DNA from: Halomicroarcula saliterrae
GTDB taxonomy: Archaea > Halobacteriota > Halobacteria > Halobacteriales > Haloarculaceae
NCBI RefSeq assembly: GCF_031624395.1
Contig: NZ_JAMQON010000007.1
Location: 1 to 64,000, forward strand
Reading direction: 5' to 3'
Length of the DNA stretch: 64,000 bases
The notes under the pieces are model-generated. The model had not been told where the DNA came from. It saw only the letters and a list, made by a program, of their open reading frames with translations, and did not search any database. The translations under genes were made by a program, and so were the position numbers. The first letter of the stretch is position 1. Every line of letters begins with the position of its first letter. Positions 1 to 64,000 of this stretch are shown piece by piece.

Positions 1-61
1 GTGCCGTGCGTGCGCGAAGCTGGTGGCTCGAATTCCGTGAAATCATCCTCAAAGCCACCGT

Positions 62-385
62 CTACAACCTTCGCCGGAGCGTCCGATATCCGTGAAATCC
101 AGCGCAGTGTACCGAAACTACAGAGCCCAACCAGTAGAACAGGTCGTCTAGTTCTTCTCTATCGATTGGGAACTCGGGTTCCAGATCCTTGGCTGTGTAT
201 CGAGCGCCCTTTAGTTTCTTTAGGAAGATATTGGTGACAGGTTCATCAAAAACGTAGACTTGGGAATTCTGGTCGGGGGACGGGACAGTATTCGCAATTT
301 TTCCTTCGACAACGACTTGATCGTTGTCTACGAGTCGTTGTTGTTCGGTAGCAAGTTTACTGTAGAATTCGTCAACGGGAATCAT
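62..385 (-). CDS. Hypothetical acidic protein, 107 aa
   Basis: The open frame begins with ATG at 385 and ends at 62. I do not recognise a family. The protein is acidic over its first 90 residues with alternating charged and hydrophobic positions, has no signal peptide or membrane segment, and ends in a basic tail (TLRRRL). It sits at the left edge of the accessory island and is separated from the next recognisable coding sequence by AT-rich DNA. It could be an intact small orphan or the truncated end of a longer gene; the abrupt change of composition near the C-terminus slightly favours truncation. Confidence 0.45.
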   Translation of the reverse strand: MIPVDEFYSKLATEQQRLVDNDQVVVEGKIANTVPSPDQNSQVYVFDEPVTNIFLKKLKGARYTAKDLEPEFPIDREELDDLFYWLGSVVSVHCAGFHGYRTLRRRL

Positions 386-619
386 ACTACCACTCGTGGA
401 CTACTAAGATAATGACTACCAAGCGCAGGGTACACGATACACAGTAACGTAGGCTTGGGAAATAAGGTTGTTTTAGTTGCGGCAAGTGGTGATGGCTTTA
501 CTAATAATGTTCGTCAGCATAACGATAAAATTACATAGGTATCTCTTATTAAATCTCTAAGCATCTACGTCTTTTTGACGCAACCGGAGCGCTCTGTGGA
601 GGTGATTGGATCCGTCCCG

Positions 620-989
620 CTAGCCGTGCAAGACCGTCGCATCTAGTTTACCTGGGTCGGTCAACACATAGCGTGTGCCCGCTCTGAGTAGCCCCAAAAA
701 TTGAGCACTCCGTCGAGCTTGTCTACTGGCCCCGAAGCCGTATTCCTCGGCGATGCTGTCGGCGAGTTTGTCACTACCGAGGAGTCTGTAATCGGCAATC
801 GCCACGACCGGTACGAGGTAGTTCAGTGGCTGGGCGAGCGAGAGGCCGGCGATGTTGCCAGTGATGTCACGACGGCCAAAGCGAACCGACAGTCATCCCT
901 TGATATCGACGACCTGCTCGTGTGATTCTGTCGTTGGTAGGTTCGCCCACTCGGTCAGGCCTTTGTAAATCCATGTAGGAGAGGGGTTG
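620..989 (-). pseudogene. Degenerate remnants of unknown genes
   Basis: On the minus strand a frame open from about 989 ends at a TGA at 893 (final residues HEQVVDIKG). The same frame stays open again from 892 to 620 without an ATG at its head; an internal GTG at 805 gives a 61-residue product ending KLDATVLHG. The translated text looks protein-like (for example DITGNIAGLSLAQPLNYL), but neither piece has a convincing start, so I read this as broken gene ends such as are common at island margins. I do not recognise the families. One premature stop in a single larger gene is the alternative. Confidence 0.3.
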
Positions 990-995
990 TGATTT

Positions 996-1523
996 TTAGA
1001 AGTCAGAGAAAGACGATTGCTCCGTGTGGGTTGGATTTCGTGTTCTTCCTGGATGGAGCTCGAGTATAATATCCTCTGCGGCTTCCTCGGTGAGGCAGGT
1101 GTAAGTTGGAATCTTTTCTAATGACTGGTCTGCCTCTTGGAATACAATCGTTTTCGCGTACGATTCTCCTCTAACAGCCAATGAATCGTTAGATAGTGAG
1201 ATAACGTAGTCAGCAGAAGTTTCGCTAAGAATCTGATCCTGAGTAGGGTAGTCAACATGTGATGGTCGATGAGGAAGGTATGGGCCTCTGCTGTCAACCT
1301 CTGGGTCGTAACCGAACTCGAAGGCTAATACTGGTGCATCCTCAATATGGGGCAAAGCCATTGCTTCAGCAATACTCCCTGCTGCATCTGAATCAAGAGA
1401 GTAGTCGTCAAAGCCTAAGCTAGTGATTAATTTAGGGAGGTGAGTACGAACCTCTGAACGGTCTCCAAGAGGGTCCTCGGCAAGACTCTGAAGAAACACG
1501 AATAGCGGAGATTCTTGGATCAT
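996..1523 (-). CDS. Hypothetical protein, 175 aa
   Basis: I chose the ATG at 1523 (MIQESPLF) because the upstream in-frame extension adds an implausible hydrophobic stretch immediately before it. The protein is soluble-looking, acidic and relatively low in GC, like other island genes. It contains blocks such as HLPKLITSLGFDD and AFEFGYDP, loosely like the N-terminal targeting segments of restriction-modification proteins, but no catalytic motif is visible and I cannot assign a function. It lies downstream of queC on the same strand with a gap of about 200 bases, so it is probably not part of the que operon. Confidence 0.5.
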   Translation of the reverse strand: MIQESPLFVFLQSLAEDPLGDRSEVRTHLPKLITSLGFDDYSLDSDAAGSIAEAMALPHIEDAPVLAFEFGYDPEVDSRGPYLPHRPSHVDYPTQDQILSETSADYVISLSNDSLAVRGESYAKTIVFQEADQSLEKIPTYTCLTEEAAEDIILELHPGRTRNPTHTEQSSFSDF

Positions 1524-1728
1524 TGAAACGATGATTATCAGACAGAGGTAAATAATCAACGCAGATTGAGGATACGGAATAGCCATGCCCTCTAAAACCC
1601 ACAGACGCTGATAGATTGCAGCGGCCTTGCTGACACATACCGCGTATCGCGCAAGCTACGCACGAGTGCAACCTTGGCCTTTAGTAGACGATTGCAAAAA
1701 TGACAGGAAATTAACTAGAATTAACAAT

Positions 1729-2424
1729 TCAGTCGAGATAGTCCGGTCGCTCGGCATATGCAATGGGGTCGTGCTCTCCAAGACGCTGGAACGATTGCAG
1801 TCGGAACGCACACGCATCGCAGGTGCCACACGCTGGTGCTTCGTCCCGATAACAACTCCACGAGTGCTCGTACGGGACACCGAGTTCAAGCCCCCGCTCC
1901 GCGATGTCTGTTTTCGACCACTCGGTGAATGGCGCTTCAATCGATATGTCAGTCTCATCTTTCGTCCCCACATCAACTACTTGCTGGAACGCCTCGAAGA
2001 ACTCCGGCCGGCAGTCGGGGTAGCCCGAGAAGTCCTCTGAATGCGCTCCAATATACACTGAGCCACATTCGTTCGCTTCAGCGTATGAGACTGCCATCGA
2101 GAGCAAATTCGAATTCCGGAAGGGGACGTACGAACTCGGCACCTCCTCGCTTTCCAAGTCAGCGTCTTCCACTTCAACATCATCGTCGGTCAGACTCGAA
2201 TCACCGATTTTTGAGAGGTGGTCCGTAGTGAGGTGCAGAAAGTCTGCCGCCTCAAAATAGTCAGCCTGCGCTTTGGCACACTCCAGCTCTTTCGCTTCCG
2301 TCCGCTGGCCGTAGGACGTGTGCAGCATGTACAGGTCCTTGCCAGCCTCCTTCGCTACTGCTGCAGCAGTAGCGCTATCCATTCCACCCGATGCAAGTAC
2401 AACCGCTCGTGATTCTTGTGACAT
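1729..2424 (-). CDS. queC: 7-cyano-7-deazaguanine (preQ0) synthase QueC
   Basis: QueC makes preQ0 from 7-carboxy-7-deazaguanine, ATP and ammonia in the cytoplasm. The 231-residue product has the PP-loop ATP-pyrophosphatase signature SGGMDS at residues 12-17 and the C-terminal zinc cluster (CYRDEAPACGTCDAC), both diagnostic. The start at 2424 was preferred over an ATG at 2475 because it follows the folE stop by one base. It is the last gene of a tight queD-queE-folE-queC operon, so the operon encodes the complete route from GTP to preQ0. In haloarchaea preQ0 normally feeds archaeosine in tRNA; here the adjacent DpdA-like genes point to DNA as the destination (inference). Confidence 0.95.
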   Translation of the reverse strand: MSQESRAVVLASGGMDSATAAAVAKEAGKDLYMLHTSYGQRTEAKELECAKAQADYFEAADFLHLTTDHLSKIGDSSLTDDDVEVEDADLESEEVPSSYVPFRNSNLLSMAVSYAEANECGSVYIGAHSEDFSGYPDCRPEFFEAFQQVVDVGTKDETDISIEAPFTEWSKTDIAERGLELGVPYEHSWSCYRDEAPACGTCDACAFRLQSFQRLGEHDPIAYAERPDYLD

Positions 2425-2425
2425 A

Positions 2426-3034
2426 CTAGTTGCTCGCCTCATTGAATCGCCGCCGTTCATTGTCAGTCGGTTCACCGGCCACCGCTCTCGTTACGGTTTC
2501 AGTCTGCGTTTCGACACCGCGCATCGCTTCACAGAGATGTGTGGCGGAAAGCTCGACGAGGACAGCCTCTGCACCAAGTTCGTCACTGAGGCCGTGCGCG
2601 ATGTCCTGTGTCAGTTGTTCCTGCATGGTGAGTTGGCGTGACTGCCAACGAACATACCGGGACAATTTCGACAGCCCGACAACCTCTTCAGCCGGCCGGT
2701 ACGCAACGGTCGCCGTCCCGAAGTAGGGTAGGAGATGGTGCTCACAGAGACTGTAGACCGGTATCCCCGTCTTGACAACGAAGTTGTTACCGCTCGCTTC
2801 GAACGTCCGAAGCTCCGGTTTCTCCTCCAAGCGAGACCCTTCAGTCAGCGTCTCGAACGCGCTCGGAACACGACGTTGCCACGTCTCCTGAAGTTCTTCG
2901 CTTTCGGGATCCTCCCCGACCGCTTCTAACAGGAGTCGAACGCCTTCCTGAGCTTTCGACCAGTCGATTGCAGTCTCTCCGTCGTCAATACTCTCTACGC
3001 TTTCTATGGGCTCAGTTTGGACATCGTCAGTCAT
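2426..3034 (-). CDS. folE: GTP cyclohydrolase I, FolE (type IA)
   Basis: FolE converts GTP to 7,8-dihydroneopterin triphosphate, the first step toward preQ0. The 202-residue protein has the FolE zinc motif: C97-E-H-H near residue 97 (SLCEHHLLPYFG) and the second cysteine in THLCEAMRG at about residue 168. Archaea normally use the unrelated-in-sequence MptA/FolE2 type, so a bacterial-type FolE is unusual and fits acquisition with a mobile preQ0 cassette, as known in some phages and haloarchaeal viruses. The ATG at 3034 follows the queE stop by two bases; an in-frame upstream ATG at 3061 would overlap queE. Confidence 0.93.
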   Translation of the reverse strand: MTDDVQTEPIESVESIDDGETAIDWSKAQEGVRLLLEAVGEDPESEELQETWQRRVPSAFETLTEGSRLEEKPELRTFEASGNNFVVKTGIPVYSLCEHHLLPYFGTATVAYRPAEEVVGLSKLSRYVRWQSRQLTMQEQLTQDIAHGLSDELGAEAVLVELSATHLCEAMRGVETQTETVTRAVAGEPTDNERRRFNEASN

Positions 3035-3036
3035 CG

Positions 3037-3804
3037 TTAGGTCCCCGGCGCATCGTTCCACAAGTCCACATGCAAGCGCGGCGTGTATCGATAGCCGTAC
3101 TCCATCGCAAGTTCAGCCGTCGCCTCACGAGTCTCTTCTAACCGCTCTCTGGTTGCTCCTTCCGGCATCAACAGCACATCGTCATTTCCGATTCGTCGTG
3201 TTGTCGACTGGCGCAACCGCTGGAGCAACGATTCAATCTCCGGCATATCCTGGTCACCAGTCACGACGAACTTTAGTTGGAATTCGTACTGCTCGACGAG
3301 GGACGAGAGGGCGTCCATGTCCACGCGTCGCTCTTCGTGCTTGTCTTCCCACTCTCCCTCGCCTTTCGGGTCCTTCGCCGGCGTGGGCGTACTGCTTGCG
3401 AGCTTCGGGCTGATGCTGGCCAGGTCGATTGCGGCGTCTCTGTGAATCGTCCCGTTCGTTTCCACGGTGGTGTGGTAGCCGTTTGCTGAGAGTTGGTTCA
3501 GTAGCTCAACGACCTCAGTATGCATCATCGGCTCGCCGCCGGTGACAACGACGTGCTCACACTGTTCGTGTGACTCGACCTCTGCAAGAATCTCGTCGAC
3601 ATCCATCCACGCATGAGTGGGCTCCCACGAGGTGTGATAGGAATCACAGAACCAGCACCGGAGATTACATCCACTCGTTCGGATGAATACGGTCGGTACG
3701 CCGGCTAAGACGCCTTCTCCCTGTAGCGAGTAGAATAGCTCATTTATCGGGAGATCGCCCTCACTCTCAGACGCAACGTCGGTCGCGTCAGCGTTGACCG
3801 GCAT
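3037..3804 (-). CDS. queE: 7-carboxy-7-deazaguanine synthase QueE (radical SAM)
   Basis: QueE is a radical SAM enzyme that rearranges 6-carboxy-tetrahydropterin to 7-carboxy-7-deazaguanine. In this 255-residue protein the cluster-binding cysteines are C46, C50 and C53 (CNLRCWFC, spacing CX3CX2C), preceded by SLQGEG and followed by the SAM-binding TGGEP motif (residues about 88-92). It lies second in the que operon, three bases after queD and two bases before folE. Length and motifs are typical of the family, and nothing suggests inactivation. Confidence 0.95.
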   Translation of the reverse strand: MPVNADATDVASESEGDLPINELFYSLQGEGVLAGVPTVFIRTSGCNLRCWFCDSYHTSWEPTHAWMDVDEILAEVESHEQCEHVVVTGGEPMMHTEVVELLNQLSANGYHTTVETNGTIHRDAAIDLASISPKLASSTPTPAKDPKGEGEWEDKHEERRVDMDALSSLVEQYEFQLKFVVTGDQDMPEIESLLQRLRQSTTRRIGNDDVLLMPEGATRERLEETREATAELAMEYGYRYTPRLHVDLWNDAPGT

Positions 3805-3807
3805 GAG

Positions 3808-4269
3808 TTATGGGGCCGCACACAGTTCGCTGGTCTCTCGGACTGACACAGCGACTTCTGAGACGGTATCAGGGAGCGTGTCGCTCAGTTTCTCCTCTAA
3901 GAGGACCGCCATTACCTCTGCCGTAGGAGGGTGATCGAGGACAACCAATGCGTCCTCGTCGCCGCTCTGTTCAAACGCCTCGATCAGCGGATCACCCTGC
4001 TCGACGAGGAACCGGTGGTCCCATTCGGATATTACTTCAGTAATATCTCCCTTGTCGACGACCCAGCCCTCGGAAGTCAGTTCGCCGGTCACCGAAACGG
4101 TGATTTCGTAGTTGTGGCCGTGTGGTCTGCTACATTTGCCATTGTGATGGAGAATCCGGTGTCCAGAACTGATCCGGATTGGACGGTCTTCACCGACCCG
4201 CAGTTCTCTTTCACCAGCATCAACAAGAGGGATATCTGTTGGTTTGTCTTCAGATAATCTACTGGCCAT
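3808..4269 (-). CDS. queD: 6-carboxy-5,6,7,8-tetrahydropterin synthase QueD
   Basis: QueD converts dihydroneopterin triphosphate to 6-carboxytetrahydropterin, the step between FolE and QueE. The zinc ligands H37 (SGHRIL), H50 and H52 (RPHGHNYE) and catalytic C46 (NGKCSRPHGH) are all present in the 153-residue product. It is the first gene of the operon. A TATA element on the minus strand (CCTATAAGTG, near 4291-4300) is centred 26 bases before the ATG at 4269, which fits a leaderless transcript and fixes the start. The promoter is back to back with that of the DpdA-like gene, so the two units could be co-regulated. Confidence 0.94.
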   Translation of the reverse strand: MASRLSEDKPTDIPLVDAGERELRVGEDRPIRISSGHRILHHNGKCSRPHGHNYEITVSVTGELTSEGWVVDKGDITEVISEWDHRFLVEQGDPLIEAFEQSGDEDALVVLDHPPTAEVMAVLLEEKLSDTLPDTVSEVAVSVRETSELCAAP

Positions 4270-4290
4270 ATCCAGAGAATATCACAGTGG

Positions 4291-4300
4291 CACTTATAGG
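4291..4300 (-). promoter_or_regulatory. TATA element of the que operon
   Basis: CCTATAAGTG on the minus strand lies 26 bases upstream of the queD ATG, the normal spacing for a leaderless haloarchaeal transcript. Confidence 0.6.
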
Positions 4301-4365
4301 TACTCCTCTGAGCGGAAGTGGATCGTAGTTATTCGACTTACAATTTTCCGTGTCGCAATAGAGAC

Positions 4366-4375
4366 TTCTATAAGT
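4366..4375 (+). promoter_or_regulatory. TATA element of the DpdA-like gene
   Basis: CTTCTATAAG on the plus strand would start transcription near 4396, leaving a leader of about 17 bases before the GTG at 4413. An ATG at 4393 is followed by a stop after five codons, so it is not the start of the large protein. Confidence 0.45.
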
Positions 4376-4412
4376 CGGACTGTGATACACCGATGCAGGT
4401 GACTATCTAATC

Positions 4413-7322
4413 GTGCGGTTCTACGTGCCCGAGTGGGATGACGCCGTGGATGCGGACTATGATTTTGAGCATGATGAACGGTCGGATCCCCACCGGCAAG
4501 AACGCGAACTGAACTATATCTGGGACATCTTCGAGAAAGACTCGACGCCAATCGATGGCGTGCTCATCTCTCGAGAGCAGGTCGAATCGACCACGAAGAA
4601 AGCCGATCGGATTTGTGAACACGGCGTCTATGACGATCCGATTCTCGATATCCCGGAGTGGCTCCCGACAATCAGCGACTGTGGCGCATGGGGCTACAAA
4701 TCGCTCCCCTTCCCGCCGTACGGCAACCAAGACATGCTCGAGTTCTACGAGACACTGGATGTCTCGGTCGGCGTAACGATCGACCATCTCGTACTGGGCT
4801 CGGGTAAAGAGAAAGGGCGCCTCTATCTAGACGAGCGCGCTCTTGGTCACAACATTCGGAAATCGGATATCCCGTCAGCGGTCACCGATGCAGTCGACTT
4901 AATGATTGACGAATGGCCCGATGAGTGGCCTGAGTACGTTGAGGAGTACGAACCATCGCTTCGGTCACAGGAAGAGCCCCGACAGTTCACTGCTACCGAC
5001 TTCGAGGGCGATGTCGACGCCGTCTTAGAGAGGCTTGAGGACGACCCACGGGCGGTGTATCGCCAGGACGACAAGCAGTTCCGTTACGACCTCACTCTGG
5101 ACAACGCGGCGGAGATGTGGGACCTGTACCAGGCCGGCGACTACCCGTTCCGGTTGATGGTCGCCATCCAGGGATGGACGGTCGAATCCTATGCTGCAGC
5201 AGCTGAGGACGTTCTGAACATGGGTTACGATTACCTCGGCATTGGTGGCGTCGCCGGGAGTCCGGTCCACGAAGTCCGGAAAATCGTAAAGTCAGTTGGA
5301 AAAACGGTCAAGGACTACGAGCGGACGAATCAGACTCGCATCGATACCCACGTTTTCGGCTTCGCCAAATCAGACGCGTTCGAGACCATCGGCCGGTCCG
5401 GTATGTCGAGTTTCGATAGCGCGAGCATGCTTCGATCCGCGTGGACGGGTGGACAGAACTACCGCGTCGACGGTGACGAGCGATACGATGCTATCCGTGT
5501 CCAGTATCCCGCTCATGGCGCCGACATCTCCGATGCAATCGAGACTGCGTTGCGAGGGCGTGAGACGCTGATAGCACTACGTGCGTTCGCAGAGGATCGC
5601 TCTATTGTGGAAGCACTTCGGGAATGGGAGGCGGAAGCCAGCAAGACGCTCACAGAAACGATCACATACATGCGGAACCACCGCCACGATGGGCGATTCA
5701 ACGCCAGTCGTCTCCGTGACGTGGAAGCAGCACTGAGAGAGGATTTCGACTACGCCAGTAAACTGCAAGCCTATTTCAGCGATGATCTTCGGAGCCGACT
5801 TATCAAACTGCTCCGTGGAGACAGCAAGGAGAACCCCGAACCATTCGCAGAGTATATTGAGTTGCTCGCTGCAGCACGCACCGAACTGAATCGCTTCCCG
5901 AGAATGGTCGAAATTCTCGAACGCGAGGAAGCCAGGGCGGATGGTATGGACGCCTTCGAACGGCTCTGGTTCATACTTCAGGACTACGCTATCTGGATCG
6001 GGAACGAAGATCTCCTCGAAGCGTATCAAGAACTCCTCTCAAACAGGCCATGGGAAGACTGTGGCTGTCCTATCTGTACCGAGCACGGTATCGAGGTCTG
6101 CATCTTCCGCGGTAACGACCGCAATCGCCGTAGGGGGTTCCACAACACGGCGAAGTTCTACGAGGAGTTCTCTGAGGCGCTCCCAAAGACGCTTATTCTG
6201 ACCAAGGGGTCAGCTTCGTTTAGCAACTACGAGACCACTGAGGATTACTTAGCGAGCGAGCAAGCGCAGTTCTGGAGTGAAGTTCACGATCTCCCGGTTG
6301 CAGAGATTGGCGCCTTTGACGCAAATGGTGTGCACGAATGGTGGGCGGAGACGCCTCGTACAGTCTCTTTTGCGTCCACCAAAACGGCCGAAACACTCGA
6401 AGAGTATCTTGGACGGTATGAAGAACTCTATCTGTTCAATCCTGGGGAAGACACCGACCAGACGCTCGGTGGTTCGACAGTAGATGTGGATTGTGACATT
6501 CAAGACTTCGATGACCCACAAGAGCTACGAGAGACACTCCTGAGCGATCTTGGCCGTAATTATGCAGTCGGAGCTGATTTCGCCCCACACAAACCAGTCC
6601 TGAGTGTCGATGATGGCCTAGATATACTCATTATCGACCAGTGTTCTGGATCTAAATACGTCTCAGACAGTGACCTGATGTTCGGACCAGAGGAAATTGA
6701 CGCCTCTTCTAAACAGGAGATTCTCAGCAGGCCGAACACCAATGGGGTGCCTGCTAATAAATTATATACTGGTCGCCAACAAGAATCAATATCGACTGCC
6801 GTTCGTCACCTTCGGTCGAATGGGCATAATGTTGAAAGATATTTTATTAGTGCTGGATTTGGACTGGTTGGAGAAGAGGAGGCACTTCCGCCATACGAGG
6901 TTACCTTCAGTGGTATGAGTGTCTCTGAAATCCGAGAACGGTCAGCTAAACTTGGTATCAAAGAAGATTTATGGCGTATTCTGGACCAGAGAGAGTTTGA
7001 CATAGTGTTCTTCCCGCTTGGGAAAGATTACTACAAAAGTATCGATATTGACACCACTGTCCAACGAATTCAACCAGACCGGATTGGTGTCGTCTTCAAT
7101 AGGGAGTTGGTTGACGAACAGTATGAGAATATTGTTTCAGTGCCAGCTCGAACAGAAGATGCGAAACGTCACGAGACAATCGTAATCGGCCTCAAAGGAG
7201 TGTATATGGAGAACTTCGCACGGAATGTGAGTGATGTGAGAGAATTAGATCCAGATTCAATTAGTATCTTATGCCGATATGTTGAGGAAGACTCCACTCA
7301 GGCAGCTATCGAGAAGTTCTGA
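4413..7322 (+). CDS. dpdA: DpdA-like DNA transglycosylase fused to a YaaA/DUF6884-like domain
   Basis: This 969-residue protein is predicted to exchange guanine in DNA for preQ0 and perhaps process it further. Residues 1 to about 580 resemble the DpdA branch of the tRNA-guanine transglycosylases: the opening RFYVPEWDD, an active-site aspartate in SDCGAW (D89), VTIDHL (D124), the likely nucleophile D335 in SFDSAS, and a TGT-type zinc site C550, C552, C555, H577. Residues about 735-900 form a separate domain with QCSGSK (C744, K748), KLYTGR and SAGFGLVG, resembling YaaA/DUF6884. The bacterial Dpd pathway needs DpdC, recalled as a YaaA-family (DUF328) protein, to turn inserted preQ0 into the 7-amido base; a fusion of both activities is my inference. 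The start is GTG 4413, because a stop lies just upstream and no ATG is available. It is the only gene on its transcript and is divergent from the preQ0 operon. Confidence 0.82.
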   Translation: MRFYVPEWDDAVDADYDFEHDERSDPHRQERELNYIWDIFEKDSTPIDGVLISREQVESTTKKADRICEHGVYDDPILDIPEWLPTISDCGAWGYKSLPFPPYGNQDMLEFYETLDVSVGVTIDHLVLGSGKEKGRLYLDERALGHNIRKSDIPSAVTDAVDLMIDEWPDEWPEYVEEYEPSLRSQEEPRQFTATDFEGDVDAVLERLEDDPRAVYRQDDKQFRYDLTLDNAAEMWDLYQAGDYPFRLMVAIQGWTVESYAAAAEDVLNMGYDYLGIGGVAGSPVHEVRKIVKSVGKTVKDYERTNQTRIDTHVFGFAKSDAFETIGRSGMSSFDSASMLRSAWTGGQNYRVDGDERYDAIRVQYPAHGADISDAIETALRGRETLIALRAFAEDRSIVEALREWEAEASKTLTETITYMRNHRHDGRFNASRLRDVEAALREDFDYASKLQAYFSDDLRSRLIKLLRGDSKENPEPFAEYIELLAAARTELNRFPRMVEILEREEARADGMDAFERLWFILQDYAIWIGNEDLLEAYQELLSNRPWEDCGCPICTEHGIEVCIFRGNDRNRRRGFHNTAKFYEEFSEALPKTLILTKGSASFSNYETTEDYLASEQAQFWSEVHDLPVAEIGAFDANGVHEWWAETPRTVSFASTKTAETLEEYLGRYEELYLFNPGEDTDQTLGGSTVDVDCDIQDFDDPQELRETLLSDLGRNYAVGADFAPHKPVLSVDDGLDILIIDQCSGSKYVSDSDLMFGPEEIDASSKQEILSRPNTNGVPANKLYTGRQQESISTAVRHLRSNGHNVERYFISAGFGLVGEEEALPPYEVTFSGMSVSEIRERSAKLGIKEDLWRILDQREFDIVFFPLGKDYYKSIDIDTTVQRIQPDRIGVVFNRELVDEQYENIVSVPARTEDAKRHETIVIGLKGVYMENFARNVSDVRELDPDSISILCRYVEEDSTQAAIEKF

Positions 7323-7331
7323 GAGAAGACA

Positions 7332-7607
7332 CTATTCTCTTAGCATATCTTCGATTGCTTCAATCGCCCGGTGAAAATCTTGGCCAGTCTCCGTCGCATG
7401 GTATTTAACATTCTTTGGGCCCTCTTCAACACGTTCCACTAATTCATGTTCACACAGTAGCTCGAGTGCATCAGTGATAGTGTCGCTTGAAGAGGCAATT
7501 TCGCTCTCGATTTCAGAATAATTCAAGCTATCAGACGCAATCAAGAGTTCGAGAATTTCTATTGTGCGTTTTCGACCGATGAGTTCACGCACATCGTCTG
7601 AAACCAT
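7332..7607 (-). CDS. Small winged-helix transcriptional regulator
   Basis: The 91-residue protein is a single winged-helix DNA-binding domain: a recognition-helix region around SSDTITDALELLCEHELVE and a wing ending KYHATETGQ, as in HxlR/ArsR-like haloarchaeal regulators. It is convergent with the DpdA-like gene (nine bases between the stops) and divergent from the second transglycosylase. Two inverted repeats with CAAAG/CTTTG half sites occupy the divergent intergenic region, so it probably controls itself and the 7715-10805 operon (inference). Confidence 0.75.
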   Translation of the reverse strand: MVSDDVRELIGRKRTIEILELLIASDSLNYSEIESEIASSSDTITDALELLCEHELVERVEEGPKNVKYHATETGQDFHRAIEAIEDMLRE

Positions 7608-7630
7608 CTGCGGTCTCTTTCAGCGGAATC

Positions 7631-7652
7631 GACAAAGCCACTTTGATTTGTC
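7631..7652. promoter_or_regulatory. Inverted repeat over the regulator's promoter
   Basis: The outer arms GACAAA and TTTGTC enclose an inner CAAAG-CCA-CTTTG palindrome (7633-7645). It lies where the promoter of the regulator gene (ATG at 7607) is expected and shares its half site with the neighbouring palindrome. Confidence 0.5.
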
Positions 7653-7658
7653 GTACAT

Positions 7659-7678
7659 AGCTTTGCTGGAGCAAAGCT
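7659..7678. promoter_or_regulatory. Perfect 20-bp palindrome, candidate operator
   Basis: AGCTTTGCT and AGCAAAGCT are perfect inverted arms around a GG centre. The site overlaps the TATA-like TTTATC at 7678-7683 in front of the second transglycosylase gene, a position suited to repression by the adjacent winged-helix protein. Confidence 0.55.
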
Positions 7679-7714
7679 TTATCACACAGCCGAGCTTAGC
7701 ACAGCGCGTCGGAT

Positions 7715-8749
7715 ATGTTGTACAGACAACGAAAACTCGACACACCCCACGGGGAACTGCAGACCCCTGTGCTCTTTCCGGTGAGTAACATCGGGAAACG
7801 GTCGAGTGATAATACACCAGAATACACGGACAGTATCCCGGATTTGTCGACCGCAATGGTCAACGCCCGAGCGATACGGAATCGAGAGGCACAGTGGGAC
7901 CGACTACAGAACGGTGCGACTCTCCGTGAGGAGATGGATGTGGCAGACGACACAGTCATTTTCGCTGATAGCGGTGGCTTCGACTTTCACGAGGAGGAAG
8001 TCGACACTACACCAACGAAAACACTCGAAACGCAACGTGAATTGGGCGCTGATATCTTTGGCACTGTTGATACCCCTTTGTCCAGAGATAATCGCCAGGC
8101 GAAGAATCAGCGGCGAATCAATCGCAGTATAGAACTCGCATTAGAAGCGAGCGACGCACACGATGGTGATGAGACTCTACTAGCAAGTGTCCACGGGTAC
8201 GATCCTCAGACAGTCCGAAACTCGATTAGACATCTTGAGAAAGAGGGAAAATTCGATGGATACGCTGTCGGGAGCCTTGTTCCGATTCGAACAGATTACA
8301 AAAAAGTGACAAAAATAATTCTTGCGGCCCGACGTGCCACTGACAAACATCTCCATGTCTATGGGTTAGGTGGGGTGACATACCAGCCACTGCTTCTCTA
8401 CCTCGGTGTTGATAGTTTCGACTCCTCAGCGTTCATCCGCAGCGCGGGGAACCGGAACTATCTCATGCCAGGGTTCGGTGGAGAACCGCTGAAAAACGTA
8501 GAGGGATTGACTCACCTTCCCTGTGCGTGCCCGGTTTGCAGCACGCGAAGCTACGACAGGATCCGTAATGACAGGGATTTGCTTGTCCAGCACAATTTGT
8601 GGGCGTTAGCTCTCGAATTGCGACGGTTCAGATACATGCACGCTGCTGGTGAGGACTTGGAAGCGTACCTTGACCTCCGCTTCCAGGGCAACGAGGTTAC
8701 CCAGCGAGCGTATAAAATGGCGAAGCAACAGGTCAGGAGGCTCTCATGA
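7715..8749 (+). CDS. Second transglycosylase (TGT/DpdA family), 344 aa
   Basis: This is a compact TGT-fold enzyme with all catalytic features: TPHGELQTP near the N-terminus, D85 in ADSGGFD, D119 in VDTPLSRD, the probable nucleophile D236 in DSFDSSAF, and the zinc site C270, C272, C275, H293 (CACPVC...H). It lacks the PUA domain of archaeal tRNA transglycosylase and is far shorter, so a housekeeping archaeosine role is unlikely. Its place beside the preQ0 operon and the larger DpdA-like protein suggests a second DNA-directed base-exchange enzyme or a partner subunit (inference). Its stop overlaps the next start by four bases, so it heads a three-gene operon. Confidence 0.82.
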   Translation: MLYRQRKLDTPHGELQTPVLFPVSNIGKRSSDNTPEYTDSIPDLSTAMVNARAIRNREAQWDRLQNGATLREEMDVADDTVIFADSGGFDFHEEEVDTTPTKTLETQRELGADIFGTVDTPLSRDNRQAKNQRRINRSIELALEASDAHDGDETLLASVHGYDPQTVRNSIRHLEKEGKFDGYAVGSLVPIRTDYKKVTKIILAARRATDKHLHVYGLGGVTYQPLLLYLGVDSFDSSAFIRSAGNRNYLMPGFGGEPLKNVEGLTHLPCACPVCSTRSYDRIRNDRDLLVQHNLWALALELRRFRYMHAAGEDLEAYLDLRFQGNEVTQRAYKMAKQQVRRLS

Positions 8750-9651
8750 GCGACGAACGACCGACGGTCCGGCCCGTGACACTTGCCCGCCTCGTTGAGT
8801 TGACCAACGCTTGTGGCACCCAGGCACAGACAACGGAAGAGCTGGAAACGGCCTTAGATATTAGCCATCGACGAGCTCGAGAGACGATTCTTGAAGCAGT
8901 CCGTCTCAGTTTGTTGTCTGAAGAAGATACCAACCAAGAGGAGGCCCCCGAATATCAGACGACAACGGTCGGAGAGCATTTCCTCGACGCTGTTCGGGAC
9001 GAAGGTTGGGGGAAGGTAAGCGATATTCTCGAGTCGCGCAGTCCCCACTACGGAGCATTTCTAACGACTGTCGAAGAATTGGAACCCGCTGAACCTACGG
9101 CCATCTTGACGAAACTTGAAACTGATCATGAACATTCGCCGTACGCCTTTAACAAAACGAGTATCGACGTGATTGGCGACTGGGGAGAGCGATTAGGCGC
9201 GATTCAGCGTAATGCCTTCACGGGGTCGTACTATCGAGCGACTGAGACCGAGGTGCCACTGAATTTCCCGTATGTTCTGCTCTCGGTGTTCGATGACCTG
9301 GAAGAAACAGCGGGGGTAAACCTCAGTCAGCGCTACATATCGGTCCCAGAGGTGCGTGAGCATACTTGTGAGCGATTCGGTTGTACTCGGTCTGCGTTCG
9401 ATAAAGCGTTGCTCTCGCTTGTAAATCAGAACGTCGGCAAACTCGAGTTGTCAGGCGCGCCGATGGACACAGGTGCAAAAGACGCTCGCCTGGGTATCAA
9501 GCAAATCGCCTTAGCGGACTCGCAAGGATTAGTCTCAACGGACCAATCTACGGACCGTGTCATGAGCGGTGTTGAACAGTACGGAAAACAGTACTACTAT
9601 CTCGCGGTTCACGACGACGACCTTACCTACACACAGGAGACCAACGCATGA
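8746..9651 (+). CDS. Winged-helix protein of unknown function in the Dpd-like operon
   Basis: This 301-residue protein overlaps both neighbours by four bases. Residues about 10-75 look like a helix-turn-helix/winged-helix domain (ISHRRARETILEAVRL, then EYQTTTVGEHFLDAV). A second possible winged helix lies at about 200-240 (EVREHTCERFGCTRSAFDKALLSL). There is no nuclease or ATP-binding motif. Its position next to a AAA+ ATPase recalls DpdG/DpdH-type accessory genes of bacterial dpd clusters, but I see no sequence evidence that would justify that name. A DNA-recognition subunit for the ATPase is a reasonable guess. Confidence 0.7.
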   Translation: MSDERPTVRPVTLARLVELTNACGTQAQTTEELETALDISHRRARETILEAVRLSLLSEEDTNQEEAPEYQTTTVGEHFLDAVRDEGWGKVSDILESRSPHYGAFLTTVEELEPAEPTAILTKLETDHEHSPYAFNKTSIDVIGDWGERLGAIQRNAFTGSYYRATETEVPLNFPYVLLSVFDDLEETAGVNLSQRYISVPEVREHTCERFGCTRSAFDKALLSLVNQNVGKLELSGAPMDTGAKDARLGIKQIALADSQGLVSTDQSTDRVMSGVEQYGKQYYYLAVHDDDLTYTQETNA

Positions 9652-10805
9652 GCGACAGCGCATTCAACATCACTGATGACGAACGCGACTATTCGATGTA
9701 CAGCCTCGAAGAAAACCCCTTCCCCTACAGCCCCGTACCGGATGAAGATCCGGCAGTGTACTGTGGACAGGATCATGTGGCAGAGGCAGTCGGCGATACG
9801 GTTTCGACACTGCTGGGCACAGGCAAATCAAAACATCTCGTAATCACTGGGAAGTATGGGAACGGCAAATCACACACTCTGAAATACGCACGGTCTCTGG
9901 TCCGAGACCGTGAAGATGTCCTCGTCGGGTACGTGGCTCAACCTGGTGAGGGATTCCTCGATATTTACCACGAGTTCATATACGACATTGGGTTCGACCG
10001 GGTGCAGGAGATTGCCTACGAGTTTTTAGCGTCGACTGCGCGGGACGTGACGGATACGAACCCCGCTAATGCGGATGCGATGGAATCACTCATCGAGGAA
10101 GGCGAAGTGCTCCTTTCGGAGATAGTTCCGACCGCTATCCAGCGACTTAGTGACATCACGAAGTTTGCTGACTTCGCTCGCGCAATCATCCATATGGTCT
10201 ATGAGGACACAAATCTGTACGCCTGGCAGTGGTTGACTGCCGAGGGTATTCGGTACGAACAGCGGAAAGAGATGGAGATCCATAGTGCTCTGGACGATGA
10301 TACAATGGGTGTCCGAGCGTTTACCTCGTTCAAAAGCCTACTTCTGGAACTGGGTTACACGGGCGTTTTTGTCTTCATCGACGAGTTTGAGGCTATCTCT
10401 AGGTTAGGTAATAAAGATAAACAGGCCACGCTGAACAGTATTCGTCATCTCATCGATCAGAACGGCTCTGGGATGTCGATACTCTTCGCGTGCGCACCAG
10501 AAGTCTGGCAGGATGTAATGAGCGAGTATCACGCCTTTTCCGAACGCATCGGCAATGAAGTGGCGTTACGGCCCCTGACCGACGACCACCTAGAAGATCT
10601 AATTAGCAGCTATCTCCAGACCGCACGTACGAATGAATCTCAGAAGATTGAACCGTTCGAATCCGAGACGCTCGAACTCATTCATCAGCGGTCGCAGGGG
10701 AATATTCGCCAGGTGCTCTCTATATGCGGGAAAGCCCTTGATCAAGGTCTTGATCAAGGCCAGCAGACAGTGACACCGGAGCTCGTTCAAACAATCCTAG
10801 AATAA
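9648..10805 (+). CDS. AAA+ ATPase, Orc/BREX-like
   Basis: This is a 385-residue P-loop ATPase with Walker A GKYGNGKS at 68-75, Walker B VFIDEFE at 242-248, a sensor-like ILFACAP near 280 and an arginine-rich lid toward the C-terminus (SQGNIRQVL). The layout resembles ORC/Cdc6-type and BREX-type ATPases that act on DNA. It is the last gene of the 7715-10805 operon. It could power base exchange, as an ATP-dependent partner does in bacterial Dpd systems (where DpdB is needed with DpdA), or drive a restriction function. No nuclease domain is visible in the protein. Confidence 0.75.
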   Translation: MSDSAFNITDDERDYSMYSLEENPFPYSPVPDEDPAVYCGQDHVAEAVGDTVSTLLGTGKSKHLVITGKYGNGKSHTLKYARSLVRDREDVLVGYVAQPGEGFLDIYHEFIYDIGFDRVQEIAYEFLASTARDVTDTNPANADAMESLIEEGEVLLSEIVPTAIQRLSDITKFADFARAIIHMVYEDTNLYAWQWLTAEGIRYEQRKEMEIHSALDDDTMGVRAFTSFKSLLLELGYTGVFVFIDEFEAISRLGNKDKQATLNSIRHLIDQNGSGMSILFACAPEVWQDVMSEYHAFSERIGNEVALRPLTDDHLEDLISSYLQTARTNESQKIEPFESETLELIHQRSQGNIRQVLSICGKALDQGLDQGQQTVTPELVQTILE

Positions 10806-11178
10806 GGCTCTATTGATCACTGATACAATGCTCTAAACTAAACACAACCGTCATCAGAGAGTGTACAGTGTTGTGCCCATTTCTATGTGCCTTTAGAGCT
10901 ATTACCTGAGGTGGGAAACTCTCTATTGAGCCAAATTGTGGCTGGGTGCGCAGCGTAGCTAGCACGGAACGGAGAGCGTTATACGCCTACAGAAACTCTT
11001 CATCGACCTCAAAGTCTGAATACCCGGCTTCGTGGACGATTAAGACTACTCAACAGGCGATTGATTATGTCTAATGGAAGAAGTATTTGAACCGGAGATT
11101 CATGCGTCAAGGCTCTGTCTCCACCGGCCAGGAGACGATCCAGGGAGATCAGAGCCACCGACATACCTAATTTAGATA
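10806..11178. other. Intergenic, no gene recognised
   Basis: This stretch separates the ATPase from the integrase. It is AT-rich with several stops in every frame. A minus-strand tail of about 19 codons ending at 10987 (closing residues EVDEEFL) looks like the end of a lost gene but is too short to assign. I see no terminal repeats of a named insertion sequence. Confidence 0.4.
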
Positions 11179-12163
11179 ATGACCACAGATCTCGATCCAC
11201 TTGACCCATCGACAGCAAAGGGGATGTACCTGGACGAACGCCGTCACGAAGTCGCAGATGCGACACTCCAGTCCCACGAGTACCGACTGCGGCAGTTCGT
11301 CCAATGGTGCACTAATGACGGTATCGACAACATGAACGATATCTCCGGACGAGACATCCATCGGTTCCGTGTCAAACGCCGTAACGAGGACGACCTGGCG
11401 ACACTCCGACTCTTCCTCCGTTTCTGTGCGAGCATTGACGCGGTCGAAGCCGGACTCGACGAGAAGATTATCTTGCCCACGACGACAGCGAAAGATGCTC
11501 GTGACGAACTTCTCCCAGCCGACCGAGCCGAAAAAGGTACTCGACCATCTCGAACAGTTCGAATACGCGACGCTCGACCACGTGCTCTTAGCAGTCATGT
11601 GGCACACCGGGCTTCGAGTTGGGGCGGCAGTCGGCCTCGATATTCGAGATTACGACTCAGACGAGCAGCATCTCGAGCTGGTGCATCGTCCCGCCGAGGA
11701 CACAGCGTTGAAGAACGGAACGGAAAGTGAGCGATTCGTCGCGCTGAGTGAATCGATCTGTGAGTTGCTGGACGACTGGCTATCCGTCAAGCACCCTGGG
11801 AAGCTGGACGAATTCGGTCGGCATCCGCTCTTTGCGACCAGCCGTGGACGTCTCAGTCGGAATCGAGCACGGTCGATCGCTTACCAGTACACGCGGCCGT
11901 GCGTGTACAGTGATTCGTGCCCACACAACCGCGATATCGAGACCTGTGAGTCACGGCCGACGGAGTACGCCTACGGCTGTCCGTCAGCACTGAGTCCCCA
12001 TCCGATTCGTCACGGATCGATTACATATCATCTACAGTCCGATACGCCCGAGCGTGTCGTGAACGATCGAATGGATGTCGGGATGGACGTGCTGGATCGG
12101 CACTACGACCAGCGGACCGAGCGAGAGAAAGTTGAGCAACGTCGGCGATATTTACCTAACTGA
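11179..12163 (+). pseudogene. Tyrosine recombinase (XerC/D-like integrase), frameshifted
   Basis: A haloarchaeal phage-type integrase of about 327 residues is split between two frames. The N-terminal SAM-like domain reads in the frame from ATG 11179 to DELLPADRAEK. The catalytic domain continues in the +1 frame from about 11535 with VLDHLEQFEYATLDH, HTGLR (catalytic Arg), HPIRHG (HxxR box) and the tyrosine in LDRHYDQ near the end. Removing one A from the A5 run at 11531-11535 restores a continuous, family-like sequence. This is either a true inactivating insertion or a homopolymer sequencing error. It would have mediated insertion of the island at the tRNA 3' end at about 14946. Confidence 0.8.
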
Positions 12164-12835
12164 CTTCCAATCTGTGACGACAGTCAAGTTACAGCTCACT
12201 CCTCACTGTCGGGCGGGTGTCCGCGATGCCCCGATTGTGGACGGATACTCCTCTGGAACCATCCGCGCGTCGCACGGGTGTTACATGAGTCGGGAGACGA
12301 CTCGCCGCACATGAGGTCTGTTCACCGGCGACCAAGGGGAGAAAGTACGGACGCGCAGGGGAGTAAGAAACAATGTGATCGCCCACCCACACACCACCTT
12401 CGAAGTGTAAGACCCTGAAATTCCGAATATAGGGGCTATTTCGCCAGATCCTGATATCACTCGACCGTCGATGAAGCTCACCGAGCACAGTGATTCTCTG
12501 TAATCGAACGACATGAAAGTGGCCGAAAGACCGAATCAGGCGCCAGTGGAGAGCTAAAAGAGAGAGAGCAAATCCCAATGGCATCTGATCGGGTCTACCT
12601 CAGTATCTATGGGCGATTGATCCGGACTACGGTTTCTTCTTAAATACCTACGGGCAGAAAATATCGGTATGAGGCGCGGGACGCTCTGAAGATGAGGCCG
12701 GTGTTTCTTACTGTCTAAGTTGATGGCAAAGATGTTGAAATCAAGGATTAAAACATGTACTTCTGAGCGGAGAGAAGAGAAAATGATCAGTTATTTTCTA
12801 CGGGCGTCGGAGTCCCGCATTAGTGAAGAGGTGTA
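12164..12835. other. Intergenic, no gene recognised
   Basis: This stretch lies between the integrase and the GmrSD-like gene, whose 3' ends converge. Short open frames on both strands have poor composition and no recognisable motif. I see no RNA gene, repeat or insertion-sequence end. Confidence 0.4.
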
Positions 12836-14680
12836 TCATGCGTCAGCGTATTCATCCGGCCACCGTTCCCTGATAGCGCTGAGCATCCGTTCTTCACGAT
12901 TGCTGATTTGCTCTACTCCCCATTCGGGTTCGGAGAATATCTCTTCCAGCATCCGGATTTTCGATCCACTGAATTCTGCTTTCTTATCTCTGAATGGACT
13001 GTTTCCCTGGACTGCATTGTCCTCTGGCGTCATGAGCGCGAGATTCCCCAAACGATGCTTGTGTTCGTTGACAAGCTCCTTCGTTGAATCATCGAACCCT
13101 TCCTTCGGGGTCTGAGGCCAGACATGCTCGATAGAGTAGTTACCATCCTTGTTGCCAACGACCTCTTTCACATCAAATTGATATCCCTCCTTTTTACGTT
13201 CGAGCGTCCACTCGTAGGCGTATAGGAGGAGACGGAGTTCACTCTTCCTGTTCCCATAGTACTTAAACACATTTGAATCACCAAGCGTTGTATCAAGCTT
13301 GGCATCACTACAGTAATCGTGAATGTACTGTTCTAGACGACTGATCACGTCATTCACATCACAGGGAATAATTGAATCCAGGACCTCGTCTTTGTTATTA
13401 TAGTATAATTCACGAGCGCGAGGATATACTCGAGTCCGTCCTGTGTCGGCGCTCTTTTGCTCAATCACATACGTCCGTACGATGAATGTCTCGATCTTCC
13501 TAAGAAGAGTGCAGAATTCCTCTTCGGTGATCGATTCCTGTTTGTACTGGTCGTAGGCAGCCATCAGTAGTGGATAGAAGTTCCCGAGGCGACCAGCGAC
13601 GAACAGATCTCGGAGACAGTCTTCAAGCCTTTTACTGTCAATGCTGTCGTTCGTTTCGTGATTATACAACTCATCAAGCAGTTGGAATATCCTCTCTAGT
13701 TCTTGAACGTAGGTGATAATTTCCCCAGTATCTCCTACCTTGCGGAAATAGTCCTTGAGATGTTCGAGGTGATTCTGGTAATACCTGCTATCGTAGCCAG
13801 TGCCCCAGTCCGCGTTCCACATAATGAAGTGATATCTCTGAATCTGGTCCTCACTGGGGCCCGAAGAGATGTTGTCCACTGAATCATAAATTTCATCGAA
13901 GGACTCCTGGATCGTCTGAATAGATGAGTCAGCCTGCTGTTCGTCTTCCAAGAGTGACACGCGGTGCATCAAGTAGCTCTTCGTGATTTCGAGGTCTGTA
14001 AGATCCTTACCCCGGTCGTTGACTGTTTGGAAGATGCGAGCGGCTTCGCTACGTGAACCGACGGTGTACTCGAGCAATGGAAGTGATCGAATCTTTTGAT
14101 ACAACGCTTTATAGAATTCAAGAGGGTCATCTACAGAGATTTTCTCAAGTTCGTTCTTAGAAAGATTCTCTCTCAGAGTCTTCTTAGCCTTGAGAAGACG
14201 TCCCTGAGAAGGACTATCTGTGTCAGTGTCGGAAAGTTCATCTTCTCGTTGTCCCTTCCGGCTGGCGTTCAACACATTCTCGAGTATTGTTCGACGGAAG
14301 AACCGTTCATCGTCGCCGGCCAGAGTCAATTTCTGCTCTCCAAAACGTGCGATATAGTCCCCGCGAATTTGTCGCGCAGTGTTTTCTTCTCCGTACTCAT
14401 CAAGCACCTCTTGTATCTCAAAGAGTAGAATCGTGAGCGTCGTGAGCCTTTGCTGACCATCAATAATTTTGTGACTTGCGCCCTCGTTCTCCTCAGCATC
14501 CATAAGCAGGAATGTCCCGATGTAATGATCCCGATCCATCTCTACCGCTTCGACCAAGTCTGACCAGAGATCATTCACGTGTTCCTTTTCCCATGAGTAG
14601 TTCCGCTGATATGGCGGGACCTCGAAATATTTATCACCAGTAACGAATCCACTGAAATCCTCCGAGTCCGTACTTGCCAT
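12836..14680 (-). CDS. GmrSD-type restriction protein, DUF262 plus DUF1524
   Basis: This is a 614-residue two-domain protein. The N-terminal DUF262 (ParB/sulfiredoxin-like) domain has VPPYQRNYSW and IIDGQQRLT (residues about 72-80). The C-terminal DUF1524 HNH nuclease has IEHVWPQTP, then HRLGNLALMT and the asparagine and phosphate-binding residues after it. Known GmrSD enzymes are type IV restriction nucleases that cut DNA with modified bases. It is AT-rich like other island genes. The ATG at 14680 was preferred over 14704 because a TATA element (TTATAT on the minus strand, 14703-14708) is centred 26 bases before it. DUF262/ParB-like domains also occur in DpdB/DndB-type proteins, but the HNH domain favours restriction. 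Confidence 0.85.
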   Translation of the reverse strand: MASTDSEDFSGFVTGDKYFEVPPYQRNYSWEKEHVNDLWSDLVEAVEMDRDHYIGTFLLMDAEENEGASHKIIDGQQRLTTLTILLFEIQEVLDEYGEENTARQIRGDYIARFGEQKLTLAGDDERFFRRTILENVLNASRKGQREDELSDTDTDSPSQGRLLKAKKTLRENLSKNELEKISVDDPLEFYKALYQKIRSLPLLEYTVGSRSEAARIFQTVNDRGKDLTDLEITKSYLMHRVSLLEDEQQADSSIQTIQESFDEIYDSVDNISSGPSEDQIQRYHFIMWNADWGTGYDSRYYQNHLEHLKDYFRKVGDTGEIITYVQELERIFQLLDELYNHETNDSIDSKRLEDCLRDLFVAGRLGNFYPLLMAAYDQYKQESITEEEFCTLLRKIETFIVRTYVIEQKSADTGRTRVYPRARELYYNNKDEVLDSIIPCDVNDVISRLEQYIHDYCSDAKLDTTLGDSNVFKYYGNRKSELRLLLYAYEWTLERKKEGYQFDVKEVVGNKDGNYSIEHVWPQTPKEGFDDSTKELVNEHKHRLGNLALMTPEDNAVQGNSPFRDKKAEFSGSKIRMLEEIFSEPEWGVEQISNREERMLSAIRERWPDEYADA

Positions 14681-14702
14681 GTCCCCAAATGTATCCGGAA
14701 GC

Positions 14703-14708
14703 ATATAA
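14703..14708 (-). promoter_or_regulatory. TATA element of the GmrSD-like gene
   Basis: TTATAT on the minus strand lies 26 bases upstream of the ATG at 14680, which supports that start and a leaderless transcript. Confidence 0.5.
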
Positions 14709-14945
14709 CATTAGAATATAACTGAATTTTCAGATATTATATCTCAAATTTCCGAGGTTAAATCAGTATAGCGGCGATCTCACGGCCAAAGCTATTCCAG
14801 AACGCGAGACAGTAACAGTCCCCAACTAACCGCTGGTTGGGTCACGCGCGGGCCAAAATTCCAATCAGCCACCGAAATCAGAAATTAGCCGACACAGACA
14901 CTCTCTACACCAAACACGTCGGCCACGGAACGGGCAGAAACTGAA

Positions 14946-15051
14946 TGGGCCCTGCCGGATTTGAACCAGCGCTCAATCGGTGTCCCACGCCGACGGTGGG
15001 AGCCGTAGACGATATGAGCCGATCGCTTTAACCAGACTAAGCTAAGGGCCC
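14946..15051 (-). tRNA. tRNA(CAT), probably elongator Met, with 31-nt intron
   Basis: On the minus strand the acceptor GGGCCCT pairs with AGGGCCC (discriminator A at 14946). The D arm, a T arm GCTGG-TTCAAAT-CCGGC and an anticodon stem ATCGG/CCGAT are clear. The anticodon loop begins CTCATA (anticodon CAT) and is interrupted after position 37 by a 31-base intron, the canonical archaeal site cut by the splicing endonuclease. Elongator tRNA-Met of haloarchaea is known to carry an intron here; tRNA-Ile2, whose CAT is modified, is the alternative. The island lies against the 3' end, the usual integrase target. Confidence 0.9.
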
Positions 15052-15201
15052 TCATTGCCCAATTCTTGGGTCCGCATCTTTAGCCTGTCGGGTTGCTGTC
15101 GCCGTGCGGGCTGTGACTCGCGTGTCCGAGCCCGTTTGAATCGCGTCTTCGTTGGTCACAGACGGTTCGCTTCGCTCACCGTTTCGTTCGTGACAGAAGG
15201 A

Positions 15202-15274
15202 CGCCACCGCCAGGGCTCGAACCTGGGACAACCTGGGTAACAACCAGGTGCTCTACCAACTGAGCTACGGCGGC
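15202..15274 (-). tRNA. tRNA-Asn(GTT)
   Basis: It reads on the minus strand with acceptor GCCGCCG/CGGTGGC, anticodon arm CCTGG-TTGTTAC-CCAGG (anticodon GTT) and T arm CCAGG-TTCGAGC-CCTGG. No intron is present. It lies between the island-bearing tRNA(CAT) and cca. Confidence 0.95.
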
Positions 15275-15367
15275 TCGCATCCGTGTGTAACCCGAGTTGG
15301 TAATTAGGGCTTTCGTTTCCGACCGCCATCGACACGCTTTCACGCACTCTGTGAGAAGCCACGCGCA

Positions 15368-16774
15368 ATGAGTGACGAGTTCGACGCCGTCGTTTCGCAG
15401 GTCCGCGAGCGGGCCTCGCCCGACGACGAGGAGCGCACGCAGTTACAGCGGGCGGCGGCGACGGTGATGGAGCGGGCCGGCGAAGCGGTAGCCGAGCTCC
15501 CGGTCGAAGCCGAGGTGTTGCAGGTCGGCTCTACAGCGAGGGGGACGTGGACGGCGGGCGACCGCGACGTGGACGTGTTCGTGGCCTTCCCGCCGTCACT
15601 GGACCGCGAGAAGCTGGAGCGCTACGGACTGGAGGTGGGACACGCCGTCCTGCCAGAGGGTCACGAAGAGTTCGCCGAGCACCCCTACGTGGTCGGCGAA
15701 GTGGACGGGTACGCCGTCGACCTGGTCCCGTGCTACGCCGTCGAGGACGCGACGGCGATCCAGTCGGCGGTCGACCGGACGCCGTTTCACACCCGGTATC
15801 TGGCGGCCCGGCTCGACGACGCGCTGGCGAGCGAGGTCCGGGTCACCAAGCAGTTCCTGAAGGGTATCGGCGTCTACGGGAGCGACCTGCGGACGCGGGG
15901 CTTTTCGGGCTACCTGACCGAGTTACTGGTCGTCGAGTACGGCGGGTTCCGCGAGTTCGTCGAGGCGGCGGCCGACTGGCAGCCGCCGGTGCGATTCGAC
16001 CCGGAAGACCACGGCACCGTCGCGTTCGACGACCCCCTCGTCGTGGTGGACCCGACGGACCCCGAGCGCAACGTCGCGGCGGTCTGCTCGGCGGAGAACG
16101 TCGCCCGCCTCCAGCACTACGCCCGCGAACTGCTGGCCGAGCCGCGAGCGGCGCTGTTCGAGGCGAGCGAGCCGCCGGCCTACGACGCGTCGGCCGTCGC
16201 CGCTGCCGTCGACCGACGCGGGACGACACCGGTCGCGGTCCGATTCGCGGCTCCAGACGTCGTCGAGGACCAGCTCTGGCCACAGCTCCGGAAGTCGCTG
16301 GGCGGGCTCACCGACGAACTCGACCGTCGCGGGTTCGACGTGTTCCGGTCGGTCGCGCTGGCGACCGACGGGTCGGGCGGAGGCACCGGCCCGCGGGCGG
16401 TCGACGGGTCGAGCGTCGACGAAGCCGCGCTCCTGATCGAGCTGAGTGTCGCCGAACGCCCGGCCGTCGAGCGCCACGAGGGGCCGCCGGTCCACGTGCG
16501 CGAGCACGCCGCCGGATTCTACGGGACCTACGCCGACGACCCCGACGTGGCCGGCCCGTACATCGACGGCGACCGCTACGTGGTCGAGCGGCCCCGCGAG
16601 TTCCGGACGGCCAGCGACTTTCTCGACAGCGAAGAACTCCTGGGCGTGCGGCTCGGCCCCCACGTCGAATCGGCGCTCGAAGCGGGCTACGAGGTGCTCG
16701 TGGGGAGGGACATCGCAGCACTCGCGGAGCACTTCGGCGTCGAACTGGCCGACTACTTCGAGCCGAGGCCCTGA
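15368..16774 (+). CDS. cca: CCA-adding tRNA nucleotidyltransferase, archaeal class I
   Basis: The enzyme adds or repairs the 3' CCA of tRNAs using CTP and ATP without a template. The 468-residue protein has the polymerase-beta-type motif GST(54-56) followed by D67-V-D69 and the third carboxylate in VDLVPCY (about residue 119), then the central KQFLKGIGVYGS region typical of archaeal CCA enzymes. Length matches the family. Two tRNA genes lie just upstream on the opposite strand. Its 3' end overlaps the convergent deacetylase gene by 22 bases. Confidence 0.95.
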   Translation: MSDEFDAVVSQVRERASPDDEERTQLQRAAATVMERAGEAVAELPVEAEVLQVGSTARGTWTAGDRDVDVFVAFPPSLDREKLERYGLEVGHAVLPEGHEEFAEHPYVVGEVDGYAVDLVPCYAVEDATAIQSAVDRTPFHTRYLAARLDDALASEVRVTKQFLKGIGVYGSDLRTRGFSGYLTELLVVEYGGFREFVEAAADWQPPVRFDPEDHGTVAFDDPLVVVDPTDPERNVAAVCSAENVARLQHYARELLAEPRAALFEASEPPAYDASAVAAAVDRRGTTPVAVRFAAPDVVEDQLWPQLRKSLGGLTDELDRRGFDVFRSVALATDGSGGGTGPRAVDGSSVDEAALLIELSVAERPAVERHEGPPVHVREHAAGFYGTYADDPDVAGPYIDGDRYVVERPREFRTASDFLDSEELLGVRLGPHVESALEAGYEVLVGRDIAALAEHFGVELADYFEPRP

Positions 16775-17760
16775 CTGGCGACCGCGTCGAGTGTCTCGCG
16801 GGCCGCCTCGCTCACGTCGTCGTCCGGTTCGACGGGCTGGTAGCCGTCGAACACCTCGTGGACCATCTTGATAGAGTCAGAGAGCGTGTCGAGCCCGTAG
16901 CCGCCTTCGAGGACGAAGCCCAGCCCGGCGTCACAGTCGTCGGCGAGGTCGACCATCCGTTCGGTCATCACGCCGTACCCCTCGGTACTGACCTGCATCC
17001 GTGAGATGGGGTCGTGCTCGTGGGCGTCGAAACCGGCGCTCACCAGTAGGAGGTCGGGGTCGAAGTCGGCGATTTCGGGCGCGATGACCTCGTCGATAGC
17101 CGCCAGGTAGTCGGCCGTGTCGGCACCCGGCTGGTAGACGACGTTGACGTTCGCGCCGTCGCCCTCGCCGGCGCCCGTCTCGTCGATTTCTCCGGTCCCG
17201 GGGAAGAGGCCGTCTTCGTGGATAGAGGCGTAGAACACGTCGCCGCGGTCGTAGAAGATGTCCTGTGTCCCGTTGCCGTGGTGGACGTCCCAGTCGAAGA
17301 TGGCGACGCTGTCGGCGCCCCCGTCGAGGGCTGCCTGTGCGGCCACGCCCGCGTTGTTGATGAAACAGAAGCCCATCGCGTCGTCGCCGACGGCGTGGTG
17401 GCCCGGCGGCCGCCCGAGCGCGAACGGCGTCCGGCGGGCCGTGACGTCGGGACCGGCGCTTTCGGCCGCCCAGACGGCCAGTCCGGCCGAGGCGAGCGCG
17501 GCGTCCCACGTTGCCTCGACGGCGACCGTGTCGGCGTCCCAGTGGCCGCCGCCGTCGGCGCAGTAGTCGCGGAACTCCTCGATGTAGTCGGCGTCGTGGA
17601 CCGCCCGGACCACGTCGAGGTCCGCGTCGGGGGCGTCGACGTACTCGACGCCGTGGCACTCTTTGAGGGCGCGTCGCACCGCCCGGAGTCGGTCGGGACT
17701 CTCCGGGTGGCGTTCGCCGGTGTCGTGGTCAAGACAGACCTCGCGGTAGCCGAAGTTCAT
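16753..17760 (-). CDS. Histone deacetylase family protein
   Basis: This is a 335-residue zinc-dependent deacetylase of the HDAC/acetoin-utilisation (AcuC/AphA) family. The catalytic His pair is in RPPGHHA (residues 118-124), the metal ligands are in FDWDVHHGNG (D158, H160), and a further ligand region lies in LLVSAGFDAHEHDP. Substrates of archaeal members are mostly unknown: acetylated protein lysines, polyamines or small amides. Its ATG directly abuts the stop of the histone-doublet gene, so the two are likely cotranscribed, which makes histone or another chromatin protein a candidate substrate (inference). Confidence 0.93.
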   Translation of the reverse strand: MNFGYREVCLDHDTGERHPESPDRLRAVRRALKECHGVEYVDAPDADLDVVRAVHDADYIEEFRDYCADGGGHWDADTVAVEATWDAALASAGLAVWAAESAGPDVTARRTPFALGRPPGHHAVGDDAMGFCFINNAGVAAQAALDGGADSVAIFDWDVHHGNGTQDIFYDRGDVFYASIHEDGLFPGTGEIDETGAGEGDGANVNVVYQPGADTADYLAAIDEVIAPEIADFDPDLLLVSAGFDAHEHDPISRMQVSTEGYGVMTERMVDLADDCDAGLGFVLEGGYGLDTLSDSIKMVHEVFDGYQPVEPDDDVSEAARETLDAVASQGLGSK

Positions 17761-18198
17761 TCAGTAGTACTGGGCGAGTTCGAAGTACGTCTCGACGTCT
17801 GCTGCCTTGACTGTCCGCCGGTCGGCGTGGCGGGCGAGGTCGGCGGCGGCGGCAGCGACGTCGTCTGCGAACGATTCGAGGAGGTCCGCGAGCGCGACGC
17901 GGGCGTCCATCGCGACGCGGTAGTCGTCGTCGATGTCGAGACGGGCGATGCGGTCGACCGGGGCGACCGGCAGCTCGAGGCCGTCCTTGTCCGGGACGTG
18001 CTCGATACCGAAATCCGACGGCATCAGCGTCTTTCGGCCGTCCCGCGTCGCCTCCTCGGCGGCCGTGGTAGCGAGCGAGGCCCCGCGCTGCTGGATTCGG
18101 CGTGCCAGTTCCTCTGCCGCGCCGGCGCTCACCCGCAACCCGTCCGCGTTCCGACGGATAACCGCGTCCACCGGCGCGAACGGAAGCTCGACGCTCAT
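17761..18198 (-). CDS. Archaeal histone, fused doublet
   Basis: The 145-residue protein holds two consecutive histone folds: residues about 3-62 (LPFAPVDAVIRRN, then ARRIQQRGASLATTA) and about 75-143 (LPVAPVDRIARL, then TVKAADVETYFE). A doublet lets one chain form the dimer that wraps DNA; haloarchaeal histones have this form. I preferred the ATG at 18198 (MSVELP) over the one at 18204. It lies immediately upstream of the deacetylase-family gene with no spacer. Its role in halophiles may be closer to gene regulation than to bulk compaction. Confidence 0.92.
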   Translation of the reverse strand: MSVELPFAPVDAVIRRNADGLRVSAGAAEELARRIQQRGASLATTAAEEATRDGRKTLMPSDFGIEHVPDKDGLELPVAPVDRIARLDIDDDYRVAMDARVALADLLESFADDVAAAAADLARHADRRTVKAADVETYFELAQYY

Positions 18199-18252
18199 AC
18201 CCACAATCGGGAGTGTTGCGGTCTTAAGGGTTTCCGTAGCGAGGTTTGCCAG

Positions 18253-19695
18253 TTAAAATACGTCGTCGGCGTCGAGTTGCCCGTCCTCGACGACACCGCG
18301 TACGGTCAGTTCCTGACCGAGCTGGACGCGTTCGCCCGTCTCGACGCTCATCGTCTGCTCGCCGTCGTCCAGCACGACGGGGTCCCCGGTCTGGACGACG
18401 GTGCCGGTAAACTCTACCTGCTCGGCGGCCTGTGTGCCGCCGTCGGTGCCGGCAGCAGCGCCGTCGCTCCCGGCGTCGGCGGCCGAATCGTCGCGTCCCC
18501 CGCCACTCGACCCGTCGTCCCCGCCGAAGGAGGACAGCCCCGCGTGCTGGTCGTCCTCGGCTTCCTCGGGCGTCGGTGCGACTCCCGTCCCGTCGTCGAG
18601 CACGACGATAGAGGCGTTCCAGCTGGCCGACGCTTCGAGGTCGTCCTGCCAGCCGTCCTGTATCTCCACGTCGGCGGCCAGTACCTCGTCGCCCGGCGCG
18701 ATGTCCTTGTCCGCCTTGTCGCCCCACAGCGCCACGCGGATGTCGCCGGTCGCGTCCTGGATACGGATGTTCCGGACCTGCCCCTCGCTGCCGTCGTCGC
18801 GGTCGAACGTGCGTACCGGGTCCGTAGAGCGGACGACACCGGCGATGTCAACCGTCTGGTCCATCTCGACGCTGTCGATCGGGTCGGCGTCGGGCTGGAA
18901 GTCGACGGCCTCGTCTATCTCGTCGACGGCGCCGTCGTCCCCGACGTGCAGTTCCAGCGAGCCGTCCCGTTCGCGGACGTAGCCGTCGACCACCTCGACG
19001 GCGGTGCCGGCCGATATCTCGGTCGCGCGGTCGGCCCGGTCGTCCCACATCGTCACGCGCACGCGGCCGGTCTCGTCGCCCAGCGTCAGGTTCGACACCT
19101 TCCCCTCGCTGCCGTCGTCACGGTCGAACGTGCGGACGCTGTCCGTATCGAGGACGAGGCCGCGCAGACTCACGTCGGACTGGCCCATGGTCAGCGCCTC
19201 GACGGTCGACCCGTCACCGGGTTCGACGTCGATGGTGGCGTCGTCGTCCTGTTCTGCCTTGTCGACGGACACCTCCAGTCCGTTGTACCCGTCTTTCGGG
19301 CGGCCCTTCACCCGCAACACGTCGCCGACAGAGAGCATCCCGTCGTCGATGTCCACGGCCTGTCCATCCCAGAAAGCGAGTCGGACACTGGCGGTCTCGT
19401 CGGCGGCCTCGACGTTGATGACGCGGCCGTCCTCGTCCTCGCCCTCTCGCTCGAACGTCTTCAGGTCGCCGATGGCCATCACCTTCGCGAGGAACTTCAC
19501 CTCGTCCATCCCCGGTTCGATGTCCGCGATGGTCTCGACTTCCCCCTCGTTGAGTTCGTGGGCCAGCAACATCGCCGCGGTCTCCTCGTCGGCGAGGCCC
19601 CCCATCTGTTCGACCTTCTCCTCGACGGCCTCGCGGAACTCCTCTTCGGAGACGTCGGTCTCGAGGTCCGCGTAGATATCTGCTATCGAGCCCAT
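18253..19695 (-). CDS. Replication factor A-like single-stranded DNA-binding protein
   Basis: The 480-residue protein contains repeated OB folds. Three related blocks each carry a variant of VRTFDRDDGSEGKV.NL.L.D.TG.VRV.MW (around residues 70-130, 170-240 and 270-340), and a divergent C-terminal OB fold (VEFTGTVVQTGDPVVLDDGEQ) follows an acidic Ser/Gly/Asp-rich linker at about 365-420. This is the RPA1-like architecture of haloarchaea, binding ssDNA in replication and repair. It is monocistronic here and followed by the histone pair on the same strand. Confidence 0.9.
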   Translation of the reverse strand: MGSIADIYADLETDVSEEEFREAVEEKVEQMGGLADEETAAMLLAHELNEGEVETIADIEPGMDEVKFLAKVMAIGDLKTFEREGEDEDGRVINVEAADETASVRLAFWDGQAVDIDDGMLSVGDVLRVKGRPKDGYNGLEVSVDKAEQDDDATIDVEPGDGSTVEALTMGQSDVSLRGLVLDTDSVRTFDRDDGSEGKVSNLTLGDETGRVRVTMWDDRADRATEISAGTAVEVVDGYVRERDGSLELHVGDDGAVDEIDEAVDFQPDADPIDSVEMDQTVDIAGVVRSTDPVRTFDRDDGSEGQVRNIRIQDATGDIRVALWGDKADKDIAPGDEVLAADVEIQDGWQDDLEASASWNASIVVLDDGTGVAPTPEEAEDDQHAGLSSFGGDDGSSGGGRDDSAADAGSDGAAAGTDGGTQAAEQVEFTGTVVQTGDPVVLDDGEQTMSVETGERVQLGQELTVRGVVEDGQLDADDVF

Positions 19696-19828
19696 CTATT
19701 TATCGGACGCAGGGTAGGGGCGCGCTTAAGCGTTGTCGTTGCCCCAGCGACCCGCTGCCGTCTGTCGGTTCCGTCTTCGGAGTCACCATACGCCGGGCTG
19801 GTCCCGCCACCGGATATAAACCTCCGGT

Positions 19829-20320
19829 CTACAGCGAGGTGGTCGTGACTTCCTCGCTCGTGTCCCCTCGGCTGTGCGTGACGACGACGCTACCGGGCAG
19901 CCCGTTCTCGAAGGATATCGTCGCCCGGTACGTGATTTCGACGATAGCCTGCGTACACATGTCGCCGGCGTCCTCCGTCCGGGTCGTCGCGACGTCGACG
20001 GTCAGCTCGTCCGACTCGGTGTTGTAGTTGGTGCTGCCGAGCGTCGCTGTCCGACAGCCGTCGCGTCCCCAGATTGTCCCCTCGACGACGACCTTCGAGC
20101 CGTCGACCGAGACCCGTGCGTTGTCGGTCTGTACCCCGTTCTCGTTGTTCACGACGGTGAAACCGGAATCGGTCAACGTCGGCGACGGCGTGTCGGTGTC
20201 CGTCTCGGTAGCAGTTTCGGTGTCGGTGGGCGTCCCGTCGCCCTCGCCGCCGCCGAGACAGCCCGTGAGCGCGATGATACCGACCGAACTGGCAGTTCCG
20301 AGGAGGGTGCGTCGCTTCAT
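19829..20320 (-). CDS. Tat-exported lipoprotein of unknown function
   Basis: The 163-residue protein starts MKRRTLLGTASS, a twin-arginine signal, with the lipobox LTGCLGG at about residues 18-24, so it is probably lipid-anchored outside the membrane. A Thr/Asp/Glu linker (PTDTETATETDTDTPS) leads to one small beta-rich domain with two cysteines (RDGCRTA and GDMCTQA) that could form a disulfide. The start at MKRRT was preferred to an ATG two codons upstream. I cannot assign a function. Confidence 0.8.
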   Translation of the reverse strand: MKRRTLLGTASSVGIIALTGCLGGGEGDGTPTDTETATETDTDTPSPTLTDSGFTVVNNENGVQTDNARVSVDGSKVVVEGTIWGRDGCRTATLGSTNYNTESDELTVDVATTRTEDAGDMCTQAIVEITYRATISFENGLPGSVVVTHSRGDTSEEVTTTSL

Positions 20321-20455
20321 ATGCAAGTGTTCGGTGACCGAAATAAAGGAGGTTGCGGTGAGTCAAAGGCGGCTTTGAGCGTGGTGTGTCTCCCCCTCGC
20401 GTGGCGGGGGTCGAACCGTCACCCTTTTCATACCGACCACCTTCCGTCAACATGA

Positions 20456-20528
20456 GTCCGGGTAGGGTAGTGGACTATCCTCTTGGCTTGCGGAGCCAGG
20501 GACCGGAGTTCAAATCTCCGTCCGGACG
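20456..20528 (+). tRNA. tRNA-Arg(GCG)
   Basis: Acceptor GTCCGGG pairs with TCCGGAC (one G-T), the anticodon arm is TTGGC-TTGCGGA-GCCAG (anticodon GCG) and the T arm CGGAG-TTCAAAT-CTCCG, with discriminator G. No intron is present. Its 3' end is duplicated downstream, marking it as a former integration site. Confidence 0.92.
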
Positions 20529-20587
20529 TTTCTGCCGACGCAAACCGCCGAGCGACAGCGAGGCCACTGCGTCGGCGAAACTCCGCG

Positions 20588-20598
20588 CGGAGATTTGA
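20588..20598 (-). repeat. Inverted partial copy of the tRNA-Arg T arm
   Basis: CGGAGATTTGA is the exact reverse complement of the T-loop and 3' T-stem bases of the upstream tRNA-Arg (TCAAATCTCCG). It overlaps a perfect palindrome CTCCGCGCGGAG (20581-20592). Confidence 0.45.
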
Positions 20599-20637
20599 GC
20601 AGACGAGGAAGGCGCAGCGAAGCGAGCATTTCTCGGC

Positions 20638-20660
20638 GAGTTCAAATCCCCGTCCGGACG
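20638..20660 (+). repeat. Direct repeat of the tRNA-Arg 3' end (att scar)
   Basis: These 23 bases match the last 23 bases of tRNA-Arg (20506-20528) with one mismatch, beginning GAGTTCAAATC and ending CGTCCGGACG. A tRNA plus a downstream copy of its 3' end is the classic attL/attR pattern; only about 110 bases separate the two, so the inserted element has been lost. Confidence 0.75.
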
Positions 20661-20663
20661 TGC

Positions 20664-20786
20664 ACTTCGTTTACGACCGGCGAGCTCTACGCTCACTGAC
20701 GCTCGCGTAGAACTCCGTCCGGCGTTCATTTCGTTCACGACCGGCGAGCTCTACGCTCACTGACGCTCGCGTAGAACTCCGTCCGG
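20664..20786 (+). repeat. Two tandem 59-bp repeats behind tRNA-Arg
   Basis: The unit at 20664-20722 recurs at 20728-20786 (64-base period) with only a few differences. Each unit contains the stem TCTACGC/GCGTAGA and ends with CTCCGTCCGG, the last bases of the tRNA-Arg 3' end, so the array may derive from successive integration or excision at this site. No gene is present between 20529 and 20855. Confidence 0.7.
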
Positions 20787-20855
20787 ACGGCGGCGTCTGC
20801 GGGGTCACGGCCGAAGACCAGACGACTTTTGTCGTCCCTCGGGGTTTGTGCAGGT

Positions 20856-22637
20856 ATGTTCGGTCCCGGACGGGAGCTGCTGGGCCGGGCGCGAGCGCAG
20901 GTCCGGGAGGACCTTCGCGCCGACCCGTTCCTCCCGTACATCATCGTCTTGGCGACCCTCCTCGCGAGTTTCTGGTTCTGGCACCGAGTCCCGAACTTCG
21001 CGACGCGGGACGAGAAAGACCGCCTGATAGACGCGATGGTGCCCTACGGCCGAGTGCTCGCCGACCCGAGTTTCGAGTCGCTGCGAAACGGCGTCACGTG
21101 GAGCCGCGTCCCCTTCGGCGCGACGCTGTACCTGTTCGCGCTGGCCATGCTCCCGGTCGTCGTCGTCGCCGTCCTGACCGGCCGCGCGGATATCTTCACC
21201 TCGGTCGGCTTCCCGAACCCGGCGTTTGGGTACTACGACCTGTGGGCCGCCACGCCGCGGTGGGTGTGGACCTGGAGCCTCGTTTTCGTGCGGCTGTTCA
21301 ACGTCGCCTTCGCCGTCGGCTCGGTCTACCTGACCTACCGGCTGGGCACCGCCATCGTCGACCGGCTGACCGGCCGGCTGGCCGCCGTCATCCTCACGCT
21401 GACCTTCGGTTTTCTCACCATCGCCCACGAGGGCGGCGAGGACATGCCGGCGCTGTTCTGTGCGCTCCTCTCGCTGAATCTCCTCTACGTCTACGTCCGC
21501 AGCGGCGAGCGGACACCCTTCTTCGCGGGCGCCGTCTTCGGCGGGGCCGCTATCGCGTTTAAACTGACTGCCGCGCCGGTCATCCTCGGCGTCGGCATCG
21601 CCCACCTGCTCCGGGCGCTCAGGACCGAGGACGACACCGTCGCGACCCTGCTCGCCCCGCGCTTGCTCGTCACCGGCGCGGCGCTGGGGCTGGTGACCAT
21701 ACTGCTCGGCTTCCCGACCTTCCTCGTCGGCGGGTTCGAGCAGATAAGCGCACGCATCTTCGGCGGCTCGATGTCGAGAATGAGCCACCCGACCGGCCCG
21801 GACGCCCCGATTACGTGGTGGTTCCTCCGGGGTTACTTCAGCGGGATGGGGCTGCCGCTGTTTTTCGCGTCGGTCGCCGGGGTCGTCGGAAGCGCCGTCG
21901 GGCTTCGAAAGCGCCGCGAGGGCCGGTACGGCGTCGCGCTGGTGCTCGCGATGCTCGCCGTCTACGTCGCGATGTTCTCCCAGTGGCACGACTTCCGCGT
22001 CCACCATCTGCTCCCGACGCTGCCGCTGTTCGCGCTGTTGCTCGCGAACTCGCTGTCGGCGTTGCGTGAGTGGAACCCCGCGGTCGCGCGTCCGGTGATG
22101 GCGGTGTTGCTGGTGACGACGGCGGTGTACGCCGGGCTCGGTACCGCCGGCTTCGCCTCGATGCCACGGGACCAGGCCGAGGCGTGGCTGGCCGAGAACG
22201 CCGACGAGAACGAGACGGTCGAGGTGTACCGCGTGAACATCCAGGATATCGCGGTCCCACACGGCATGAAGGTCAACCACCGGTTCCAGGACCGCGCGTC
22301 GGTCGACCCCTGTCCCGAATACATCCAGCTCGGCTACCGTGACCTCCTGTATCTGAAAGAGGGGACCTACTACCGCAACGGCGAGACCCAGAAGCGGTAT
22401 ATCCGGGGGCTGCTGGAGGGAGAGTACGACTACGAGCTCGTCGCCGAGTTCGGCGAGCGACCGCCGAACTTCGTCCCGGAGCGGGCGACGCCCGGGGACT
22501 ACACCGACCTGCTGCGCTACGGCGTCGTCCCACAGACCGACCAGTTCGCCGACGAGCAGGAGCTCGCGGCCAACCAGTACACCGCTATCCTCGAACGCAC
22601 CGAGCGGTGTACCAGCCGCCACGAGAGCGGATTCTAG
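20856..22637 (+). CDS. GT-C membrane glycosyltransferase (ArnT/PMT-like)
   Basis: The 593-residue polytopic protein starts with a short cytoplasmic segment, then a first transmembrane helix (IIVLATLLASFWFW). The following loop carries the acidic FATRDEKD motif expected in the first extracytoplasmic loop of GT-C enzymes, which take sugar from a dolichyl-phosphate carrier. About ten hydrophobic segments follow, then a soluble C-terminal region of roughly 150 residues. I chose ATG 20856 (MFGPGR) rather than 20829. It heads a glycan locus but is convergent with the SHOCT protein. The acceptor is unknown: S-layer glycoprotein, pilin or lipid. Confidence 0.8.
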   Translation: MFGPGRELLGRARAQVREDLRADPFLPYIIVLATLLASFWFWHRVPNFATRDEKDRLIDAMVPYGRVLADPSFESLRNGVTWSRVPFGATLYLFALAMLPVVVVAVLTGRADIFTSVGFPNPAFGYYDLWAATPRWVWTWSLVFVRLFNVAFAVGSVYLTYRLGTAIVDRLTGRLAAVILTLTFGFLTIAHEGGEDMPALFCALLSLNLLYVYVRSGERTPFFAGAVFGGAAIAFKLTAAPVILGVGIAHLLRALRTEDDTVATLLAPRLLVTGAALGLVTILLGFPTFLVGGFEQISARIFGGSMSRMSHPTGPDAPITWWFLRGYFSGMGLPLFFASVAGVVGSAVGLRKRREGRYGVALVLAMLAVYVAMFSQWHDFRVHHLLPTLPLFALLLANSLSALREWNPAVARPVMAVLLVTTAVYAGLGTAGFASMPRDQAEAWLAENADENETVEVYRVNIQDIAVPHGMKVNHRFQDRASVDPCPEYIQLGYRDLLYLKEGTYYRNGETQKRYIRGLLEGEYDYELVAEFGERPPNFVPERATPGDYTDLLRYGVVPQTDQFADEQELAANQYTAILERTERCTSRHESGF

Positions 22638-23017
22638 CGCTCGAACTCGCGCTCGGGGTCGTCCGCTGGACGCTCGCGAGCCGTCGCTGCGTCCTCCGTC
22701 TCCAACAGCGTCTCGACCTGCCGCTCGAACTCCTCGTCGGTGAGTTCCCCGCGGGCGTACCGGTCCCGCAGCGTCGCCAGCGCGTCGTCCTCGTCGCTCA
22801 CTGGGCGGCGGTCGTCGGCCCGTCGGCGCTCGTAGCGCCGCGTCGCACCGAGAGCCATCGGTAGCACGCCGCCGAACCCCACGGGGAACGCCACCCAGAA
22901 CCACGGGACGCCGGCGAACAGCAGCCCGAAGGCGACGACCAGTGTCAGCGTCGTCACCGCGCCGGCGACGACGGCGGTCAGGGAGTCGTCCTCGTCGGGT
23001 CGTTCCGCATCGACCAT
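22634..23017 (-). CDS. SHOCT-domain membrane protein
   Basis: The 127-residue protein has two hydrophobic segments (VVAGAVTTLTLVVAFGLLF and WFWVAFPVGFGGVLPMA) and a C-terminal SHOCT motif (LRDRYARGELTDEEFERQV, about residues 83-101), a short oligomerisation segment found at protein ends. It overlaps the convergent GT-C gene by four bases. Function unknown; such proteins are common small haloarchaeal membrane proteins. Confidence 0.85.
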   Translation of the reverse strand: MVDAERPDEDDSLTAVVAGAVTTLTLVVAFGLLFAGVPWFWVAFPVGFGGVLPMALGATRRYERRRADDRRPVSDEDDALATLRDRYARGELTDEEFERQVETLLETEDAATARERPADDPEREFER

Positions 23018-23069
23018 ACTGGACCGAGAGAGCGAGCGCGGATAGATGTTGTGACGAGCCTAACGGCCC

Positions 23070-23306
23070 CTACGCCTCGAAGCGACGGATATCGAAGACG
23101 TAGGAGACGGCGAACATCGTCACCGCCAGCAGCGGCGCCTGCGCGAGGAGCGGTTCGTAGCGAAACAGTGCGCCGATAGCGAACGTACAGCCCCCCGTCA
23201 GAGCACCGCTCAAGGCGGCGTAGACGCCGCGTGAGAGGTTGCTGGCCCACTCCTCGAACCGGCGGTAGGCCCGGAACACACTCCCCGGTTCGGAGTGTAG
23301 CCACAT
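23070..23306 (-). CDS. Small membrane protein, 78 aa
   Basis: This short protein has two hydrophobic segments (GVYAALSGALTGGCTFAIGAL and PLLAVTMFAVSYVF) and a charged C-terminus. It is on the same strand and just downstream of the flippase-like gene, probably in one transcript. I do not recognise a family. Confidence 0.6.
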   Translation of the reverse strand: MWLHSEPGSVFRAYRRFEEWASNLSRGVYAALSGALTGGCTFAIGALFRYEPLLAQAPLLAVTMFAVSYVFDIRRFEA

Positions 23307-23322
23307 AACTCCGGGGAAAGTG

Positions 23323-24336
23323 CTACAGCACCGACAGGTCCATGTCGAGCGTCGGATACCAGCCGACGAGCGCCGGCAGGTAGACGCCGAGGAACCGGTC
23401 GAGGAAGATGACGGGAATGACGACCGATTCGGGCACGCCGAGGCCGGTGAACACGGCGACCGCCGTGGCTTCCGTGACGCCGATACCGCCGGGCGTGAGC
23501 GGGAGCAGGGTGATGCTGTAGGCCGTCACCAGATAGAGGGGGAGCAGCCACACCGGGTCGAGTGTCGCGCCGAAGCTCGCGAACAGCAGCCAGACGCGGA
23601 TGCCGGGGGCGACGACCAGCGCACCGGCCCAGCCGACCGCGTAGCGCAGCCAGACCCGCGGGTCCGTCGAGAGCCGGCCGAAGGCGTCCGCGGAGGCCTC
23701 GGTTATGTCGGGGACTGAGCGGACGCGGTCGGCAAGCGCCGGCCCGACACGGGGGACGCGGGCGGCCAGCGAGGCGAGGAACCCCACGAGTCGGTCCAGC
23801 GCGGTGAGGTTCATCCCGGCCAGCAGGACGACCACGCCCGCGACGAGATACAGCGCCGTCGAGAGGGCGAGCAGGAGCAACAGGCCGGTCGAGACGCGAC
23901 CGGCGATAGCGAGGAGGCCGACGGCCGACGTGAGGCCGTAGCAGACGGCGTAGATGCCGGTGTGAGCGCCCGCGGCGGCGGTCGCGTCGCCGTACTCCAT
24001 TCCGGTCTCCGCCCGCAGGATGAACGGCGCGGCGAGCCGGCCGGAGAGCCGGGACGGCAGGAGCTGGTTGACGAAGTTCACCGACAGGTCGACGCGGCCG
24101 GCGGGGACCAGCCCGACGCGGGTAAAGGGCGCGGCGACCGCTCGCCAGGTGTCGAAGCGGGCGACGACGCCGCCGACGGTGACGAGCGCGAGCGCGACCA
24201 GCACGGCGGACTCGGTCGCCCGGAGCCGGGTGGCGACCGTCTCGACGTCGACCTGCGAGAGCAGGAAGGCCAGCGCGGCGAGACCGACGCCGTACTGCAG
24301 CACCGAAATCGCGATGTCGCGGCGACTCGCCGCCAC
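23323..24336 (-). CDS. Flippase-like membrane protein (UPF0104/LPG-synthase TM family)
   Basis: The 337-residue protein has about eight transmembrane segments and the family signature region LPGGIGVTEA-like (LTPGGIGVTEATAVAVFTG) near residues 280-298, as in AglD-associated and YbhN-type proteins. Members are implicated in transfer or flipping of lipid-linked substrates in archaeal glycosylation. The gene is in a run of same-strand genes (GT2, DUF2304, polysaccharide deacetylase, this) with near-zero spacing, which supports a cell-surface glycan role. The exact substrate cannot be seen. Confidence 0.8.
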   Translation of the reverse strand: MAASRRDIAISVLQYGVGLAALAFLLSQVDVETVATRLRATESAVLVALALVTVGGVVARFDTWRAVAAPFTRVGLVPAGRVDLSVNFVNQLLPSRLSGRLAAPFILRAETGMEYGDATAAAGAHTGIYAVCYGLTSAVGLLAIAGRVSTGLLLLLALSTALYLVAGVVVLLAGMNLTALDRLVGFLASLAARVPRVGPALADRVRSVPDITEASADAFGRLSTDPRVWLRYAVGWAGALVVAPGIRVWLLFASFGATLDPVWLLPLYLVTAYSITLLPLTPGGIGVTEATAVAVFTGLGVPESVVIPVIFLDRFLGVYLPALVGWYPTLDMDLSVL

Positions 24337-24337
24337 G

Positions 24338-25216
24338 TTACCCCTCCTGTGGTCCGCCCGCCCGTCGGTCCGGTTCGGTCCAGCCGGGGACTCCAGCTTC
24401 GAGCGCCGTCCGGGCGGTGACGAAGTCGAAGGGCTGGTCGAGCACGTACTCGACGGCGTCGCGCATCCACTCGCCGGTCCGGTAGTAGACCCGGGCCGGT
24501 ACGCCCTCGACCTCGGGCAGGCCGACGAGCTCCCACGGGTGGACGTAGAGGACGGGCACGATGCCTCGGCGTGCGAGCAGTCGCATCCCGAGCGCGGTGT
24601 AGCGCGGCCCGAAAAAGCGGAGCCACGTCCCCGTCAGCGGCAGTCTGAGGCCGGGCATCACGCTCGCCGGAAGCTCGGCCAAGTCGGCGGGGGCGTCCGG
24701 GTCGACGGCCGTCGCCGGCGCGGGCCGGTCGAGATCGTACTCGCCGCCGTACCAGCCCGGAATCGTCCGGCTGGCGACGATACTGGAGTCGTAGCCGTAG
24801 CCGGCGTCGGCGAGCAGGTCGAAGTGGTCGTCGGTGATGTCGAAGGCGGGGGCCCGAAACCCGGTGACCGACTGCCCCGTCAGCGATGCGAGCCGGTCCC
24901 GGGACGCGGCCAGTTCCTCGCGGCGGTCGTCCGCGGACAGCTCCGAGAGCAGCTGGTGTGAGTGGGTGTGGGAGGCGATCTCGAAGCCCGCGTCGGCCAG
25001 CGCCTCGACGTCGGCGGGGTAACGCTCGACCAGCGAGGAGACGACGAAACAGGTGGTCGTCGCGCCGCGGTCCCGAAGCGCCTCGCGGAAGAACTCCAGC
25101 CCGCCGAGGCCGATACCGCGCTGGTCCGTGGTGCCCGAGGCCGACCGGTAGGCCGGCGTCTGGTCGAACAGTTCCACGTCGATAGAGAGGACGGCCCGGC
25201 CGACTGTGTCACTCAT
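24338..25216 (-). CDS. Polysaccharide deacetylase family protein
   Basis: The 292-residue protein has the NodB-type fold. SIDVELFD near the N-terminus supplies the first catalytic/metal aspartates, SHTHSHQ (about residues 81-87) supplies the metal histidines, and FRAPAFDI follows. The C-terminal region with YVHPWEL is typical of the DUF3473-containing subgroup linked to exopolysaccharide synthesis. The enzyme would remove N- or O-acetyl groups from surface sugars. It overlaps the DUF2304 gene by eight bases and lies one base from the flippase-like gene. Confidence 0.88.
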   Translation of the reverse strand: MSDTVGRAVLSIDVELFDQTPAYRSASGTTDQRGIGLGGLEFFREALRDRGATTTCFVVSSLVERYPADVEALADAGFEIASHTHSHQLLSELSADDRREELAASRDRLASLTGQSVTGFRAPAFDITDDHFDLLADAGYGYDSSIVASRTIPGWYGGEYDLDRPAPATAVDPDAPADLAELPASVMPGLRLPLTGTWLRFFGPRYTALGMRLLARRGIVPVLYVHPWELVGLPEVEGVPARVYYRTGEWMRDAVEYVLDQPFDFVTARTALEAGVPGWTEPDRRAGGPQEG

Positions 25217-25565
25217 CTCGGAGTTCCTCGACCTCGCTGCGCAACAGGCTGACCTCCTCGTTGAGCCGCGAGAGGCGGTCGTACAGCTTTCCGATGCGGT
25301 TGAACAGGTAGGTGGCGATAATAAACAGTGTCAGGTTCGAGATGACGAGGATGGCCCGCGCCTTCAGCTCCAGCCCCAGAACCGTCGCCACGACCTGGAA
25401 GACGTTGGGGAAGACGGCGACGAAGATGAGTCCGCTCCCGATAGCCAGCGAGACGACGAAGAGCGCGATGGCCTCCCGGCCCTGCTTGACCAGTATGTAC
25501 CCGTTGACGAGGAAGGCGATACCGACGACCAGCGCGATGAGGTTGACGAGGGTGTACTCGACCAT
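25209..25565 (-). CDS. DUF2304 membrane protein
   Basis: The 118-residue protein has three to four hydrophobic helices (LVNLIALVVGIAFLVNGYIL; AIALFVVSLAIGSGLIFVAVF; AILVISNLTLFIIATYLF) followed by a coiled-coil-like tail (RLSRLNEEVSLLRSEVEELR). DUF2304 proteins usually sit beside GT2 dolichol-phosphate sugar synthases and may anchor them to the membrane. Here the GT2 gene is directly upstream. The ATG at 25565 is two bases after the GT2 stop. Confidence 0.85.
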   Translation of the reverse strand: MVEYTLVNLIALVVGIAFLVNGYILVKQGREAIALFVVSLAIGSGLIFVAVFPNVFQVVATVLGLELKARAILVISNLTLFIIATYLFNRIGKLYDRLSRLNEEVSLLRSEVEELRDE

Positions 25566-25567
25566 AG

Positions 25568-26242
25568 TTAACGAAAGAGCAGGACGCGGAGGATGGTGTC
25601 GGTCATCCGAATCGGGTAGAGCGCGAACGTGTCGATGGTGAACTGCGACTCGCCCTCGTCCCGGGTCGGCATCTTCGTCGACACCTCGGTGATTCGGTAG
25701 CCGCCCTTGGCGGCTTCCAGCGTCTGTTCGATGGCCCAGTGCTTGTCCGACCGGTGGAGAATCTCGGCGAGCATCGACACCCGGTAGACGCGAAAGCCGC
25801 TGGTCACGTCGGTTATCTCGATGTCGCCGAGCGCGTTGACCAGCCGGGTGAAAAACTGGATGCCCGCGTTGCGCGTCGCGGAGTAGTCCTGGTAGCTCTC
25901 GTTCAGGTAGCGGCTGGCGATGACCATGTCGTAATCGCCGGCCACGTCGAGGAGTTCGGGGATCTTCGACGGGTCGTGTTGCCCGTCCGCGTCGACCTGG
26001 ACGACCCAGTCGTAGTCGTGTTTGATCGCGTACTGGTAGCCGGTCCGCACCGCCCCGCCCACACCCGTGTTGAACACGTGCTCGACGACGGTCGCCCCGT
26101 GGGCGCGAGCGATGTCGGCGGTGTCGTCGCTGGAGCCGTCGTCGACGACGACGACCCGGTCGACGTACTCGCCGGTGTCGTCGATGACCGGGCCGATGGT
26201 GCTGGCTTCGTTGTACGCGGGAATGACGGCAACGGAACGCAC
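25568..26242 (-). CDS. Family 2 glycosyltransferase (dolichyl-phosphate sugar synthase type)
   Basis: The 224-residue GT-A enzyme has VIPAYNEASTI at the N-terminus, VVVVDDGSSDDT (residues about 30-41), the DXD-type motif QVDADGQHDP (about 82-91) and DVTSGFRVYR. It lacks C-terminal membrane helices, which the adjacent DUF2304 protein may provide. It is predicted to charge a polyprenyl phosphate with a sugar for the GT-C enzyme or other surface glycosyltransferases. It is first gene of a four- or five-gene minus-strand operon. Confidence 0.9.
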   Translation of the reverse strand: MRSVAVIPAYNEASTIGPVIDDTGEYVDRVVVVDDGSSDDTADIARAHGATVVEHVFNTGVGGAVRTGYQYAIKHDYDWVVQVDADGQHDPSKIPELLDVAGDYDMVIASRYLNESYQDYSATRNAGIQFFTRLVNALGDIEITDVTSGFRVYRVSMLAEILHRSDKHWAIEQTLEAAKGGYRITEVSTKMPTRDEGESQFTIDTFALYPIRMTDTILRVLLFR

Positions 26243-26338
26243 TGTTGGCTCGGTATTCAGCAGCCGTATATAGGCGTTTTGTCACGGAGCCGCGACGAGA
26301 CGGAAAGACCTATTGGCGCGCTCGCGGGGACTTCAGGT

Positions 26339-27877
26339 ATGACGCGGACGTTCGTCGTCGGGCTCGACGGCGCGAGCTGGCGACTGCTTTCCCCGTGGAT
26401 CGAGGCCGGTGTGCTCCCGAATCTGGCCGAGCTACGGGCCGAGCACACGTGGGCCGAGACCGAGAGCTGTCTGCCGCCCGTGACCTTCCCGAACTGGAAG
26501 TGCTACTCCGCCGGGAAAGACCCCGGCGGCCTGGGCGTGTTCTGGTTCGAGCATATCGACCTCGCGAACGAACGCATCGACGTCGCGAAGGGCGGCGACT
26601 TCAAGACCGCAGAGCTGTGGGACTACCTCGACGACGACGGCCAGACCCCGGGCGTGGTCAACATGCCGACGATGTACCCGCCACGGGACATCGGTGGCCC
26701 GGTCGTCGCCGGCGGCCCCGACGCCGTCCAGGGGGAGTACCGTTCCATCGACAGCGGATACGCCGCTCCGGACGGTCTCGAAGCCGAGCTAGACGAGCTG
26801 TTCGACTACCGCGTGCATCCGGACCCGCTCCTGTCGGGCAACGACGAGCGCGGCGCCGAGGTCGACGCCATCCTCGACGTGATGGACAGCCGCTTCGAGG
26901 TGGCGCTCCACCTGCTGGAGGAAGAGGAGCTGGATTTCGTCCACGTGACACTGTTTTACCTGAACGTCCTCCAGCACTTCTTCTGGGACGAGGAGCCGAC
27001 CAGACGCGCCTGGGAGCTGGTCGACGACTGGCTCGGCGAGCTGGCCGAGATGGACGACCTCAACCTCGTGTTGATGTCGGACCACGGGAGCGGCCCGACC
27101 ACGACGGAGTTCTACATCAACGAGTGGCTCGCCGAGAACGGCTACCAGACCCACGAGCGGACCGTCGAGGACTTCTTCCGCCCGCTCGGTCTGACTCGGG
27201 AGAACGTGCTTGGAGTCGCGAAGAAGGCCGGCGTCGTCGACCTGCTCGCAAAGACCGTCCCCGAATCCATCCAGCAGCTGGTGCCCCAGAGCGCGGGGGC
27301 CAAGCGCGCCCGGAAACTGGAGGCCATCGACCTCACGGAGACCCGGGCCGTCGCCAGCGGCCAGGGACCCATCTACCTGATGCCCGGCACGCCCGAATCG
27401 GTGCGTGACCGGCTCATCGAGGATTTGCGGGCCGTCGAGGACAGCGAAGGGGCGGTGTTCGACGGCGTCTACCGGGGCGAGGAAGTGTACAGCGGCGCGT
27501 ACGTCGACGAGGGCCCCGAAGTCGTCGTCGACATGCGCGACGGGGTCCACGTCAACGACGGCATCGGCGGCGGACAGATACAGACCGCGCCGGACCGCTG
27601 GGCCGCCGAGAACACCCGCAACGGTATCTTCCTCGCGAGCGGGCCGGACTTCGCGAACGTGGGCGAGATCGACCAGATCAGTATCACGGACATGGCCCCG
27701 ACGATTCTGGCCGCCCACGGCGTCGACATCCCCACCGACATGGTCGGCGAGGTGCTGCCCATCCACGCCGAGGAACCCGACGTCGGCGAGCGCGACCCCA
27801 TCGACATCGGGACGCGAGGCGAGGGGACCAGCGACGAGGTCGCCGATAGGTTGCAACAGCTCGGGTATATGGAGTAG
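26339..27877 (+). CDS. Alkaline phosphatase superfamily phosphoesterase
   Basis: The 512-residue protein is of the nucleotide pyrophosphatase/phosphodiesterase type: GLDGASW at the N-terminus supplies a metal aspartate, PVTFPNWKCYSAGK the catalytic Thr/Ser region, LMSDHGSG the second metal pair (about residues 243-250) and the C-terminal VHVNDGIGG/ISITDMAPT the last ligands. There is no signal peptide, so it is probably cytoplasmic. It is divergent from the glycan operon; haloarchaeal homologues often lie in glycosylation loci, so phosphodiester hydrolysis of glycan or lipid intermediates is possible. ATG 26339 begins MTRTFVVGLDG. Confidence 0.87.
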   Translation: MTRTFVVGLDGASWRLLSPWIEAGVLPNLAELRAEHTWAETESCLPPVTFPNWKCYSAGKDPGGLGVFWFEHIDLANERIDVAKGGDFKTAELWDYLDDDGQTPGVVNMPTMYPPRDIGGPVVAGGPDAVQGEYRSIDSGYAAPDGLEAELDELFDYRVHPDPLLSGNDERGAEVDAILDVMDSRFEVALHLLEEEELDFVHVTLFYLNVLQHFFWDEEPTRRAWELVDDWLGELAEMDDLNLVLMSDHGSGPTTTEFYINEWLAENGYQTHERTVEDFFRPLGLTRENVLGVAKKAGVVDLLAKTVPESIQQLVPQSAGAKRARKLEAIDLTETRAVASGQGPIYLMPGTPESVRDRLIEDLRAVEDSEGAVFDGVYRGEEVYSGAYVDEGPEVVVDMRDGVHVNDGIGGGQIQTAPDRWAAENTRNGIFLASGPDFANVGEIDQISITDMAPTILAAHGVDIPTDMVGEVLPIHAEEPDVGERDPIDIGTRGEGTSDEVADRLQQLGYME

Positions 27878-28039
27878 CTGTCAGGAGAGTTCGACCGAGA
27901 GTCCATCGACGCGCTCGTCGCACCTACCATCGGAATCCAGCAGCGAGGAGTCACTCGTGGAGGGAGCGCGAGATGACCGGCAGCCGTCGCGGGCGACAAA
28001 CTGGGACAGTTTTTCAGCGACCGTCCCGAACCGACGAGC

Positions 28040-28651
28040 ATGGACGCCCACCTCCGGGCCGGCATCGCCGTCTACAACGCCGGCCGGTTCCACGCCGCCC
28101 ACGACGCCTGGGAGGACCGCTGGCTCGACCTCGACGACGGCGACGACGAGCGGTTCCTCCACGGCCTCATCCAGTTCACGGCCGTGGTTCACCACGCCAG
28201 CGAGGAGAACTGGTCGGGCGCGCAGGGCCTCGCCGAGAGCGCCGGGGAGTACCTCGCTGACCTGCCCGCCGACTACCGCGGCGTGAATCTCGACGACGTG
28301 CGACCGTTTCTGGAGCACGTAGCCGAGGACCTGGACGCTGTCGACTGGGACAACCCGCCGAAGCTCACGCACGAGGGGACCACCGTGAGTTACGCGGACC
28401 TCGACTTCGAGGCGACGGCCGTCGCTGCGGAGGTCCTCTCGGAAGCCGACGGCTACGACGAGGCAGTGGTCGAAGACGCCCTCGACTACGCCCGCCGGGA
28501 ACTCGACGACCGCGGGGAGGGACGCTTCGTCGGCCAGCTCTTCGCGTTCGTCCAGGAGGCAGAGAACCGCCCGTTCGTCTACGCGCATCTGTCGAACCAC
28601 GTCGAGCGCGAGCGCCAGAAGGACGACGACGTGGCCGGGCTGTTCGACTAG
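28040..28651 (+). CDS. DUF309 family protein
   Basis: The 203-residue protein has the DUF309 core near the N-terminus (AGIAVYNAGRFHAAHDAWEDRW, with the conserved H-A-H-E/D-W pattern, then LIQFTAVVHHASEENW). The domain is a small helical bundle of unknown function with a possible metal-binding histidine set. The C-terminal half is acidic and helical. No operon partner. Confidence 0.85.
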   Translation: MDAHLRAGIAVYNAGRFHAAHDAWEDRWLDLDDGDDERFLHGLIQFTAVVHHASEENWSGAQGLAESAGEYLADLPADYRGVNLDDVRPFLEHVAEDLDAVDWDNPPKLTHEGTTVSYADLDFEATAVAAEVLSEADGYDEAVVEDALDYARRELDDRGEGRFVGQLFAFVQEAENRPFVYAHLSNHVERERQKDDDVAGLFD

Positions 28652-28809
28652 GAACCACAGTGGTGTTGCAACGAGGCCCGCCGACAACGCCCCTTTCAGT
28701 CCCACCCGGCACTGTTCGAGCAACCGGCTACGGGCGGGACTTTCTGGTCGTTCAAAGCCGGATGGACACCCATCAGAAAGTGTCCGGCTCTATATCCTGC
28801 GTCGGCCTC

Positions 28810-29880
28810 TCAATCGTCCGCAGTGCCCTCGGCCCGGGCCGGCTCGGATTCGTGCTGGACCAGTCCGCGTCCCACGCCGAGTGCCGCGTCGGTCCGTCGG
28901 ATGCTCTGTTCGGCGCTCGCCGTCCGCTCCGAGAGCGCGCGCACGGCGTCGATGTTCTCGGGGACCACGTCGGCCTCCTGGTGGATGGCCTGGAACAGAT
29001 AGAGGTCCCGGTCCTCCGCTGTCACAGATTCGGCCCAGATGCAGTTCTCCCAGACGTCCCCGCGCGGACGGCCGGCGTCCCGCGTGTACTCCTTCAGTTT
29101 GCCGGCGCCGTCGATGCCGAGCGTCTCGGGGATGAGGAACAGCCGGGACTCGGCGGAGAGCAGGTCCCTGACGGCCGCGGCCGTGGGCTCCGATTCCAGT
29201 GTCACGTTGACCGAGTGGGTGTGCATCTGCGTCGTGGGCACCTTCATCCCCATCGTGTCGATGGCGAGGTCGGGGAACACCGTCTGGACGTCCGGGCCGT
29301 GGTGGGACGGTATCTCAACCGGGTCGGGCAAGGTGTCGTTGATGGGGCCGCGGCCCGTCTGGCCGGGGTCGCCACCCCGGCGGACGAGCGTCACCCGGGC
29401 CTTCTCGATGCCGTAGGCGTCCTGTAGCGGCGCAAAGAGCCGGGAAAGGCCCGTCGTGTTACAGGAAACGACGCGGGCGGTGTCGGCACCGACGGCCGTG
29501 TCGTAGTTGGCCCGCGCGTTGAAGCTGACATCGGCCACGTCTGCAGATTCGCCGCCCTGGAAGATGGCCGGCGTGTCGTAGTCAGCGTAGAGCGCGGCGT
29601 TGGTCTCGCCCACGCCGCCGGGCGTCGCGTCGACGACGACGTCGCTCGCCTCGACGAGGTCCCGCACCGTCCCCGCCGTGTCGAGCCCCGCCGACGCGAA
29701 GGGGTCGGCTCCGTCCTCCCCGGCGGCGTAGAGCCCGTAATCGCGGTCTACGGCGATGGTTGCCTCGAAGTTCGGCGAGCGTTTGGCGACGCCAGCGACC
29801 GTCATATCCGGCTGGACACGCACCGCGTCGGCGACCCGCTTGCCGATCGTGCCGAAGCCGTTGATGCCCACATGGAGCAT
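28810..29880 (-). CDS. gap: Type II glyceraldehyde-3-phosphate dehydrogenase
   Basis: This is the archaeal type II enzyme: Rossmann start [16 protein letters not shown], catalytic C140 in SCNTTGL, then [15 protein letters not shown] and HHGPDVQTV. It interconverts glyceraldehyde-3-phosphate and 1,3-bisphosphoglycerate with NAD(P)+. In haloarchaea with a semi-phosphorylated Entner-Doudoroff route the type II enzyme is usually linked to gluconeogenesis. The 356-residue length is slightly longer than typical because of a C-terminal tail. A TATA element is centred 26 bases before the ATG at 29880. Confidence 0.95.
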
Positions 29881-29901
29881 ACGCAGCCGTTGATGGGCGG
29901 A

Positions 29902-29910
29902 CAGTATATT
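29902..29910 (-). promoter_or_regulatory. TATA element of gap
   Basis: GAATATACT on the minus strand is centred 26 bases upstream of the gap ATG and sits in an AT-rich patch within GC-rich DNA, consistent with a leaderless transcript. Confidence 0.55.
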
Positions 29911-30036
29911 CTTTGTGATTAATAATTATAAATACTCACTCGGATAGTTGTACTTGTCCGACGGTACCACGGCGCAAACCGGGAGACGGCACAGCACCCC
30001 ACCAAGAGTTAATCCGACCGAGTCCCAGAGGCGGGT

Positions 30037-30990
30037 ATGGACAACTCCTCGCTTCGCCGCCCCGCCGAGACGGCCATCGAGCAGTGCATGGACCTCCAGC
30101 CGGACGAGTCGTGTGCGATCGTCACCGACGACAAGCGCCGGGCCATCGGCGAGGCGCTGTACCGCGTCGCCGCCGAGATAACCGGAGACACCGTCTTCGT
30201 TCGCTACCCGCCGGGGAACCAGCACGGCGAGGAGCCGCCCGCCTCCGTCGCCGGCGCGATGGAGACCGCCGACGTGGTGCTGGCTCCGACGACCAAGAGC
30301 CTGACCCACACCGAGGCCCGCAGCGAGGCCAACGCGGCGGGCGCCCGCGTCGCGACTCTGCCTGGCATCACCGAGGGCGTCTTTCTGATGGGGCTCGACG
30401 CCGACTACGCGGCCATCGAGGGCCACTGCGAGGACGTGCTCGCACAGGTCGGGGACGCCGACGAGATCCGGGTCACCACGCCACAGGGCACCGACATCAC
30501 GTTCACCGTCGGCTCCCGTGAGTGGTATCTCGACACCGGCATCGTCCACGAGGCCGGCGAGATGTCGAACCTCCCCGCGGGCGAAGTGTTCATCGCGCCC
30601 GAGACTGCCGACGGCACCTTCGTCGTCGACGGGACGATGCGCCCCCACGGGAAACTCGACGGGAAACTGCTCTCCTTCGAGGTCGAGGACGGCTACGTCA
30701 CCGACATTTCGGACCCGGACATCCGCGAGCAGGTCGAGACGGCCGCCGAGGAAGTCGGTCGGGACGCCTACAACCTCGCCGAACTGGGCATCGGGACGAA
30801 CGTCGCCGTCAGCGAGCTCGTGGGCTCCGTGCTGCTGGACGAGAAGGCCGGCGGCACCGTCCACATCGCCGTCGGCGACGACCACGCCATCGGCGGCGAC
30901 ACCCACGCGCCCATCCACCTCGACGGCATCCTGACGGAGCCGACCGTCTACGCCGACGGGAACGAGATAGAGCTACCGCGCGGGGAGTGA
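30037..30990 (+). CDS. Aminopeptidase, M29 (thermophilic metalloprotease) family
   Basis: The 317-residue protein fits the M29 family of two-metal aminopeptidases. The C-terminal half has EAGEMSNLPAGEVF, with the catalytic and metal glutamates, the later GTNVAVSELVGSVLLDEKAGGTVHIAVG region, and the metal ligands in GDTHAPIHLD near the C-terminus. It would trim N-terminal residues from peptides in the cytoplasm. It is shorter than bacterial AmpS/AmpT (about 410 residues), as is usual for the haloarchaeal branch. It stands alone as a plus-strand gene. Confidence 0.85.
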   Translation: MDNSSLRRPAETAIEQCMDLQPDESCAIVTDDKRRAIGEALYRVAAEITGDTVFVRYPPGNQHGEEPPASVAGAMETADVVLAPTTKSLTHTEARSEANAAGARVATLPGITEGVFLMGLDADYAAIEGHCEDVLAQVGDADEIRVTTPQGTDITFTVGSREWYLDTGIVHEAGEMSNLPAGEVFIAPETADGTFVVDGTMRPHGKLDGKLLSFEVEDGYVTDISDPDIREQVETAAEEVGRDAYNLAELGIGTNVAVSELVGSVLLDEKAGGTVHIAVGDDHAIGGDTHAPIHLDGILTEPTVYADGNEIELPRGE

Positions 30991-31078
30991 ACCGCCGCGT
31001 CACTCCGACCGTCACGGCACCCTCTCGGGCGGACGAAGGGCGAGGGCTTCGAGTGCCTGCCGAGAATCGCTGCAGAGG

Positions 31079-31492
31079 TTACCCCGGCGAGACGCTCTCA
31101 CGCCGGATGACGTAGCCACAGAGCGCCACACCCAGGACGAGCGCGACGACGAGGACGAGGTCGAACGGGACGGGATACCCGAGGTTCCAGCCGAGAACGA
31201 GGCCGTGGAGCGCACTCAGGAACCCGACCGTGGCGACGGTCACCAGCCGACCGAGGCGGGGGTCCGCAGGTGGGTCGGAGCGCATCGCCCAGCGCACGAC
31301 GAGGAGCGTCAGCACCATTACGGCCGGGAGCAGGAACGCGCCAACGACCCGCGGGACGAAGTTGTCCGGAGTCCCCGACGCCGAGAAGTGAATCGCCATC
31401 TCGGCCGGCAGCCGCGGCCAGAGCGCGAGACTCCCCAGAACTGACAGGGCGACGAGAGCGGTCGAGAGCCGGGTGGCACGCGAGCGGGGCAT
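31079..31492 (-). CDS. DUF1648 membrane protein
   Basis: The 137-residue protein has about four hydrophobic helices and the DUF1648-like segment LPAEMAIHFSASGTPDNFVPR, typical of SdpI-type small membrane proteins. The ATG at 31492 (MPRSRATRLS) was chosen because upstream in-frame sequence is not protein-like. Function unknown; some relatives provide immunity to toxic peptides. Confidence 0.7.
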   Translation of the reverse strand: MPRSRATRLSTALVALSVLGSLALWPRLPAEMAIHFSASGTPDNFVPRVVGAFLLPAVMVLTLLVVRWAMRSDPPADPRLGRLVTVATVGFLSALHGLVLGWNLGYPVPFDLVLVVALVLGVALCGYVIRRESVSPG

Positions 31493-31590
31493 CGTCGTGT
31501 AGTCGACAGTGTTTCGATAAATGTTTTCCGCCAACTCCGACCCCGACAGTAGCCAAACGGCTATGGGTCGGCAGGACGACCCACGACCAG

Positions 31591-32870
31591 ATGCCGACAC
31601 GTCGAACGGTACTCGCGGGACTCACTGCCGGACTCGCCGGCTGTGGACTGGGTGACCGAGGGGACACCGGTACACCCAGACCCCCGCCGGCCACCGAGTC
31701 GGTCTGGTACACGCATCCACAGCCGACCGGGAACCGGACGCTCTCCGGGACCGGCGACCTCCGGAACGCAGCGCCGGTCGGGTTCGCACCGGAGGGGCGG
31801 CCACAGTGGCTCGTGGCACGGCCCGGCGAGACTGGCAGTCACTGGACCGTCGCGACCGACGACGGTCGGGTGACTGACTGGCACGTCGCCGACGGGAACG
31901 CGACGAAGGTGACCGACTTCGCCCGGCTCCCGTCCGAAACACAGCCGGTGGTCAGACGCGGGCCGTCCGGCACCGGCGCGTACTCGACCCGCCCAGTGAC
32001 ATGGGGACACACGCGTCGCCGGTCGTCACGCCCCGGACCGACGGCTCGCCGTCGAGACTGCTGTACGTCGCCGACAACGGGGACCTGGTCGTGGCCGGAG
32101 CGGAGACGGCCCGGCTCTCCATCGACGCCATCCCCGACGGGCGGCTGGCCGCGGTCGGGGACGACCGCTACGCGCTCTTTGGCGACCGGACGAGCCGCTA
32201 CCGCCACGGAGCGCTCGGGGACAGCAAAGAGGGTGAGACGCTGTACGTCGTCGACGCCGAGACCGCCGAAATCACCGCACAGGCCGCGCTCGACGCGCCG
32301 GCCGTCTTCGAGGGACTGCAACCCCTCGTCGCTGACCTCGACGACGACGGCACGCCGGAGATCGTCACGACCGTCGCCGACGAGCGCGACGGGGCGCGCA
32401 TCGCCGTCTTCGCCCCTGACGGGCGTCGGCTGGCGACCGGTCCCATCTACGGCCCCGGCTGGCGACACCAGCTGACCGTCGCGCCGTTCGGTCCGGACGG
32501 CGGCCCCGAACTCGCAACCGTACGCAAGCCCCACGTCGACCGCGTCGTCGAGTTCTACCGGCTCCGGGGCGGCTCTCTGGACGTCGTCGCCACCGCCGAC
32601 GGGTTCTCCTCGCACACCTACGGCTCGCGCGTTCTCAGCGGGGCCGTCGCCGGCCAGTTCGCCGACGACGGCGGGGCCGAGCTGCTGGTCCCGACGGCCA
32701 CGCGCGACGAGCTCGCGGCGGTCCGACGTGAACCGGGCGGCACCACTGTCGGCTGGCGACAGCCCCTCGACGGCACGCTCGCCAGCAACGTGACGGGCGT
32801 GCCACTCACCGGCGGCGGGGTGGCAGTCGGCGCGGCGACCGACGAGACAGTTCGGGTCTGGCAGTCCTGA
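31591..32870 (+). pseudogene. Tat lipoprotein with beta-propeller-like repeats, frameshifted
   Basis: The gene starts at ATG 31591 with a twin-arginine-like signal and lipobox (MPTRRTVLAGLTAGLAGCG). The first frame runs well to VTW near 32005; the protein then continues in another frame with THASPVVTPRTDG and FG-GAP/VCBS-like blades (LQPLVADLDDDGTPEIVT; PFGPDGGPELATV; QFADDGGAELLV). Adding one G to the G4 run at 32003-32006 gives an uninterrupted 426-residue reading. Either a sequencing error in a homopolymer or a real lesion explains this. If intact, it would be an extracellular propeller protein of unknown ligand. Confidence 0.75.
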
Positions 32871-32948
32871 GCGGGTGGGCCATGTGACTGGAAACCACGA
32901 GCAGCCCCGGTGCGACGACCATTTAGGCCCGGCCCGTCAACGGCGGGT

Positions 32949-33602
32949 ATGAGCGACGCGACACCCGGGGAGCGAATCGGGCTCCCCTGTCCGGCCTGTT
33001 CGCCGGACATCGAGACCGTCCACGAGGTACTGAAGCCCGGCGGCCACGTTACGGTTCGCTGTACGGAGTGTGACCACGTCCACAAGGAGCAACTGCCCGA
33101 GGACTCGACCGTGCAGCGCGACGTCGTCGTCTCCCAGGACGGCGAATCGTTCAAAGCTCAGGTCGACGTGCCCGAGGAGGAGGAGCTGTCCGTCGGCGAG
33201 GAGTTCCTGCTGGAGACCGAGGAGGCCGTCGTCACGGCCCGCATCACAAGTCTGGAGACCGCCGACGGGCGCACGGAGGACGCACCCGCCGAGGTCGTCG
33301 AGACCATCTGGTCCCGCGCGGTCGGCAACGTCGCGGTCAACGTCACGATGCACCCGAAGGACGGGCGCCACGACGAGACCGAGAGCTTCAAGCTGCAGGT
33401 CCCCGGCGACTACGAGTTCACCGTCGGCGTGACCGAGCAGTTCGGCGACGAGGAGTTCACGGTGGAGGGCATCCACGTCCGCGACGACGCCCACGGCTAC
33501 GAACACGAGAAGCTGGATTTCGACGGCGACATGGTGTTCGCGAAGGACATCAACCGCCTCTACGTCCGCGACGAGTCTTCGACCGCCTGGTCGGCCTGGT
33601 AA
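32949..33602 (+). CDS. HVO_0476-type zinc finger protein
   Basis: The 217-residue protein has an N-terminal four-cysteine zinc ribbon (CPACSPD and CTECDHV, residues about 14-44) followed by acidic beta-rich sequence. It matches the haloarchaeal family known as HVO_0476 zinc-finger proteins, of unknown function. The start at 32949 (MSDATPGE) was preferred to 32910. It is followed 67 bases downstream by the isoaspartyl methyltransferase homologue, possibly in one transcript. Confidence 0.85.
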   Translation: MSDATPGERIGLPCPACSPDIETVHEVLKPGGHVTVRCTECDHVHKEQLPEDSTVQRDVVVSQDGESFKAQVDVPEEEELSVGEEFLLETEEAVVTARITSLETADGRTEDAPAEVVETIWSRAVGNVAVNVTMHPKDGRHDETESFKLQVPGDYEFTVGVTEQFGDEEFTVEGIHVRDDAHGYEHEKLDFDGDMVFAKDINRLYVRDESSTAWSAW

Positions 33603-33669
33603 TCGGCCGACGGCGTGCCGACGCACCGCCGGGCGGGCCATTCTTATAGCTCCGGTGGGAACCTCGACT

Positions 33670-34398
33670 ATGGACCCAGCGGTCCTTCGGGACGATATGG
33701 TCGACAGCCTCCAACACGAGAGCAAAGGCGTCGTCCAGAGCGCGTGGCTGTCAGCAGCGATGCGGGCGGTTCCGCGCGAGGCCTTTGTCGGCGAGCAACA
33801 GGCGTACTCCGACCGGCCCTTCGAGCGGCTGGGGACCCGCGTGCTCTCGCCCAGTACCGCCGCACGGCTGCTGGAAGCGCTCGCCCCCGAGGAGGGCGAC
33901 GAGGTGCTGGTCGTCGGAGCCGGTATCGGCTACACCGCCGCCGTGCTGGCCGAGCGCGTCGGGGCCGCGAACGTGCAGGCTATCGATATCACGCGCCGAC
34001 TCGTCCTGGAGGCCCGCTCGAACCTCGCCGAGGCCGGCTACGAGGCCGTCCTCGTCGACCGGCGCGACGGCGCCGACGGTCTCCCCGAGTACGCGCCCTA
34101 CGACCGCGTCCTGCTGGAGGCGGCCGCTATCGAACCGCCGCGTGCACTGGTGAGACAGCTGGCCGAGGACGGCCGGCTCGTGATGCCACTGGGCGCCAGC
34201 GAGCAGACGCTGGCTATCGTCGACGCCGACGGCGAGAGCGAGCGGCTGGGCAGCGTCGCCTTCCAGCCGATGCTCGTCGAGGGCGAACAGGCGGACACGG
34301 TCGAGCGCAACCGCACCCGTCGCGAGGACCGCGAACACGCCCAGCGGTCGGCCCAGTCCCGGACCGGCTGGGAACAGGACTGGATCGACTGGGACTAG
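33670..34398 (+). CDS. pcm: Protein-L-isoaspartate O-methyltransferase homologue
   Basis: The 242-residue SAM-dependent methyltransferase has the PCMT N-terminal region (MRAVPREAFV and RLGTRVLSPSTAARLLEAL) and SAM-binding motif I VLVVGAGIGYTAAVLA (residues about 78-93). PCMT repairs isoaspartyl residues in aged proteins. The usual 'GTGSGY' of motif I is GAGIGY here, as in the haloarchaeal paralogue, and residues about 200-242 form an additional charged tail. The start at 33670 fits the family better than 33655. Confidence 0.85.
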   Translation: MDPAVLRDDMVDSLQHESKGVVQSAWLSAAMRAVPREAFVGEQQAYSDRPFERLGTRVLSPSTAARLLEALAPEEGDEVLVVGAGIGYTAAVLAERVGAANVQAIDITRRLVLEARSNLAEAGYEAVLVDRRDGADGLPEYAPYDRVLLEAAAIEPPRALVRQLAEDGRLVMPLGASEQTLAIVDADGESERLGSVAFQPMLVEGEQADTVERNRTRREDREHAQRSAQSRTGWEQDWIDWD

Positions 34399-34420
34399 CG
34401 TCGCCGTTGGGACTGAGACG

Positions 34421-34867
34421 CTACCTGTTTTTCACCACCAGTAGCTCCGTGTTGGACTGGTCGTCCCGATAGTTACCCGCAGCGTGCGGTTTCACCGAGA
34501 ACGTCACCGTCCCCTCGTTCTGGTTCGGCCCCAGGGACGGCGACAGCGACAGCTCCGCCTCGCCGTCGTCCCCGGTCGAAGCCGTCGTGACACTGTCGAG
34601 CGTCGCCGTCCCGCTCGTTGCAACCACCGTCGCCCCGGCTATTTTCGCCCCCTTCGGATCGACGACCGTGACGGTCACCTCGCCGTCGCCGGTCCCCGTC
34701 ACCTCGGGGTCGGGTTCGACATCCACCTCGGTCACGTTGAGCGTCTCGATCCCCGAAATCGTGCTCATCATCACCCCGAGACAGGCAACACCGACGACCA
34801 GCGCGATGACCAGCCTGATAGGGAGCCCCTCTATCGCCCGTTCGTCACGCCAGAGTGTGTGACTCAT
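34421..34867 (-). CDS. Type IV pilin-like or surface Ig-like protein
   Basis: The 148-residue protein has a positively charged start (SHTLWRDERAIEGLP), one hydrophobic helix (IRLVIALVVGVACLGVMMS) and an extracytoplasmic Ig-like/invasin-like beta domain (VTGTGDGEVTVTVVDPKGAKIAGATVVATSG). The start and helix resemble pilin N-termini, with RAIEGLPIRLVIAL as a possible processing region, but a membrane-anchored surface protein is equally possible. ATG 34867 was chosen because upstream sequence is low-complexity. Confidence 0.7.
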   Translation of the reverse strand: MSHTLWRDERAIEGLPIRLVIALVVGVACLGVMMSTISGIETLNVTEVDVEPDPEVTGTGDGEVTVTVVDPKGAKIAGATVVATSGTATLDSVTTASTGDDGEAELSLSPSLGPNQNEGTVTFSVKPHAAGNYRDDQSNTELLVVKNR

Positions 34868-34977
34868 GGGCCGGGCTGGTCGCGGACTGGTACTTGAAGG
34901 GTCGTGCGAAGGTCCAAAGCCGAAGGCGGGACCAGACGAGGGGTCCTGCAACGGCGGCTACCGCGTCGACAGCGGGC

Positions 34978-35346
34978 CTAGAGGCCGGGGACGAAGGCCA
35001 CGACACCCCACGCGAGAGCGATGGCGAGCAGGGCACCGAGCAGATTCACGACGGCGTTGACGCTCGCTCTGGCCCGAGCGCCCGACTCCCAGAGGTGGAC
35101 AGTGTCGAACGAAAAGGACGAGAACGTCGTAAAGGAGCCGCAGGCCCCGGTGCCGACGAACAACACGAGTTCGCTGTCGAGGCCGGCGAAGGTGACCAGA
35201 CCGAGGACGAAGCTCCCGACGACGTTGACGCTGAGTGTCCCCAGCGGGAACCCCTCGATATCGACCGCCGAACCGAGATAGTGCCGACAGAGAGCGCCGA
35301 TAGCGCCGCCGGTCCCGACGAGGTGGGCCGGTTCGACGCTCACCAT
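34978..35346 (-). CDS. crcB: Fluoride ion channel CrcB/Fluc, subunit 1
   Basis: The 122-residue protein has four transmembrane helices with family motifs GGAIGALCRHYLG, GTLSVNVVGSFVLG and TTFSSFSFDT. Fluc channels export fluoride as dual-topology dimers; adjacent paralogues as here usually form heterodimers with fixed opposite orientations. Its ATG overlaps the stop of the next crcB gene by seven bases. Confidence 0.92.
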   Translation of the reverse strand: MVSVEPAHLVGTGGAIGALCRHYLGSAVDIEGFPLGTLSVNVVGSFVLGLVTFAGLDSELVLFVGTGACGSFTTFSSFSFDTVHLWESGARARASVNAVVNLLGALLAIALAWGVVAFVPGL

Positions 35347-35729
35347 CGGTGGTCCCTCCGTTCAAAGACGGCGACCGCCTGGCGCGCGGCGAGCACCCCG
35401 CCAAAGCCCAGCGCGTAACTCGCGGCGACGTTCGCGACCGCCCACTCCGGCGTCAGCACCGTCTCGACGGCGAACGTGCTGTAGGTGGTAAACGAGGAGA
35501 GAAAGCCGGTGGTCGCCGCGACCTTGGTCTCGTCCGCCAGCACGCCCAGATGCATCGCCTCGTACAGCAGAAAACCGAGCGCGAAGCTTCCCAGCGCGTT
35601 GACCAGAAGCGTCCCCTGGAGGCCGGGGACCAGCGACCCGGCGAAGTACCGGAGGTTCGAGCCGGCGAACCCGCCGATACCTATCAACACGACTGTTTCG
35701 ACCGTCAGTAGTGGATGTGACTCGGTCAT
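35340..35729 (-). CDS. crcB: Fluoride ion channel CrcB/Fluc, subunit 2
   Basis: The 129-residue paralogue of the neighbouring CrcB has GGFAGSNLRYFAG, GTLLVNALGSFALG and SSFTTYSTFAVE. It is translationally coupled to the downstream subunit. The ATG at 35729 (MTESHPL) was chosen because upstream in-frame residues do not resemble the family. No fluoride riboswitch could be recognised upstream by eye. Confidence 0.92.
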   Translation of the reverse strand: MTESHPLLTVETVVLIGIGGFAGSNLRYFAGSLVPGLQGTLLVNALGSFALGFLLYEAMHLGVLADETKVAATTGFLSSFTTYSTFAVETVLTPEWAVANVAASYALGFGGVLAARQAVAVFERRDHRW

Positions 35730-35868
35730 GGCAGGTGGGACAGGAGTCATCAGCCGAATCCCGTCCGTGAGGAGGGACCCGGCAGTTGGGGCGGGCGGAC
35801 TCCATCGCCCGTGTCGGCTCGGCATTTCGGGAGTCCGGCCAAAGCCGTTGCGAAAGCGCTCGCTGCTG

Positions 35869-36864
35869 TCAGTCCCCGTCGGCGTCCTCGGCGCCGTGGG
35901 CGCCCGCGACAGCGGCCGTCGACTCCGCGGCGCTGTGCTGGAGCTTCCCGACACCGACGGCGGTGACGTAGATGGCGACGGCCACGAGGACGATGACGCC
36001 CCCCGCGGTCGCTTCGGCGTAGTACGCGACGCCGATGCCCAGCAGCACCGCCAGTTCGGCCAGCACGACGGAGACGATGATGGACTCGCCGAAGCTCCGG
36101 GAGACCTGCGTCGCGCCGGCGACGGGGACGACGAGCATGGCGGCGACGAGGATGACGCCCATGATCTGCATCGCGCCGACGACGACCATCGCCGTCAGCA
36201 TCACCGTCACCCGGTTGTACCAGCGCACCGGGAGCCCGGAGACGGCGGCGGCCGTCTCGTCGAAGGTGACATAGAGGAGCTGGTTGCGCGTCAGGGCGAC
36301 GACGCCGACGATGACCGTAAACAGCGCGAGCAGGATGGCCGCGTTCTCGGCCGAGACCGTAGAGAGGTTGCCAAAGAGGAACTGGTTGACGCCGACGGCC
36401 AGCCCGCCCGCGTTGAGGCTGATGAGCGTCGTCCCGAGCGCGAACCCGGTCGAGAGGACGATGGCCATCGAGACGTCGTTGTCGGCGTCGGTCGCCTCGG
36501 TGATGAGCTCGATACACAGCGCCGCGACCATCGCGACGACGACCGCCGTCAGATACGGCGAGACGCCGAGGTCGAGGACGGCGTTGAGAAAGAGCCCGAC
36601 CGCGACGCCGGCGAAGGCGGTGTGTGCGAGCGCGTCGCCGATGAGCGCGAGCTGGCGGTGGACGAGGAAGGTCCCGATGAGGGGGGCCATCACGCCGATG
36701 CAGACGCCGACGAGAATCGCCCGGTGCATGAAGCCGTACCGGAGCAGTTCGAGTCCGGTCACGCCGGCGAGCCACGACATGAACAGGGACCAGAGCCCGA
36801 GCAGCCAGTAGAAGGGCGCAAAGAGGAGGTCGAGCGGCCCGGTCTGCAACACGGGCGCGCTCAT
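35869..36864 (-). CDS. Zinc/manganese-type ABC transporter permease (operon 1)
   Basis: The 331-residue permease belongs to the ABC-3 (ZnuB/MntB) family. It has about nine hydrophobic helices, with conserved ILVGVCIGVMAPLIGTFLVHRQLALIGDALAH at the N-terminal core and MQIMGVILVAAMLVVPVA further on. It overlaps the ATPase gene by four bases. Together with the next two genes it forms a complete importer for Zn2+, Mn2+ or a related divalent metal. Confidence 0.92.
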   Translation of the reverse strand: MSAPVLQTGPLDLLFAPFYWLLGLWSLFMSWLAGVTGLELLRYGFMHRAILVGVCIGVMAPLIGTFLVHRQLALIGDALAHTAFAGVAVGLFLNAVLDLGVSPYLTAVVVAMVAALCIELITEATDADNDVSMAIVLSTGFALGTTLISLNAGGLAVGVNQFLFGNLSTVSAENAAILLALFTVIVGVVALTRNQLLYVTFDETAAAVSGLPVRWYNRVTVMLTAMVVVGAMQIMGVILVAAMLVVPVAGATQVSRSFGESIIVSVVLAELAVLLGIGVAYYAEATAGGVIVLVAVAIYVTAVGVGKLQHSAAESTAAVAGAHGAEDADGD

Positions 36865-37613
36865 CTGTCGCCTCCAAGGAGGCTCGCCGCGGTTCCGAAG
36901 GCACGGCCCAGCGCGTCGCTCTCGACGAACTCGTCGGTCGAGCCGTCGAAGTATACCTCGCGGTTGAGACAGACGACCCGCTCGGCGTGTTCGGTGACGG
37001 CACCGAGGTCGTGCTCGATGAGCAGGACAGTGATACCCTCCGCGTGCAGCGACGAGAGCAGGTCGTAGAAGCCGGCGACGGACTCGACGTCGACCCCGAC
37101 GGTCGGCTCGTCGAGCACCAGCAGGTCGGCTTCGCTGGCCAGCGCGCGGGCGATGAAGGCCCGCTGGCGCTGGCCGCCCGAGAGCTGTGTCACCCGGCGG
37201 TCCCGGAACGCGGTCATGCCCACGGTGTCGATAGCGTCGTCGACGACCGCCCAGTCAGACGGCGAGAGCCAGCCGAAGCCGACGTGTGGGAACCGCCCCA
37301 TCTTGACGACTTCCCGGACGGTGATGGGCATCGACTTCGCGGCGCTGGCGTGCTGGGCGACGTAGCCCAGCCGGGCGCCGTCGTCGAAGTCGACGGCCGG
37401 CTCGCCGAACAGCCGGGCCGTCCCCGTGTCGGGCCGGCGCAGGCCGAGGATGAGCTGCAACAGCGTCGACTTCCCGGAGCCGTTCGGGCCGACGATGGCC
37501 ACGTACTCGCCCGTCTCGATTGCCAGCGTGATGTCCTCGACGACCGGTGTGGCCGTGTAGCCGAAGGTGACGCCGTCGAGGGCGACCACGGGGTCCGTGT
37601 TCGTCCCCGTCAT
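36861..37613 (-). CDS. Zinc/manganese-type ABC transporter ATPase (operon 1)
   Basis: The 250-residue ATP-binding subunit has Walker A GPNGSGKS (about 40-47), signature LSGGQRQR and Walker B LLVLDEPT. ATG 37613 overlaps the stop of the binding-protein gene by four bases. In-frame upstream sequence up to 38420 is antisense to that gene and not coding. It energises the adjacent ABC-3 permease. Confidence 0.93.
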   Translation of the reverse strand: MTGTNTDPVVALDGVTFGYTATPVVEDITLAIETGEYVAIVGPNGSGKSTLLQLILGLRRPDTGTARLFGEPAVDFDDGARLGYVAQHASAAKSMPITVREVVKMGRFPHVGFGWLSPSDWAVVDDAIDTVGMTAFRDRRVTQLSGGQRQRAFIARALASEADLLVLDEPTVGVDVESVAGFYDLLSSLHAEGITVLLIEHDLGAVTEHAERVVCLNREVYFDGSTDEFVESDALGRAFGTAASLLGGDR

Positions 37614-38659
37614 TCGAAGTTCCGCCACTCCTCCGCCCAGCCGTCGGGTCCGGCGTCTTCGGGCGCTTTGTTGCCGAGGACGACCTCGAACGTGGGCATG
37701 TTGATGTTGTCGGCTATCTCCTCGTACCCCCAGTTCTGGGCGACCCAGTCCTCGCGGACACCGGCGTAGGGGGTCACCGGGAAGTACGCCTCGACCTGGG
37801 TCGCGGCGACCAGTTCCTTCGCGGGCCGGCGGGACTCGAAGACGCCGTTGGCGATGTAGCGGATATCGTTCTCGCGGATGAACGCCTGGGCCTCCCGCCT
37901 GTCGGCGGGTGTCACCTCGCCGCTGGCGGCCAGATTCGTCACTATCGGGCGCATCTGCACGCCGTATCTGACGCCGATGTACTGGAAGGCGTTGTGGGCG
38001 GCCAGCTGGACCACGTCCCGCTCGGCGGCGTCGAAGATAGCGCGGTAGTCGTCGTCGATACGCTGGAGCACGTCCGTCTTGTAGCGCTTGGCGTTCTCGC
38101 GGAACCGGCCCTCGTGGTCGGGCAGCAGTTCGACGAACCCCTCGGTGATGTTGTCGACCGACTGTTCGGCCCGCTGCGGGTCGAGCCAGAAGTGCGGGTC
38201 CTTCCCCCGCTGGTCGCCGACCCCCTCCTCGTCGGGGTCGAGCGACGCCGCCAGGTCGACCAGTTCGACGCCCTCGCGGACGTTGATGAGAGCCGTCTCG
38301 ACGTCGTCGTCCCGCAGAGTCTGGATGGCGCGGTCCGCCCACGGCTGGAACCCGGGGCCGACGTGAACGAACGCGTCGGCCTCGATGATGTCCCGCGTGA
38401 CGCTGGCGTTCGGTTCCCACCCGTGTCCGTGTAGCCCCGTCGGGACGAGGTTCTCCACGGTCAGGGGCGTCTCACTGGCTATCTCGCGGCCGAAGTCGTA
38501 GAAACTGAAGAAGGAGGCCACTGCCACCGGGCCGCTCGACGTCGCACTCCCGCCGAGACAGCCCGCGAGACCGCCGGCGAGCAGCCCACCGCCGGCGGCG
38601 AGTGCCTGCCGGCGGGAGAGCCCCCGCCCGTCCGTCGACTGTCGCGTGTCGTTCGTCAT
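37610..38659 (-). CDS. Metal ABC transporter substrate-binding lipoprotein (operon 1)
   Basis: The 349-residue ZnuA/TroA-like protein carries a Tat signal (LSRRQALAAGG) and lipobox (LAGCLGG). Likely metal ligands are the histidine in HGHGWEP, that in DPHFWLDP and that in AAHNAFQYIG, plus an acidic residue near the C-terminus. Unlike the second operon's protein it has no His-rich loop. A leaderless start at 38659 is supported by a TATA element centred 26 bases upstream (38681-38690). Confidence 0.92.
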   Translation of the reverse strand: MTNDTRQSTDGRGLSRRQALAAGGGLLAGGLAGCLGGSATSSGPVAVASFFSFYDFGREIASETPLTVENLVPTGLHGHGWEPNASVTRDIIEADAFVHVGPGFQPWADRAIQTLRDDDVETALINVREGVELVDLAASLDPDEEGVGDQRGKDPHFWLDPQRAEQSVDNITEGFVELLPDHEGRFRENAKRYKTDVLQRIDDDYRAIFDAAERDVVQLAAHNAFQYIGVRYGVQMRPIVTNLAASGEVTPADRREAQAFIRENDIRYIANGVFESRRPAKELVAATQVEAYFPVTPYAGVREDWVAQNWGYEEIADNINMPTFEVVLGNKAPEDAGPDGWAEEWRNFE

Positions 38660-38680
38660 GCGTGGTATAGTCTACCCGAA

Positions 38681-38690
38681 CTAATTAATA
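38681..38690 (-). promoter_or_regulatory. TATA element of metal ABC operon 1
   Basis: TATTAATTAG on the minus strand, centred 26 bases before the ATG at 38659. Confidence 0.55.
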
Positions 38691-38704
38691 GTTTTCATCA
38701 AAGT

Positions 38705-38725
38705 ATTAGATTAGAGCTATCTAAT
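38705..38725. promoter_or_regulatory. Inverted repeat upstream of metal ABC operon 1
   Basis: Perfect 7-base arms ATTAGAT and ATCTAAT are separated by seven bases, just upstream of the TATA element. Position and symmetry suit the operator of a metal-responsive repressor or activator; none is encoded next to it, so the regulator is unknown. Confidence 0.45.
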
Positions 38726-38795
38726 TCTCTGCGGGCGGCGGTCAGTCCGGCCGCTCCAGCAGAGGGCTGAAGGGCCCAGTGCGCCTGAAACGGAT

Positions 38796-39905
38796 ATGGA
38801 CCCTGCCGAGCTCCGCGCGTCGATACCCGCGCTGGACCGCTGTACGTACTGTAACACGGGTGCAAGCGGGCCGAGCCCGCGCAACGTCGTCAGGGCGGCG
38901 ACGGATTTCCTGGAACACCACGCCTTCGAGGCCCCCGCGGCGGACGGACCCTACACCGTCGCGTTCGACGCCCTCGAAGCCGCTCGCGAGGTAGTCGCGT
39001 CGCATCTGGGCGCCCAACCCCCGGACGTGGCTTTCACCCGGAGCACCGCCGACGGCATCAACCTCGTCGCACAGTCCATCGACTGGCAGCCCGGCGACGT
39101 GGTCGTCCGAACCGACCTCGAACACCCCGCCGGGACGCTCCCGTGGGACCGACTCGTCGACACCCACGACATCGAGGTCCGAGTCATAGAAACCGAGGCC
39201 GGGCGGCTCGACATGGACGACGTGAAAGCGGCCGTCGACGGGGCCCGGCTCGTCCTGTTGAGCTCGCTGACGTGGAGCCACGGCACACAGCTGCCGGTCG
39301 GCGAGGTCGTCGATATCGCCCACGACAGCGGGGCGCAGGTGCTCGTCGACGCGGTCCAGTCGGTCGGACAACACCCCGTCGACGTGCGCGAGTGGGGCGC
39401 GGACTTCGTGGCGACGGCGGGCCACAAGTGGCTGCTGGGCGTGTGGGGCGGCGGGATGCTGTACGCCGACCCCGACGCGCTCGCCCGGCTTCGCCAGACT
39501 CGCATCGGCTACCGGAGCGTCGAGGACATGGGCGCCGAGGAGTACGCCTACCACGCTGGCGCCCGCCGGTTCGAGGTCGGGACCACCTCGCCCGCGCCCT
39601 ACGTCGCGCTGGCCGAGGCCATCGAGACGATGGAGGCGGTGGGGCTCGCGACCGTCGAGGCGCGCGTCGAACACCTCACGGACCGGCTGAAAGACGGGCT
39701 CGGCGACCGGCTGCTCTCGCCCGAGGGATACGAGTCGGGACTGGTCACGTTCGCCGCCGACGACCCCGAAGCGACCGTCTCACGCCTCGCCGACCGGGGT
39801 ATCGTCGTCCGGTCGCTCCCCCACCCCGAGGCCGTCAGGGCGTCCGTCCACGCGTTCAACACCGCCGACGAGATCGACCGGCTGCTGGGGGCCCTCGCCC
39901 CGTAG
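38796..39905 (+). CDS. Class V aminotransferase (cysteine desulfurase-like)
   Basis: The 369-residue PLP enzyme has NTGASGPSP near the N-terminus, TRSTADGINLV, SSLTWSHGTQLPV, the PLP-binding aspartate in LVDAVQSVGQHP and the Schiff-base lysine in TAGHKWLLG (about residue 210). The absence of the SufS/NifS cysteine loop suggests an isopenicillin-N-epimerase-like member rather than a dedicated desulfurase. Substrate cannot be assigned. It is followed by the NUDIX-eIF2B fusion after 30 bases, possibly in one transcript. Confidence 0.87.
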   Translation: MDPAELRASIPALDRCTYCNTGASGPSPRNVVRAATDFLEHHAFEAPAADGPYTVAFDALEAAREVVASHLGAQPPDVAFTRSTADGINLVAQSIDWQPGDVVVRTDLEHPAGTLPWDRLVDTHDIEVRVIETEAGRLDMDDVKAAVDGARLVLLSSLTWSHGTQLPVGEVVDIAHDSGAQVLVDAVQSVGQHPVDVREWGADFVATAGHKWLLGVWGGGMLYADPDALARLRQTRIGYRSVEDMGAEEYAYHAGARRFEVGTTSPAPYVALAEAIETMEAVGLATVEARVEHLTDRLKDGLGDRLLSPEGYESGLVTFAADDPEATVSRLADRGIVVRSLPHPEAVRASVHAFNTADEIDRLLGALAP

Positions 39906-39935
39906 CTTGATTGGCGCCCCGGCACTCGCTACGGT

Positions 39936-41225
39936 ATGGACGAACGCGCTGTCGTCACCTGCTTCCTGCGCAACGACGGCGAGATACTGCTGCTCCGACG
40001 CAGCGACGCCGTCGGGAGCTATCGGGGACGGTGGGGCGGCGTCGCCGGCCACGTGCGAACCGACGACGGTCGTGAGCGGGGAGTCGAGACGGCCGCACGG
40101 GCCGAAATCGCCGAGGAAACCGGGCTGGCCGAGGCCGTCTCCTCCGTCCGGTCAGGCGAACCGTTCCCGGTCGAGGACGGCGAGCGCCGCTGGCTGGTCC
40201 ACCCGTTCCTCTTCGACTGCGAGTCGCGGACCGTCGAGCCGAACGAGGAGACCGCCGACCATGAGTGGGTCCACCCGCCCGAGATACTGCGCCGGGCGAC
40301 GGTCCCTCGCCTGTGGACCAGCTACGACCGGGTCCGACCCCGAATCGCGACGCTCCGGGACGACCGCGCGCACGGCTCGGCGTGGCTCTCCCTGCGTGCG
40401 CTCGAAACGCTGCGCGACGAGGCCGCGCTGGCCGTCGAGGGGCGAACTGACGGCCGTGAAGCGGGCGAGCGGGACGGCGACACCTGGCCGTCGCTGGCGG
40501 CGCTGGCCCGCCGGCTCCGGGACGCCCGACCCTCGATGGCCGTCGTCGAGAACCGCATCAACCGCGTGCTGCTGGCCGCGAGCGACGACGGGACCGCCGG
40601 CGCTGTCGAACGGGCCGCCCGCGGGGCCATCGAACAGTCCGTGGGCGCCGACCGCGAGGCCGCGCGGCTGGCCGCCGAGTCGCTGCCCGACCGGGTGGCG
40701 ACGCTCTCTCGGTCGGGGACCGTCGAACGGGCGCTTCGGACCGCCGACCCCGAGGCGGTGCTGGTGGCCGAATCACGGCCCGGCGGCGAGGGCGTCGGCG
40801 TCGCCGAGTCGCTGTCGGCGGTGACCGACGCGGCGCTGACCACCGACGCGGCCCTGCCCTTCGAGCTGGACGAGTGGGACGCCGGGGCGGTGGTCGTCGG
40901 CGCCGACCGCGTGCTACCGGACGGGCGCGTCGTCAACAAAGTCGGCACCTGCGGGGCGGCGCTGGCGGCGGCCGAGGCGGGTATCGACTGTCTCGTCGTC
41001 GCGGCCAGCGACAAGGTCGCCGCGACCGACGCCTACGACCTCGAACCCCGCGACCCCGGCGAGCTGTACGACGGCGACGCCGAGCTCGGGGTGGCGAACC
41101 CGACCTTCGACGTGACGCCGGCCGACGCCGTCACCGCCGTGGTCACCGAACAGGGCCGGCTCTCGACGGCGGAGGTCGCGGCCGTCGCGGCCGCACACCG
41201 GGAGTGGGCGGCGTGGGACGGCTAG
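39936..41225 (+). CDS. NUDIX hydrolase fused to eIF2B-like domain
   Basis: The 429-residue protein joins two enzymes. Residues 1 to about 140 form a NUDIX domain (ILLLRRSDAVGSYRGRW; AEIAEETGL of the NUDIX box, with its usual leading Arg replaced by Ala). Residues about 165-425 form an eIF2B-alpha/delta-like domain (VIENRINR-type start, later VVVGADRVLPDGRVVNKVGT and the NPTFDVTPADAVTAVVTEQG end). That superfamily includes sugar-phosphate isomerases such as ribose-1,5-bisphosphate isomerase as well as translation-factor subunits. The fusion suggests sequential action on a nucleotide-derived sugar phosphate (inference). Confidence 0.85.
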   Translation: MDERAVVTCFLRNDGEILLLRRSDAVGSYRGRWGGVAGHVRTDDGRERGVETAARAEIAEETGLAEAVSSVRSGEPFPVEDGERRWLVHPFLFDCESRTVEPNEETADHEWVHPPEILRRATVPRLWTSYDRVRPRIATLRDDRAHGSAWLSLRALETLRDEAALAVEGRTDGREAGERDGDTWPSLAALARRLRDARPSMAVVENRINRVLLAASDDGTAGAVERAARGAIEQSVGADREAARLAAESLPDRVATLSRSGTVERALRTADPEAVLVAESRPGGEGVGVAESLSAVTDAALTTDAALPFELDEWDAGAVVVGADRVLPDGRVVNKVGTCGAALAAAEAGIDCLVVAASDKVAATDAYDLEPRDPGELYDGDAELGVANPTFDVTPADAVTAVVTEQGRLSTAEVAAVAAAHREWAAWDG

Positions 41226-41295
41226 GGCCGGCGACGGTCCGTCAGCGGTCGCCGACGCGTTCGCTGGGAGCGCGAGGACGGCGACACGGCGAGGC

Positions 41296-41925
41296 TCAGT
41301 CCCAGCGAGCGACCGCGCGGACCGGTGCGCCGTCGCCGTCGAGCCGCATCGGCAGGACCGAGAGCTCGAACCGCTCGGGGAGCCCGTCGAGGTTCGTCAG
41401 GTTCTCCGCGATGAGCCGGTCGTTCCCGAGCAGTTCGCCGTGTGCGGGGACGCCCGCCGCCGGGTGGTCGTCGGTCGGTGTCGGGTCGACGTTGAGCGCG
41501 TCGGTAGCCACGTCGTAGCCGTGGTCGACGCAGTGACGGGCCGCGGCCGGCGTCAGATAGGGATGGTCGAGATAGCGGGGCTCGCCCCAGTGGCTGTCCC
41601 AGCCGGTCCGGAGGACCACCGCGCCGGCGTCGACCGTCGGCAGGTCGGCCGGCCGAATCGGTTCGCGGGGCCCGCAGCCCCGCAGGTCCACGCGGACGGC
41701 CTCGCGGACGAACCGCGAGACCGGAAACTCGTCGAGCGTCCGGCCGTCGGCCTCGGTGTGGCTCGGCGCGTCGACGTGGGTGCCGGTGTGGCTGCCACAG
41801 GAGAGCGCCGAGACGCGGTAGCCGTCGGCCGCCATCGTAGCGTGGGCATCCACGGAGACGGGCGGGTCGCCGGGAAAGACCGGCATCCCGGAGTCGATCG
41901 GCCGGGTCAGGTCGGCAATTGGCAT
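41296..41925 (-). CDS. Cyclase family protein (kynurenine formamidase-like)
   Basis: The 209-residue metal-dependent hydrolase has the diagnostic SHTGTHVDAPSH motif (residues about 44-55), LTRPIDSGMPVFPGDP near the N-terminus and HGELLGND-type sequence later. Members hydrolyse N-formylkynurenine or other amides and cyclic substrates. No tryptophan-catabolism neighbours are present, so the substrate is unknown. It is 40 bases downstream of the metallo-hydrolase gene, possibly cotranscribed. Confidence 0.88.
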   Translation of the reverse strand: MPIADLTRPIDSGMPVFPGDPPVSVDAHATMAADGYRVSALSCGSHTGTHVDAPSHTEADGRTLDEFPVSRFVREAVRVDLRGCGPREPIRPADLPTVDAGAVVLRTGWDSHWGEPRYLDHPYLTPAAARHCVDHGYDVATDALNVDPTPTDDHPAAGVPAHGELLGNDRLIAENLTNLDGLPERFELSVLPMRLDGDGAPVRAVARWD

Positions 41926-41965
41926 ACCGGGAGTGGACGGGCCGGCCGATTAGCCCTGCCGGTGG

Positions 41966-42712
41966 TCAGCGCTCGTCCAAGACCACGGGAATCCCCGCTT
42001 CGGCCACGTCGGCGGCGAACGCCCGCGAGTCCGCTTCGAGGTTGGAGAAGGTGTTGTAGTGGACCGGCATGACGAGCCGCGGCTCGATGGTGGCCGCGAG
42101 CGAGGCGGCCTCGTGGCGGTCCATCGTCGCCCGCGGACCGATGGGCGGACAGAACACCGACGTTTCGAGGGTGCGGTGGCCCGGCAACACGTCGCTGTCG
42201 CCCGGGTAGTAGACGCGGGTGCCGTCGACCGCGACCATGAACCCACAGCCAAAGCCCTCCGGGTGGTAGGGCGTCCCGTCGGGCAGCGTGTGGGCGCCGT
42301 CGGGCTCGTTGTGCGCCGGCGAGGTCCAGATGGGGACCCCGTCGACGTCGATTTTCGACTTCGCGTCGACCTCCCGGACCTCGTAGGGGAGGTCCACGAT
42401 GGACGGGAGGTCCCGCTCCACGTCGCGGCCGTCGATTCCCTCGAAGGCGACGACTGTGGTGTCCTCGTTGGCGACCCGTTCGATACCGTCCGGGTCGTAG
42501 TGGTGGACGTGCGTGACACAGACGATGTCCGCGTCCTCGGCGCGGTAGTCCGTCGCCGGCGGGTGGCCGATGCCGTCGCTGTGTGGCTCCCACTCCCCCG
42601 TGAGGACGCCGTACCGGCCCGGGTCGGTGTACACCACGCGGTCCTCGCCGGCGATGCGTATCGTGGCGTACCCGAGCCAGTCGATAGTCAGTCCCTCGTG
42701 GCGGACGGTCAT
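41966..42712 (-). CDS. Metallo-beta-lactamase fold hydrolase (UlaG-like)
   Basis: The 248-residue protein has a metal-binding THVHHYDPDG motif at about residues 72-81 and a YYPGDSDVLP aspartate further on, with late histidine in PVHYNTFSN. This is the UlaG/YtnP-type layout of small MBL hydrolases. Substrate unknown. Its promoter region is divergent from otsA. Confidence 0.88.
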   Translation of the reverse strand: MTVRHEGLTIDWLGYATIRIAGEDRVVYTDPGRYGVLTGEWEPHSDGIGHPPATDYRAEDADIVCVTHVHHYDPDGIERVANEDTTVVAFEGIDGRDVERDLPSIVDLPYEVREVDAKSKIDVDGVPIWTSPAHNEPDGAHTLPDGTPYHPEGFGCGFMVAVDGTRVYYPGDSDVLPGHRTLETSVFCPPIGPRATMDRHEAASLAATIEPRLVMPVHYNTFSNLEADSRAFAADVAEAGIPVVLDER

Positions 42713-42898
42713 TGGCGGCTATTTGAGCGACCACCGGGATAAACCGGTGGTTTTCGCTCGTCGCGAAACTGTATCGAAAGGGCTGTCCGCCCGCCTCCAG
42801 ATATCCGGCGTTTCGAGAGCTGTACTGTCGATTCTGTCGCATAGGTGGCGACTGCAAGCCGTTCGTATATGTCAGCTCGGCTCGACATCTTACGTCAG

Positions 42899-44443
42899 AT
42901 GAGCAACAACACGACCGGTGCGGGAGACGACGCTGACCGGGGGGGAGAGTCCTCGACCGACTGGGCGGAGGCAATCGGTGACGGCGGGCTCGTCGTCGTC
43001 TCGAACCGTCAGCCGTACAGCCATACTTACGACGGGGACGACATCGCCGTCGAGGTACACGCTGGCGGACTGACAGCCGGGCTCGACCCGGTGATGCAGG
43101 CGGTCGGCGGGACGTGGATCGCCTGGGGCGACGGCGACGCCGACCGCGAAGTGGTCGACGAGAACGACTGCGTGGCGGCGCCCCCGGAAGACCCCGGTTA
43201 CACGCTCCGGCGGATATGGCTCTCCGACGAGGAGGTCGACGACTACTACTACGGCTTCAGCAACCAGGTGCTGTGGCCCATCTGTCACTCGGCGCTGACG
43301 AGGGTCAACGAGTGGCAGTCCTACTGGGAGCGCTACCGGACGGTCAACGAGCGGTTCGTCGAGGCCGTCGAGGACCACGCCGAGGCCGGTGATATCGTCT
43401 GGTTCCAGGACTACCACTTCGCGCTCGCTCCCGCTATCGCGCGCGAGCGGGTGGACGACGAGACCCTGCTGATGCAGTTCTGGCACATCCCGTGGCCGGC
43501 CTGGGACACGTTCCGGGGCTGTCCACACGGCGAAGCGATTCTGGAAGGGTTGCTGGGCAACGACCTGCTCGCCTTCCACGTCGCCAGATACCGGGAGAAC
43601 TTCCTCGCCTGCGTCGAGGCGGCCGTCGACGACGCAGTGGTCGACCACGAGACCGGGACGGTGAGCTACGACGGCCGGACGACACAGGTCACCGAGTTCC
43701 CGATGGGCGTGCAGGCCGACGAGATCGCCGAGCGGGCGGCCTCGGAGGAGGCGGCGGCGTTCTGGGACGAGTTCCGGGCGGAGTACGACCTCGCCGACAC
43801 CGTCGCCGTCGGCGTCGACCGCCTGGACTACAGCAAGGGCATCCCCGAGCGCCTCCGGGCGTTAGAGCAGTTCTGGGAGCGGAACCCGGAGTGGCGCGGC
43901 GAACTCACGTACGTCGAGAACGGCAGCGAGAGCCGGTCCCAGATACGGGCCTATCAGGACATCCAGGCGCGTATCGAGGAGGGCGTCGAGCGCGTCAACG
44001 ACCGCTTTGGCACCGACGACTGGACACCGGTCGTCTCCTTCCGGGACTACATCTCGAAGGAGGCGCTGGCGGGTCTCTACCGCAACAGCGACCTCGCGCT
44101 CATTAGCCCCATTCGGGACGGGATGAACCTCGTCGCACAGGAGTACGTCGCGGCCCAGGTCGACGACGACGGCGTCCTCGTCCTCAGCGACCAGGCGGGC
44201 GCGGGCAGTCTGCTCGACGCCGCGGTGATGGTGAAACCACAGGACACCTGCGCGTTCACGGACGCTATCGAAGAGGCACTGACCATGCCAGAGGCCGAGC
44301 GGCGCGCGCGGATGCGCCACCTCCGCCGGCAGGTCACGGAGAACGACCTCGCCGCGTGGACGGCGCTGAATCTCAAGGCAGCGATGGCGCTCCGGGACGC
44401 GTCCGGCTCCGGAGCGACCCTGTCCATGGAGGGCCAACCGTGA
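42899..44443 (+). CDS. otsA: Alpha,alpha-trehalose-phosphate synthase
   Basis: The 514-residue GT20 enzyme makes trehalose-6-phosphate from a nucleotide-glucose and glucose-6-phosphate. Visible signatures are SNRQPYSH and HAGGLTAGLDP at the N-terminal nucleotide loop, WFQDYHFALAP, FWHIPWPAW, VDRLDYSKGIPERL and SPIRDGMNLVAQEY. I chose ATG 42899 over 42869 and 42845 because a TATA-like CGTATAT at 42864-42870 would put the transcript start close to 42893. It overlaps otsB by four bases. The pair would make trehalose as a compatible solute or stress protectant. Confidence 0.95.
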   Translation: MSNNTTGAGDDADRGGESSTDWAEAIGDGGLVVVSNRQPYSHTYDGDDIAVEVHAGGLTAGLDPVMQAVGGTWIAWGDGDADREVVDENDCVAAPPEDPGYTLRRIWLSDEEVDDYYYGFSNQVLWPICHSALTRVNEWQSYWERYRTVNERFVEAVEDHAEAGDIVWFQDYHFALAPAIARERVDDETLLMQFWHIPWPAWDTFRGCPHGEAILEGLLGNDLLAFHVARYRENFLACVEAAVDDAVVDHETGTVSYDGRTTQVTEFPMGVQADEIAERAASEEAAAFWDEFRAEYDLADTVAVGVDRLDYSKGIPERLRALEQFWERNPEWRGELTYVENGSESRSQIRAYQDIQARIEEGVERVNDRFGTDDWTPVVSFRDYISKEALAGLYRNSDLALISPIRDGMNLVAQEYVAAQVDDDGVLVLSDQAGAGSLLDAAVMVKPQDTCAFTDAIEEALTMPEAERRARMRHLRRQVTENDLAAWTALNLKAAMALRDASGSGATLSMEGQP

Positions 44444-45234
44444 CGGCCCAGCAACACACCCCGGTCGCGAACGTCTACCGCATCGACCGACAGCTCGGGG
44501 ACGCGGCGGGCCTGCTGGTCGCCCTCGACTTCGACGGGACGCTCGCACCCATCGAGGACGACCCGGACGCGCCGGAGATAACACGGGCGAACCGGCGGGC
44601 GGTCGAGGAGCTCGTCGCCCACCCCGACACGATGGTGGCCGTCGTCAGCGGCCGCCAGCTCGCCGACCTCCGGCCCCGGGTCGGCGTGGAGGGAGTCCGC
44701 TACGTCGGCAACCACGGCCTCGAATACACGGTCGACGGGGAGCGGGAGGTCCATCCGGAGGCCGAGGCGAAGATGGACGACGTCGAAGCCGTGCGCGACG
44801 AGCTCGAACGCCGGCTGTCGGACATGCCGGGCGTCGAGGTGGAGGACAAGGGGGTGACGCTGACGGTCCACTACCGGCGGGCAGAAGACGCGTCGGCCGA
44901 AGACGTGACGGCCGTCGTCGAAGACGTCGTCGACCCCATCGAGGGGCTCAAGACCGGCAGCGGCAAGATGATAGTCGAGGTCAAGCCGACCGTCGACTGG
45001 CACAAGGGGGCCATCGTCGAGTGGCTCCGCGACGAGGTGCCCGCGACGTGGCGGACGGTGTACGTCGGCGACGACACCACCGACGAGGACGCGTTCCGGG
45101 TGCTCGGTCCGGGGGATTTCGGCGTGCTGGTCGGGGAGCGCTCGACCGCGGCCGACTACCGCGTGCCGGCCCAGTGTGAGGTGTCCCGACTCCTGAACTG
45201 GTTCGTCGGGGTGCTGGAGAACGAAGCGCCCTAG
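44440..45234 (+). CDS. otsB: Trehalose-6-phosphate phosphatase
   Basis: The 264-residue HAD phosphatase has motif I ALDFDGTLAPI, motif II in VVSGRQLADL, a later conserved lysine (GKMIVEVKP) and motif IV GDDTTDEDAF. It dephosphorylates trehalose-6-phosphate. The start is taken as GTG 44440, which overlaps the otsA stop (GTGA arrangement) and indicates translational coupling; the in-frame extension to 44356 is antisense-like sequence within otsA. Confidence 0.94.
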   Translation: MTAQQHTPVANVYRIDRQLGDAAGLLVALDFDGTLAPIEDDPDAPEITRANRRAVEELVAHPDTMVAVVSGRQLADLRPRVGVEGVRYVGNHGLEYTVDGEREVHPEAEAKMDDVEAVRDELERRLSDMPGVEVEDKGVTLTVHYRRAEDASAEDVTAVVEDVVDPIEGLKTGSGKMIVEVKPTVDWHKGAIVEWLRDEVPATWRTVYVGDDTTDEDAFRVLGPGDFGVLVGERSTAADYRVPAQCEVSRLLNWFVGVLENEAP

Positions 45235-45272
45235 AGCGGCTGGGCCGGGACGGCCGGCGCCGCGTCGGAGGA

Positions 45273-46307
45273 TTACTGGGCGGACCCGACGTGCAGCGGC
45301 GCCGACGAGCGCCGCTCCCGGAGCAGCGACCGCAGGCCGACTTCGGCGATAGCGCCGCCGCTCTCGGCCGTCCGCCTGAGTCCGTCGACCGCGTGCGTGA
45401 GCCGGTAGTCGACGCCCTCGGTCTCGAAGAGCCGGCGGTCGAGCGCCCGGATGTCGGTACACAGTTCGTCGGCGTCCCCGAGGAGCCGGCGGGCGGCGGC
45501 CGCGTCGGCGGCGTCGAGGACGACGGCGACCGCGTCCCGGACCAGCCCCCGGCTCCGGTCGGCTAGCTCGCCGAACTCGGCGGCGAGCTCGCGTTCGACG
45601 GGCGCGTCGAGGCGGCCGGCGACGGTCGCGATGCGCTCGGCGTGATCGGCGACCCGCTCGAGTTCGCGGGCGGTGACCCAGCGGACGAACAGCTCCGGAC
45701 GCGTGAGTCCCAGCGCGTCCATCACGGAGAGGGAGTCGAGACCGCGCTCGAAGTAGTGGTCGACCATCGCGGCGATGCGTTCGGTCTGGCCGTCACGTCC
45801 CGCCGTCCCGTCCGTCGTCGGCGACGCGAGCGCGGCTGTCGCGTCCCGGTGGGTGGACAGCGCGGCGAACTGGAGCTGTCGGACCGACTGCGTTATCGAC
45901 ACCTCCTCGGCGTCGAGCAGCGACCGGACCCGTATCGTCCGCTCGTTCGATTCGGTGACGGTGACGCCGGTCAGCTCTCTGGTGACCGCCTCAACGAGCC
46001 GGTGGGTCTCGTCGGCGATGCCGTCGGGGGCGTCGAGTTCGACCGTGTCGATGCCGGCCGCGTAGGCCGCCCGCAACGTGCGTTCGAGACACGCCGGGTC
46101 GGCGTCGTCGACCGAAAGCGCCAGCGGGTCGGTCGCGTCGGCCTCGTCGACGCCGGTCTGGACGACGAGCGTGCCGTCGATGTGGCTGTGGAGGGCGACG
46201 ACGGCACCCGGTTCGATGTCGGCCGCGGTGGCCCACTCCTTTGGGAGCGAGACGGTGTAGGTGCCGCCGCCGACCTGCTGTATCTTGCGTGTCTCCATCG
46301 CGCTCAT
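45273..46307 (-). CDS. phoU: PhoU-domain phosphate uptake regulator with N-terminal AbrB-type domain
   Basis: The 344-residue protein has a SpoVT/AbrB-like DNA-binding N-terminus ([21 protein letters not shown], swapped-hairpin type) and PhoU helical repeats over residues about 115-330 ([19 protein letters not shown], with the expected acidic metal-binding residues). Such haloarchaeal PhoU proteins couple phosphate transport to transcription. It is the last gene of the pst operon; its ATG at 46307 overlaps the pstB stop by four bases. Confidence 0.9.
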
Positions 46308-47236
46308 CCGAACTTCCCGGTGATGTAGTCCTCGACGCGCTGGCTCTCGGGGTTCTCGAAGATCTTATCGGTGTCGTCGAACTCCACCAGCTCCCCGCCG
46401 GTGAGGAAGACGGCCGTCTGGTCGGAGATGCGGGCCGCCTGCTGCATGTTGTGGGTGACGATGACGACCGTGTACTCCTCGGAGAGAGTCTCGACCAGGT
46501 CCTCTATCTTCGAGGTGGCGATGGGGTCGAGCGCCGAGGCGGGCTCGTCCATCAGGATGACCTCGGGGTCGACGGCCAGACAGCGGGCGATACAGAGCCG
46601 CTGTTGCTGGCCGCCCGACAGGCCGAGCGCGTTGTCGTCCAGCCGGTCGCTCACCTCGTCCCACAGCGCCGCCTGCTGCAGCGAGCGCTCGACGAGTTCG
46701 GCCTCCGCCTCGGTGTCGTCCCGGCCGAACAGCCGGGCGAGCAGCCCCTTCTCGATGTCGCCGTGTTTCCGCGGCCCGTACGAGATGTTCTCCCGGATGG
46801 ATTTCGGGAACGGGTTGGGGGACTGGAACACCATGCCGACGCGCTTGCGCAGTTCGACGAGGTTCGCGTTCGCGTCGTATATCTCGGTGCCCTCCAGCTC
46901 GACGGAGCCGTCGATTCGGGCCGCCTTGATGCGGTCGTTCATGCGGTTCAGACAGCGCAGGAACGTGGACTTGCCACAGCCCGACGGGCCGATGAGCGCG
47001 GTCACGCTGTTCTCCGGGATGTCCATCGAGACGCCCTGCAGGGCGTGGTCGTCGCCGTACCAGACGTCGAGGTCGGAGACGCTGAGTTTCGCCTCGCCGG
47101 CGAAGTCGTAGTCCGTCCACTCCTCGCGGATTCGCTCCTCGCTCTCGCCGCTGGTCGTGACGCCACCGGCGTCGATGTCGACGCCGCCCGCGGCGGTCTG
47201 TGCCTTCTGGTCGTCCTCGTTGATTGCGTTACTCAT
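46304..47236 (-). CDS. pstB: Phosphate ABC transporter ATPase PstB
   Basis: The 310-residue ATPase has Walker A GPSGCGKS, PstB-type [13 protein letters not shown], signature LSGGQQQR and Walker [10 protein letters not shown]. An N-terminal extension of about 45 residues, acidic and low-complexity, precedes the ABC domain. It overlaps pstA by eight bases and phoU by four. Confidence 0.95.
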
Positions 47237-49928
47237 AGTTCAGCTTTCTCCGGAAGTAGGTTCGCGCGGTGATGCCGACAGCGTAGAACGTCAGGACGAC
47301 GACGAGCAGAATAAACGCCGTCGCCCACCCTTTCGCCGGGGAGCCGCTGACGCCGGCGGCGATGACCGCCCACACCTGCGTGGGCAGCGACGCCGAGGAC
47401 GACAGCAGCGCCTCGTTGGCGACGAACGGCGGTGCGGTGGTGAACCGGAACCCCTTGAGCACCTCGACGGCGGCCGTCGAGTTCGGCGACGAGCCAAGCA
47501 CCAGAATCAGCGGTGCCGTCTCGCCGGCGATGCGGCCGACGCCGAGGATGACGCCGGTGATGACGCCGGGCATCGCCGCCGGCAGGACGACGCTGCGGAT
47601 GGTCTCCCACTGGCTGACGCCCAGCGCGGCGCTGGCGTCGCGGTAGTCGTCGGGGACGGACTTGATGGCCTCCCGGGAGGTGATGAGCACCAGCGGGAGC
47701 AGCATGAAGCCGAGCACGAGCATCCCGGCCGTGAGCGACTCGTCGCCGCCGATACGGGGAATCAGGAAGGTCGCTCCGAACAGGCCGAACACGATAGACG
47801 GCGTCGACCAGAGCGCGTTGGTCGCGACCTCGACGACCGCCGTCAGGCGGCCCTGCTCGGCGTACTCGGTGAGGAAGACGGCCGCGCCGACGCCGAGTGG
47901 CACCGCAAACAGCGTCGCGCCCACGACCAGCCAGACGGTCCCGACGATGGCCGGGAAGATGCCGCCGGGTTCGGGCCCCAGCGGGATGTAGGGCTGCATC
48001 GCCGTCGGGACCGACAGCGAGCCGGCGTTGGCGACCGTCACGCCGAGCGCGAAGTCCTGTTTCGTCAGCGCGACGTGGCCGCCGAGCAGGGCGACGTAGC
48101 CGGCCGCCGCCGCGAGAGTCAGCGACAGTTCCTCGCCGAGCAGGCGGCGAGTGAGCGTCTCGTCGGTGTCGCGCTTGGCGGACGCGAGCAACACCGCGGT
48201 CGCCACGGAGGCGACGGCGCCGAATAGCGCCGCGAGCGCGACGAGACCGCGCCCGACCACTGCGGGGGCGACCATCGCCGGGCCCTGTAACACGGTGACC
48301 GTGGTGAGCAGTGCGAGCCCGCCGAAGACGCCGAGGGTAAACAGCGGCGCCCGGTCGAGGGCCCGCTCTGAGAGCGGGCCCGAACCGACGAGCAGTCCGG
48401 CCAGCGGCAGCGCGGCGAGCCCGACGACGGCGACAGAGCCGGCGCCGACGACGGCGAGACCGACAGCCAGCCCCACCGGGAGGCCGAACGGCGACGACCC
48501 GGTGAAGGCGAGCGCGCCGGTCAGCGCGAGGACGGCGGCGACGACCAGCGGGAGCCGGCGGCGGACCGCCTCGGCGCGGTCGAGCTCGGAGCCCACGTCA
48601 CGGAGGCTGCCGTACTGTCGGTAGAAGTAGGCAAAGAGGAACAGCGCCGGGAACACGAGGACCAGCGAGCCGACGGTCGTCTCGGACGTGACGGCGACCT
48701 GCGTGTCGAGGACGACCGACTCCCGGTTCTGTGCCACCGTGTAGGTGTAGGCGTAGTCCAGCGCCTCGCCCGTGACGGGCACCGACGCGAGCAGCGCCGC
48801 GACGGAGCCGACCGCCGTGAGCGGGAGCAGCCGGAACAGCTGTCGGGCGCCGCGGTGCCAGTCCTCGCTCCCGGCTGGCGTCCGGGCCGTCCGCAGGGCC
48901 AGCACGAGGGCCGGCGAGAGCAAGACGAGCGCCGACAGCCAGCCGACGGTCGCGCCGTGGAAGGCGAAGCCGACGCCCTTGACCGTGACGAACACGACGA
49001 TGGTCGCCATGATAGCCACCATCAGGACGGCGTTGAGGTTGATGACGAGGAAGGCGCCGTACTCGCGCCCGCGGGCGCCGAAGCCGGCCCGGCACTTCGC
49101 GGCCGACCACGAGGCGACCAGCGTTCCGAAGAGGAGGAAGATGGGGATGACGGCCCCGCCGGTGAACCCGCCAGAGACCGACGACGGGTCCCACTGCCAG
49201 CCGACGCCGATGGTCGCCGTGGCGATAGTCGCACCGAGCGCGCCGACGACGAGCGTGGCCGGCAGCGTCGAGCCGAGGTCCTCCCGGGGACCCACGCTCA
49301 GCGCGAACAGGCCGACGCCGGCGAGTAGTGATGGGGCGATCCACAGCGGCACAGCAACGCCGAGCCGCGTCCCGCTCAGGGTGAGGCCGAGCCAGACCGA
49401 GCTGTCGAAGCCCGCGAGCGTCCCGCCCAGCACGGCGCCGAGCGAGAGTCCGAAAAAGCCGAAGACGGCCCCGGCCAGCAGGCCCGCGCTGGCGTCGGGC
49501 TCGGTGTCGACGAGGCCCAGCTTCGAGGCGACGCCCGCCGCGGCCACCGCGACGGCCTCGACGAGCAGCAGGCCGCCCAGCAGCGTCGCCAGATTGACCG
49601 GGACGACGTACGCGGCCACCGTCAGCCCCAGCAGGCAGACGAGCAGCCCGCCGGCGATGCCCCTGACACGCTGTGAGTCGACGGGGGTGACGTTCGCCCA
49701 CGACGACAGGCCGACTGCGCCGATACCGCCGGCGACGACGAAAAGCAGCGTCGCGAGCGTCTCGGCCAGCGCCGCGCCGCGACTGTCGAGGGCGACGAGT
49801 TCGATGAGCGCCAGGAGCGCCAGCCCGAACCCGACGATGCCGAGCGCGATGGTGCCGTCGAGCGCGCGGTCGTAGCCGCTCGAATCGGCGGTGACCAGAC
49901 TGTTCTCGGTGGCGTAGGCCTCGCTCAT
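47229..49928 (-). CDS. pstA: Phosphate ABC transporter permease PstA, expanded form
   Basis: The permease core occupies roughly the last 300 of 899 residues, with the loop contacting PstB in [20 protein letters not shown] and [13 protein letters not shown]. The first 600 residues are almost entirely hydrophobic helices (about fifteen by eye) with extracytoplasmic loops, an unusually large extension compared with about 290 residues in bacterial PstA. Haloarchaeal PstA proteins are often enlarged. It overlaps pstC and pstB at its ends. No frameshift or internal repeat suggests an artefactual fusion. Confidence 0.88.
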
Positions 49929-51046
49929 GTCTGCCCCCGGAGCTTGGCTTTCATGCGGCGCTCGATGAACAGCGAGACGACGCTCATCCCGGCGACGATG
50001 ACGAACAGCATGACGCCGGCGACGAATAGCACCGCCTTCGTGCTCTCGGAGGCGCTACCGTACTGCGTGGCGATGAGGCTCGTCAGCGTCGCGTTGGCGT
50101 CGAAGATGTCGAACAGGGGGTTCGCGAACTGGGTCCCCGACGCCATGATGGCGGCGACGGCCATCGTCTCGCCGATGGCCCGACCCAGCCCGAGGATGAT
50201 GCCCGCCGAGATACCCGAGAAGGCCGCCGGGATGGAGATGCTCTGCATCGTCTGCCACTGCGTGGCGCCCATCGCGATGGAGCCGTCGCCCATGTCGTCG
50301 GGGACACTGGAGAGGGCGTCCTCGCCGACCGACACCACCGTCGGGAGGGCCATCACGCCGACGACCACGCCGGCGATGAGGAAGCTCGCTCCGTCGTCGA
50401 GGAACGCGGTCTGGATGAAGCTGTTCAACAACTGGAAGCCGATAAAGCCGTAGACGATAGAGGGGATGCCCGCGAGCACCTCGACGCCGGGTTTGATGAG
50501 CTCCCGCATCCCGTCGCTGGCGACTTCGGCGATGAACAGCGCGCCGAAGATGCCGAGCGGGCCGGCGACGGCGCCGGCGATGACGGTGACGACGACCGTC
50601 GCCCATATCATCGGTATCAGCGAGTACGCACCGGAGAGGGGGTTCCAGTAGGTGGTGCCGGTCGGCAACACCCGCTCCAGCCAGAAGAACCACCGGACCT
50701 GTCCGTCCTGGATGGGTATCAACACCAGGCCGAGCCCGTGCTCGCGGACGGCCGGCAGCGCGCTCGCGAACAGGAAGACGGTGATAAGCGCGACCGTCAG
50801 CACCGTCAGCAGCGTGGCGACGAGCGTCAGGAAGCGGGCGATCTCCGCCTGGAACCGGAGCCAGCCCAGCGCGGTCACGAAGCAGAACGCCCCCACCATC
50901 GGGAGCGCGAAGACCGGCCGGACGAGAAAGGCGGCGACGGTCGCGACGAGCAGCGCCGCCGACGCCCCGACGGCGACCGCCGACCCGTCCGCACGGTCCC
51001 GTCCCAGCAGTGTCTCTCGAACGTTTTTCTGTACGTCTTGGATCAT
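49925..51046 (-). CDS. pstC: Phosphate ABC transporter permease PstC
   Basis: The 373-residue permease has an N-terminal helix pair, then the core with GIPSIVYGFIGFQLL, AMGATQWQTMQSISIPAAFSG and LGRAIGETMAVA, the PstB-contact loop and family signature. It lies 48 bases after pstS and overlaps pstA by four bases. Confidence 0.94.
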   Translation of the reverse strand: MIQDVQKNVRETLLGRDRADGSAVAVGASAALLVATVAAFLVRPVFALPMVGAFCFVTALGWLRFQAEIARFLTLVATLLTVLTVALITVFLFASALPAVREHGLGLVLIPIQDGQVRWFFWLERVLPTGTTYWNPLSGAYSLIPMIWATVVVTVIAGAVAGPLGIFGALFIAEVASDGMRELIKPGVEVLAGIPSIVYGFIGFQLLNSFIQTAFLDDGASFLIAGVVVGVMALPTVVSVGEDALSSVPDDMGDGSIAMGATQWQTMQSISIPAAFSGISAGIILGLGRAIGETMAVAAIMASGTQFANPLFDIFDANATLTSLIATQYGSASESTKAVLFVAGVMLFVIVAGMSVVSLFIERRMKAKLRGQT

Positions 51047-51094
51047 GTAGTTGTATGAAAATCAGGTGACAGCGGCCGACCGGTGCTCGCGACG

Positions 51095-52165
51095 TCAGGA
51101 CTGTGCCGGCAGCTTGTCCTGCTGTTCCTGCTGTCGGCGCGAGCCCAGTTTGAAGTAGTTGTTCGGGCCGACGAAGGTGTCCTGCCCGAAGTCCGAGAGG
51201 ACCATGTTGATGACGGCGGCCTCCTGCTTCGAGGTGCCGTCCCAGGTGTAGCAGTGCAGGTCACGCGAGAGCGGGTAGTCCGCGGAGTCCAGCCCGTTCT
51301 GGTCGTCCTCGTAGGAGTAGGTCGTCCCCTCCCACTCCAGGGCGATGGGGGCGAGCCCGTCGGTGTTGATAAACGCCAGCGCGAGGTAGCTGATGGCGTT
51401 GTCGGCTCCCGCGATGGCATCCGCGAGGCGCTGGTTCTGGCCGTAGCGGTTGTCGACGGTGGTGTCCTCCTCGGGGTTGTCGAAGACGTTCGAGACGAAG
51501 GAGGTCCGGGTACCGGACCCCTTGACGCGGGCGAGCGTCTGAATCTCCCTGTCCGGCCCGCCGAGTTCGCTCCAGTTGTTGATTCGGTCTTTGTAGATGT
51601 CTTTCAGCTGCTGGCCGGTGATCTTCGAGACGCCAGCGTCGGCGATTTCTTGGGAGACCACGAGCGGCTGGCCGTCGACGCCGACGACGTGGTCGACGAA
51701 CTTGTCGTAGGAGTCCCGGTCCGGGAGCTCGTCCTCTACGTTCCCGCTGGAGTTCCCGATGTCGTACTGCCCGTTCTCGACTTTCTCGACGCCGGTGCCC
51801 GAGTGCGACAGGCCGACGGTGAACTGGAACGGCGGGTTACCGTTCTCGCCGGCCTCGAAGCCGTACAGGCCCGCCCAGTAGTCGGCGAGGTTCTTGTCCG
51901 TGTCGATGTTGTACTCGCTCGTCGGCCAGTACTCGGTGTCGCTGGCGGGTCGGTTACCGCTCCAGTACGACGCCGCGGTGTTCATGATGGGGTACACCGT
52001 CGAGGAGCCCCCGGACTGCAGGGTATCGGTCTGGTCCGACGGTGTGCCCTCGGAGCTCTGCCCGGTCGAACAGCCGGCGACCGCACCTGCGCCGGCGACA
52101 CCGGTTGCCGCGATGAACTTTCGCCGTGAAATGCTGTCTGAGAGCCGCTGTGGGTCCTGCGTCAT
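51095..52165 (-). CDS. pstS: Phosphate-binding lipoprotein PstS
   Basis: The 356-residue protein has a Tat signal (SISRRKFIAATG) and lipobox (AVAGCSTG). The phosphate-site segments SGGSSTVYPIMN near the N-terminus and RVKGSGTRTSFVSNVF (about residues 205-220) are typical of PstS. The ATG at 52165 was preferred to 52183 because a TATA element (minus-strand TTTAATAC, 52187-52194) is centred 25-26 bases upstream. First gene of pstSCAB-phoU. Confidence 0.93.
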   Translation of the reverse strand: MTQDPQRLSDSISRRKFIAATGVAGAGAVAGCSTGQSSEGTPSDQTDTLQSGGSSTVYPIMNTAASYWSGNRPASDTEYWPTSEYNIDTDKNLADYWAGLYGFEAGENGNPPFQFTVGLSHSGTGVEKVENGQYDIGNSSGNVEDELPDRDSYDKFVDHVVGVDGQPLVVSQEIADAGVSKITGQQLKDIYKDRINNWSELGGPDREIQTLARVKGSGTRTSFVSNVFDNPEEDTTVDNRYGQNQRLADAIAGADNAISYLALAFINTDGLAPIALEWEGTTYSYEDDQNGLDSADYPLSRDLHCYTWDGTSKQEAAVINMVLSDFGQDTFVGPNNYFKLGSRRQQEQQDKLPAQS

Positions 52166-52186
52166 CACCAGAAACAGGCACAAGGA

Positions 52187-52194
52187 GTATTAAA
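52187..52194 (-). promoter_or_regulatory. TATA element of the pst operon
   Basis: TTTAATAC on the minus strand, centred about 25 bases before the pstS ATG at 52165, in an AT-rich patch. A second AT-rich run (TTATAAAC) lies just upstream. Confidence 0.5.
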
Positions 52195-52336
52195 CTCGTT
52201 TATAATAGGGGTATATCCGGCTATGAGCGGTCATGCTAGATAGAGAGGGGAAATACCGCTATAGTCAGATACGGAGAGCTATAGAACGGTCCCGAATGTC
52301 GGCGCGGGATACACAGACCGAGCAGCCGGCGGCCGG

Positions 52337-53257
52337 TCACCCGGACCGGAGCGTGACCCCGAGTCGAACGGCGGCAAAGAGCCCGATAGCGACGAGGGCG
52401 ATGGCGCCGCCGGCGGCGATATCGTAGCTGTACGACAGCGTGGTCCCGGTGAGCGTCGCGGCCTGCCCTGCCGCGACGGCCGCCACGACGGAGCGTTTGA
52501 ACCCACCCACGGCGGTCGCCGCGGCCACCGGAACCACGAGCATCGCGGCGACCAAGATGACGCCCATTATCTGCATCGACCCGACGACGACGACGGCCGT
52601 GAGGACGACGAGCAGTCGGTTGTACCGTCCGACGGCGAGGCCGGCGGCGCGAGCGCCGACCTCGTCGAAGGTGACATAGGCCAGCGGGCGGTAGGCGACC
52701 GTCACCACCGCGGCGACCAGCAGCGTCATCGCCAGCAGGAGACCGGTGCTCGCCCGCGAAACCGTCGCCAGCGAGCCGAACAGATAGGCGCCGATACCCA
52801 CGGCGATGCCCCCGTCTGTGGCGGTGACGAGCACGCTCCCGAGGGCGAACCCGCCCGTCAGCACGATGGCCAGCGACGTGTCCGTGTACGCGCCGGCGTA
52901 GTCGACGAGCGCCTGAACGAGCAGCGCCGCGAGGACGGCGACGACCAGCGCCGTCGCCAGCGGGGGCACCGACAGCGACAGCGTCGCGTTGGCGAACAGG
53001 CCGACGGCGACGCCGGCGAAGGCCGCGTGGGCCAGCGTGTCGCCGATCATCGCCATCTCACGGTGGACGAGGAAGCTTCCCACGAGCGGGCCGATGATGG
53101 CGATGCAGACGGCCGCCAGGTAGGCCCGCTGCATGAACGGGTAGCCGAGCATCCGGACGCCGGTCGCGCCGGCCAGCGCGTCCAGCAGGGTACCCCACAC
53201 GTCGTCCAGAACCCAGTCGAGCGGGGCGAACAACCACAGGAGCGTGAGTGCCGCCAT
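52337..53257 (-). CDS. Zinc/manganese-type ABC transporter permease (operon 2)
   Basis: The 306-residue ABC-3 permease is clearly paralogous to the one in operon 1, with AVCIAIIGPLVGSFLVHREMAMIGDTLAH-type core sequence and MQIMGVILVAAMLVVPVA identical over that block. It lies two bases after the ATPase gene. Confidence 0.92.
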   Translation of the reverse strand: MAALTLLWLFAPLDWVLDDVWGTLLDALAGATGVRMLGYPFMQRAYLAAVCIAIIGPLVGSFLVHREMAMIGDTLAHAAFAGVAVGLFANATLSLSVPPLATALVVAVLAALLVQALVDYAGAYTDTSLAIVLTGGFALGSVLVTATDGGIAVGIGAYLFGSLATVSRASTGLLLAMTLLVAAVVTVAYRPLAYVTFDEVGARAAGLAVGRYNRLLVVLTAVVVVGSMQIMGVILVAAMLVVPVAAATAVGGFKRSVVAAVAAGQAATLTGTTLSYSYDIAAGGAIALVAIGLFAAVRLGVTLRSG

Positions 53258-53259
53258 CG

Positions 53260-53997
53260 TCAGTGCCCGTGGTGGAGGACGCCCTGGTCGGGGCCGTAGG
53301 CGTCGGCCAGCGCGTCGGTCTCGACGAACGTCTCGGGGTCGCCGTGGAAGAACAGCTCCCGGTTGAGACAGGCGATTTCGGTCGCGTGCGTGGTGACGAC
53401 ACCGATGTCGTGCTCGATGAGGACGACGGTGAGCCCCTCGTCGTTGAGCTCGTGGAGCAGGTCGTAGAACGCCTCGCGGGAGTCGGCGTCGACGCCGACG
53501 GTCGGTTCGTCGAGCGCGAGCAGGTCCGCCTCGGCCGCCAGCGCGCGGGCGATGAACACCCGCTGGCGCTGGCCGCCCGAGAGCCGCCCGACCCGGCGGT
53601 CGGCGAGGTCCCGGATGTCCACGCGGTCGAGCGCGGCCGCTATCGCGTCCCGGTCCTCGTCGCGGAAGGGGCGGAACGCCCGACGCGGATACCGGCCCAT
53701 CCGCACCGCTTCTCGCACCGTGACGGGCATGTCGCCGGCCGCCGCCGTCGCGTCCTGTGCGACGTAACCGAGGCGCTCGCCGTCCGCAAAGCGGTGGGCC
53801 GGCTCGCCAAACAGCGTCACCGAACCGCTGTCCGGCCGCCGGAGCCCGACCAGCAGCTCCAGCAGCGTCGTCTTTCCCGAGCCGTTCGGCCCGACGAGGC
53901 CGAGGAAGGCACCCGCGGGAACGCTCATCGAGACGTCCTCGACGACGGGCCGGTCGCCGTAGGCGAACGTGACCGCGTCGAGTTCGGCGACGGTCAT
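53260..53997 (-). CDS. Zinc/manganese-type ABC transporter ATPase (operon 2)
   Basis: The 245-residue ATPase has Walker A GPNGSGKT, signature LSGGQRQR and Walker B LLALDEPT, and is a close paralogue of the operon 1 ATPase. ATG 53997 overlaps the stop of the binding-protein gene by four bases; longer in-frame sequence upstream is antisense to that gene. Confidence 0.93.
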   Translation of the reverse strand: MTVAELDAVTFAYGDRPVVEDVSMSVPAGAFLGLVGPNGSGKTTLLELLVGLRRPDSGSVTLFGEPAHRFADGERLGYVAQDATAAAGDMPVTVREAVRMGRYPRRAFRPFRDEDRDAIAAALDRVDIRDLADRRVGRLSGGQRQRVFIARALAAEADLLALDEPTVGVDADSREAFYDLLHELNDEGLTVVLIEHDIGVVTTHATEIACLNRELFFHGDPETFVETDALADAYGPDQGVLHHGH

Positions 53998-55187
53998 CGG
54001 GCCCCGAGTGCCTCCGTCAACGTCGGCAGGTTCACCTGCTCCATCACGTCGACGTACCCCCAGTCCGACTCGGCCCACGACTCCCGCAGCCCGGGCATCG
54101 CCGTCAGCGGGAGCACGGCCTCGGCGTCGGTCTCCGCGACGAGCTGGTCGGCCGCCGTCTGGGACTCCAGCGGGTCGGCACAGATGTAGGAGAGCCCGTG
54201 CTCGTCGATGGCCATCTGGGCCCGTTCGATGTCGCTCGGGGTCGGCCGGTCGTCGGGCGAGGCGTCGGTCAGCGCCTCGACGCGGACGCCGTAGCGCTCG
54301 GCGAGATAGCCGAAGGCGTCGTGGCCGGCGACCAGGAGGACGTCCTTCGACGCGTCGGCGAGACGCGACTCGATGCGCTCGTCGAGGTCGGTCAGCCGGT
54401 TCCGAAACGCCTCGGCGTTGGCGGCGTAGCTGTCCGCGTTGTCGCCGTCGAGGTCCGCCATCGCCTGTTCGACGGTGCCGACGGCGGTCGCGACGCGGCG
54501 CGGGTCCATCCAGAAGTGGGGGTCCATCGACCCGTGGTCGTGATCGCCGTCCTCGCCTTCGTGAGTCTCTTCGTGGCCATCGTGTGTCTCGGTCCCGTGG
54601 TCGTCGTGGCTGTCGGTCCCGTGGTCGTCGTGGCTGTCGGTCCCGTGGTCGTCGTGGCTGTCGGTCCCGTGGTCGTCGTGGCTGTCGGTCCCGTGGTCGT
54701 CGTGGCTGTCGGTCCCGTGCTCGTCGTGGCTGTCGGTCCCGTGGTCGTCGTGGCTGTCGGTCCCGTGCTCGTCGTGGTGTTCCCCCTCGTGCTCGTCGTG
54801 GCCGCCCGCCCCGAATTCGAGCAGCGAGACGTCGGCGCTCGCGTCGACGGGCGTCACCTCGGCCCCGTCGGCCGACAGGTCGGCGAGGATATCGTCGGCC
54901 CACGGCTGGAACCCCGCCATCCCGTGGACGAACAGCGACGCGTCGTAGATGTTCTCGCGGACGCGCGGCCCGGGCTCCCAGCCGTGGCCGTGCTGTCCGA
55001 GAGGCACGAGCAGGTCGGTGGTCGCGCTGTCCCCGGCGACGTTGTCGGCGATGTCGCCGAAGACGAAAAACGAGGACTGGACGGCGGCGGCGTTCGATTG
55101 CCCGGAGCCGCCGGAACAGCCAGCGACGGCTCCGAGACCGGCGAGACCTGCGGTGGCGGCCAGCATTCGGCGTCTGGTGTACTCCAT
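53994..55187 (-). CDS. Metal ABC transporter substrate-binding lipoprotein with His/Asp repeat loop (operon 2)
   Basis: The 397-residue ZnuA-like protein has a Tat signal (YTRRRMLAAT) and lipobox (AVAGCSGG). Metal ligands are expected in GQHGHGWEP, DPHFWMDP and AGHDAFGYL. Between residues about 129 and 228 it carries a very long metal-affinity loop dominated by HGTDSHDD repeats. ZnuA proteins often have a His-rich loop for zinc capture, but this one is long and perfectly periodic. The start at 55187 is supported by a TATA element (minus-strand TTTAATAG, 55210-55217) 26 bases upstream. Confidence 0.92.
   Translation of the reverse strand: MEYTRRRMLAATAGLAGLGAVAGCSGGSGQSNAAAVQSSFFVFGDIADNVAGDSATTDLLVPLGQHGHGWEPGPRVRENIYDASLFVHGMAGFQPWADDILADLSADGAEVTPVDASADVSLLEFGAGGHDEHEGEHHDEHGTDSHDDHGTDSHDEHGTDSHDDHGTDSHDDHGTDSHDDHGTDSHDDHGTDSHDDHGTETHDGHEETHEGEDGDHDHGSMDPHFWMDPRRVATAVGTVEQAMADLDGDNADSYAANAEAFRNRLTDLDERIESRLADASKDVLLVAGHDAFGYLAERYGVRVEALTDASPDDRPTPSDIERAQMAIDEHGLSYICADPLESQTAADQLVAETDAEAVLPLTAMPGLRESWAESDWGYVDVMEQVNLPTLTEALGAR
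54585..54776. repeat. 24-bp tandem repeat (minisatellite) in a coding region
   Basis: The phrase GCTGTCGGTCCCGTG recurs every 24 bases at 54609, 54633, 54657, 54681, 54705, 54729 and 54753, preceded by one diverged unit. Each unit encodes eight residues (HGTDSHDD or DE) of the metal-binding protein on the minus strand. Near-identity between units implies recent copy-number change in whole-codon steps. Confidence 0.92.
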
Positions 55188-55341
55188 ATTATTAACTCTA
55201 AATCTATTTCTATTAAATCCTCTTATTCTACTCTCTTCTTTATTAATTTCTGAGCGGGCGCGCAGGCCCCGCATACAGGCAGTCTCCCGAGCAACCGACT
55301 GAATGGACGGGCCGTCGGGCCGCCGTGTGCCGTCTCGTCAG

Positions 55342-55379
55342 CTCGGACACTGTCCGAGTATACGCAACGACGTATAAAT
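55342..55379 (+). promoter_or_regulatory. Palindrome plus TATA module, copy 1
   Basis: CTCGGACACTGTCCGAG (55342-55358; 8-base arms around a single base) is followed after 13 bases by GTATAAAT. The same palindrome and spacing recur at 57130-57167. It looks like an operator-controlled promoter firing to the right, but no gene with a good start follows before the fic gene, which is on the opposite strand. Confidence 0.5.
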
Positions 55380-55494
55380 CAGACTGTGGCGTTGGCAGCT
55401 GGCGACCGTCCGGGCCGCTCGCCGGGATAGCTATCCGGTCTCCTCGCCCGTCCGGCAATAAACGAGTTTTTCACCGAGAGTCGTCTACACCGGC

Positions 55495-55532
55495 GTGGTG
55501 GCAATGACGAAATGTTACCCCCGCAGAGCCCC
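55495..55532 (+). repeat. Dispersed repeat block, copy 1
   Basis: GTGGTGGCAATGACG and TTACCCCCGCAGAGCCCC match blocks at 57230-57264 and 58372-58407 with a few differences. Confidence 0.6.
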
Positions 55533-55603
55533 TTGTGAAGATAACGTAAACTGAGCCACCACTCTCACAGACGACCAGAGACATCTAGTAGCAGAAACCG
55601 TGG

Positions 55604-55639
55604 CTCCCCCGCTGAGACCCAGTTTCTATTAATAGATGC
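55604..55639 (+). repeat. Dispersed repeat tail, copy 1
   Basis: CCCCCGCTGAG and TTTCTATTAATAGAT here match 57250-57285 with about five differences. The copy ends directly before the 3' end of fic. Confidence 0.6.
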
Positions 55640-55641
55640 TC

Positions 55642-56907
55642 TTATCGCTCGGGTAGCTTCCACGCTTGCTCGACATCGACAAGTACGCCGGACTCGGGAA
55701 GTTGGTTCGCAGGCCGTTCGACGATATCCATGATTTCAGCAGCTCTGAAGACGCGGTTCTGATCGTTTCCGGTTATTTCTTCCACAACACCGTCTGTTTC
55801 GAGTGTTTCGATAGCGTTGTTTGCCGTCTGATAGACAACGTCGATTCGTTCGCTAGCTTCTCGGACAGTAAAATATGGATCTTCGAACAGTGCGAGGGAG
55901 AGGCGACGGACAGATTTCGCTGCGTCCGAATATCGGGACTCGTACTCTTTTCGCTTGTCGACGAGCAGCTTTGCTCGGACGAACGCCTCTTCTGCCTGCT
56001 CGCGGATTCCCCGGAGAAAGAACTGGAGCCATTCATCCCAGGCACCCTCTTCACTCACAGCAAGCAATCGATCGGCATACTCAGTTCGGTGTCGTTCGAT
56101 ATACGAACTGAGATAGAGCATTGGGTAATGGAGTAATCCACTCGAGACGAGCATGAGGACCACGAGCAGTCGTCCCACCCGTCCGTTACCGTCTTTGAAC
56201 GGATGGATTGTTTCGAACTGATAATGTGTGATTGCGATATCGACTAGATCGGGCCAATCAGAACCCTGCTGAACGAAACGCTCTAAATCGTCTATCAGCC
56301 CCGGAACCATATCTGGCTTCGGAGGAACGAACCGAATCTGCTTCCCGATTCCGTGCGGTCCCTCCTCTTCTATCGCGGTATATCCCGGTCGAAACTCGCC
56401 AGGCAGTGGTTCGTCGTCATCTGATCTTCCTTTAATCAGTAACTGCTCATGAAGCGACTTGATGAGTTCCGTCGTGATGCTCTGCCGTTCGATCCCGGCG
56501 GTCTGGAGAAACGAAATAGCATCGTCGAGAGCGGTGATATAGTTTCGAGCTTCTCTCACATCGGCTTCGTGGTCACTCTCGACTGCCTCTCGAATCTGGA
56601 GTTCGTCGACATCGTATCGGTAGAGATCAAACACAGTCACAGCTGTCCCTTCCACCTGGGACGACTGCTCAGCCTCCTTGTAGACAAACGAACTGAACAC
56701 AGCGCCAGGATTGTCGATCTCGCTGCCGAGCCCCTCTAGCCGACCGAGGGACCACATCGCTCTCGAGACTTCCGCAACAACAGCATCCGATAGTTCCAGT
56801 GTCGGAGGAAGTTTATCCGGGAAGTACGCCTTCGATAGATGCTCATCGGTCCGGAGTGGCATGTACTGCCCGGGTGCAGTTGAAGGGAGATCGTATCCGT
56901 CTCTCAT
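55642..56907 (-). CDS. Fic family protein (class II) with C-terminal winged helix
   Basis: The 421-residue protein has the Fic active-site motif HPFKDGNGRVGR (about residues 225-236), which transfers AMP or a related group from a nucleotide to a hydroxyl side chain of a target protein. An N-terminal inhibitory helix motif SSQVEGT (about 81-87, S/TxxxEG) marks a self-inhibited class II Fic. Residues about 335-395 form a winged-helix-like domain (FTVREASERIDVVYQTANNAIETLETDG). The target is unknown; many such proteins act as toxins or regulators. A TATA element about 27 bases upstream of ATG 56907 suggests a leaderless transcript. The gene is flanked by direct copies of a repeated element. Confidence 0.92.
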   Translation of the reverse strand: MRDGYDLPSTAPGQYMPLRTDEHLSKAYFPDKLPPTLELSDAVVAEVSRAMWSLGRLEGLGSEIDNPGAVFSSFVYKEAEQSSQVEGTAVTVFDLYRYDVDELQIREAVESDHEADVREARNYITALDDAISFLQTAGIERQSITTELIKSLHEQLLIKGRSDDDEPLPGEFRPGYTAIEEEGPHGIGKQIRFVPPKPDMVPGLIDDLERFVQQGSDWPDLVDIAITHYQFETIHPFKDGNGRVGRLLVVLMLVSSGLLHYPMLYLSSYIERHRTEYADRLLAVSEEGAWDEWLQFFLRGIREQAEEAFVRAKLLVDKRKEYESRYSDAAKSVRRLSLALFEDPYFTVREASERIDVVYQTANNAIETLETDGVVEEITGNDQNRVFRAAEIMDIVERPANQLPESGVLVDVEQAWKLPER

Positions 56908-57129
56908 TGCGCATGCTTGAACCCGATCTGATTAAAAATTTCTGCATATTATTAGAACTGCAATCGCACTTGAGAGAGAGTATGACAATATCTTTCTGAA
57001 AATTGGGATTGTCGTAGTGCTAAATCTCGACTATTGCAGTCCAAACCGATATCGATGGTATCAGTTCAGTCGTGTACGAGGGAACACGTCGGTCCCCGCG
57101 CCGACGCCAGTGGAGGTCTGTTTCGTTAG

Positions 57130-57167
57130 CTCGGACACTGTCCGAGGCTATGCAGCGAGGTATAAAC
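57130..57167 (+). promoter_or_regulatory. Palindrome plus TATA module, copy 2
   Basis: CTCGGACACTGTCCGAG (57130-57146) is followed after 13 bases by GTATAAAC, the same arrangement as at 55342-55379. The bases before the palindrome (GTYAGCT) are shared as well. Confidence 0.5.
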
Positions 57168-57229
57168 TACGTAGTGGATACCACTCCGGGAACGGACTGC
57201 TTTTCAGCCCCGGGCTGCTACAGAATGCG

Positions 57230-57285
57230 GGTGGCGATGACGAGCATTTACCCCCGCTGAGCCCTGTTTTCTATTAATAGATCAG
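57230..57285 (+). repeat. Dispersed repeat block and tail, copy 2
   Basis: GGTGGCGATGACGAGCA, TTACCCCCGCTGAGCCC and TTCTATTAATAGAT are contiguous here, whereas in copy 1 the block and tail are about 70 bases apart. Confidence 0.65.
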
Positions 57286-57489
57286 CGAGCGGTTTGGGAT
57301 TAGTCGTCCTCACTGATTATGGGGCGAGATTTTTGGAACCCGTAGTCAGTGTATGGCTCTTCAACCTTGCTGAATTATACGGCGCATGCAGAATCGAGAG
57401 TGCTCTATCTCGAGCTACTGGATTCGGTCAACACAGACACGATATTGACCAAATCACGATTTGACCGACGGGCCGTTCGTCTCTACACT

Positions 57490-57534
57490 GTTAGTTTATA
57501 CCCTAACACTCATGTTGTTAGGATACAGACTAAC
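57490..57534. promoter_or_regulatory. tumE promoter with four GTTAG half sites
   Basis: GTTAG (57490), CTAAC (57503), GTTAG (57517) and CTAAC (57530) alternate in orientation, forming two nested inverted repeats around a TTTATACC TATA element (about 57495-57502). This suits autoregulation by the HTH antitoxin encoded in the operon (inference). Confidence 0.55.
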
Positions 57535-57542
57535 AACCATCG

Positions 57543-57839
57543 ATGGGAGACGATGTCGAGGTGTTGGAAGATGAAATTCAAGCCTATGACGACGGAACTG
57601 TCGTCCGGATACGCGTCCTCGATGTGCCCGACTCCGACCAGTATCCCGAGGGTGTCAAGTACGCCTTCCACTACGGCGAAGCCGGCGCTGGCGAGCCCAT
57701 CATCCGCTTCGACAACCATCACGGTCCACACGAACTGCATATCGCGGGACAGGTGTTCGAAATCGAATACGAAGGCCTCCAACCACTCTATCAGGTGTGG
57801 CGTGCTGCACTCCCGCCCGAGAAACGCATCGAATGGTAG
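57543..57839 (+). CDS. TumE-like toxin (DUF6516)
   Basis: The 98-residue protein looks like the DUF6516/TumE family, the toxin partner in TumE-TumA modules: VEVLEDEIQAYDDGTVVRIRVLDVP at the N-terminus and YAFHYGEAGAGEPIIRFDNHHGPHELHIAG as the conserved core. The mechanism is not known to me. It is the first gene of a two-gene unit whose second product is an HTH protein, the toxin-first order also seen in HigBA. The two genes overlap or lie about 20 bases apart depending on the antitoxin start. Confidence 0.75.
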   Translation: MGDDVEVLEDEIQAYDDGTVVRIRVLDVPDSDQYPEGVKYAFHYGEAGAGEPIIRFDNHHGPHELHIAGQVFEIEYEGLQPLYQVWRAALPPEKRIEW

Positions 57840-57862
57840 CCAACCACATCACTACACCATCC

Positions 57863-58270
57863 ATGACCCAAACGCTCCACATCACGATCGGCACGCGCCC
57901 CAACCGCACCGGCCTCGAGGAGAGGCTCGCATCCATCGACGACGGCGAAGCGGTGGACCCGAACCCGTCCCGACTCAGCATCGAGAGCCTCGCAACGTTC
58001 GGCCGTATCTTCCGACCCACGAATCTCGAACTGCTCGAAGCCATCGTGGAATACGAGCCCGCGAGCATCCGCGAGCTCGCACGTATCGTCGATCGACATC
58101 CACCGGAAGTAACCGAAAACGTTCACGAACTCGCCGACTACGGGCTCATCGAGCTGGAAGACGAGGGGCGAGCAAAACGACCGACGGTCTGGTACGACGA
58201 ATTCGAGTTCTCCGGTGATGTCCCGTTGCACGGGCTCGATACCGACAGTGACGCCCCTATCGCGCCGTAG
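57863..58270 (+). CDS. TumA-like HTH antitoxin/regulator
   Basis: The 135-residue protein has a winged-helix core (FGRIFRPTNLELLEAIVEY, ASIRELARIVDRHPPEVTENVHELADYGLIEL, about residues 48-100) preceded by a short beta-like segment (TLHITIGTRP) that may bind the toxin. I chose ATG 57863; an ATG at 57833 that overlaps the toxin stop would add ten residues. It probably binds the GTTAG-type inverted repeats upstream of the operon. Confidence 0.75.
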   Translation: MTQTLHITIGTRPNRTGLEERLASIDDGEAVDPNPSRLSIESLATFGRIFRPTNLELLEAIVEYEPASIRELARIVDRHPPEVTENVHELADYGLIELEDEGRAKRPTVWYDEFEFSGDVPLHGLDTDSDAPIAP

Positions 58271-58371
58271 GTCGTCTCACACTGAAGACGGTACCGCCGT
58301 AGGTCTTGCATCTCGGTAACAGCCCCTCGTTAATAGACGAACTTTTCAGCGACGACGATTTATTTGGTCGT

Positions 58372-58407
58372 GGTGGCGATGACGAGCAGTTACCCCCGCT
58401 GAGCCCC
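58372..58407 (+). repeat. Dispersed repeat block, copy 3
   Basis: GGTGGCGATGACGAGCA and TTACCCCCGCTGAGCCCC match copy 2 (57230-57264) almost exactly. It lies just beyond the antitoxin gene and before polB2; no palindrome-TATA module accompanies it. Confidence 0.65.
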
Positions 58408-58432
58408 GTATGACGAGTTCGACCGGACAGTG

Positions 58433-60577
58433 TCAGCTGTAGCGGCGCAGGTCGCCGTCCCGCGTCCCGGCGAGTGCCTGCCGGATGTCCGCCCGGTCCC
58501 AGCCCAGCGGCGAGAGGACGCTCTCGACGGCCCGGACGAGCTGGGTGGCGTAGTAGTCCGCGTCGTAGCGGTCGATGTCTTCGTGGGCCAGCGCGACGCG
58601 GTCGCGGGAGGATTTGCCGTCGTCGACGACGACGTACGCGACCGACTGGCCGGGATGGACCGACAGGCCCTGGTCGCGGGCGCGTTCCAGCGCCGCGACG
58701 TTGGTCGTCGACTGCGTGTACGCTTCGAGGGGTCTGGAGACGCGGTTGCGCTCGACGAGGCGCTCGGCGGCCACGTCGCCGGCCCGGAGCGTCGCGCAGG
58801 CCCGGGCGAGCCGGTCGAGGACGGCCTCGGGGTCCCGGGTCGCGTCGAAGCGCTCGATGCAGTCCCGCTGGACATCGGCGACGAAGGGCGGCGTGGACCG
58901 CTGGCGGGCCTCGATACCGCGGTATTTGAACGTGTCCGACCCCGCGACGCTCCCGAAGTACTTCGTCAGCGCGCCGGCGTCGCTGTTTCGCTGTGGGACG
59001 AAGGCGACCCAGTCGTAGCGGGCCTCGTGTTCGAGGCGGACGCCGACGGTGTCGGTTATCTCGCCGGCGAGCGATTCGAGGTCGGTCCGCGCGGCGGCGT
59101 CGGGGGCGGGCGTCACCCAGACGGAGTCGACGATGCCGTGGACGACGCGCCAGCCGCCGGCTTCGAGGCGTTCCTTGGCGGTCAGCAGTATCTCGCGGGC
59201 GTAGGCGTTGATGGCCTCGTGGCACTCGATGCGGCCGAACTTCGCGTTGGAGAAGCCCTGATAGCCGAAGCAGGCGACGAGAATCCACTTCAGCGCGCCG
59301 GAGCGCCCTTCCAGCTCGGCGATACGGTCGTCGTCGGGGTCGTCGCGCGCCCGTTCGCGCCGGATGTCGGCCTTGAGCTCGTCGCGGGCGTCGACGAGGG
59401 GCCGGAGCACGTCGACGAGATAGCCGCGGTCGTCACAGACGGCGTAGCCGAGTTCCGGGACGTCCTCGCGGTCGTGATGGCAGTCACAGCGGACCACGTC
59501 GGGTGAGACGTTGCGCGTACAGATGATGTTGGGGTAGAGCGACGAGAAGTCCAGTTCGTGGACGTCCTCGTGGACGCCGACCTCGGGAGCGAAGACGAAG
59601 CCGCCGCGGTCGGCGTCGTGGAGCGTCCCCATGGGCTTGAACAGCTCGTGGCGCCAGGAGTGCCAGGGGACCAGCACGCCCCGGTCGTGGGCCTCGCGTA
59701 TCTGGATGGCCGTGAGGACGTTGCCGATGGAGGCCCACGCCGTCTCCTGGAGCGGCTTCTGTGACCGCGAGACCAGGTCCAGCACGCCGGCCAGGTTCGT
59801 CTCGCCGTAGAAGAACGTGTTCGACTCGTCGACGACGGCCCGCCCGGGGACGCTGTAGCGGGCCGGCGAGTGGCCGACGCGGCCGTAGCTGGCGTAGGTG
59901 GACGCCCCGGCGAGTTGCCGGTAGTCGACGCCGGGCCACCGGGACAGCGAGAAGTCGGCCAGCCCGGCCGCCGCGGCCATCTCCGACAGCGTCGGCACGA
60001 TGTCGGCCGTCGAGCAGACGAGCACGTCCGGGTCGCGGGCGTCGACGGCTGTCTGAACCGCTGTGAGGATATCCTCGGGGTCGCCGGTGACCCGGTCGTC
60101 GCCGACAGCGAGTTCGCCGTACGTCTCGCCCGCGGTTTCGGCCAGCGGGACGGCGAGGCGAAGCGTCGTCAGCTCGGTCGCCGGCGTCGGGTCCGCGCCG
60201 GTCTCTAGGCAGTAGCGGAACTGCCGCGAGAGGTCGACGTCGAAGCACGCGAGGTCGCCGACGGGGTGGCCGTCGATCCGGTGGGCCCGGCTCGCCAGCG
60301 AACGGACGCGGCCGACGTGGGCGGCGTCGACCGCGAGGACGCGCTCGTCGCCCCGGCGAAAGCCCGGTCGGCGCTCGACGAACTCGGTCCCGACGACCTC
60401 GGGGTGGCGGGCGTACATCGACCGGACGGCGCCGAGGTCCACGTCCAGTTCGGGCTCCCGGGCGGCGACGTAGAACCGCGGCGAGTAGCCCGTCCGGACG
60501 GTCGGCTCGGCGCCGTTCGCGGTCGCGGTCCACTCGACGACGCGGCCGTCGTCGAGGAAGTCGACGGTGAACGCCAT
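58433..60577 (-). CDS. polB2: Family B DNA polymerase PolB2
   Basis: The 714-residue protein matches the archaeal PolB2 branch. Polymerase motif A is DFSSLYPNI (D343), motif B is KWILVACFGYQG (K430) and motif C reads HGIVDSVWV, so the usual DTD is IVD: the second aspartate (D484) is kept and the first lost. The 3'-5' exonuclease motifs are not recognisable (the ExoI region lacks DIE). PolB2 proteins were long considered inactive, but a Sulfolobus member acts in damage tolerance. ATG 60577 overlaps the stop of the upstream small gene; longer in-frame sequence upstream is antisense. Probably a translesion or repair polymerase rather than the replicase. Confidence 0.9.
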   Translation of the reverse strand: MAFTVDFLDDGRVVEWTATANGAEPTVRTGYSPRFYVAAREPELDVDLGAVRSMYARHPEVVGTEFVERRPGFRRGDERVLAVDAAHVGRVRSLASRAHRIDGHPVGDLACFDVDLSRQFRYCLETGADPTPATELTTLRLAVPLAETAGETYGELAVGDDRVTGDPEDILTAVQTAVDARDPDVLVCSTADIVPTLSEMAAAAGLADFSLSRWPGVDYRQLAGASTYASYGRVGHSPARYSVPGRAVVDESNTFFYGETNLAGVLDLVSRSQKPLQETAWASIGNVLTAIQIREAHDRGVLVPWHSWRHELFKPMGTLHDADRGGFVFAPEVGVHEDVHELDFSSLYPNIICTRNVSPDVVRCDCHHDREDVPELGYAVCDDRGYLVDVLRPLVDARDELKADIRRERARDDPDDDRIAELEGRSGALKWILVACFGYQGFSNAKFGRIECHEAINAYAREILLTAKERLEAGGWRVVHGIVDSVWVTPAPDAAARTDLESLAGEITDTVGVRLEHEARYDWVAFVPQRNSDAGALTKYFGSVAGSDTFKYRGIEARQRSTPPFVADVQRDCIERFDATRDPEAVLDRLARACATLRAGDVAAERLVERNRVSRPLEAYTQSTTNVAALERARDQGLSVHPGQSVAYVVVDDGKSSRDRVALAHEDIDRYDADYYATQLVRAVESVLSPLGWDRADIRQALAGTRDGDLRRYS

Positions 60578-60933
60578 CAGCTGTCGTCGCCTGTCTCGGC
60601 CGGGACATCCGAGCGGTCGCCGGGCGCGGCCGTCGACCGGTCCGGGGCCGCCGCTCGGAGTTCGTCGTCGAGGGCGGCCTCCAGCGCGTCGAGGCGCTCG
60701 GCGTGGTCGTCGAGGCGCCGCTCCTGTTCGAGGGCGACCGAAAGTAGCGTCGGCAACAGCGGCGTCCCGTGGTTCAGGAGGCCGGCGGCGTCGGCGTGGG
60801 CCCGGGCGTAGGCGAAGAGCCGGTCGAAACGGGGCTGGTCGCGCCTGCGCAGCGCCCGTCGGTAGGTCTGCCAGCGGTCCTCGATGGCCCCCAGCGCGTC
60901 CCGGAAGGTGGGGTTCGTGCGGCCCACGGTCAC
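60577..60933 (-). CDS. Small helical PolB2-operon protein (DUF8156-like)
   Basis: The 118-residue helical protein (FRDALGAIEDRWQTYRRALRRRDQ; ALEQERRLDDHAERLDALEAAL, coiled-coil-like) overlaps polB2 by one base and the RadA-like gene by four. I recall this kind of small protein next to haloarchaeal polB2 but no function. Strict coupling suggests a bridging subunit between the polymerase and the RadA-like protein. Confidence 0.75.
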   Translation of the reverse strand: MTVGRTNPTFRDALGAIEDRWQTYRRALRRRDQPRFDRLFAYARAHADAAGLLNHGTPLLPTLLSVALEQERRLDDHAERLDALEAALDDELRAAAPDRSTAAPGDRSDVPAETGDDS

Positions 60934-61796
60934 CGCCCTCCCGGGCCGGCGAAGGCGTCGGCGATGGGGTCGACAGTCGGAGCGGCGCTCGCCTCCCGTG
61001 CCGGCGCGGGCGTCGGTTCGACGCCGACCCGCCGGGCACGCGTCGCGAGGATGTCCCGCCAGTACGCCAGCGTCGTCTGGTAGTGGCTGCCGTCGCCGAC
61101 GGGGTAGACGAGCGTCTCGAACTCCTCGCCGACGAAGCGCGGGCCCATCGACGTGCGCTCACAGCGGAGGCGGCGGTCCGCCGCCGCGGCCACGGGCGCG
61201 GCGAACGCGTCGTCGGCCGTGCGCGTGACCAGCACCGGTACGTCGTAGCCGTCGGCGTAGCGGGCGAGCGCGGCGAGCGTCCGGGTCTGTAGCGTCTCGG
61301 ATTGGGCGTCAGTGAGCGCGTCGTCCGCGCGGTAGAAAGCGTCGACGGCCGGCGCGACGACGAGCGACGGCGTGGGCGCGTCGGCGTCCCCGGCCGGGAG
61401 CGGTCCGGCGCGGTCGGCGGAATCGGCAGCGGTGGTCACGTGGTCGCTGACAGCGCCCGGCAGGTCCCGGACCGCGCTGTAGTGCTGGTAGGCCGTGAAG
61501 CCGCGGGCGACGTGGACGCGGTCGAGCAGGCGGCGACTCGGGGCCAGTCGGGCCAGCGCCGTCGTCGTGGCGTACCCCCGCGCGTCGACCCAGAAGGCCG
61601 GTCCCGCACAGGTGAGCAGCCGGTCGAGGACGAGCGACTGGACGACCGGGACGCCCCGTCCCCCGTCGACGTCCAGCAGCGTCACGCCGGGGTCGAGGTC
61701 GGGGAGCAGACTGGGTCGGTCGCGCTGTCGGTCGACCAGCGAGTCGGTGCCACGCCTCGGCCGACCGGTCGAGTTCTCTGAAGCATGATTTGGCAT
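60930..61796 (-). CDS. Degenerate RadA/RecA-fold paralogue of the PolB2 operon
   Basis: The 288-residue protein aligns by eye with the RadA core. VTLLDVDGGRGVPVVQSLVLD occupies the Walker A place with GKT replaced by GVP; VHVARGFTAYQHYSAV resembles the RadA segment after it; SLVVAPAVDAFYRADD lies at Walker B; and LAALARYADGYDVPVLVTR matches the strand before loop L2. The ATP-binding lysine and threonine are missing, so ATP hydrolysis is unlikely. First gene of the three-gene operon with polB2, it recalls bacterial ImuA (RecA-like) acting with a mutasome polymerase (analogy, not homology claim). Confidence 0.75.
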   Translation of the reverse strand: MPNHASENSTGRPRRGTDSLVDRQRDRPSLLPDLDPGVTLLDVDGGRGVPVVQSLVLDRLLTCAGPAFWVDARGYATTTALARLAPSRRLLDRVHVARGFTAYQHYSAVRDLPGAVSDHVTTAADSADRAGPLPAGDADAPTPSLVVAPAVDAFYRADDALTDAQSETLQTRTLAALARYADGYDVPVLVTRTADDAFAAPVAAAADRRLRCERTSMGPRFVGEEFETLVYPVGDGSHYQTTLAYWRDILATRARRVGVEPTPAPAREASAAPTVDPIADAFAGPGGR

Positions 61797-61969
61797 GCAC
61801 GGAACGATGTCGAGGAGCCACGTAAGCCGCGGCGTGTCGGTTCCGGAGTTTCAGGAGCCGGCTGAACCGGTCGCTGCGGCGCGCTCGCGGGCGGCGCGCT
61901 GGCTGACGACGTTTCCGGACGGGTTTCAGAAGCGGCGGTGGGCCAAAAGCGCCGCCCGCAGCGCCGAGC

Positions 61970-62998
61970 CTACTCGCTGGGCGAGGGGTCGGCCCGCTGG
62001 ACGACCTCGTAGCGCCGGTCCTGTGTCTGCCCGTCGGCCTCCAGCAGGTTGTACTGGACCATCTTCGAGAGGTACGAGCGGACGGTCCGCGTGGTCCGGG
62101 GGTCGTCGACCGCGTCGGCGTAGCGGTCGTGGATGTCGCTCGGGCCGAGCGGGCCGCGGTCGGCGACGATGTCGTAGACGACCCGCTGGTGTGGCGTGAG
62201 CGCGTCGAGGTTCGCCTGCTGTATCTCCGCGCGGGCGTCGGTCGCCGCCCGCTCGATGCGCTCGTCCGTGAGCCGCGTCGCGTTCTCGCGGTCGGCCGCG
62301 CTCGCCGCCGTCCGGAGGATGCCGATGGCGAGGCGGGCGTCGCCGGCCGCGGCGTCGGCGATGCGGGACAGCTGGGCGTCGGTGACGGCGTCAGGGTCGA
62401 GCCCCCACTTCACGCGGGCCGCGAGGATGTCTTCGAGCTGGCCGTCGTGATAGCGGTCCATCCGGACGTGCTCGCTGGCCCGGAGCCGGCTGACCAGCCG
62501 GTCGTCCAGCCGGTTGAACAGGGTGGCCTCCTCGTTGGCGATACAGATAAGCGCGAACTGCTCTAAGCTGTGGAGGTCGTAGATGACGCCGGGCTCGTCG
62601 AGCTGGTCGACCTCGTCGAGGATGACGACGGTCCGGGGGCCGTCGTACCGCTGGAGCCGGTCGACGAGTTCGTCGTGCGGGGTCGACTGGCGATGGATGT
62701 CGAGCGTCTCGCCGAGGTCGTCGAGGATGGAGTACAGCGTCCGAAAGCGGGTGTAGTTGCGCCAGCAGTTGACGTAGGTGGCGCGGATGTCCAGGGCCTC
62801 CTCGCGCAGGCGCTCGGTGACGAACTGCGAGACGCAGCTCTTGCCCGTCCCGCTGGGGCCGGTCACGATGGCGGTGTCGGCCGGTTCGCTCTCGGTGATG
62901 GGCCGGAGCACGCTGGAGAGGTGGTTGACCTCGGCGTCGCGATGCTCGAGTTCGCGTGGGACGAACCCGGCACGCAGCACACGAGCATCACGGATCAT
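61970..62998 (-). CDS. Orc1/Cdc6 family replication initiator
   Basis: The 342-residue AAA+ protein has Walker A GPSGTGKS (47-54), Walker B VVILDEVDQL (about 125), sensor region LICIANE and a C-terminal winged helix (LTPHQRVVYDIVADRGPLGPSDIHDRYADAV). Such proteins bind origins and load the MCM helicase; haloarchaea have many paralogues, most not at the main origin. I chose ATG 62998 (MIRDARVL) over 63166 because it fits the family start. It is upstream of the polB2 operon on the same strand but separated by about 170 bases. Confidence 0.9.
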   Translation of the reverse strand: MIRDARVLRAGFVPRELEHRDAEVNHLSSVLRPITESEPADTAIVTGPSGTGKSCVSQFVTERLREEALDIRATYVNCWRNYTRFRTLYSILDDLGETLDIHRQSTPHDELVDRLQRYDGPRTVVILDEVDQLDEPGVIYDLHSLEQFALICIANEEATLFNRLDDRLVSRLRASEHVRMDRYHDGQLEDILAARVKWGLDPDAVTDAQLSRIADAAAGDARLAIGILRTAASAADRENATRLTDERIERAATDARAEIQQANLDALTPHQRVVYDIVADRGPLGPSDIHDRYADAVDDPRTTRTVRSYLSKMVQYNLLEADGQTQDRRYEVVQRADPSPSE

Positions 62999-63041
62999 AC
63001 GGGGAGATTCCGCGTGGAGCGACAAAAGCCTCATCGGGTCG

Positions 63042-63141
63042 TTTCCGGAAAGCAGTCGCCGAACGGGCGGTACCGGGGCCGTCTGCGCGCCATCTGTCGG
63101 TTTTACCGCCGTGTTTCCGGCAGCGACGGGTTTCATGAAAC
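63042..63141. promoter_or_regulatory. Palindromes upstream of orc1/cdc6
   Basis: TTTCCGGAAA (63042-63051) and GTTTCATGAAAC (63130-63141) are perfect palindromes in the orc1-eno intergenic region; a further TTTCCGG lies between them. They could be binding sites for the initiator or for regulators of the divergent genes. No full origin-recognition-box consensus with its G-rich end was seen. Confidence 0.35.
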
Positions 63142-63281
63142 GGCCGGAGCCGGTCCACCGGAACACCTTTCATCTGGATGACTGAAGTGTTGTGACAACG
63201 GGCGAGAATTTCACCACTGGTAACAACCGCCGCGGCGCCCCGCCTCGGGCCGGTGGGCGTTCTCGAACCGTTACCCCACAT

Positions 63282-64000
63282 ATGACACGCATCACCGACG
63301 TTCGACTGCGGCGCGTACTCGATTCGAGAGGGAACACTACCGTGGAGGCCGACGTGTCGACGACGAACGGCGGGTTCGGCCGCGCGGCCGCCCCGAGCGG
63401 GGCGAGCACCGGCGAGCACGAGGCCATCGAGCTGCCGGCCCAGGAAGCCATCGCACGGGCCCGGGACCACGCGCTCTCCCGGCTCGAAGGGGAGGTCGAC
63501 AGCACGGACCAGCGTGCGGTCGACGCCGCGCTCCACGACGCCGACGGGACCGACAACTTCTCCGAAATCGGCGCGAACTCGGCCGTCGCAATCAGCATGG
63601 CCGCGGCGAAGGCCGGCGCCGACAGCGTGGGCGTCCCGCTGTATCAGCATCTGGGCGGCACCTTCCGCGGGAGCGCCCCCACGCCGCTTGGCAACGTCAT
63701 CGGCGGCGGCGCCCACGCGGCGGAGGCGACCGACATCCAGGAGTTCCTCTCGGTGCCGGTCGGCGCCCCGTCGGTCGAGGACGCCGTCCTCGCCAACGCG
63801 CGGGTCCACGCCCACATCAAGGAACTGCTCCGGGCCGAGGACGTCCCGACGAACAAGGGCGACGAGGGGGCGTGGGCGCCGCCAATCGGGGACGACAGGG
63901 CCTTCGAAATCGTCGACGAGGCGACCGCGTCGGTCGCCGAGGAGGTCGGCTTCGACATCGGGTTCGGGCTTGACGTGGCCGCCTCGGAGCTCCACGAGGA
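63282..64000 (+). CDS. eno: Enolase, 5' part (runs off the window)
   Basis: The first 239 residues of phosphopyruvate hydratase are present: [21 protein letters not shown], then the mobile loop [33 protein letters not shown] and [18 protein letters not shown]. Enolase interconverts 2-phosphoglycerate and phosphoenolpyruvate. ATG 63282 gives the standard family start. The 3' half with the catalytic lysines lies beyond the right edge. Confidence 0.95.

What the first reader, a model, noticed from the sequence alone, without database searches (positions are those of the whole stretch)
1729..10805. Candidate haloarchaeal DNA 7-deazaguanine modification (Dpd-type) island
A complete preQ0 operon (queD-queE-folE-queC) is divergent from a DpdA-like transglycosylase. 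A regulator and a three-gene operon with a second transglycosylase, a winged-helix protein and an AAA+ ATPase follow. All lie in lower-GC DNA next to an integrase and a tRNA. Bacterial Dpd clusters insert preQ0 into DNA with DpdA and DpdB; here no DpdB is visible and the partner set is different, so this may be a distinct archaeal version of the system.
Basis: partly seen in the sequence, partly recalled or inferred. Interest (0 to 1): 0.9.

Follow-up and report, generated by a model that had tools for sequence, protein, structure and literature searches.

The report
Archaeal two-transglycosylase DNA-base modification island
A salt-loving archaeon carries a mobile gene island that very probably swaps some guanines in its own DNA for a 7-deazaguanine base as a self-tag, next to a matching DNA-restriction operon; it is an archaeal relative of the bacterial Dpd system that does this with two transglycosylases and an AAA+ ATPase and without the usual partner DpdB.

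Summary
Window 1.7-10.8 kb holds a full preQ0 operon (QueC, FolE, QueE, QueD), a true DpdA (NCBIfam DpdA over cutoff; best solved structure the DNA preQ0 insertase 7ui4), a regulator, a second transglycosylase (TGT2), a winged-helix protein and a BrxD-like AAA+ ATPase. That arm lies on another contig: an insertion sequence (8-bp target duplication) split one gene between the two contig ends, and beyond it follow an ATPase, a split DpdJ helicase and a PD-(D/E)XK nuclease. In 391 haloarchaeal genomes DpdA and TGT2 occur in 57 each, 56 shared; DpdB is nearly absent. The modification cassette stays constant while restriction arms are swapped (98.6% identical cassette, abrupt breakpoint). Four genomes of other classes of the phylum keep DpdA and TGT2-WH-AAA in one region although separated. 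Dpd-like haloarchaeal systems were named BRIGADE in a 2025 preprint; the two-transglycosylase, DpdB-less machinery is not described in the text I could read. New variant of a known kind. No chemical evidence exists yet.

The parts
1..127 (.). end of an insertion sequence (terminal repeat GGCTCTGTAGTTTCGG...), at the contig edge
   Evidence: 16/20 match to the inverted terminal repeat at the right end of contig C2
128..385 (-). 5' part (residues 1-~86) of a restriction-arm gene (c21b, about 413 aa) interrupted by the insertion sequence; the 3' part is at the right end of contig C2
   Evidence: 8-bp target duplication ACTGGTTG at window 128-135 and C2:650716-650723; joining the flanks in a script gives one open frame of 413 aa, against 411 aa in relatives
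1729..2475 (-). QueC, 7-cyano-7-deazaguanine (preQ0) synthase
   Evidence: Pfam 2e-74; NCBIfam TIGR00364 over cutoff
2426..3061 (-). FolE-type GTP cyclohydrolase I
   Evidence: Pfam 7e-51
3037..3804 (-). QueE, 7-carboxy-7-deazaguanine synthase (radical SAM)
   Evidence: PHROG QueE-like 7e-57, NCBIfam QueE 2e-31
3808..4269 (-). QueD, 6-carboxytetrahydropterin synthase
   Evidence: Pfam PTPS 4e-21, TIGR03367 5e-21
4413..7322 (+). DpdA-DpdC fusion: DNA-guanine transglycosylase (residues ~1-600) plus DpdC/DUF6884 domain (residues ~737-945, window ~6621-7247)
   Evidence: NF041059 275 bits > 200; PDB 7ui4 1e-37; PADLOC DpdC 3e-9; split into adjacent DpdA (~735 aa) and DpdC (~235-250 aa) genes in about 25 relatives; catalytic Asp residues and Zn ligands invariant in 57-58 sequences
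7332..7607 (-). winged-helix regulator, divergent from the TGT2 operon
   Evidence: HxlR/HVO_A0261-like; homologue at the same place in about 10 other loci
7715..8749 (+). TGT2: second TGT-family transglycosylase, TgtA-like, no PUA domain
   Evidence: TIGR00432 142 bits, below the 350 cutoff; PDB 1iq8 4e-20; DSGG, FDSS, CxCxxC and HNLW motifs conserved in 57 of 57 at the catalytic and zinc-binding residues
8746..9651 (+). WH: 301-aa protein with a predicted N-terminal winged helix, function unknown
   Evidence: no family match above cutoff; conserved between TGT2 and AAA in nearly all loci
9648..10805 (+). BrxC/BrxD-like (ORC/Cdc6-type) AAA+ ATPase
   Evidence: Pfam BrxC_BrxD 7e-16; Walker A and B key residues invariant in 57 sequences

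Best explanation
This is the modification half of a Dpd-like DNA restriction-modification system on a mobile island. FolE, QueD, QueE and QueC make preQ0 from GTP. [quoted passage not shown] TGT2, WH and the BrxD-like AAA+ ATPase form a second, separately regulated operon that takes the place of DpdB: most likely WH and AAA bind and open DNA, and TGT2 pairs with DpdA, as the two unlike TGT subunits pair in eukaryotes, to place or license the insertion. The tagged DNA is then spared by a restriction arm (ATPase, DpdJ-type helicase split in two genes, PD-(D/E)XK nuclease) encoded next door, whose first gene is interrupted here by an insertion sequence. Shown: gene content, family placement, invariant catalytic residues, co-occurrence, gene order, the IS junction. 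Inferred from known families: preQ0 synthesis, DNA as substrate, dADG as product. Inferred only: the DpdB-replacing role of TGT2-WH-AAA (about 0.5) and the pairing of the two transglycosylases (about 0.35).
For: DpdA identity. DpdC domain; PMC11888242 equates DUF6884 with dpdC; fused and split forms in haloarchaea, and a fusion in the opposite order (DpdC at the N-terminus) in Nostoc, Picosynechococcus, Paenibacillus and Allocoleopsis. Constant cassette: DpdA 57, TGT2 57, shared 56 of 391 genomes; of the two exceptions one is a contig end (G166) and one a decayed remnant (G034). DpdB absent in 50 of 52 carriers. Restriction arms: DpdH-like in 38 of 57, DUF1998-type in 17 of 57, and only 1 of 334 other genomes has either. 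TGT2-WH-AAA stays with the modification genes when the arm is exchanged: 98.6% identity over 10.7 kb with an abrupt breakpoint upstream of QueC, and 8 arm changes on the DpdA tree. In four genomes of other classes DpdA and TGT2-WH-AAA are kept although separated by the restriction operon. The genome has its own TgtA and ArcS.
Against: No chemical evidence of any 7-deazaguanine in this DNA. No direct evidence that TGT2, WH or AAA acts in modification rather than restriction or regulation; the AAA is distantly similar to the large restriction-arm ATPase (about 19-27%). Two carriers, G162 and G274, also have a DpdB-like gene near the locus, so TGT2 and DpdB do not exclude each other strictly. The WH model was too poor to interpret (pLDDT 42). 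Only one of several PADLOC DpdB models was searched.
Confidence: 0.72

Rival explanations
1. TGT2-WH-AAA belongs to the restriction or sensing arm: TGT2 probes or removes bases in unmodified DNA and the ATPase recruits the nuclease module.
For: The AAA is of the BrxC/BrxD type and distantly resembles the restriction-arm ATPase. In one genome of another class (L139) the cassette lies directly upstream of, and co-directional with, the DpdH-DpdJ operon.
Against: When the arm is exchanged the cassette stays with DpdA and the preQ0 genes. It is also present in the carriers where neither arm type was detected, apart from the contig-end case G166.
Confidence: 0.17
2. The island protects a mobile element's own DNA from host restriction (counter-restriction, as in viruses with DpdA) and is not a host defence.
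For: Lower GC, an integrase remnant and a tRNA nearby; relatives on plasmids; archaeal viruses use such bases for protection (PMC6884629).
Against: 48 of 57 carriers also have a Dpd-type restriction arm in the genome; no orthologue in the phage records and none found for TGT2 in viral contigs.
Confidence: 0.08
3. The transglycosylases modify tRNA, and the island is an extra archaeosine or queuosine pathway.
For: TGT2 is nearer to tRNA enzymes than to DpdA.
Against: DpdA lies in the DNA-enzyme clade; TGT2 lacks PUA and forms its own clade; the host already has TgtA and ArcS; tight linkage with restriction genes.
Confidence: 0.03

Closest known systems
Bacterial Dpd system (dpdA-K, Salmonella Montevideo type)
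   Same: preQ0 genes, DpdA, DpdC, a DpdJ-type helicase with a nuclease; DpdH-like ATPase and PLD nuclease in many relatives
   Different: no DpdB; DpdC fused to the C-terminus of DpdA; added TGT2-WH-AAA operon; here the helicase is split in two genes and the nuclease is PD-(D/E)XK, not PLD; archaeal host
BRIGADE (PMC12458937, preprint 2025): Dpd-like systems reported only from halophilic archaea
   Same: 7-deazaguanine biosynthesis cluster plus YprA-family helicases and PLD or PD-(D/E)XK nuclease in haloarchaea; sister loci with two large YprA-type helicases and PLD fit it well
   Different: this genome shows one DpdJ-like helicase and no ARMADA-like one; the preprint text does not mention the transglycosylases, the DpdA-DpdC fusion or TGT2-WH-AAA; a similar layout also occurs in other classes of the phylum
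Cyanobacterial, Paenibacillus and Deinococcus plasmid clusters with a second TGT
   Same: DpdA with fused DpdC (N-terminal) plus a separate short TGT and helicases or ATPases, no DpdB annotated nearby (Nostoc, Picosynechococcus, Paenibacillus)
   Different: their short TGTs form separate lineages; no WH-AAA of this kind; no DpdA in the Deinococcus ficus stretch shown
BRC systems (PMC12839542)
   Same: a TGT combined with BREX-like ATPases
   Different: no PglZ or HerA seen in this locus; BRC systems are reported to lack DpdC

Membership tests
Dpd system | DpdA, DNA-type guanine transglycosylase | tested here: met
   NF041059 over cutoff; 7ui4 1e-37; DpdA clade 97-99
Dpd system | DpdB partner ATPase | tested here: not met
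   no PDLC02811 match in this genome; 2 of 52 carriers match
Dpd system | DpdC (optional, for dADG) | tested here: met
   DUF6884/DpdC domain fused at residues ~737-945
Dpd system | preQ0 synthesis genes | tested here: met
   QueC, FolE, QueE, QueD
Dpd system | restriction operon with DpdJ helicase | tested here: met
   911-aa helicase at the C2 end, DpdJ 1.5e-62
Dpd system | DpdH ATPase and DpdK PLD nuclease | tested here: not met
   no match in this genome; a different ATPase and a PD-(D/E)XK nuclease stand there
Dpd system | dPreQ0 or dADG in genomic DNA | not testable with these tools
   needs LC-MS/MS
BRIGADE | 7-deazaguanine biosynthesis cluster in a halophilic archaeon | tested here: met
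BRIGADE | usually two YprA-like helicases, at least one ARMADA-like | tested here: not met
   only one YprA-type gene found in this genome with the 1818-aa query; best match DpdJ
BRIGADE | PLD or PD-(D/E)XK nuclease nearby | tested here: met
   1069-aa protein, Dna2 / PD-(D/E)XK matches
archaeal tRNA TgtA | TGT2 scores as TgtA and has a PUA domain | tested here: not met
   145.7 bits against a cutoff of 350, 344 aa, no PUA; the true TgtA is at C2:109466 with 615 bits

The most novel reading that the evidence does not exclude
Archaea of this phylum modify DNA with a machine built of two different transglycosylases (DpdA and TGT2) and an ORC/BrxD-type AAA+ ATPase with a winged-helix partner, an independent solution to the step for which bacteria use DpdB; this constant modification core is combined with exchangeable restriction arms.
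Probability: 0.45. Interest if true: 0.78.

Novelty: new variant of a known kind. Interest (0 to 1): 0.64.

Why it matters
7-Deazaguanines in DNA are documented in bacteria, phages and a few archaeal viruses; if the prediction holds, about one haloarchaeal species in seven (57 of 391 sampled) tags its own DNA this way. The constant presence of a second transglycosylase with an AAA+ ATPase, and the near absence of DpdB, makes it testable how a DNA transglycosylase gains access to duplex DNA. The clean swap of restriction arms next to one modification core gives a natural experiment on which restriction proteins read the mark.

Tried and rejected
1) TGT2-WH-AAA as a stand-alone modification module: it looked so in L138-L141, where no DpdA lay within the 20-kb stretches, but DpdA over cutoff was found roughly 17-23 kb away in all four genomes, so this was dropped. 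2) Modification-only island: the window genome lacks DpdH, the 1818-aa helicase and PLD, but another restriction arm was found at the end of contig C2. 4) Attachment-site repeat of the tRNA-Asn 3' end: no exact match of 13 bp or more in the island or at the C2 end. 5) Structure of WH: AlphaFold pLDDT 42, not used. DpdA-DpdC model pLDDT 66 with a poor TGT core; used only for the fold search. 6) The DUF262/DUF1524 (GmrSD-like) gene at 12836-14704 as part of the system: only 5 of the other loci compared have a homologue, and a distant one, so not counted. 7) Papers on the Salmonella Dpd genes (PMC6207457, PMC4801273, PMC10164549) are not held; statements on them rest on PMC11888242, PMC12839542 and own knowledge.
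Full report
WHAT IS THERE. The window starts at base 1 of contig C7 of a 4.2-Mb haloarchaeal genome. Bases 1 to about 15,000 have a GC of 0.47-0.57, against about 0.65-0.75 over most of the rest. QueC, FolE, QueE and QueD form a complete preQ0 operon on the minus strand. The 969-aa protein is DpdA: 275 bits with NCBIfam NF041059 (cutoff 200), PADLOC DpdA 2e-73, and its best solved relative is 7ui4, the DNA preQ0 insertase (1e-37). Its C-terminal part, residues about 737-945, is a DpdC domain (PADLOC DpdC 3e-9, Pfam DUF6884); PMC11888242 names DUF6884 as dpdC. A divergent regulator, a second TGT (TGT2, 344 aa), a winged-helix protein (WH, 301 aa) and a BrxC/BrxD-like AAA+ ATPase (385 aa) follow.

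ENZYMES. Against 7ui4, DpdA keeps the DCGA motif, the SfDs nucleophile region and the CxCxxC...FHN zinc site. Against the archaeal tRNA enzyme 1iq8, TGT2 keeps DSGG, FDSS, CxCxxC and HNLW. The key residues are invariant in 57 TGT2 and 57-58 DpdA sequences, and Walker A and B in 57 AAA sequences. TGT2 is under strong purifying selection against pHsi139 of Haloarcula sinaiiensis (dN 0.088, dS 2.1). A tree puts haloarchaeal DpdA with bacterial DpdA (97-99 support) and TGT2 in its own clade nearer to the tRNA-type enzymes. The host has a separate true TgtA and ArcS, so TGT2 is an extra paralogue. Foldseek with the DpdA-DpdC model gives 7ui4 as the only match below 0.001, though the model is only fair.

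THE RESTRICTION ARM AND THE CONTIG BREAK. ORF 62-385 is the 5' end of a gene whose 3' part lies at the right end of contig C2. Both contig ends carry the same 8-bp duplication (ACTGGTTG; window 128-135 and C2:650716-650723), next to inverted terminal repeats that match at 16 of 20 bases; joining the flanks gives one open frame of 413 aa. So C2 and C7 are neighbours separated by an insertion sequence that broke the assembly and the gene. Next on C2 come a 258-aa protein, a 1134-aa AAA/coiled-coil ATPase, a 911-aa DpdJ-type helicase (1.5e-62), a 701-aa protein with an MrfA zinc-binding (DUF1998-type) domain and a 1069-aa protein with PD-(D/E)XK and Dna2 nuclease matches. The low-GC island spans C2 from about 635.5 kb to 650.85 kb, the insertion sequence, and C7 1 to about 15 kb.

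DISTRIBUTION. In 391 haloarchaeal genomes DpdA occurs in 57 and TGT2 in 57, with 56 shared. G166 has DpdA at a contig end where TGT2 would lie off the contig; G034 has TGT2, a truncated WH and no DpdA. The order DpdA(-DpdC), TGT2, WH, AAA is kept in most loci, and preQ0 genes are present in about half. About 30 loci have the fused enzyme and about 25 have DpdA and DpdC as adjacent genes, with two changes on the DpdA tree. In bacterial DpdA proteins of Nostoc, Picosynechococcus, Paenibacillus and Allocoleopsis the DpdC domain is at the N-terminus, so the two were joined in both orders, which supports a shared pathway. Plasmid-borne named examples are Haloarcula sinaiiensis pHsi139 and Haloferax alexandrinus pBNX82-4. 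These co-occurrence figures include linkage and shared ancestry, so the Fisher values are not independent-event probabilities.

RESTRICTION ARMS ARE EXCHANGED. Two main arms were found. One has two proteins of unknown function, a DpdH-like ATPase (PADLOC DpdH 6e-14), a small protein, two large YprA-type helicases and a PLD nuclease. The other is the one of this genome. DpdH-like is in 38 of 57 carriers, the DUF1998 type in 17 of 57, and one of 334 non-carriers has either. G110 and G051 share a modification cassette of 10.7 kb at 98.6% identity and then differ abruptly upstream of QueC, where their arms differ. On the DpdA tree the arm type changes at least 8 times. TGT2-WH-AAA stays on the modification side of that breakpoint, which argues that it belongs to modification.

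BEYOND HALOARCHAEA. In 365 genomes of the phylum, AAA relatives of 42-46% identity occur in four genomes of other classes. Each has TGT2-WH-AAA (TGT2 37-38%, WH 32-35%) beside a DpdJ or DpdH type arm. I first took this as a DpdA-free system; a family search then found DpdA above cutoff roughly 17-23 kb away in all four, in three of them at the far end of the arm and without a DpdC match. That DpdA and TGT2-WH-AAA are kept together although separated strengthens the functional link.

DPDB. The PADLOC DpdB model finds nothing in this genome and matches in 2 of 52 carriers and weakly, on another contig, in one of the four other genomes. PMC12839542 notes that DpdB has been held dispensable in certain clusters. 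Some bacterial clusters without annotated DpdB also have a second short TGT, while Allocoleopsis has a DndB/DpdB-type gene and no second TGT in the stretch seen.

MECHANISM. From established pathways: GTP to preQ0 by FolE, QueD, QueE and QueC; exchange of guanine for preQ0 in DNA by DpdA; conversion to dADG by DpdC. The role of TGT2-WH-AAA is inferred: it replaces DpdB, with WH and AAA acting on DNA and TGT2 pairing with DpdA or working as a second insertase. The modified DNA would be spared by the restriction arm. Here the first gene of that arm is interrupted, so the arm may be impaired while the modification genes are intact.

KNOWN OR NEW. PMC12458937 (2025 preprint) names BRIGADE, Dpd-like systems found only in halophilic archaea, with a 7-deazaguanine cluster, usually two YprA helicases and a PLD or PD-(D/E)XK nuclease. 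Its text, as held, has no mention of a transglycosylase; its supplement was not readable here. This genome meets the biosynthesis and nuclease features but shows one DpdJ-like helicase, so I do not file it as BRIGADE; it is a Dpd-like relative with the same modification core. GATOR-GC required dpdAB and so would miss it. I rate it a new variant of a known kind, with the composition of the modification machinery as the new part.

Noticed in passing
window 12836-14704 (-): GmrSD-like DUF262/DUF1524 protein (PADLOC HEC-06 7e-70) between the broken integrase and tRNA-Asn; a DUF262 gene also precedes the cassette on Haloferax pBNX82-4. Probably a separate defence gene.
   Followed up: partly
window 11179-12163 (+): tyrosine-recombinase-like gene whose N- and C-terminal parts lie in different frames, so probably a pseudogene; not related to the integrase of pHsi139 by tblastn.
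   Followed up: partly
L127:11576-12049 (Haloarcula sinaiiensis pHsi139): EVE-domain protein (a possible modified-base reader) inserted between DpdA-DpdC and the regulator of the cassette.
   Followed up: no
L133 and L137 (Haladaptatus YSMS36 and Natrinema SYSU A 869 plasmids): a different kind of about 670-aa TGT-family protein; two copies in Haladaptatus, one with large helicases nearby in Natrinema. They are the nearest outside relatives of TGT2 and may mark another TGT-based system.
   Followed up: partly
L128, L129 (Nostoc NIES-3756, Picosynechococcus PCC 73109) and L134 (Deinococcus ficus) plasmids: short second TGT encoded next to DEAD/DEAH helicases; in the cyanobacteria between two helicases and beside a DpdC-DpdA fusion.
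   Followed up: partly
G162 C4:122047-123114 and G274 C1:843029-844189: DpdB-like genes near the cassette in two carriers, in G274 between DpdC and TGT2.
   Followed up: partly
L061:11162-11986 (-) and similar genes in other loci: CARF-domain Csa3-like regulator divergent from the DpdH-type restriction operon, which hints at control by a nucleotide signal.
   Followed up: no
window 55642-56907 (-), GC 0.52-0.56 at 55-58 kb: second low-GC patch with a Fic-type protein (motif HPFKDGNGRVGR) in otherwise high-GC DNA.
   Followed up: no
window 53994-55274 (-): metal-binding lipoprotein-like ORF with a long run of near-identical HDDHGTDS repeats, beside an ABC-transporter ATPase.
   Followed up: no
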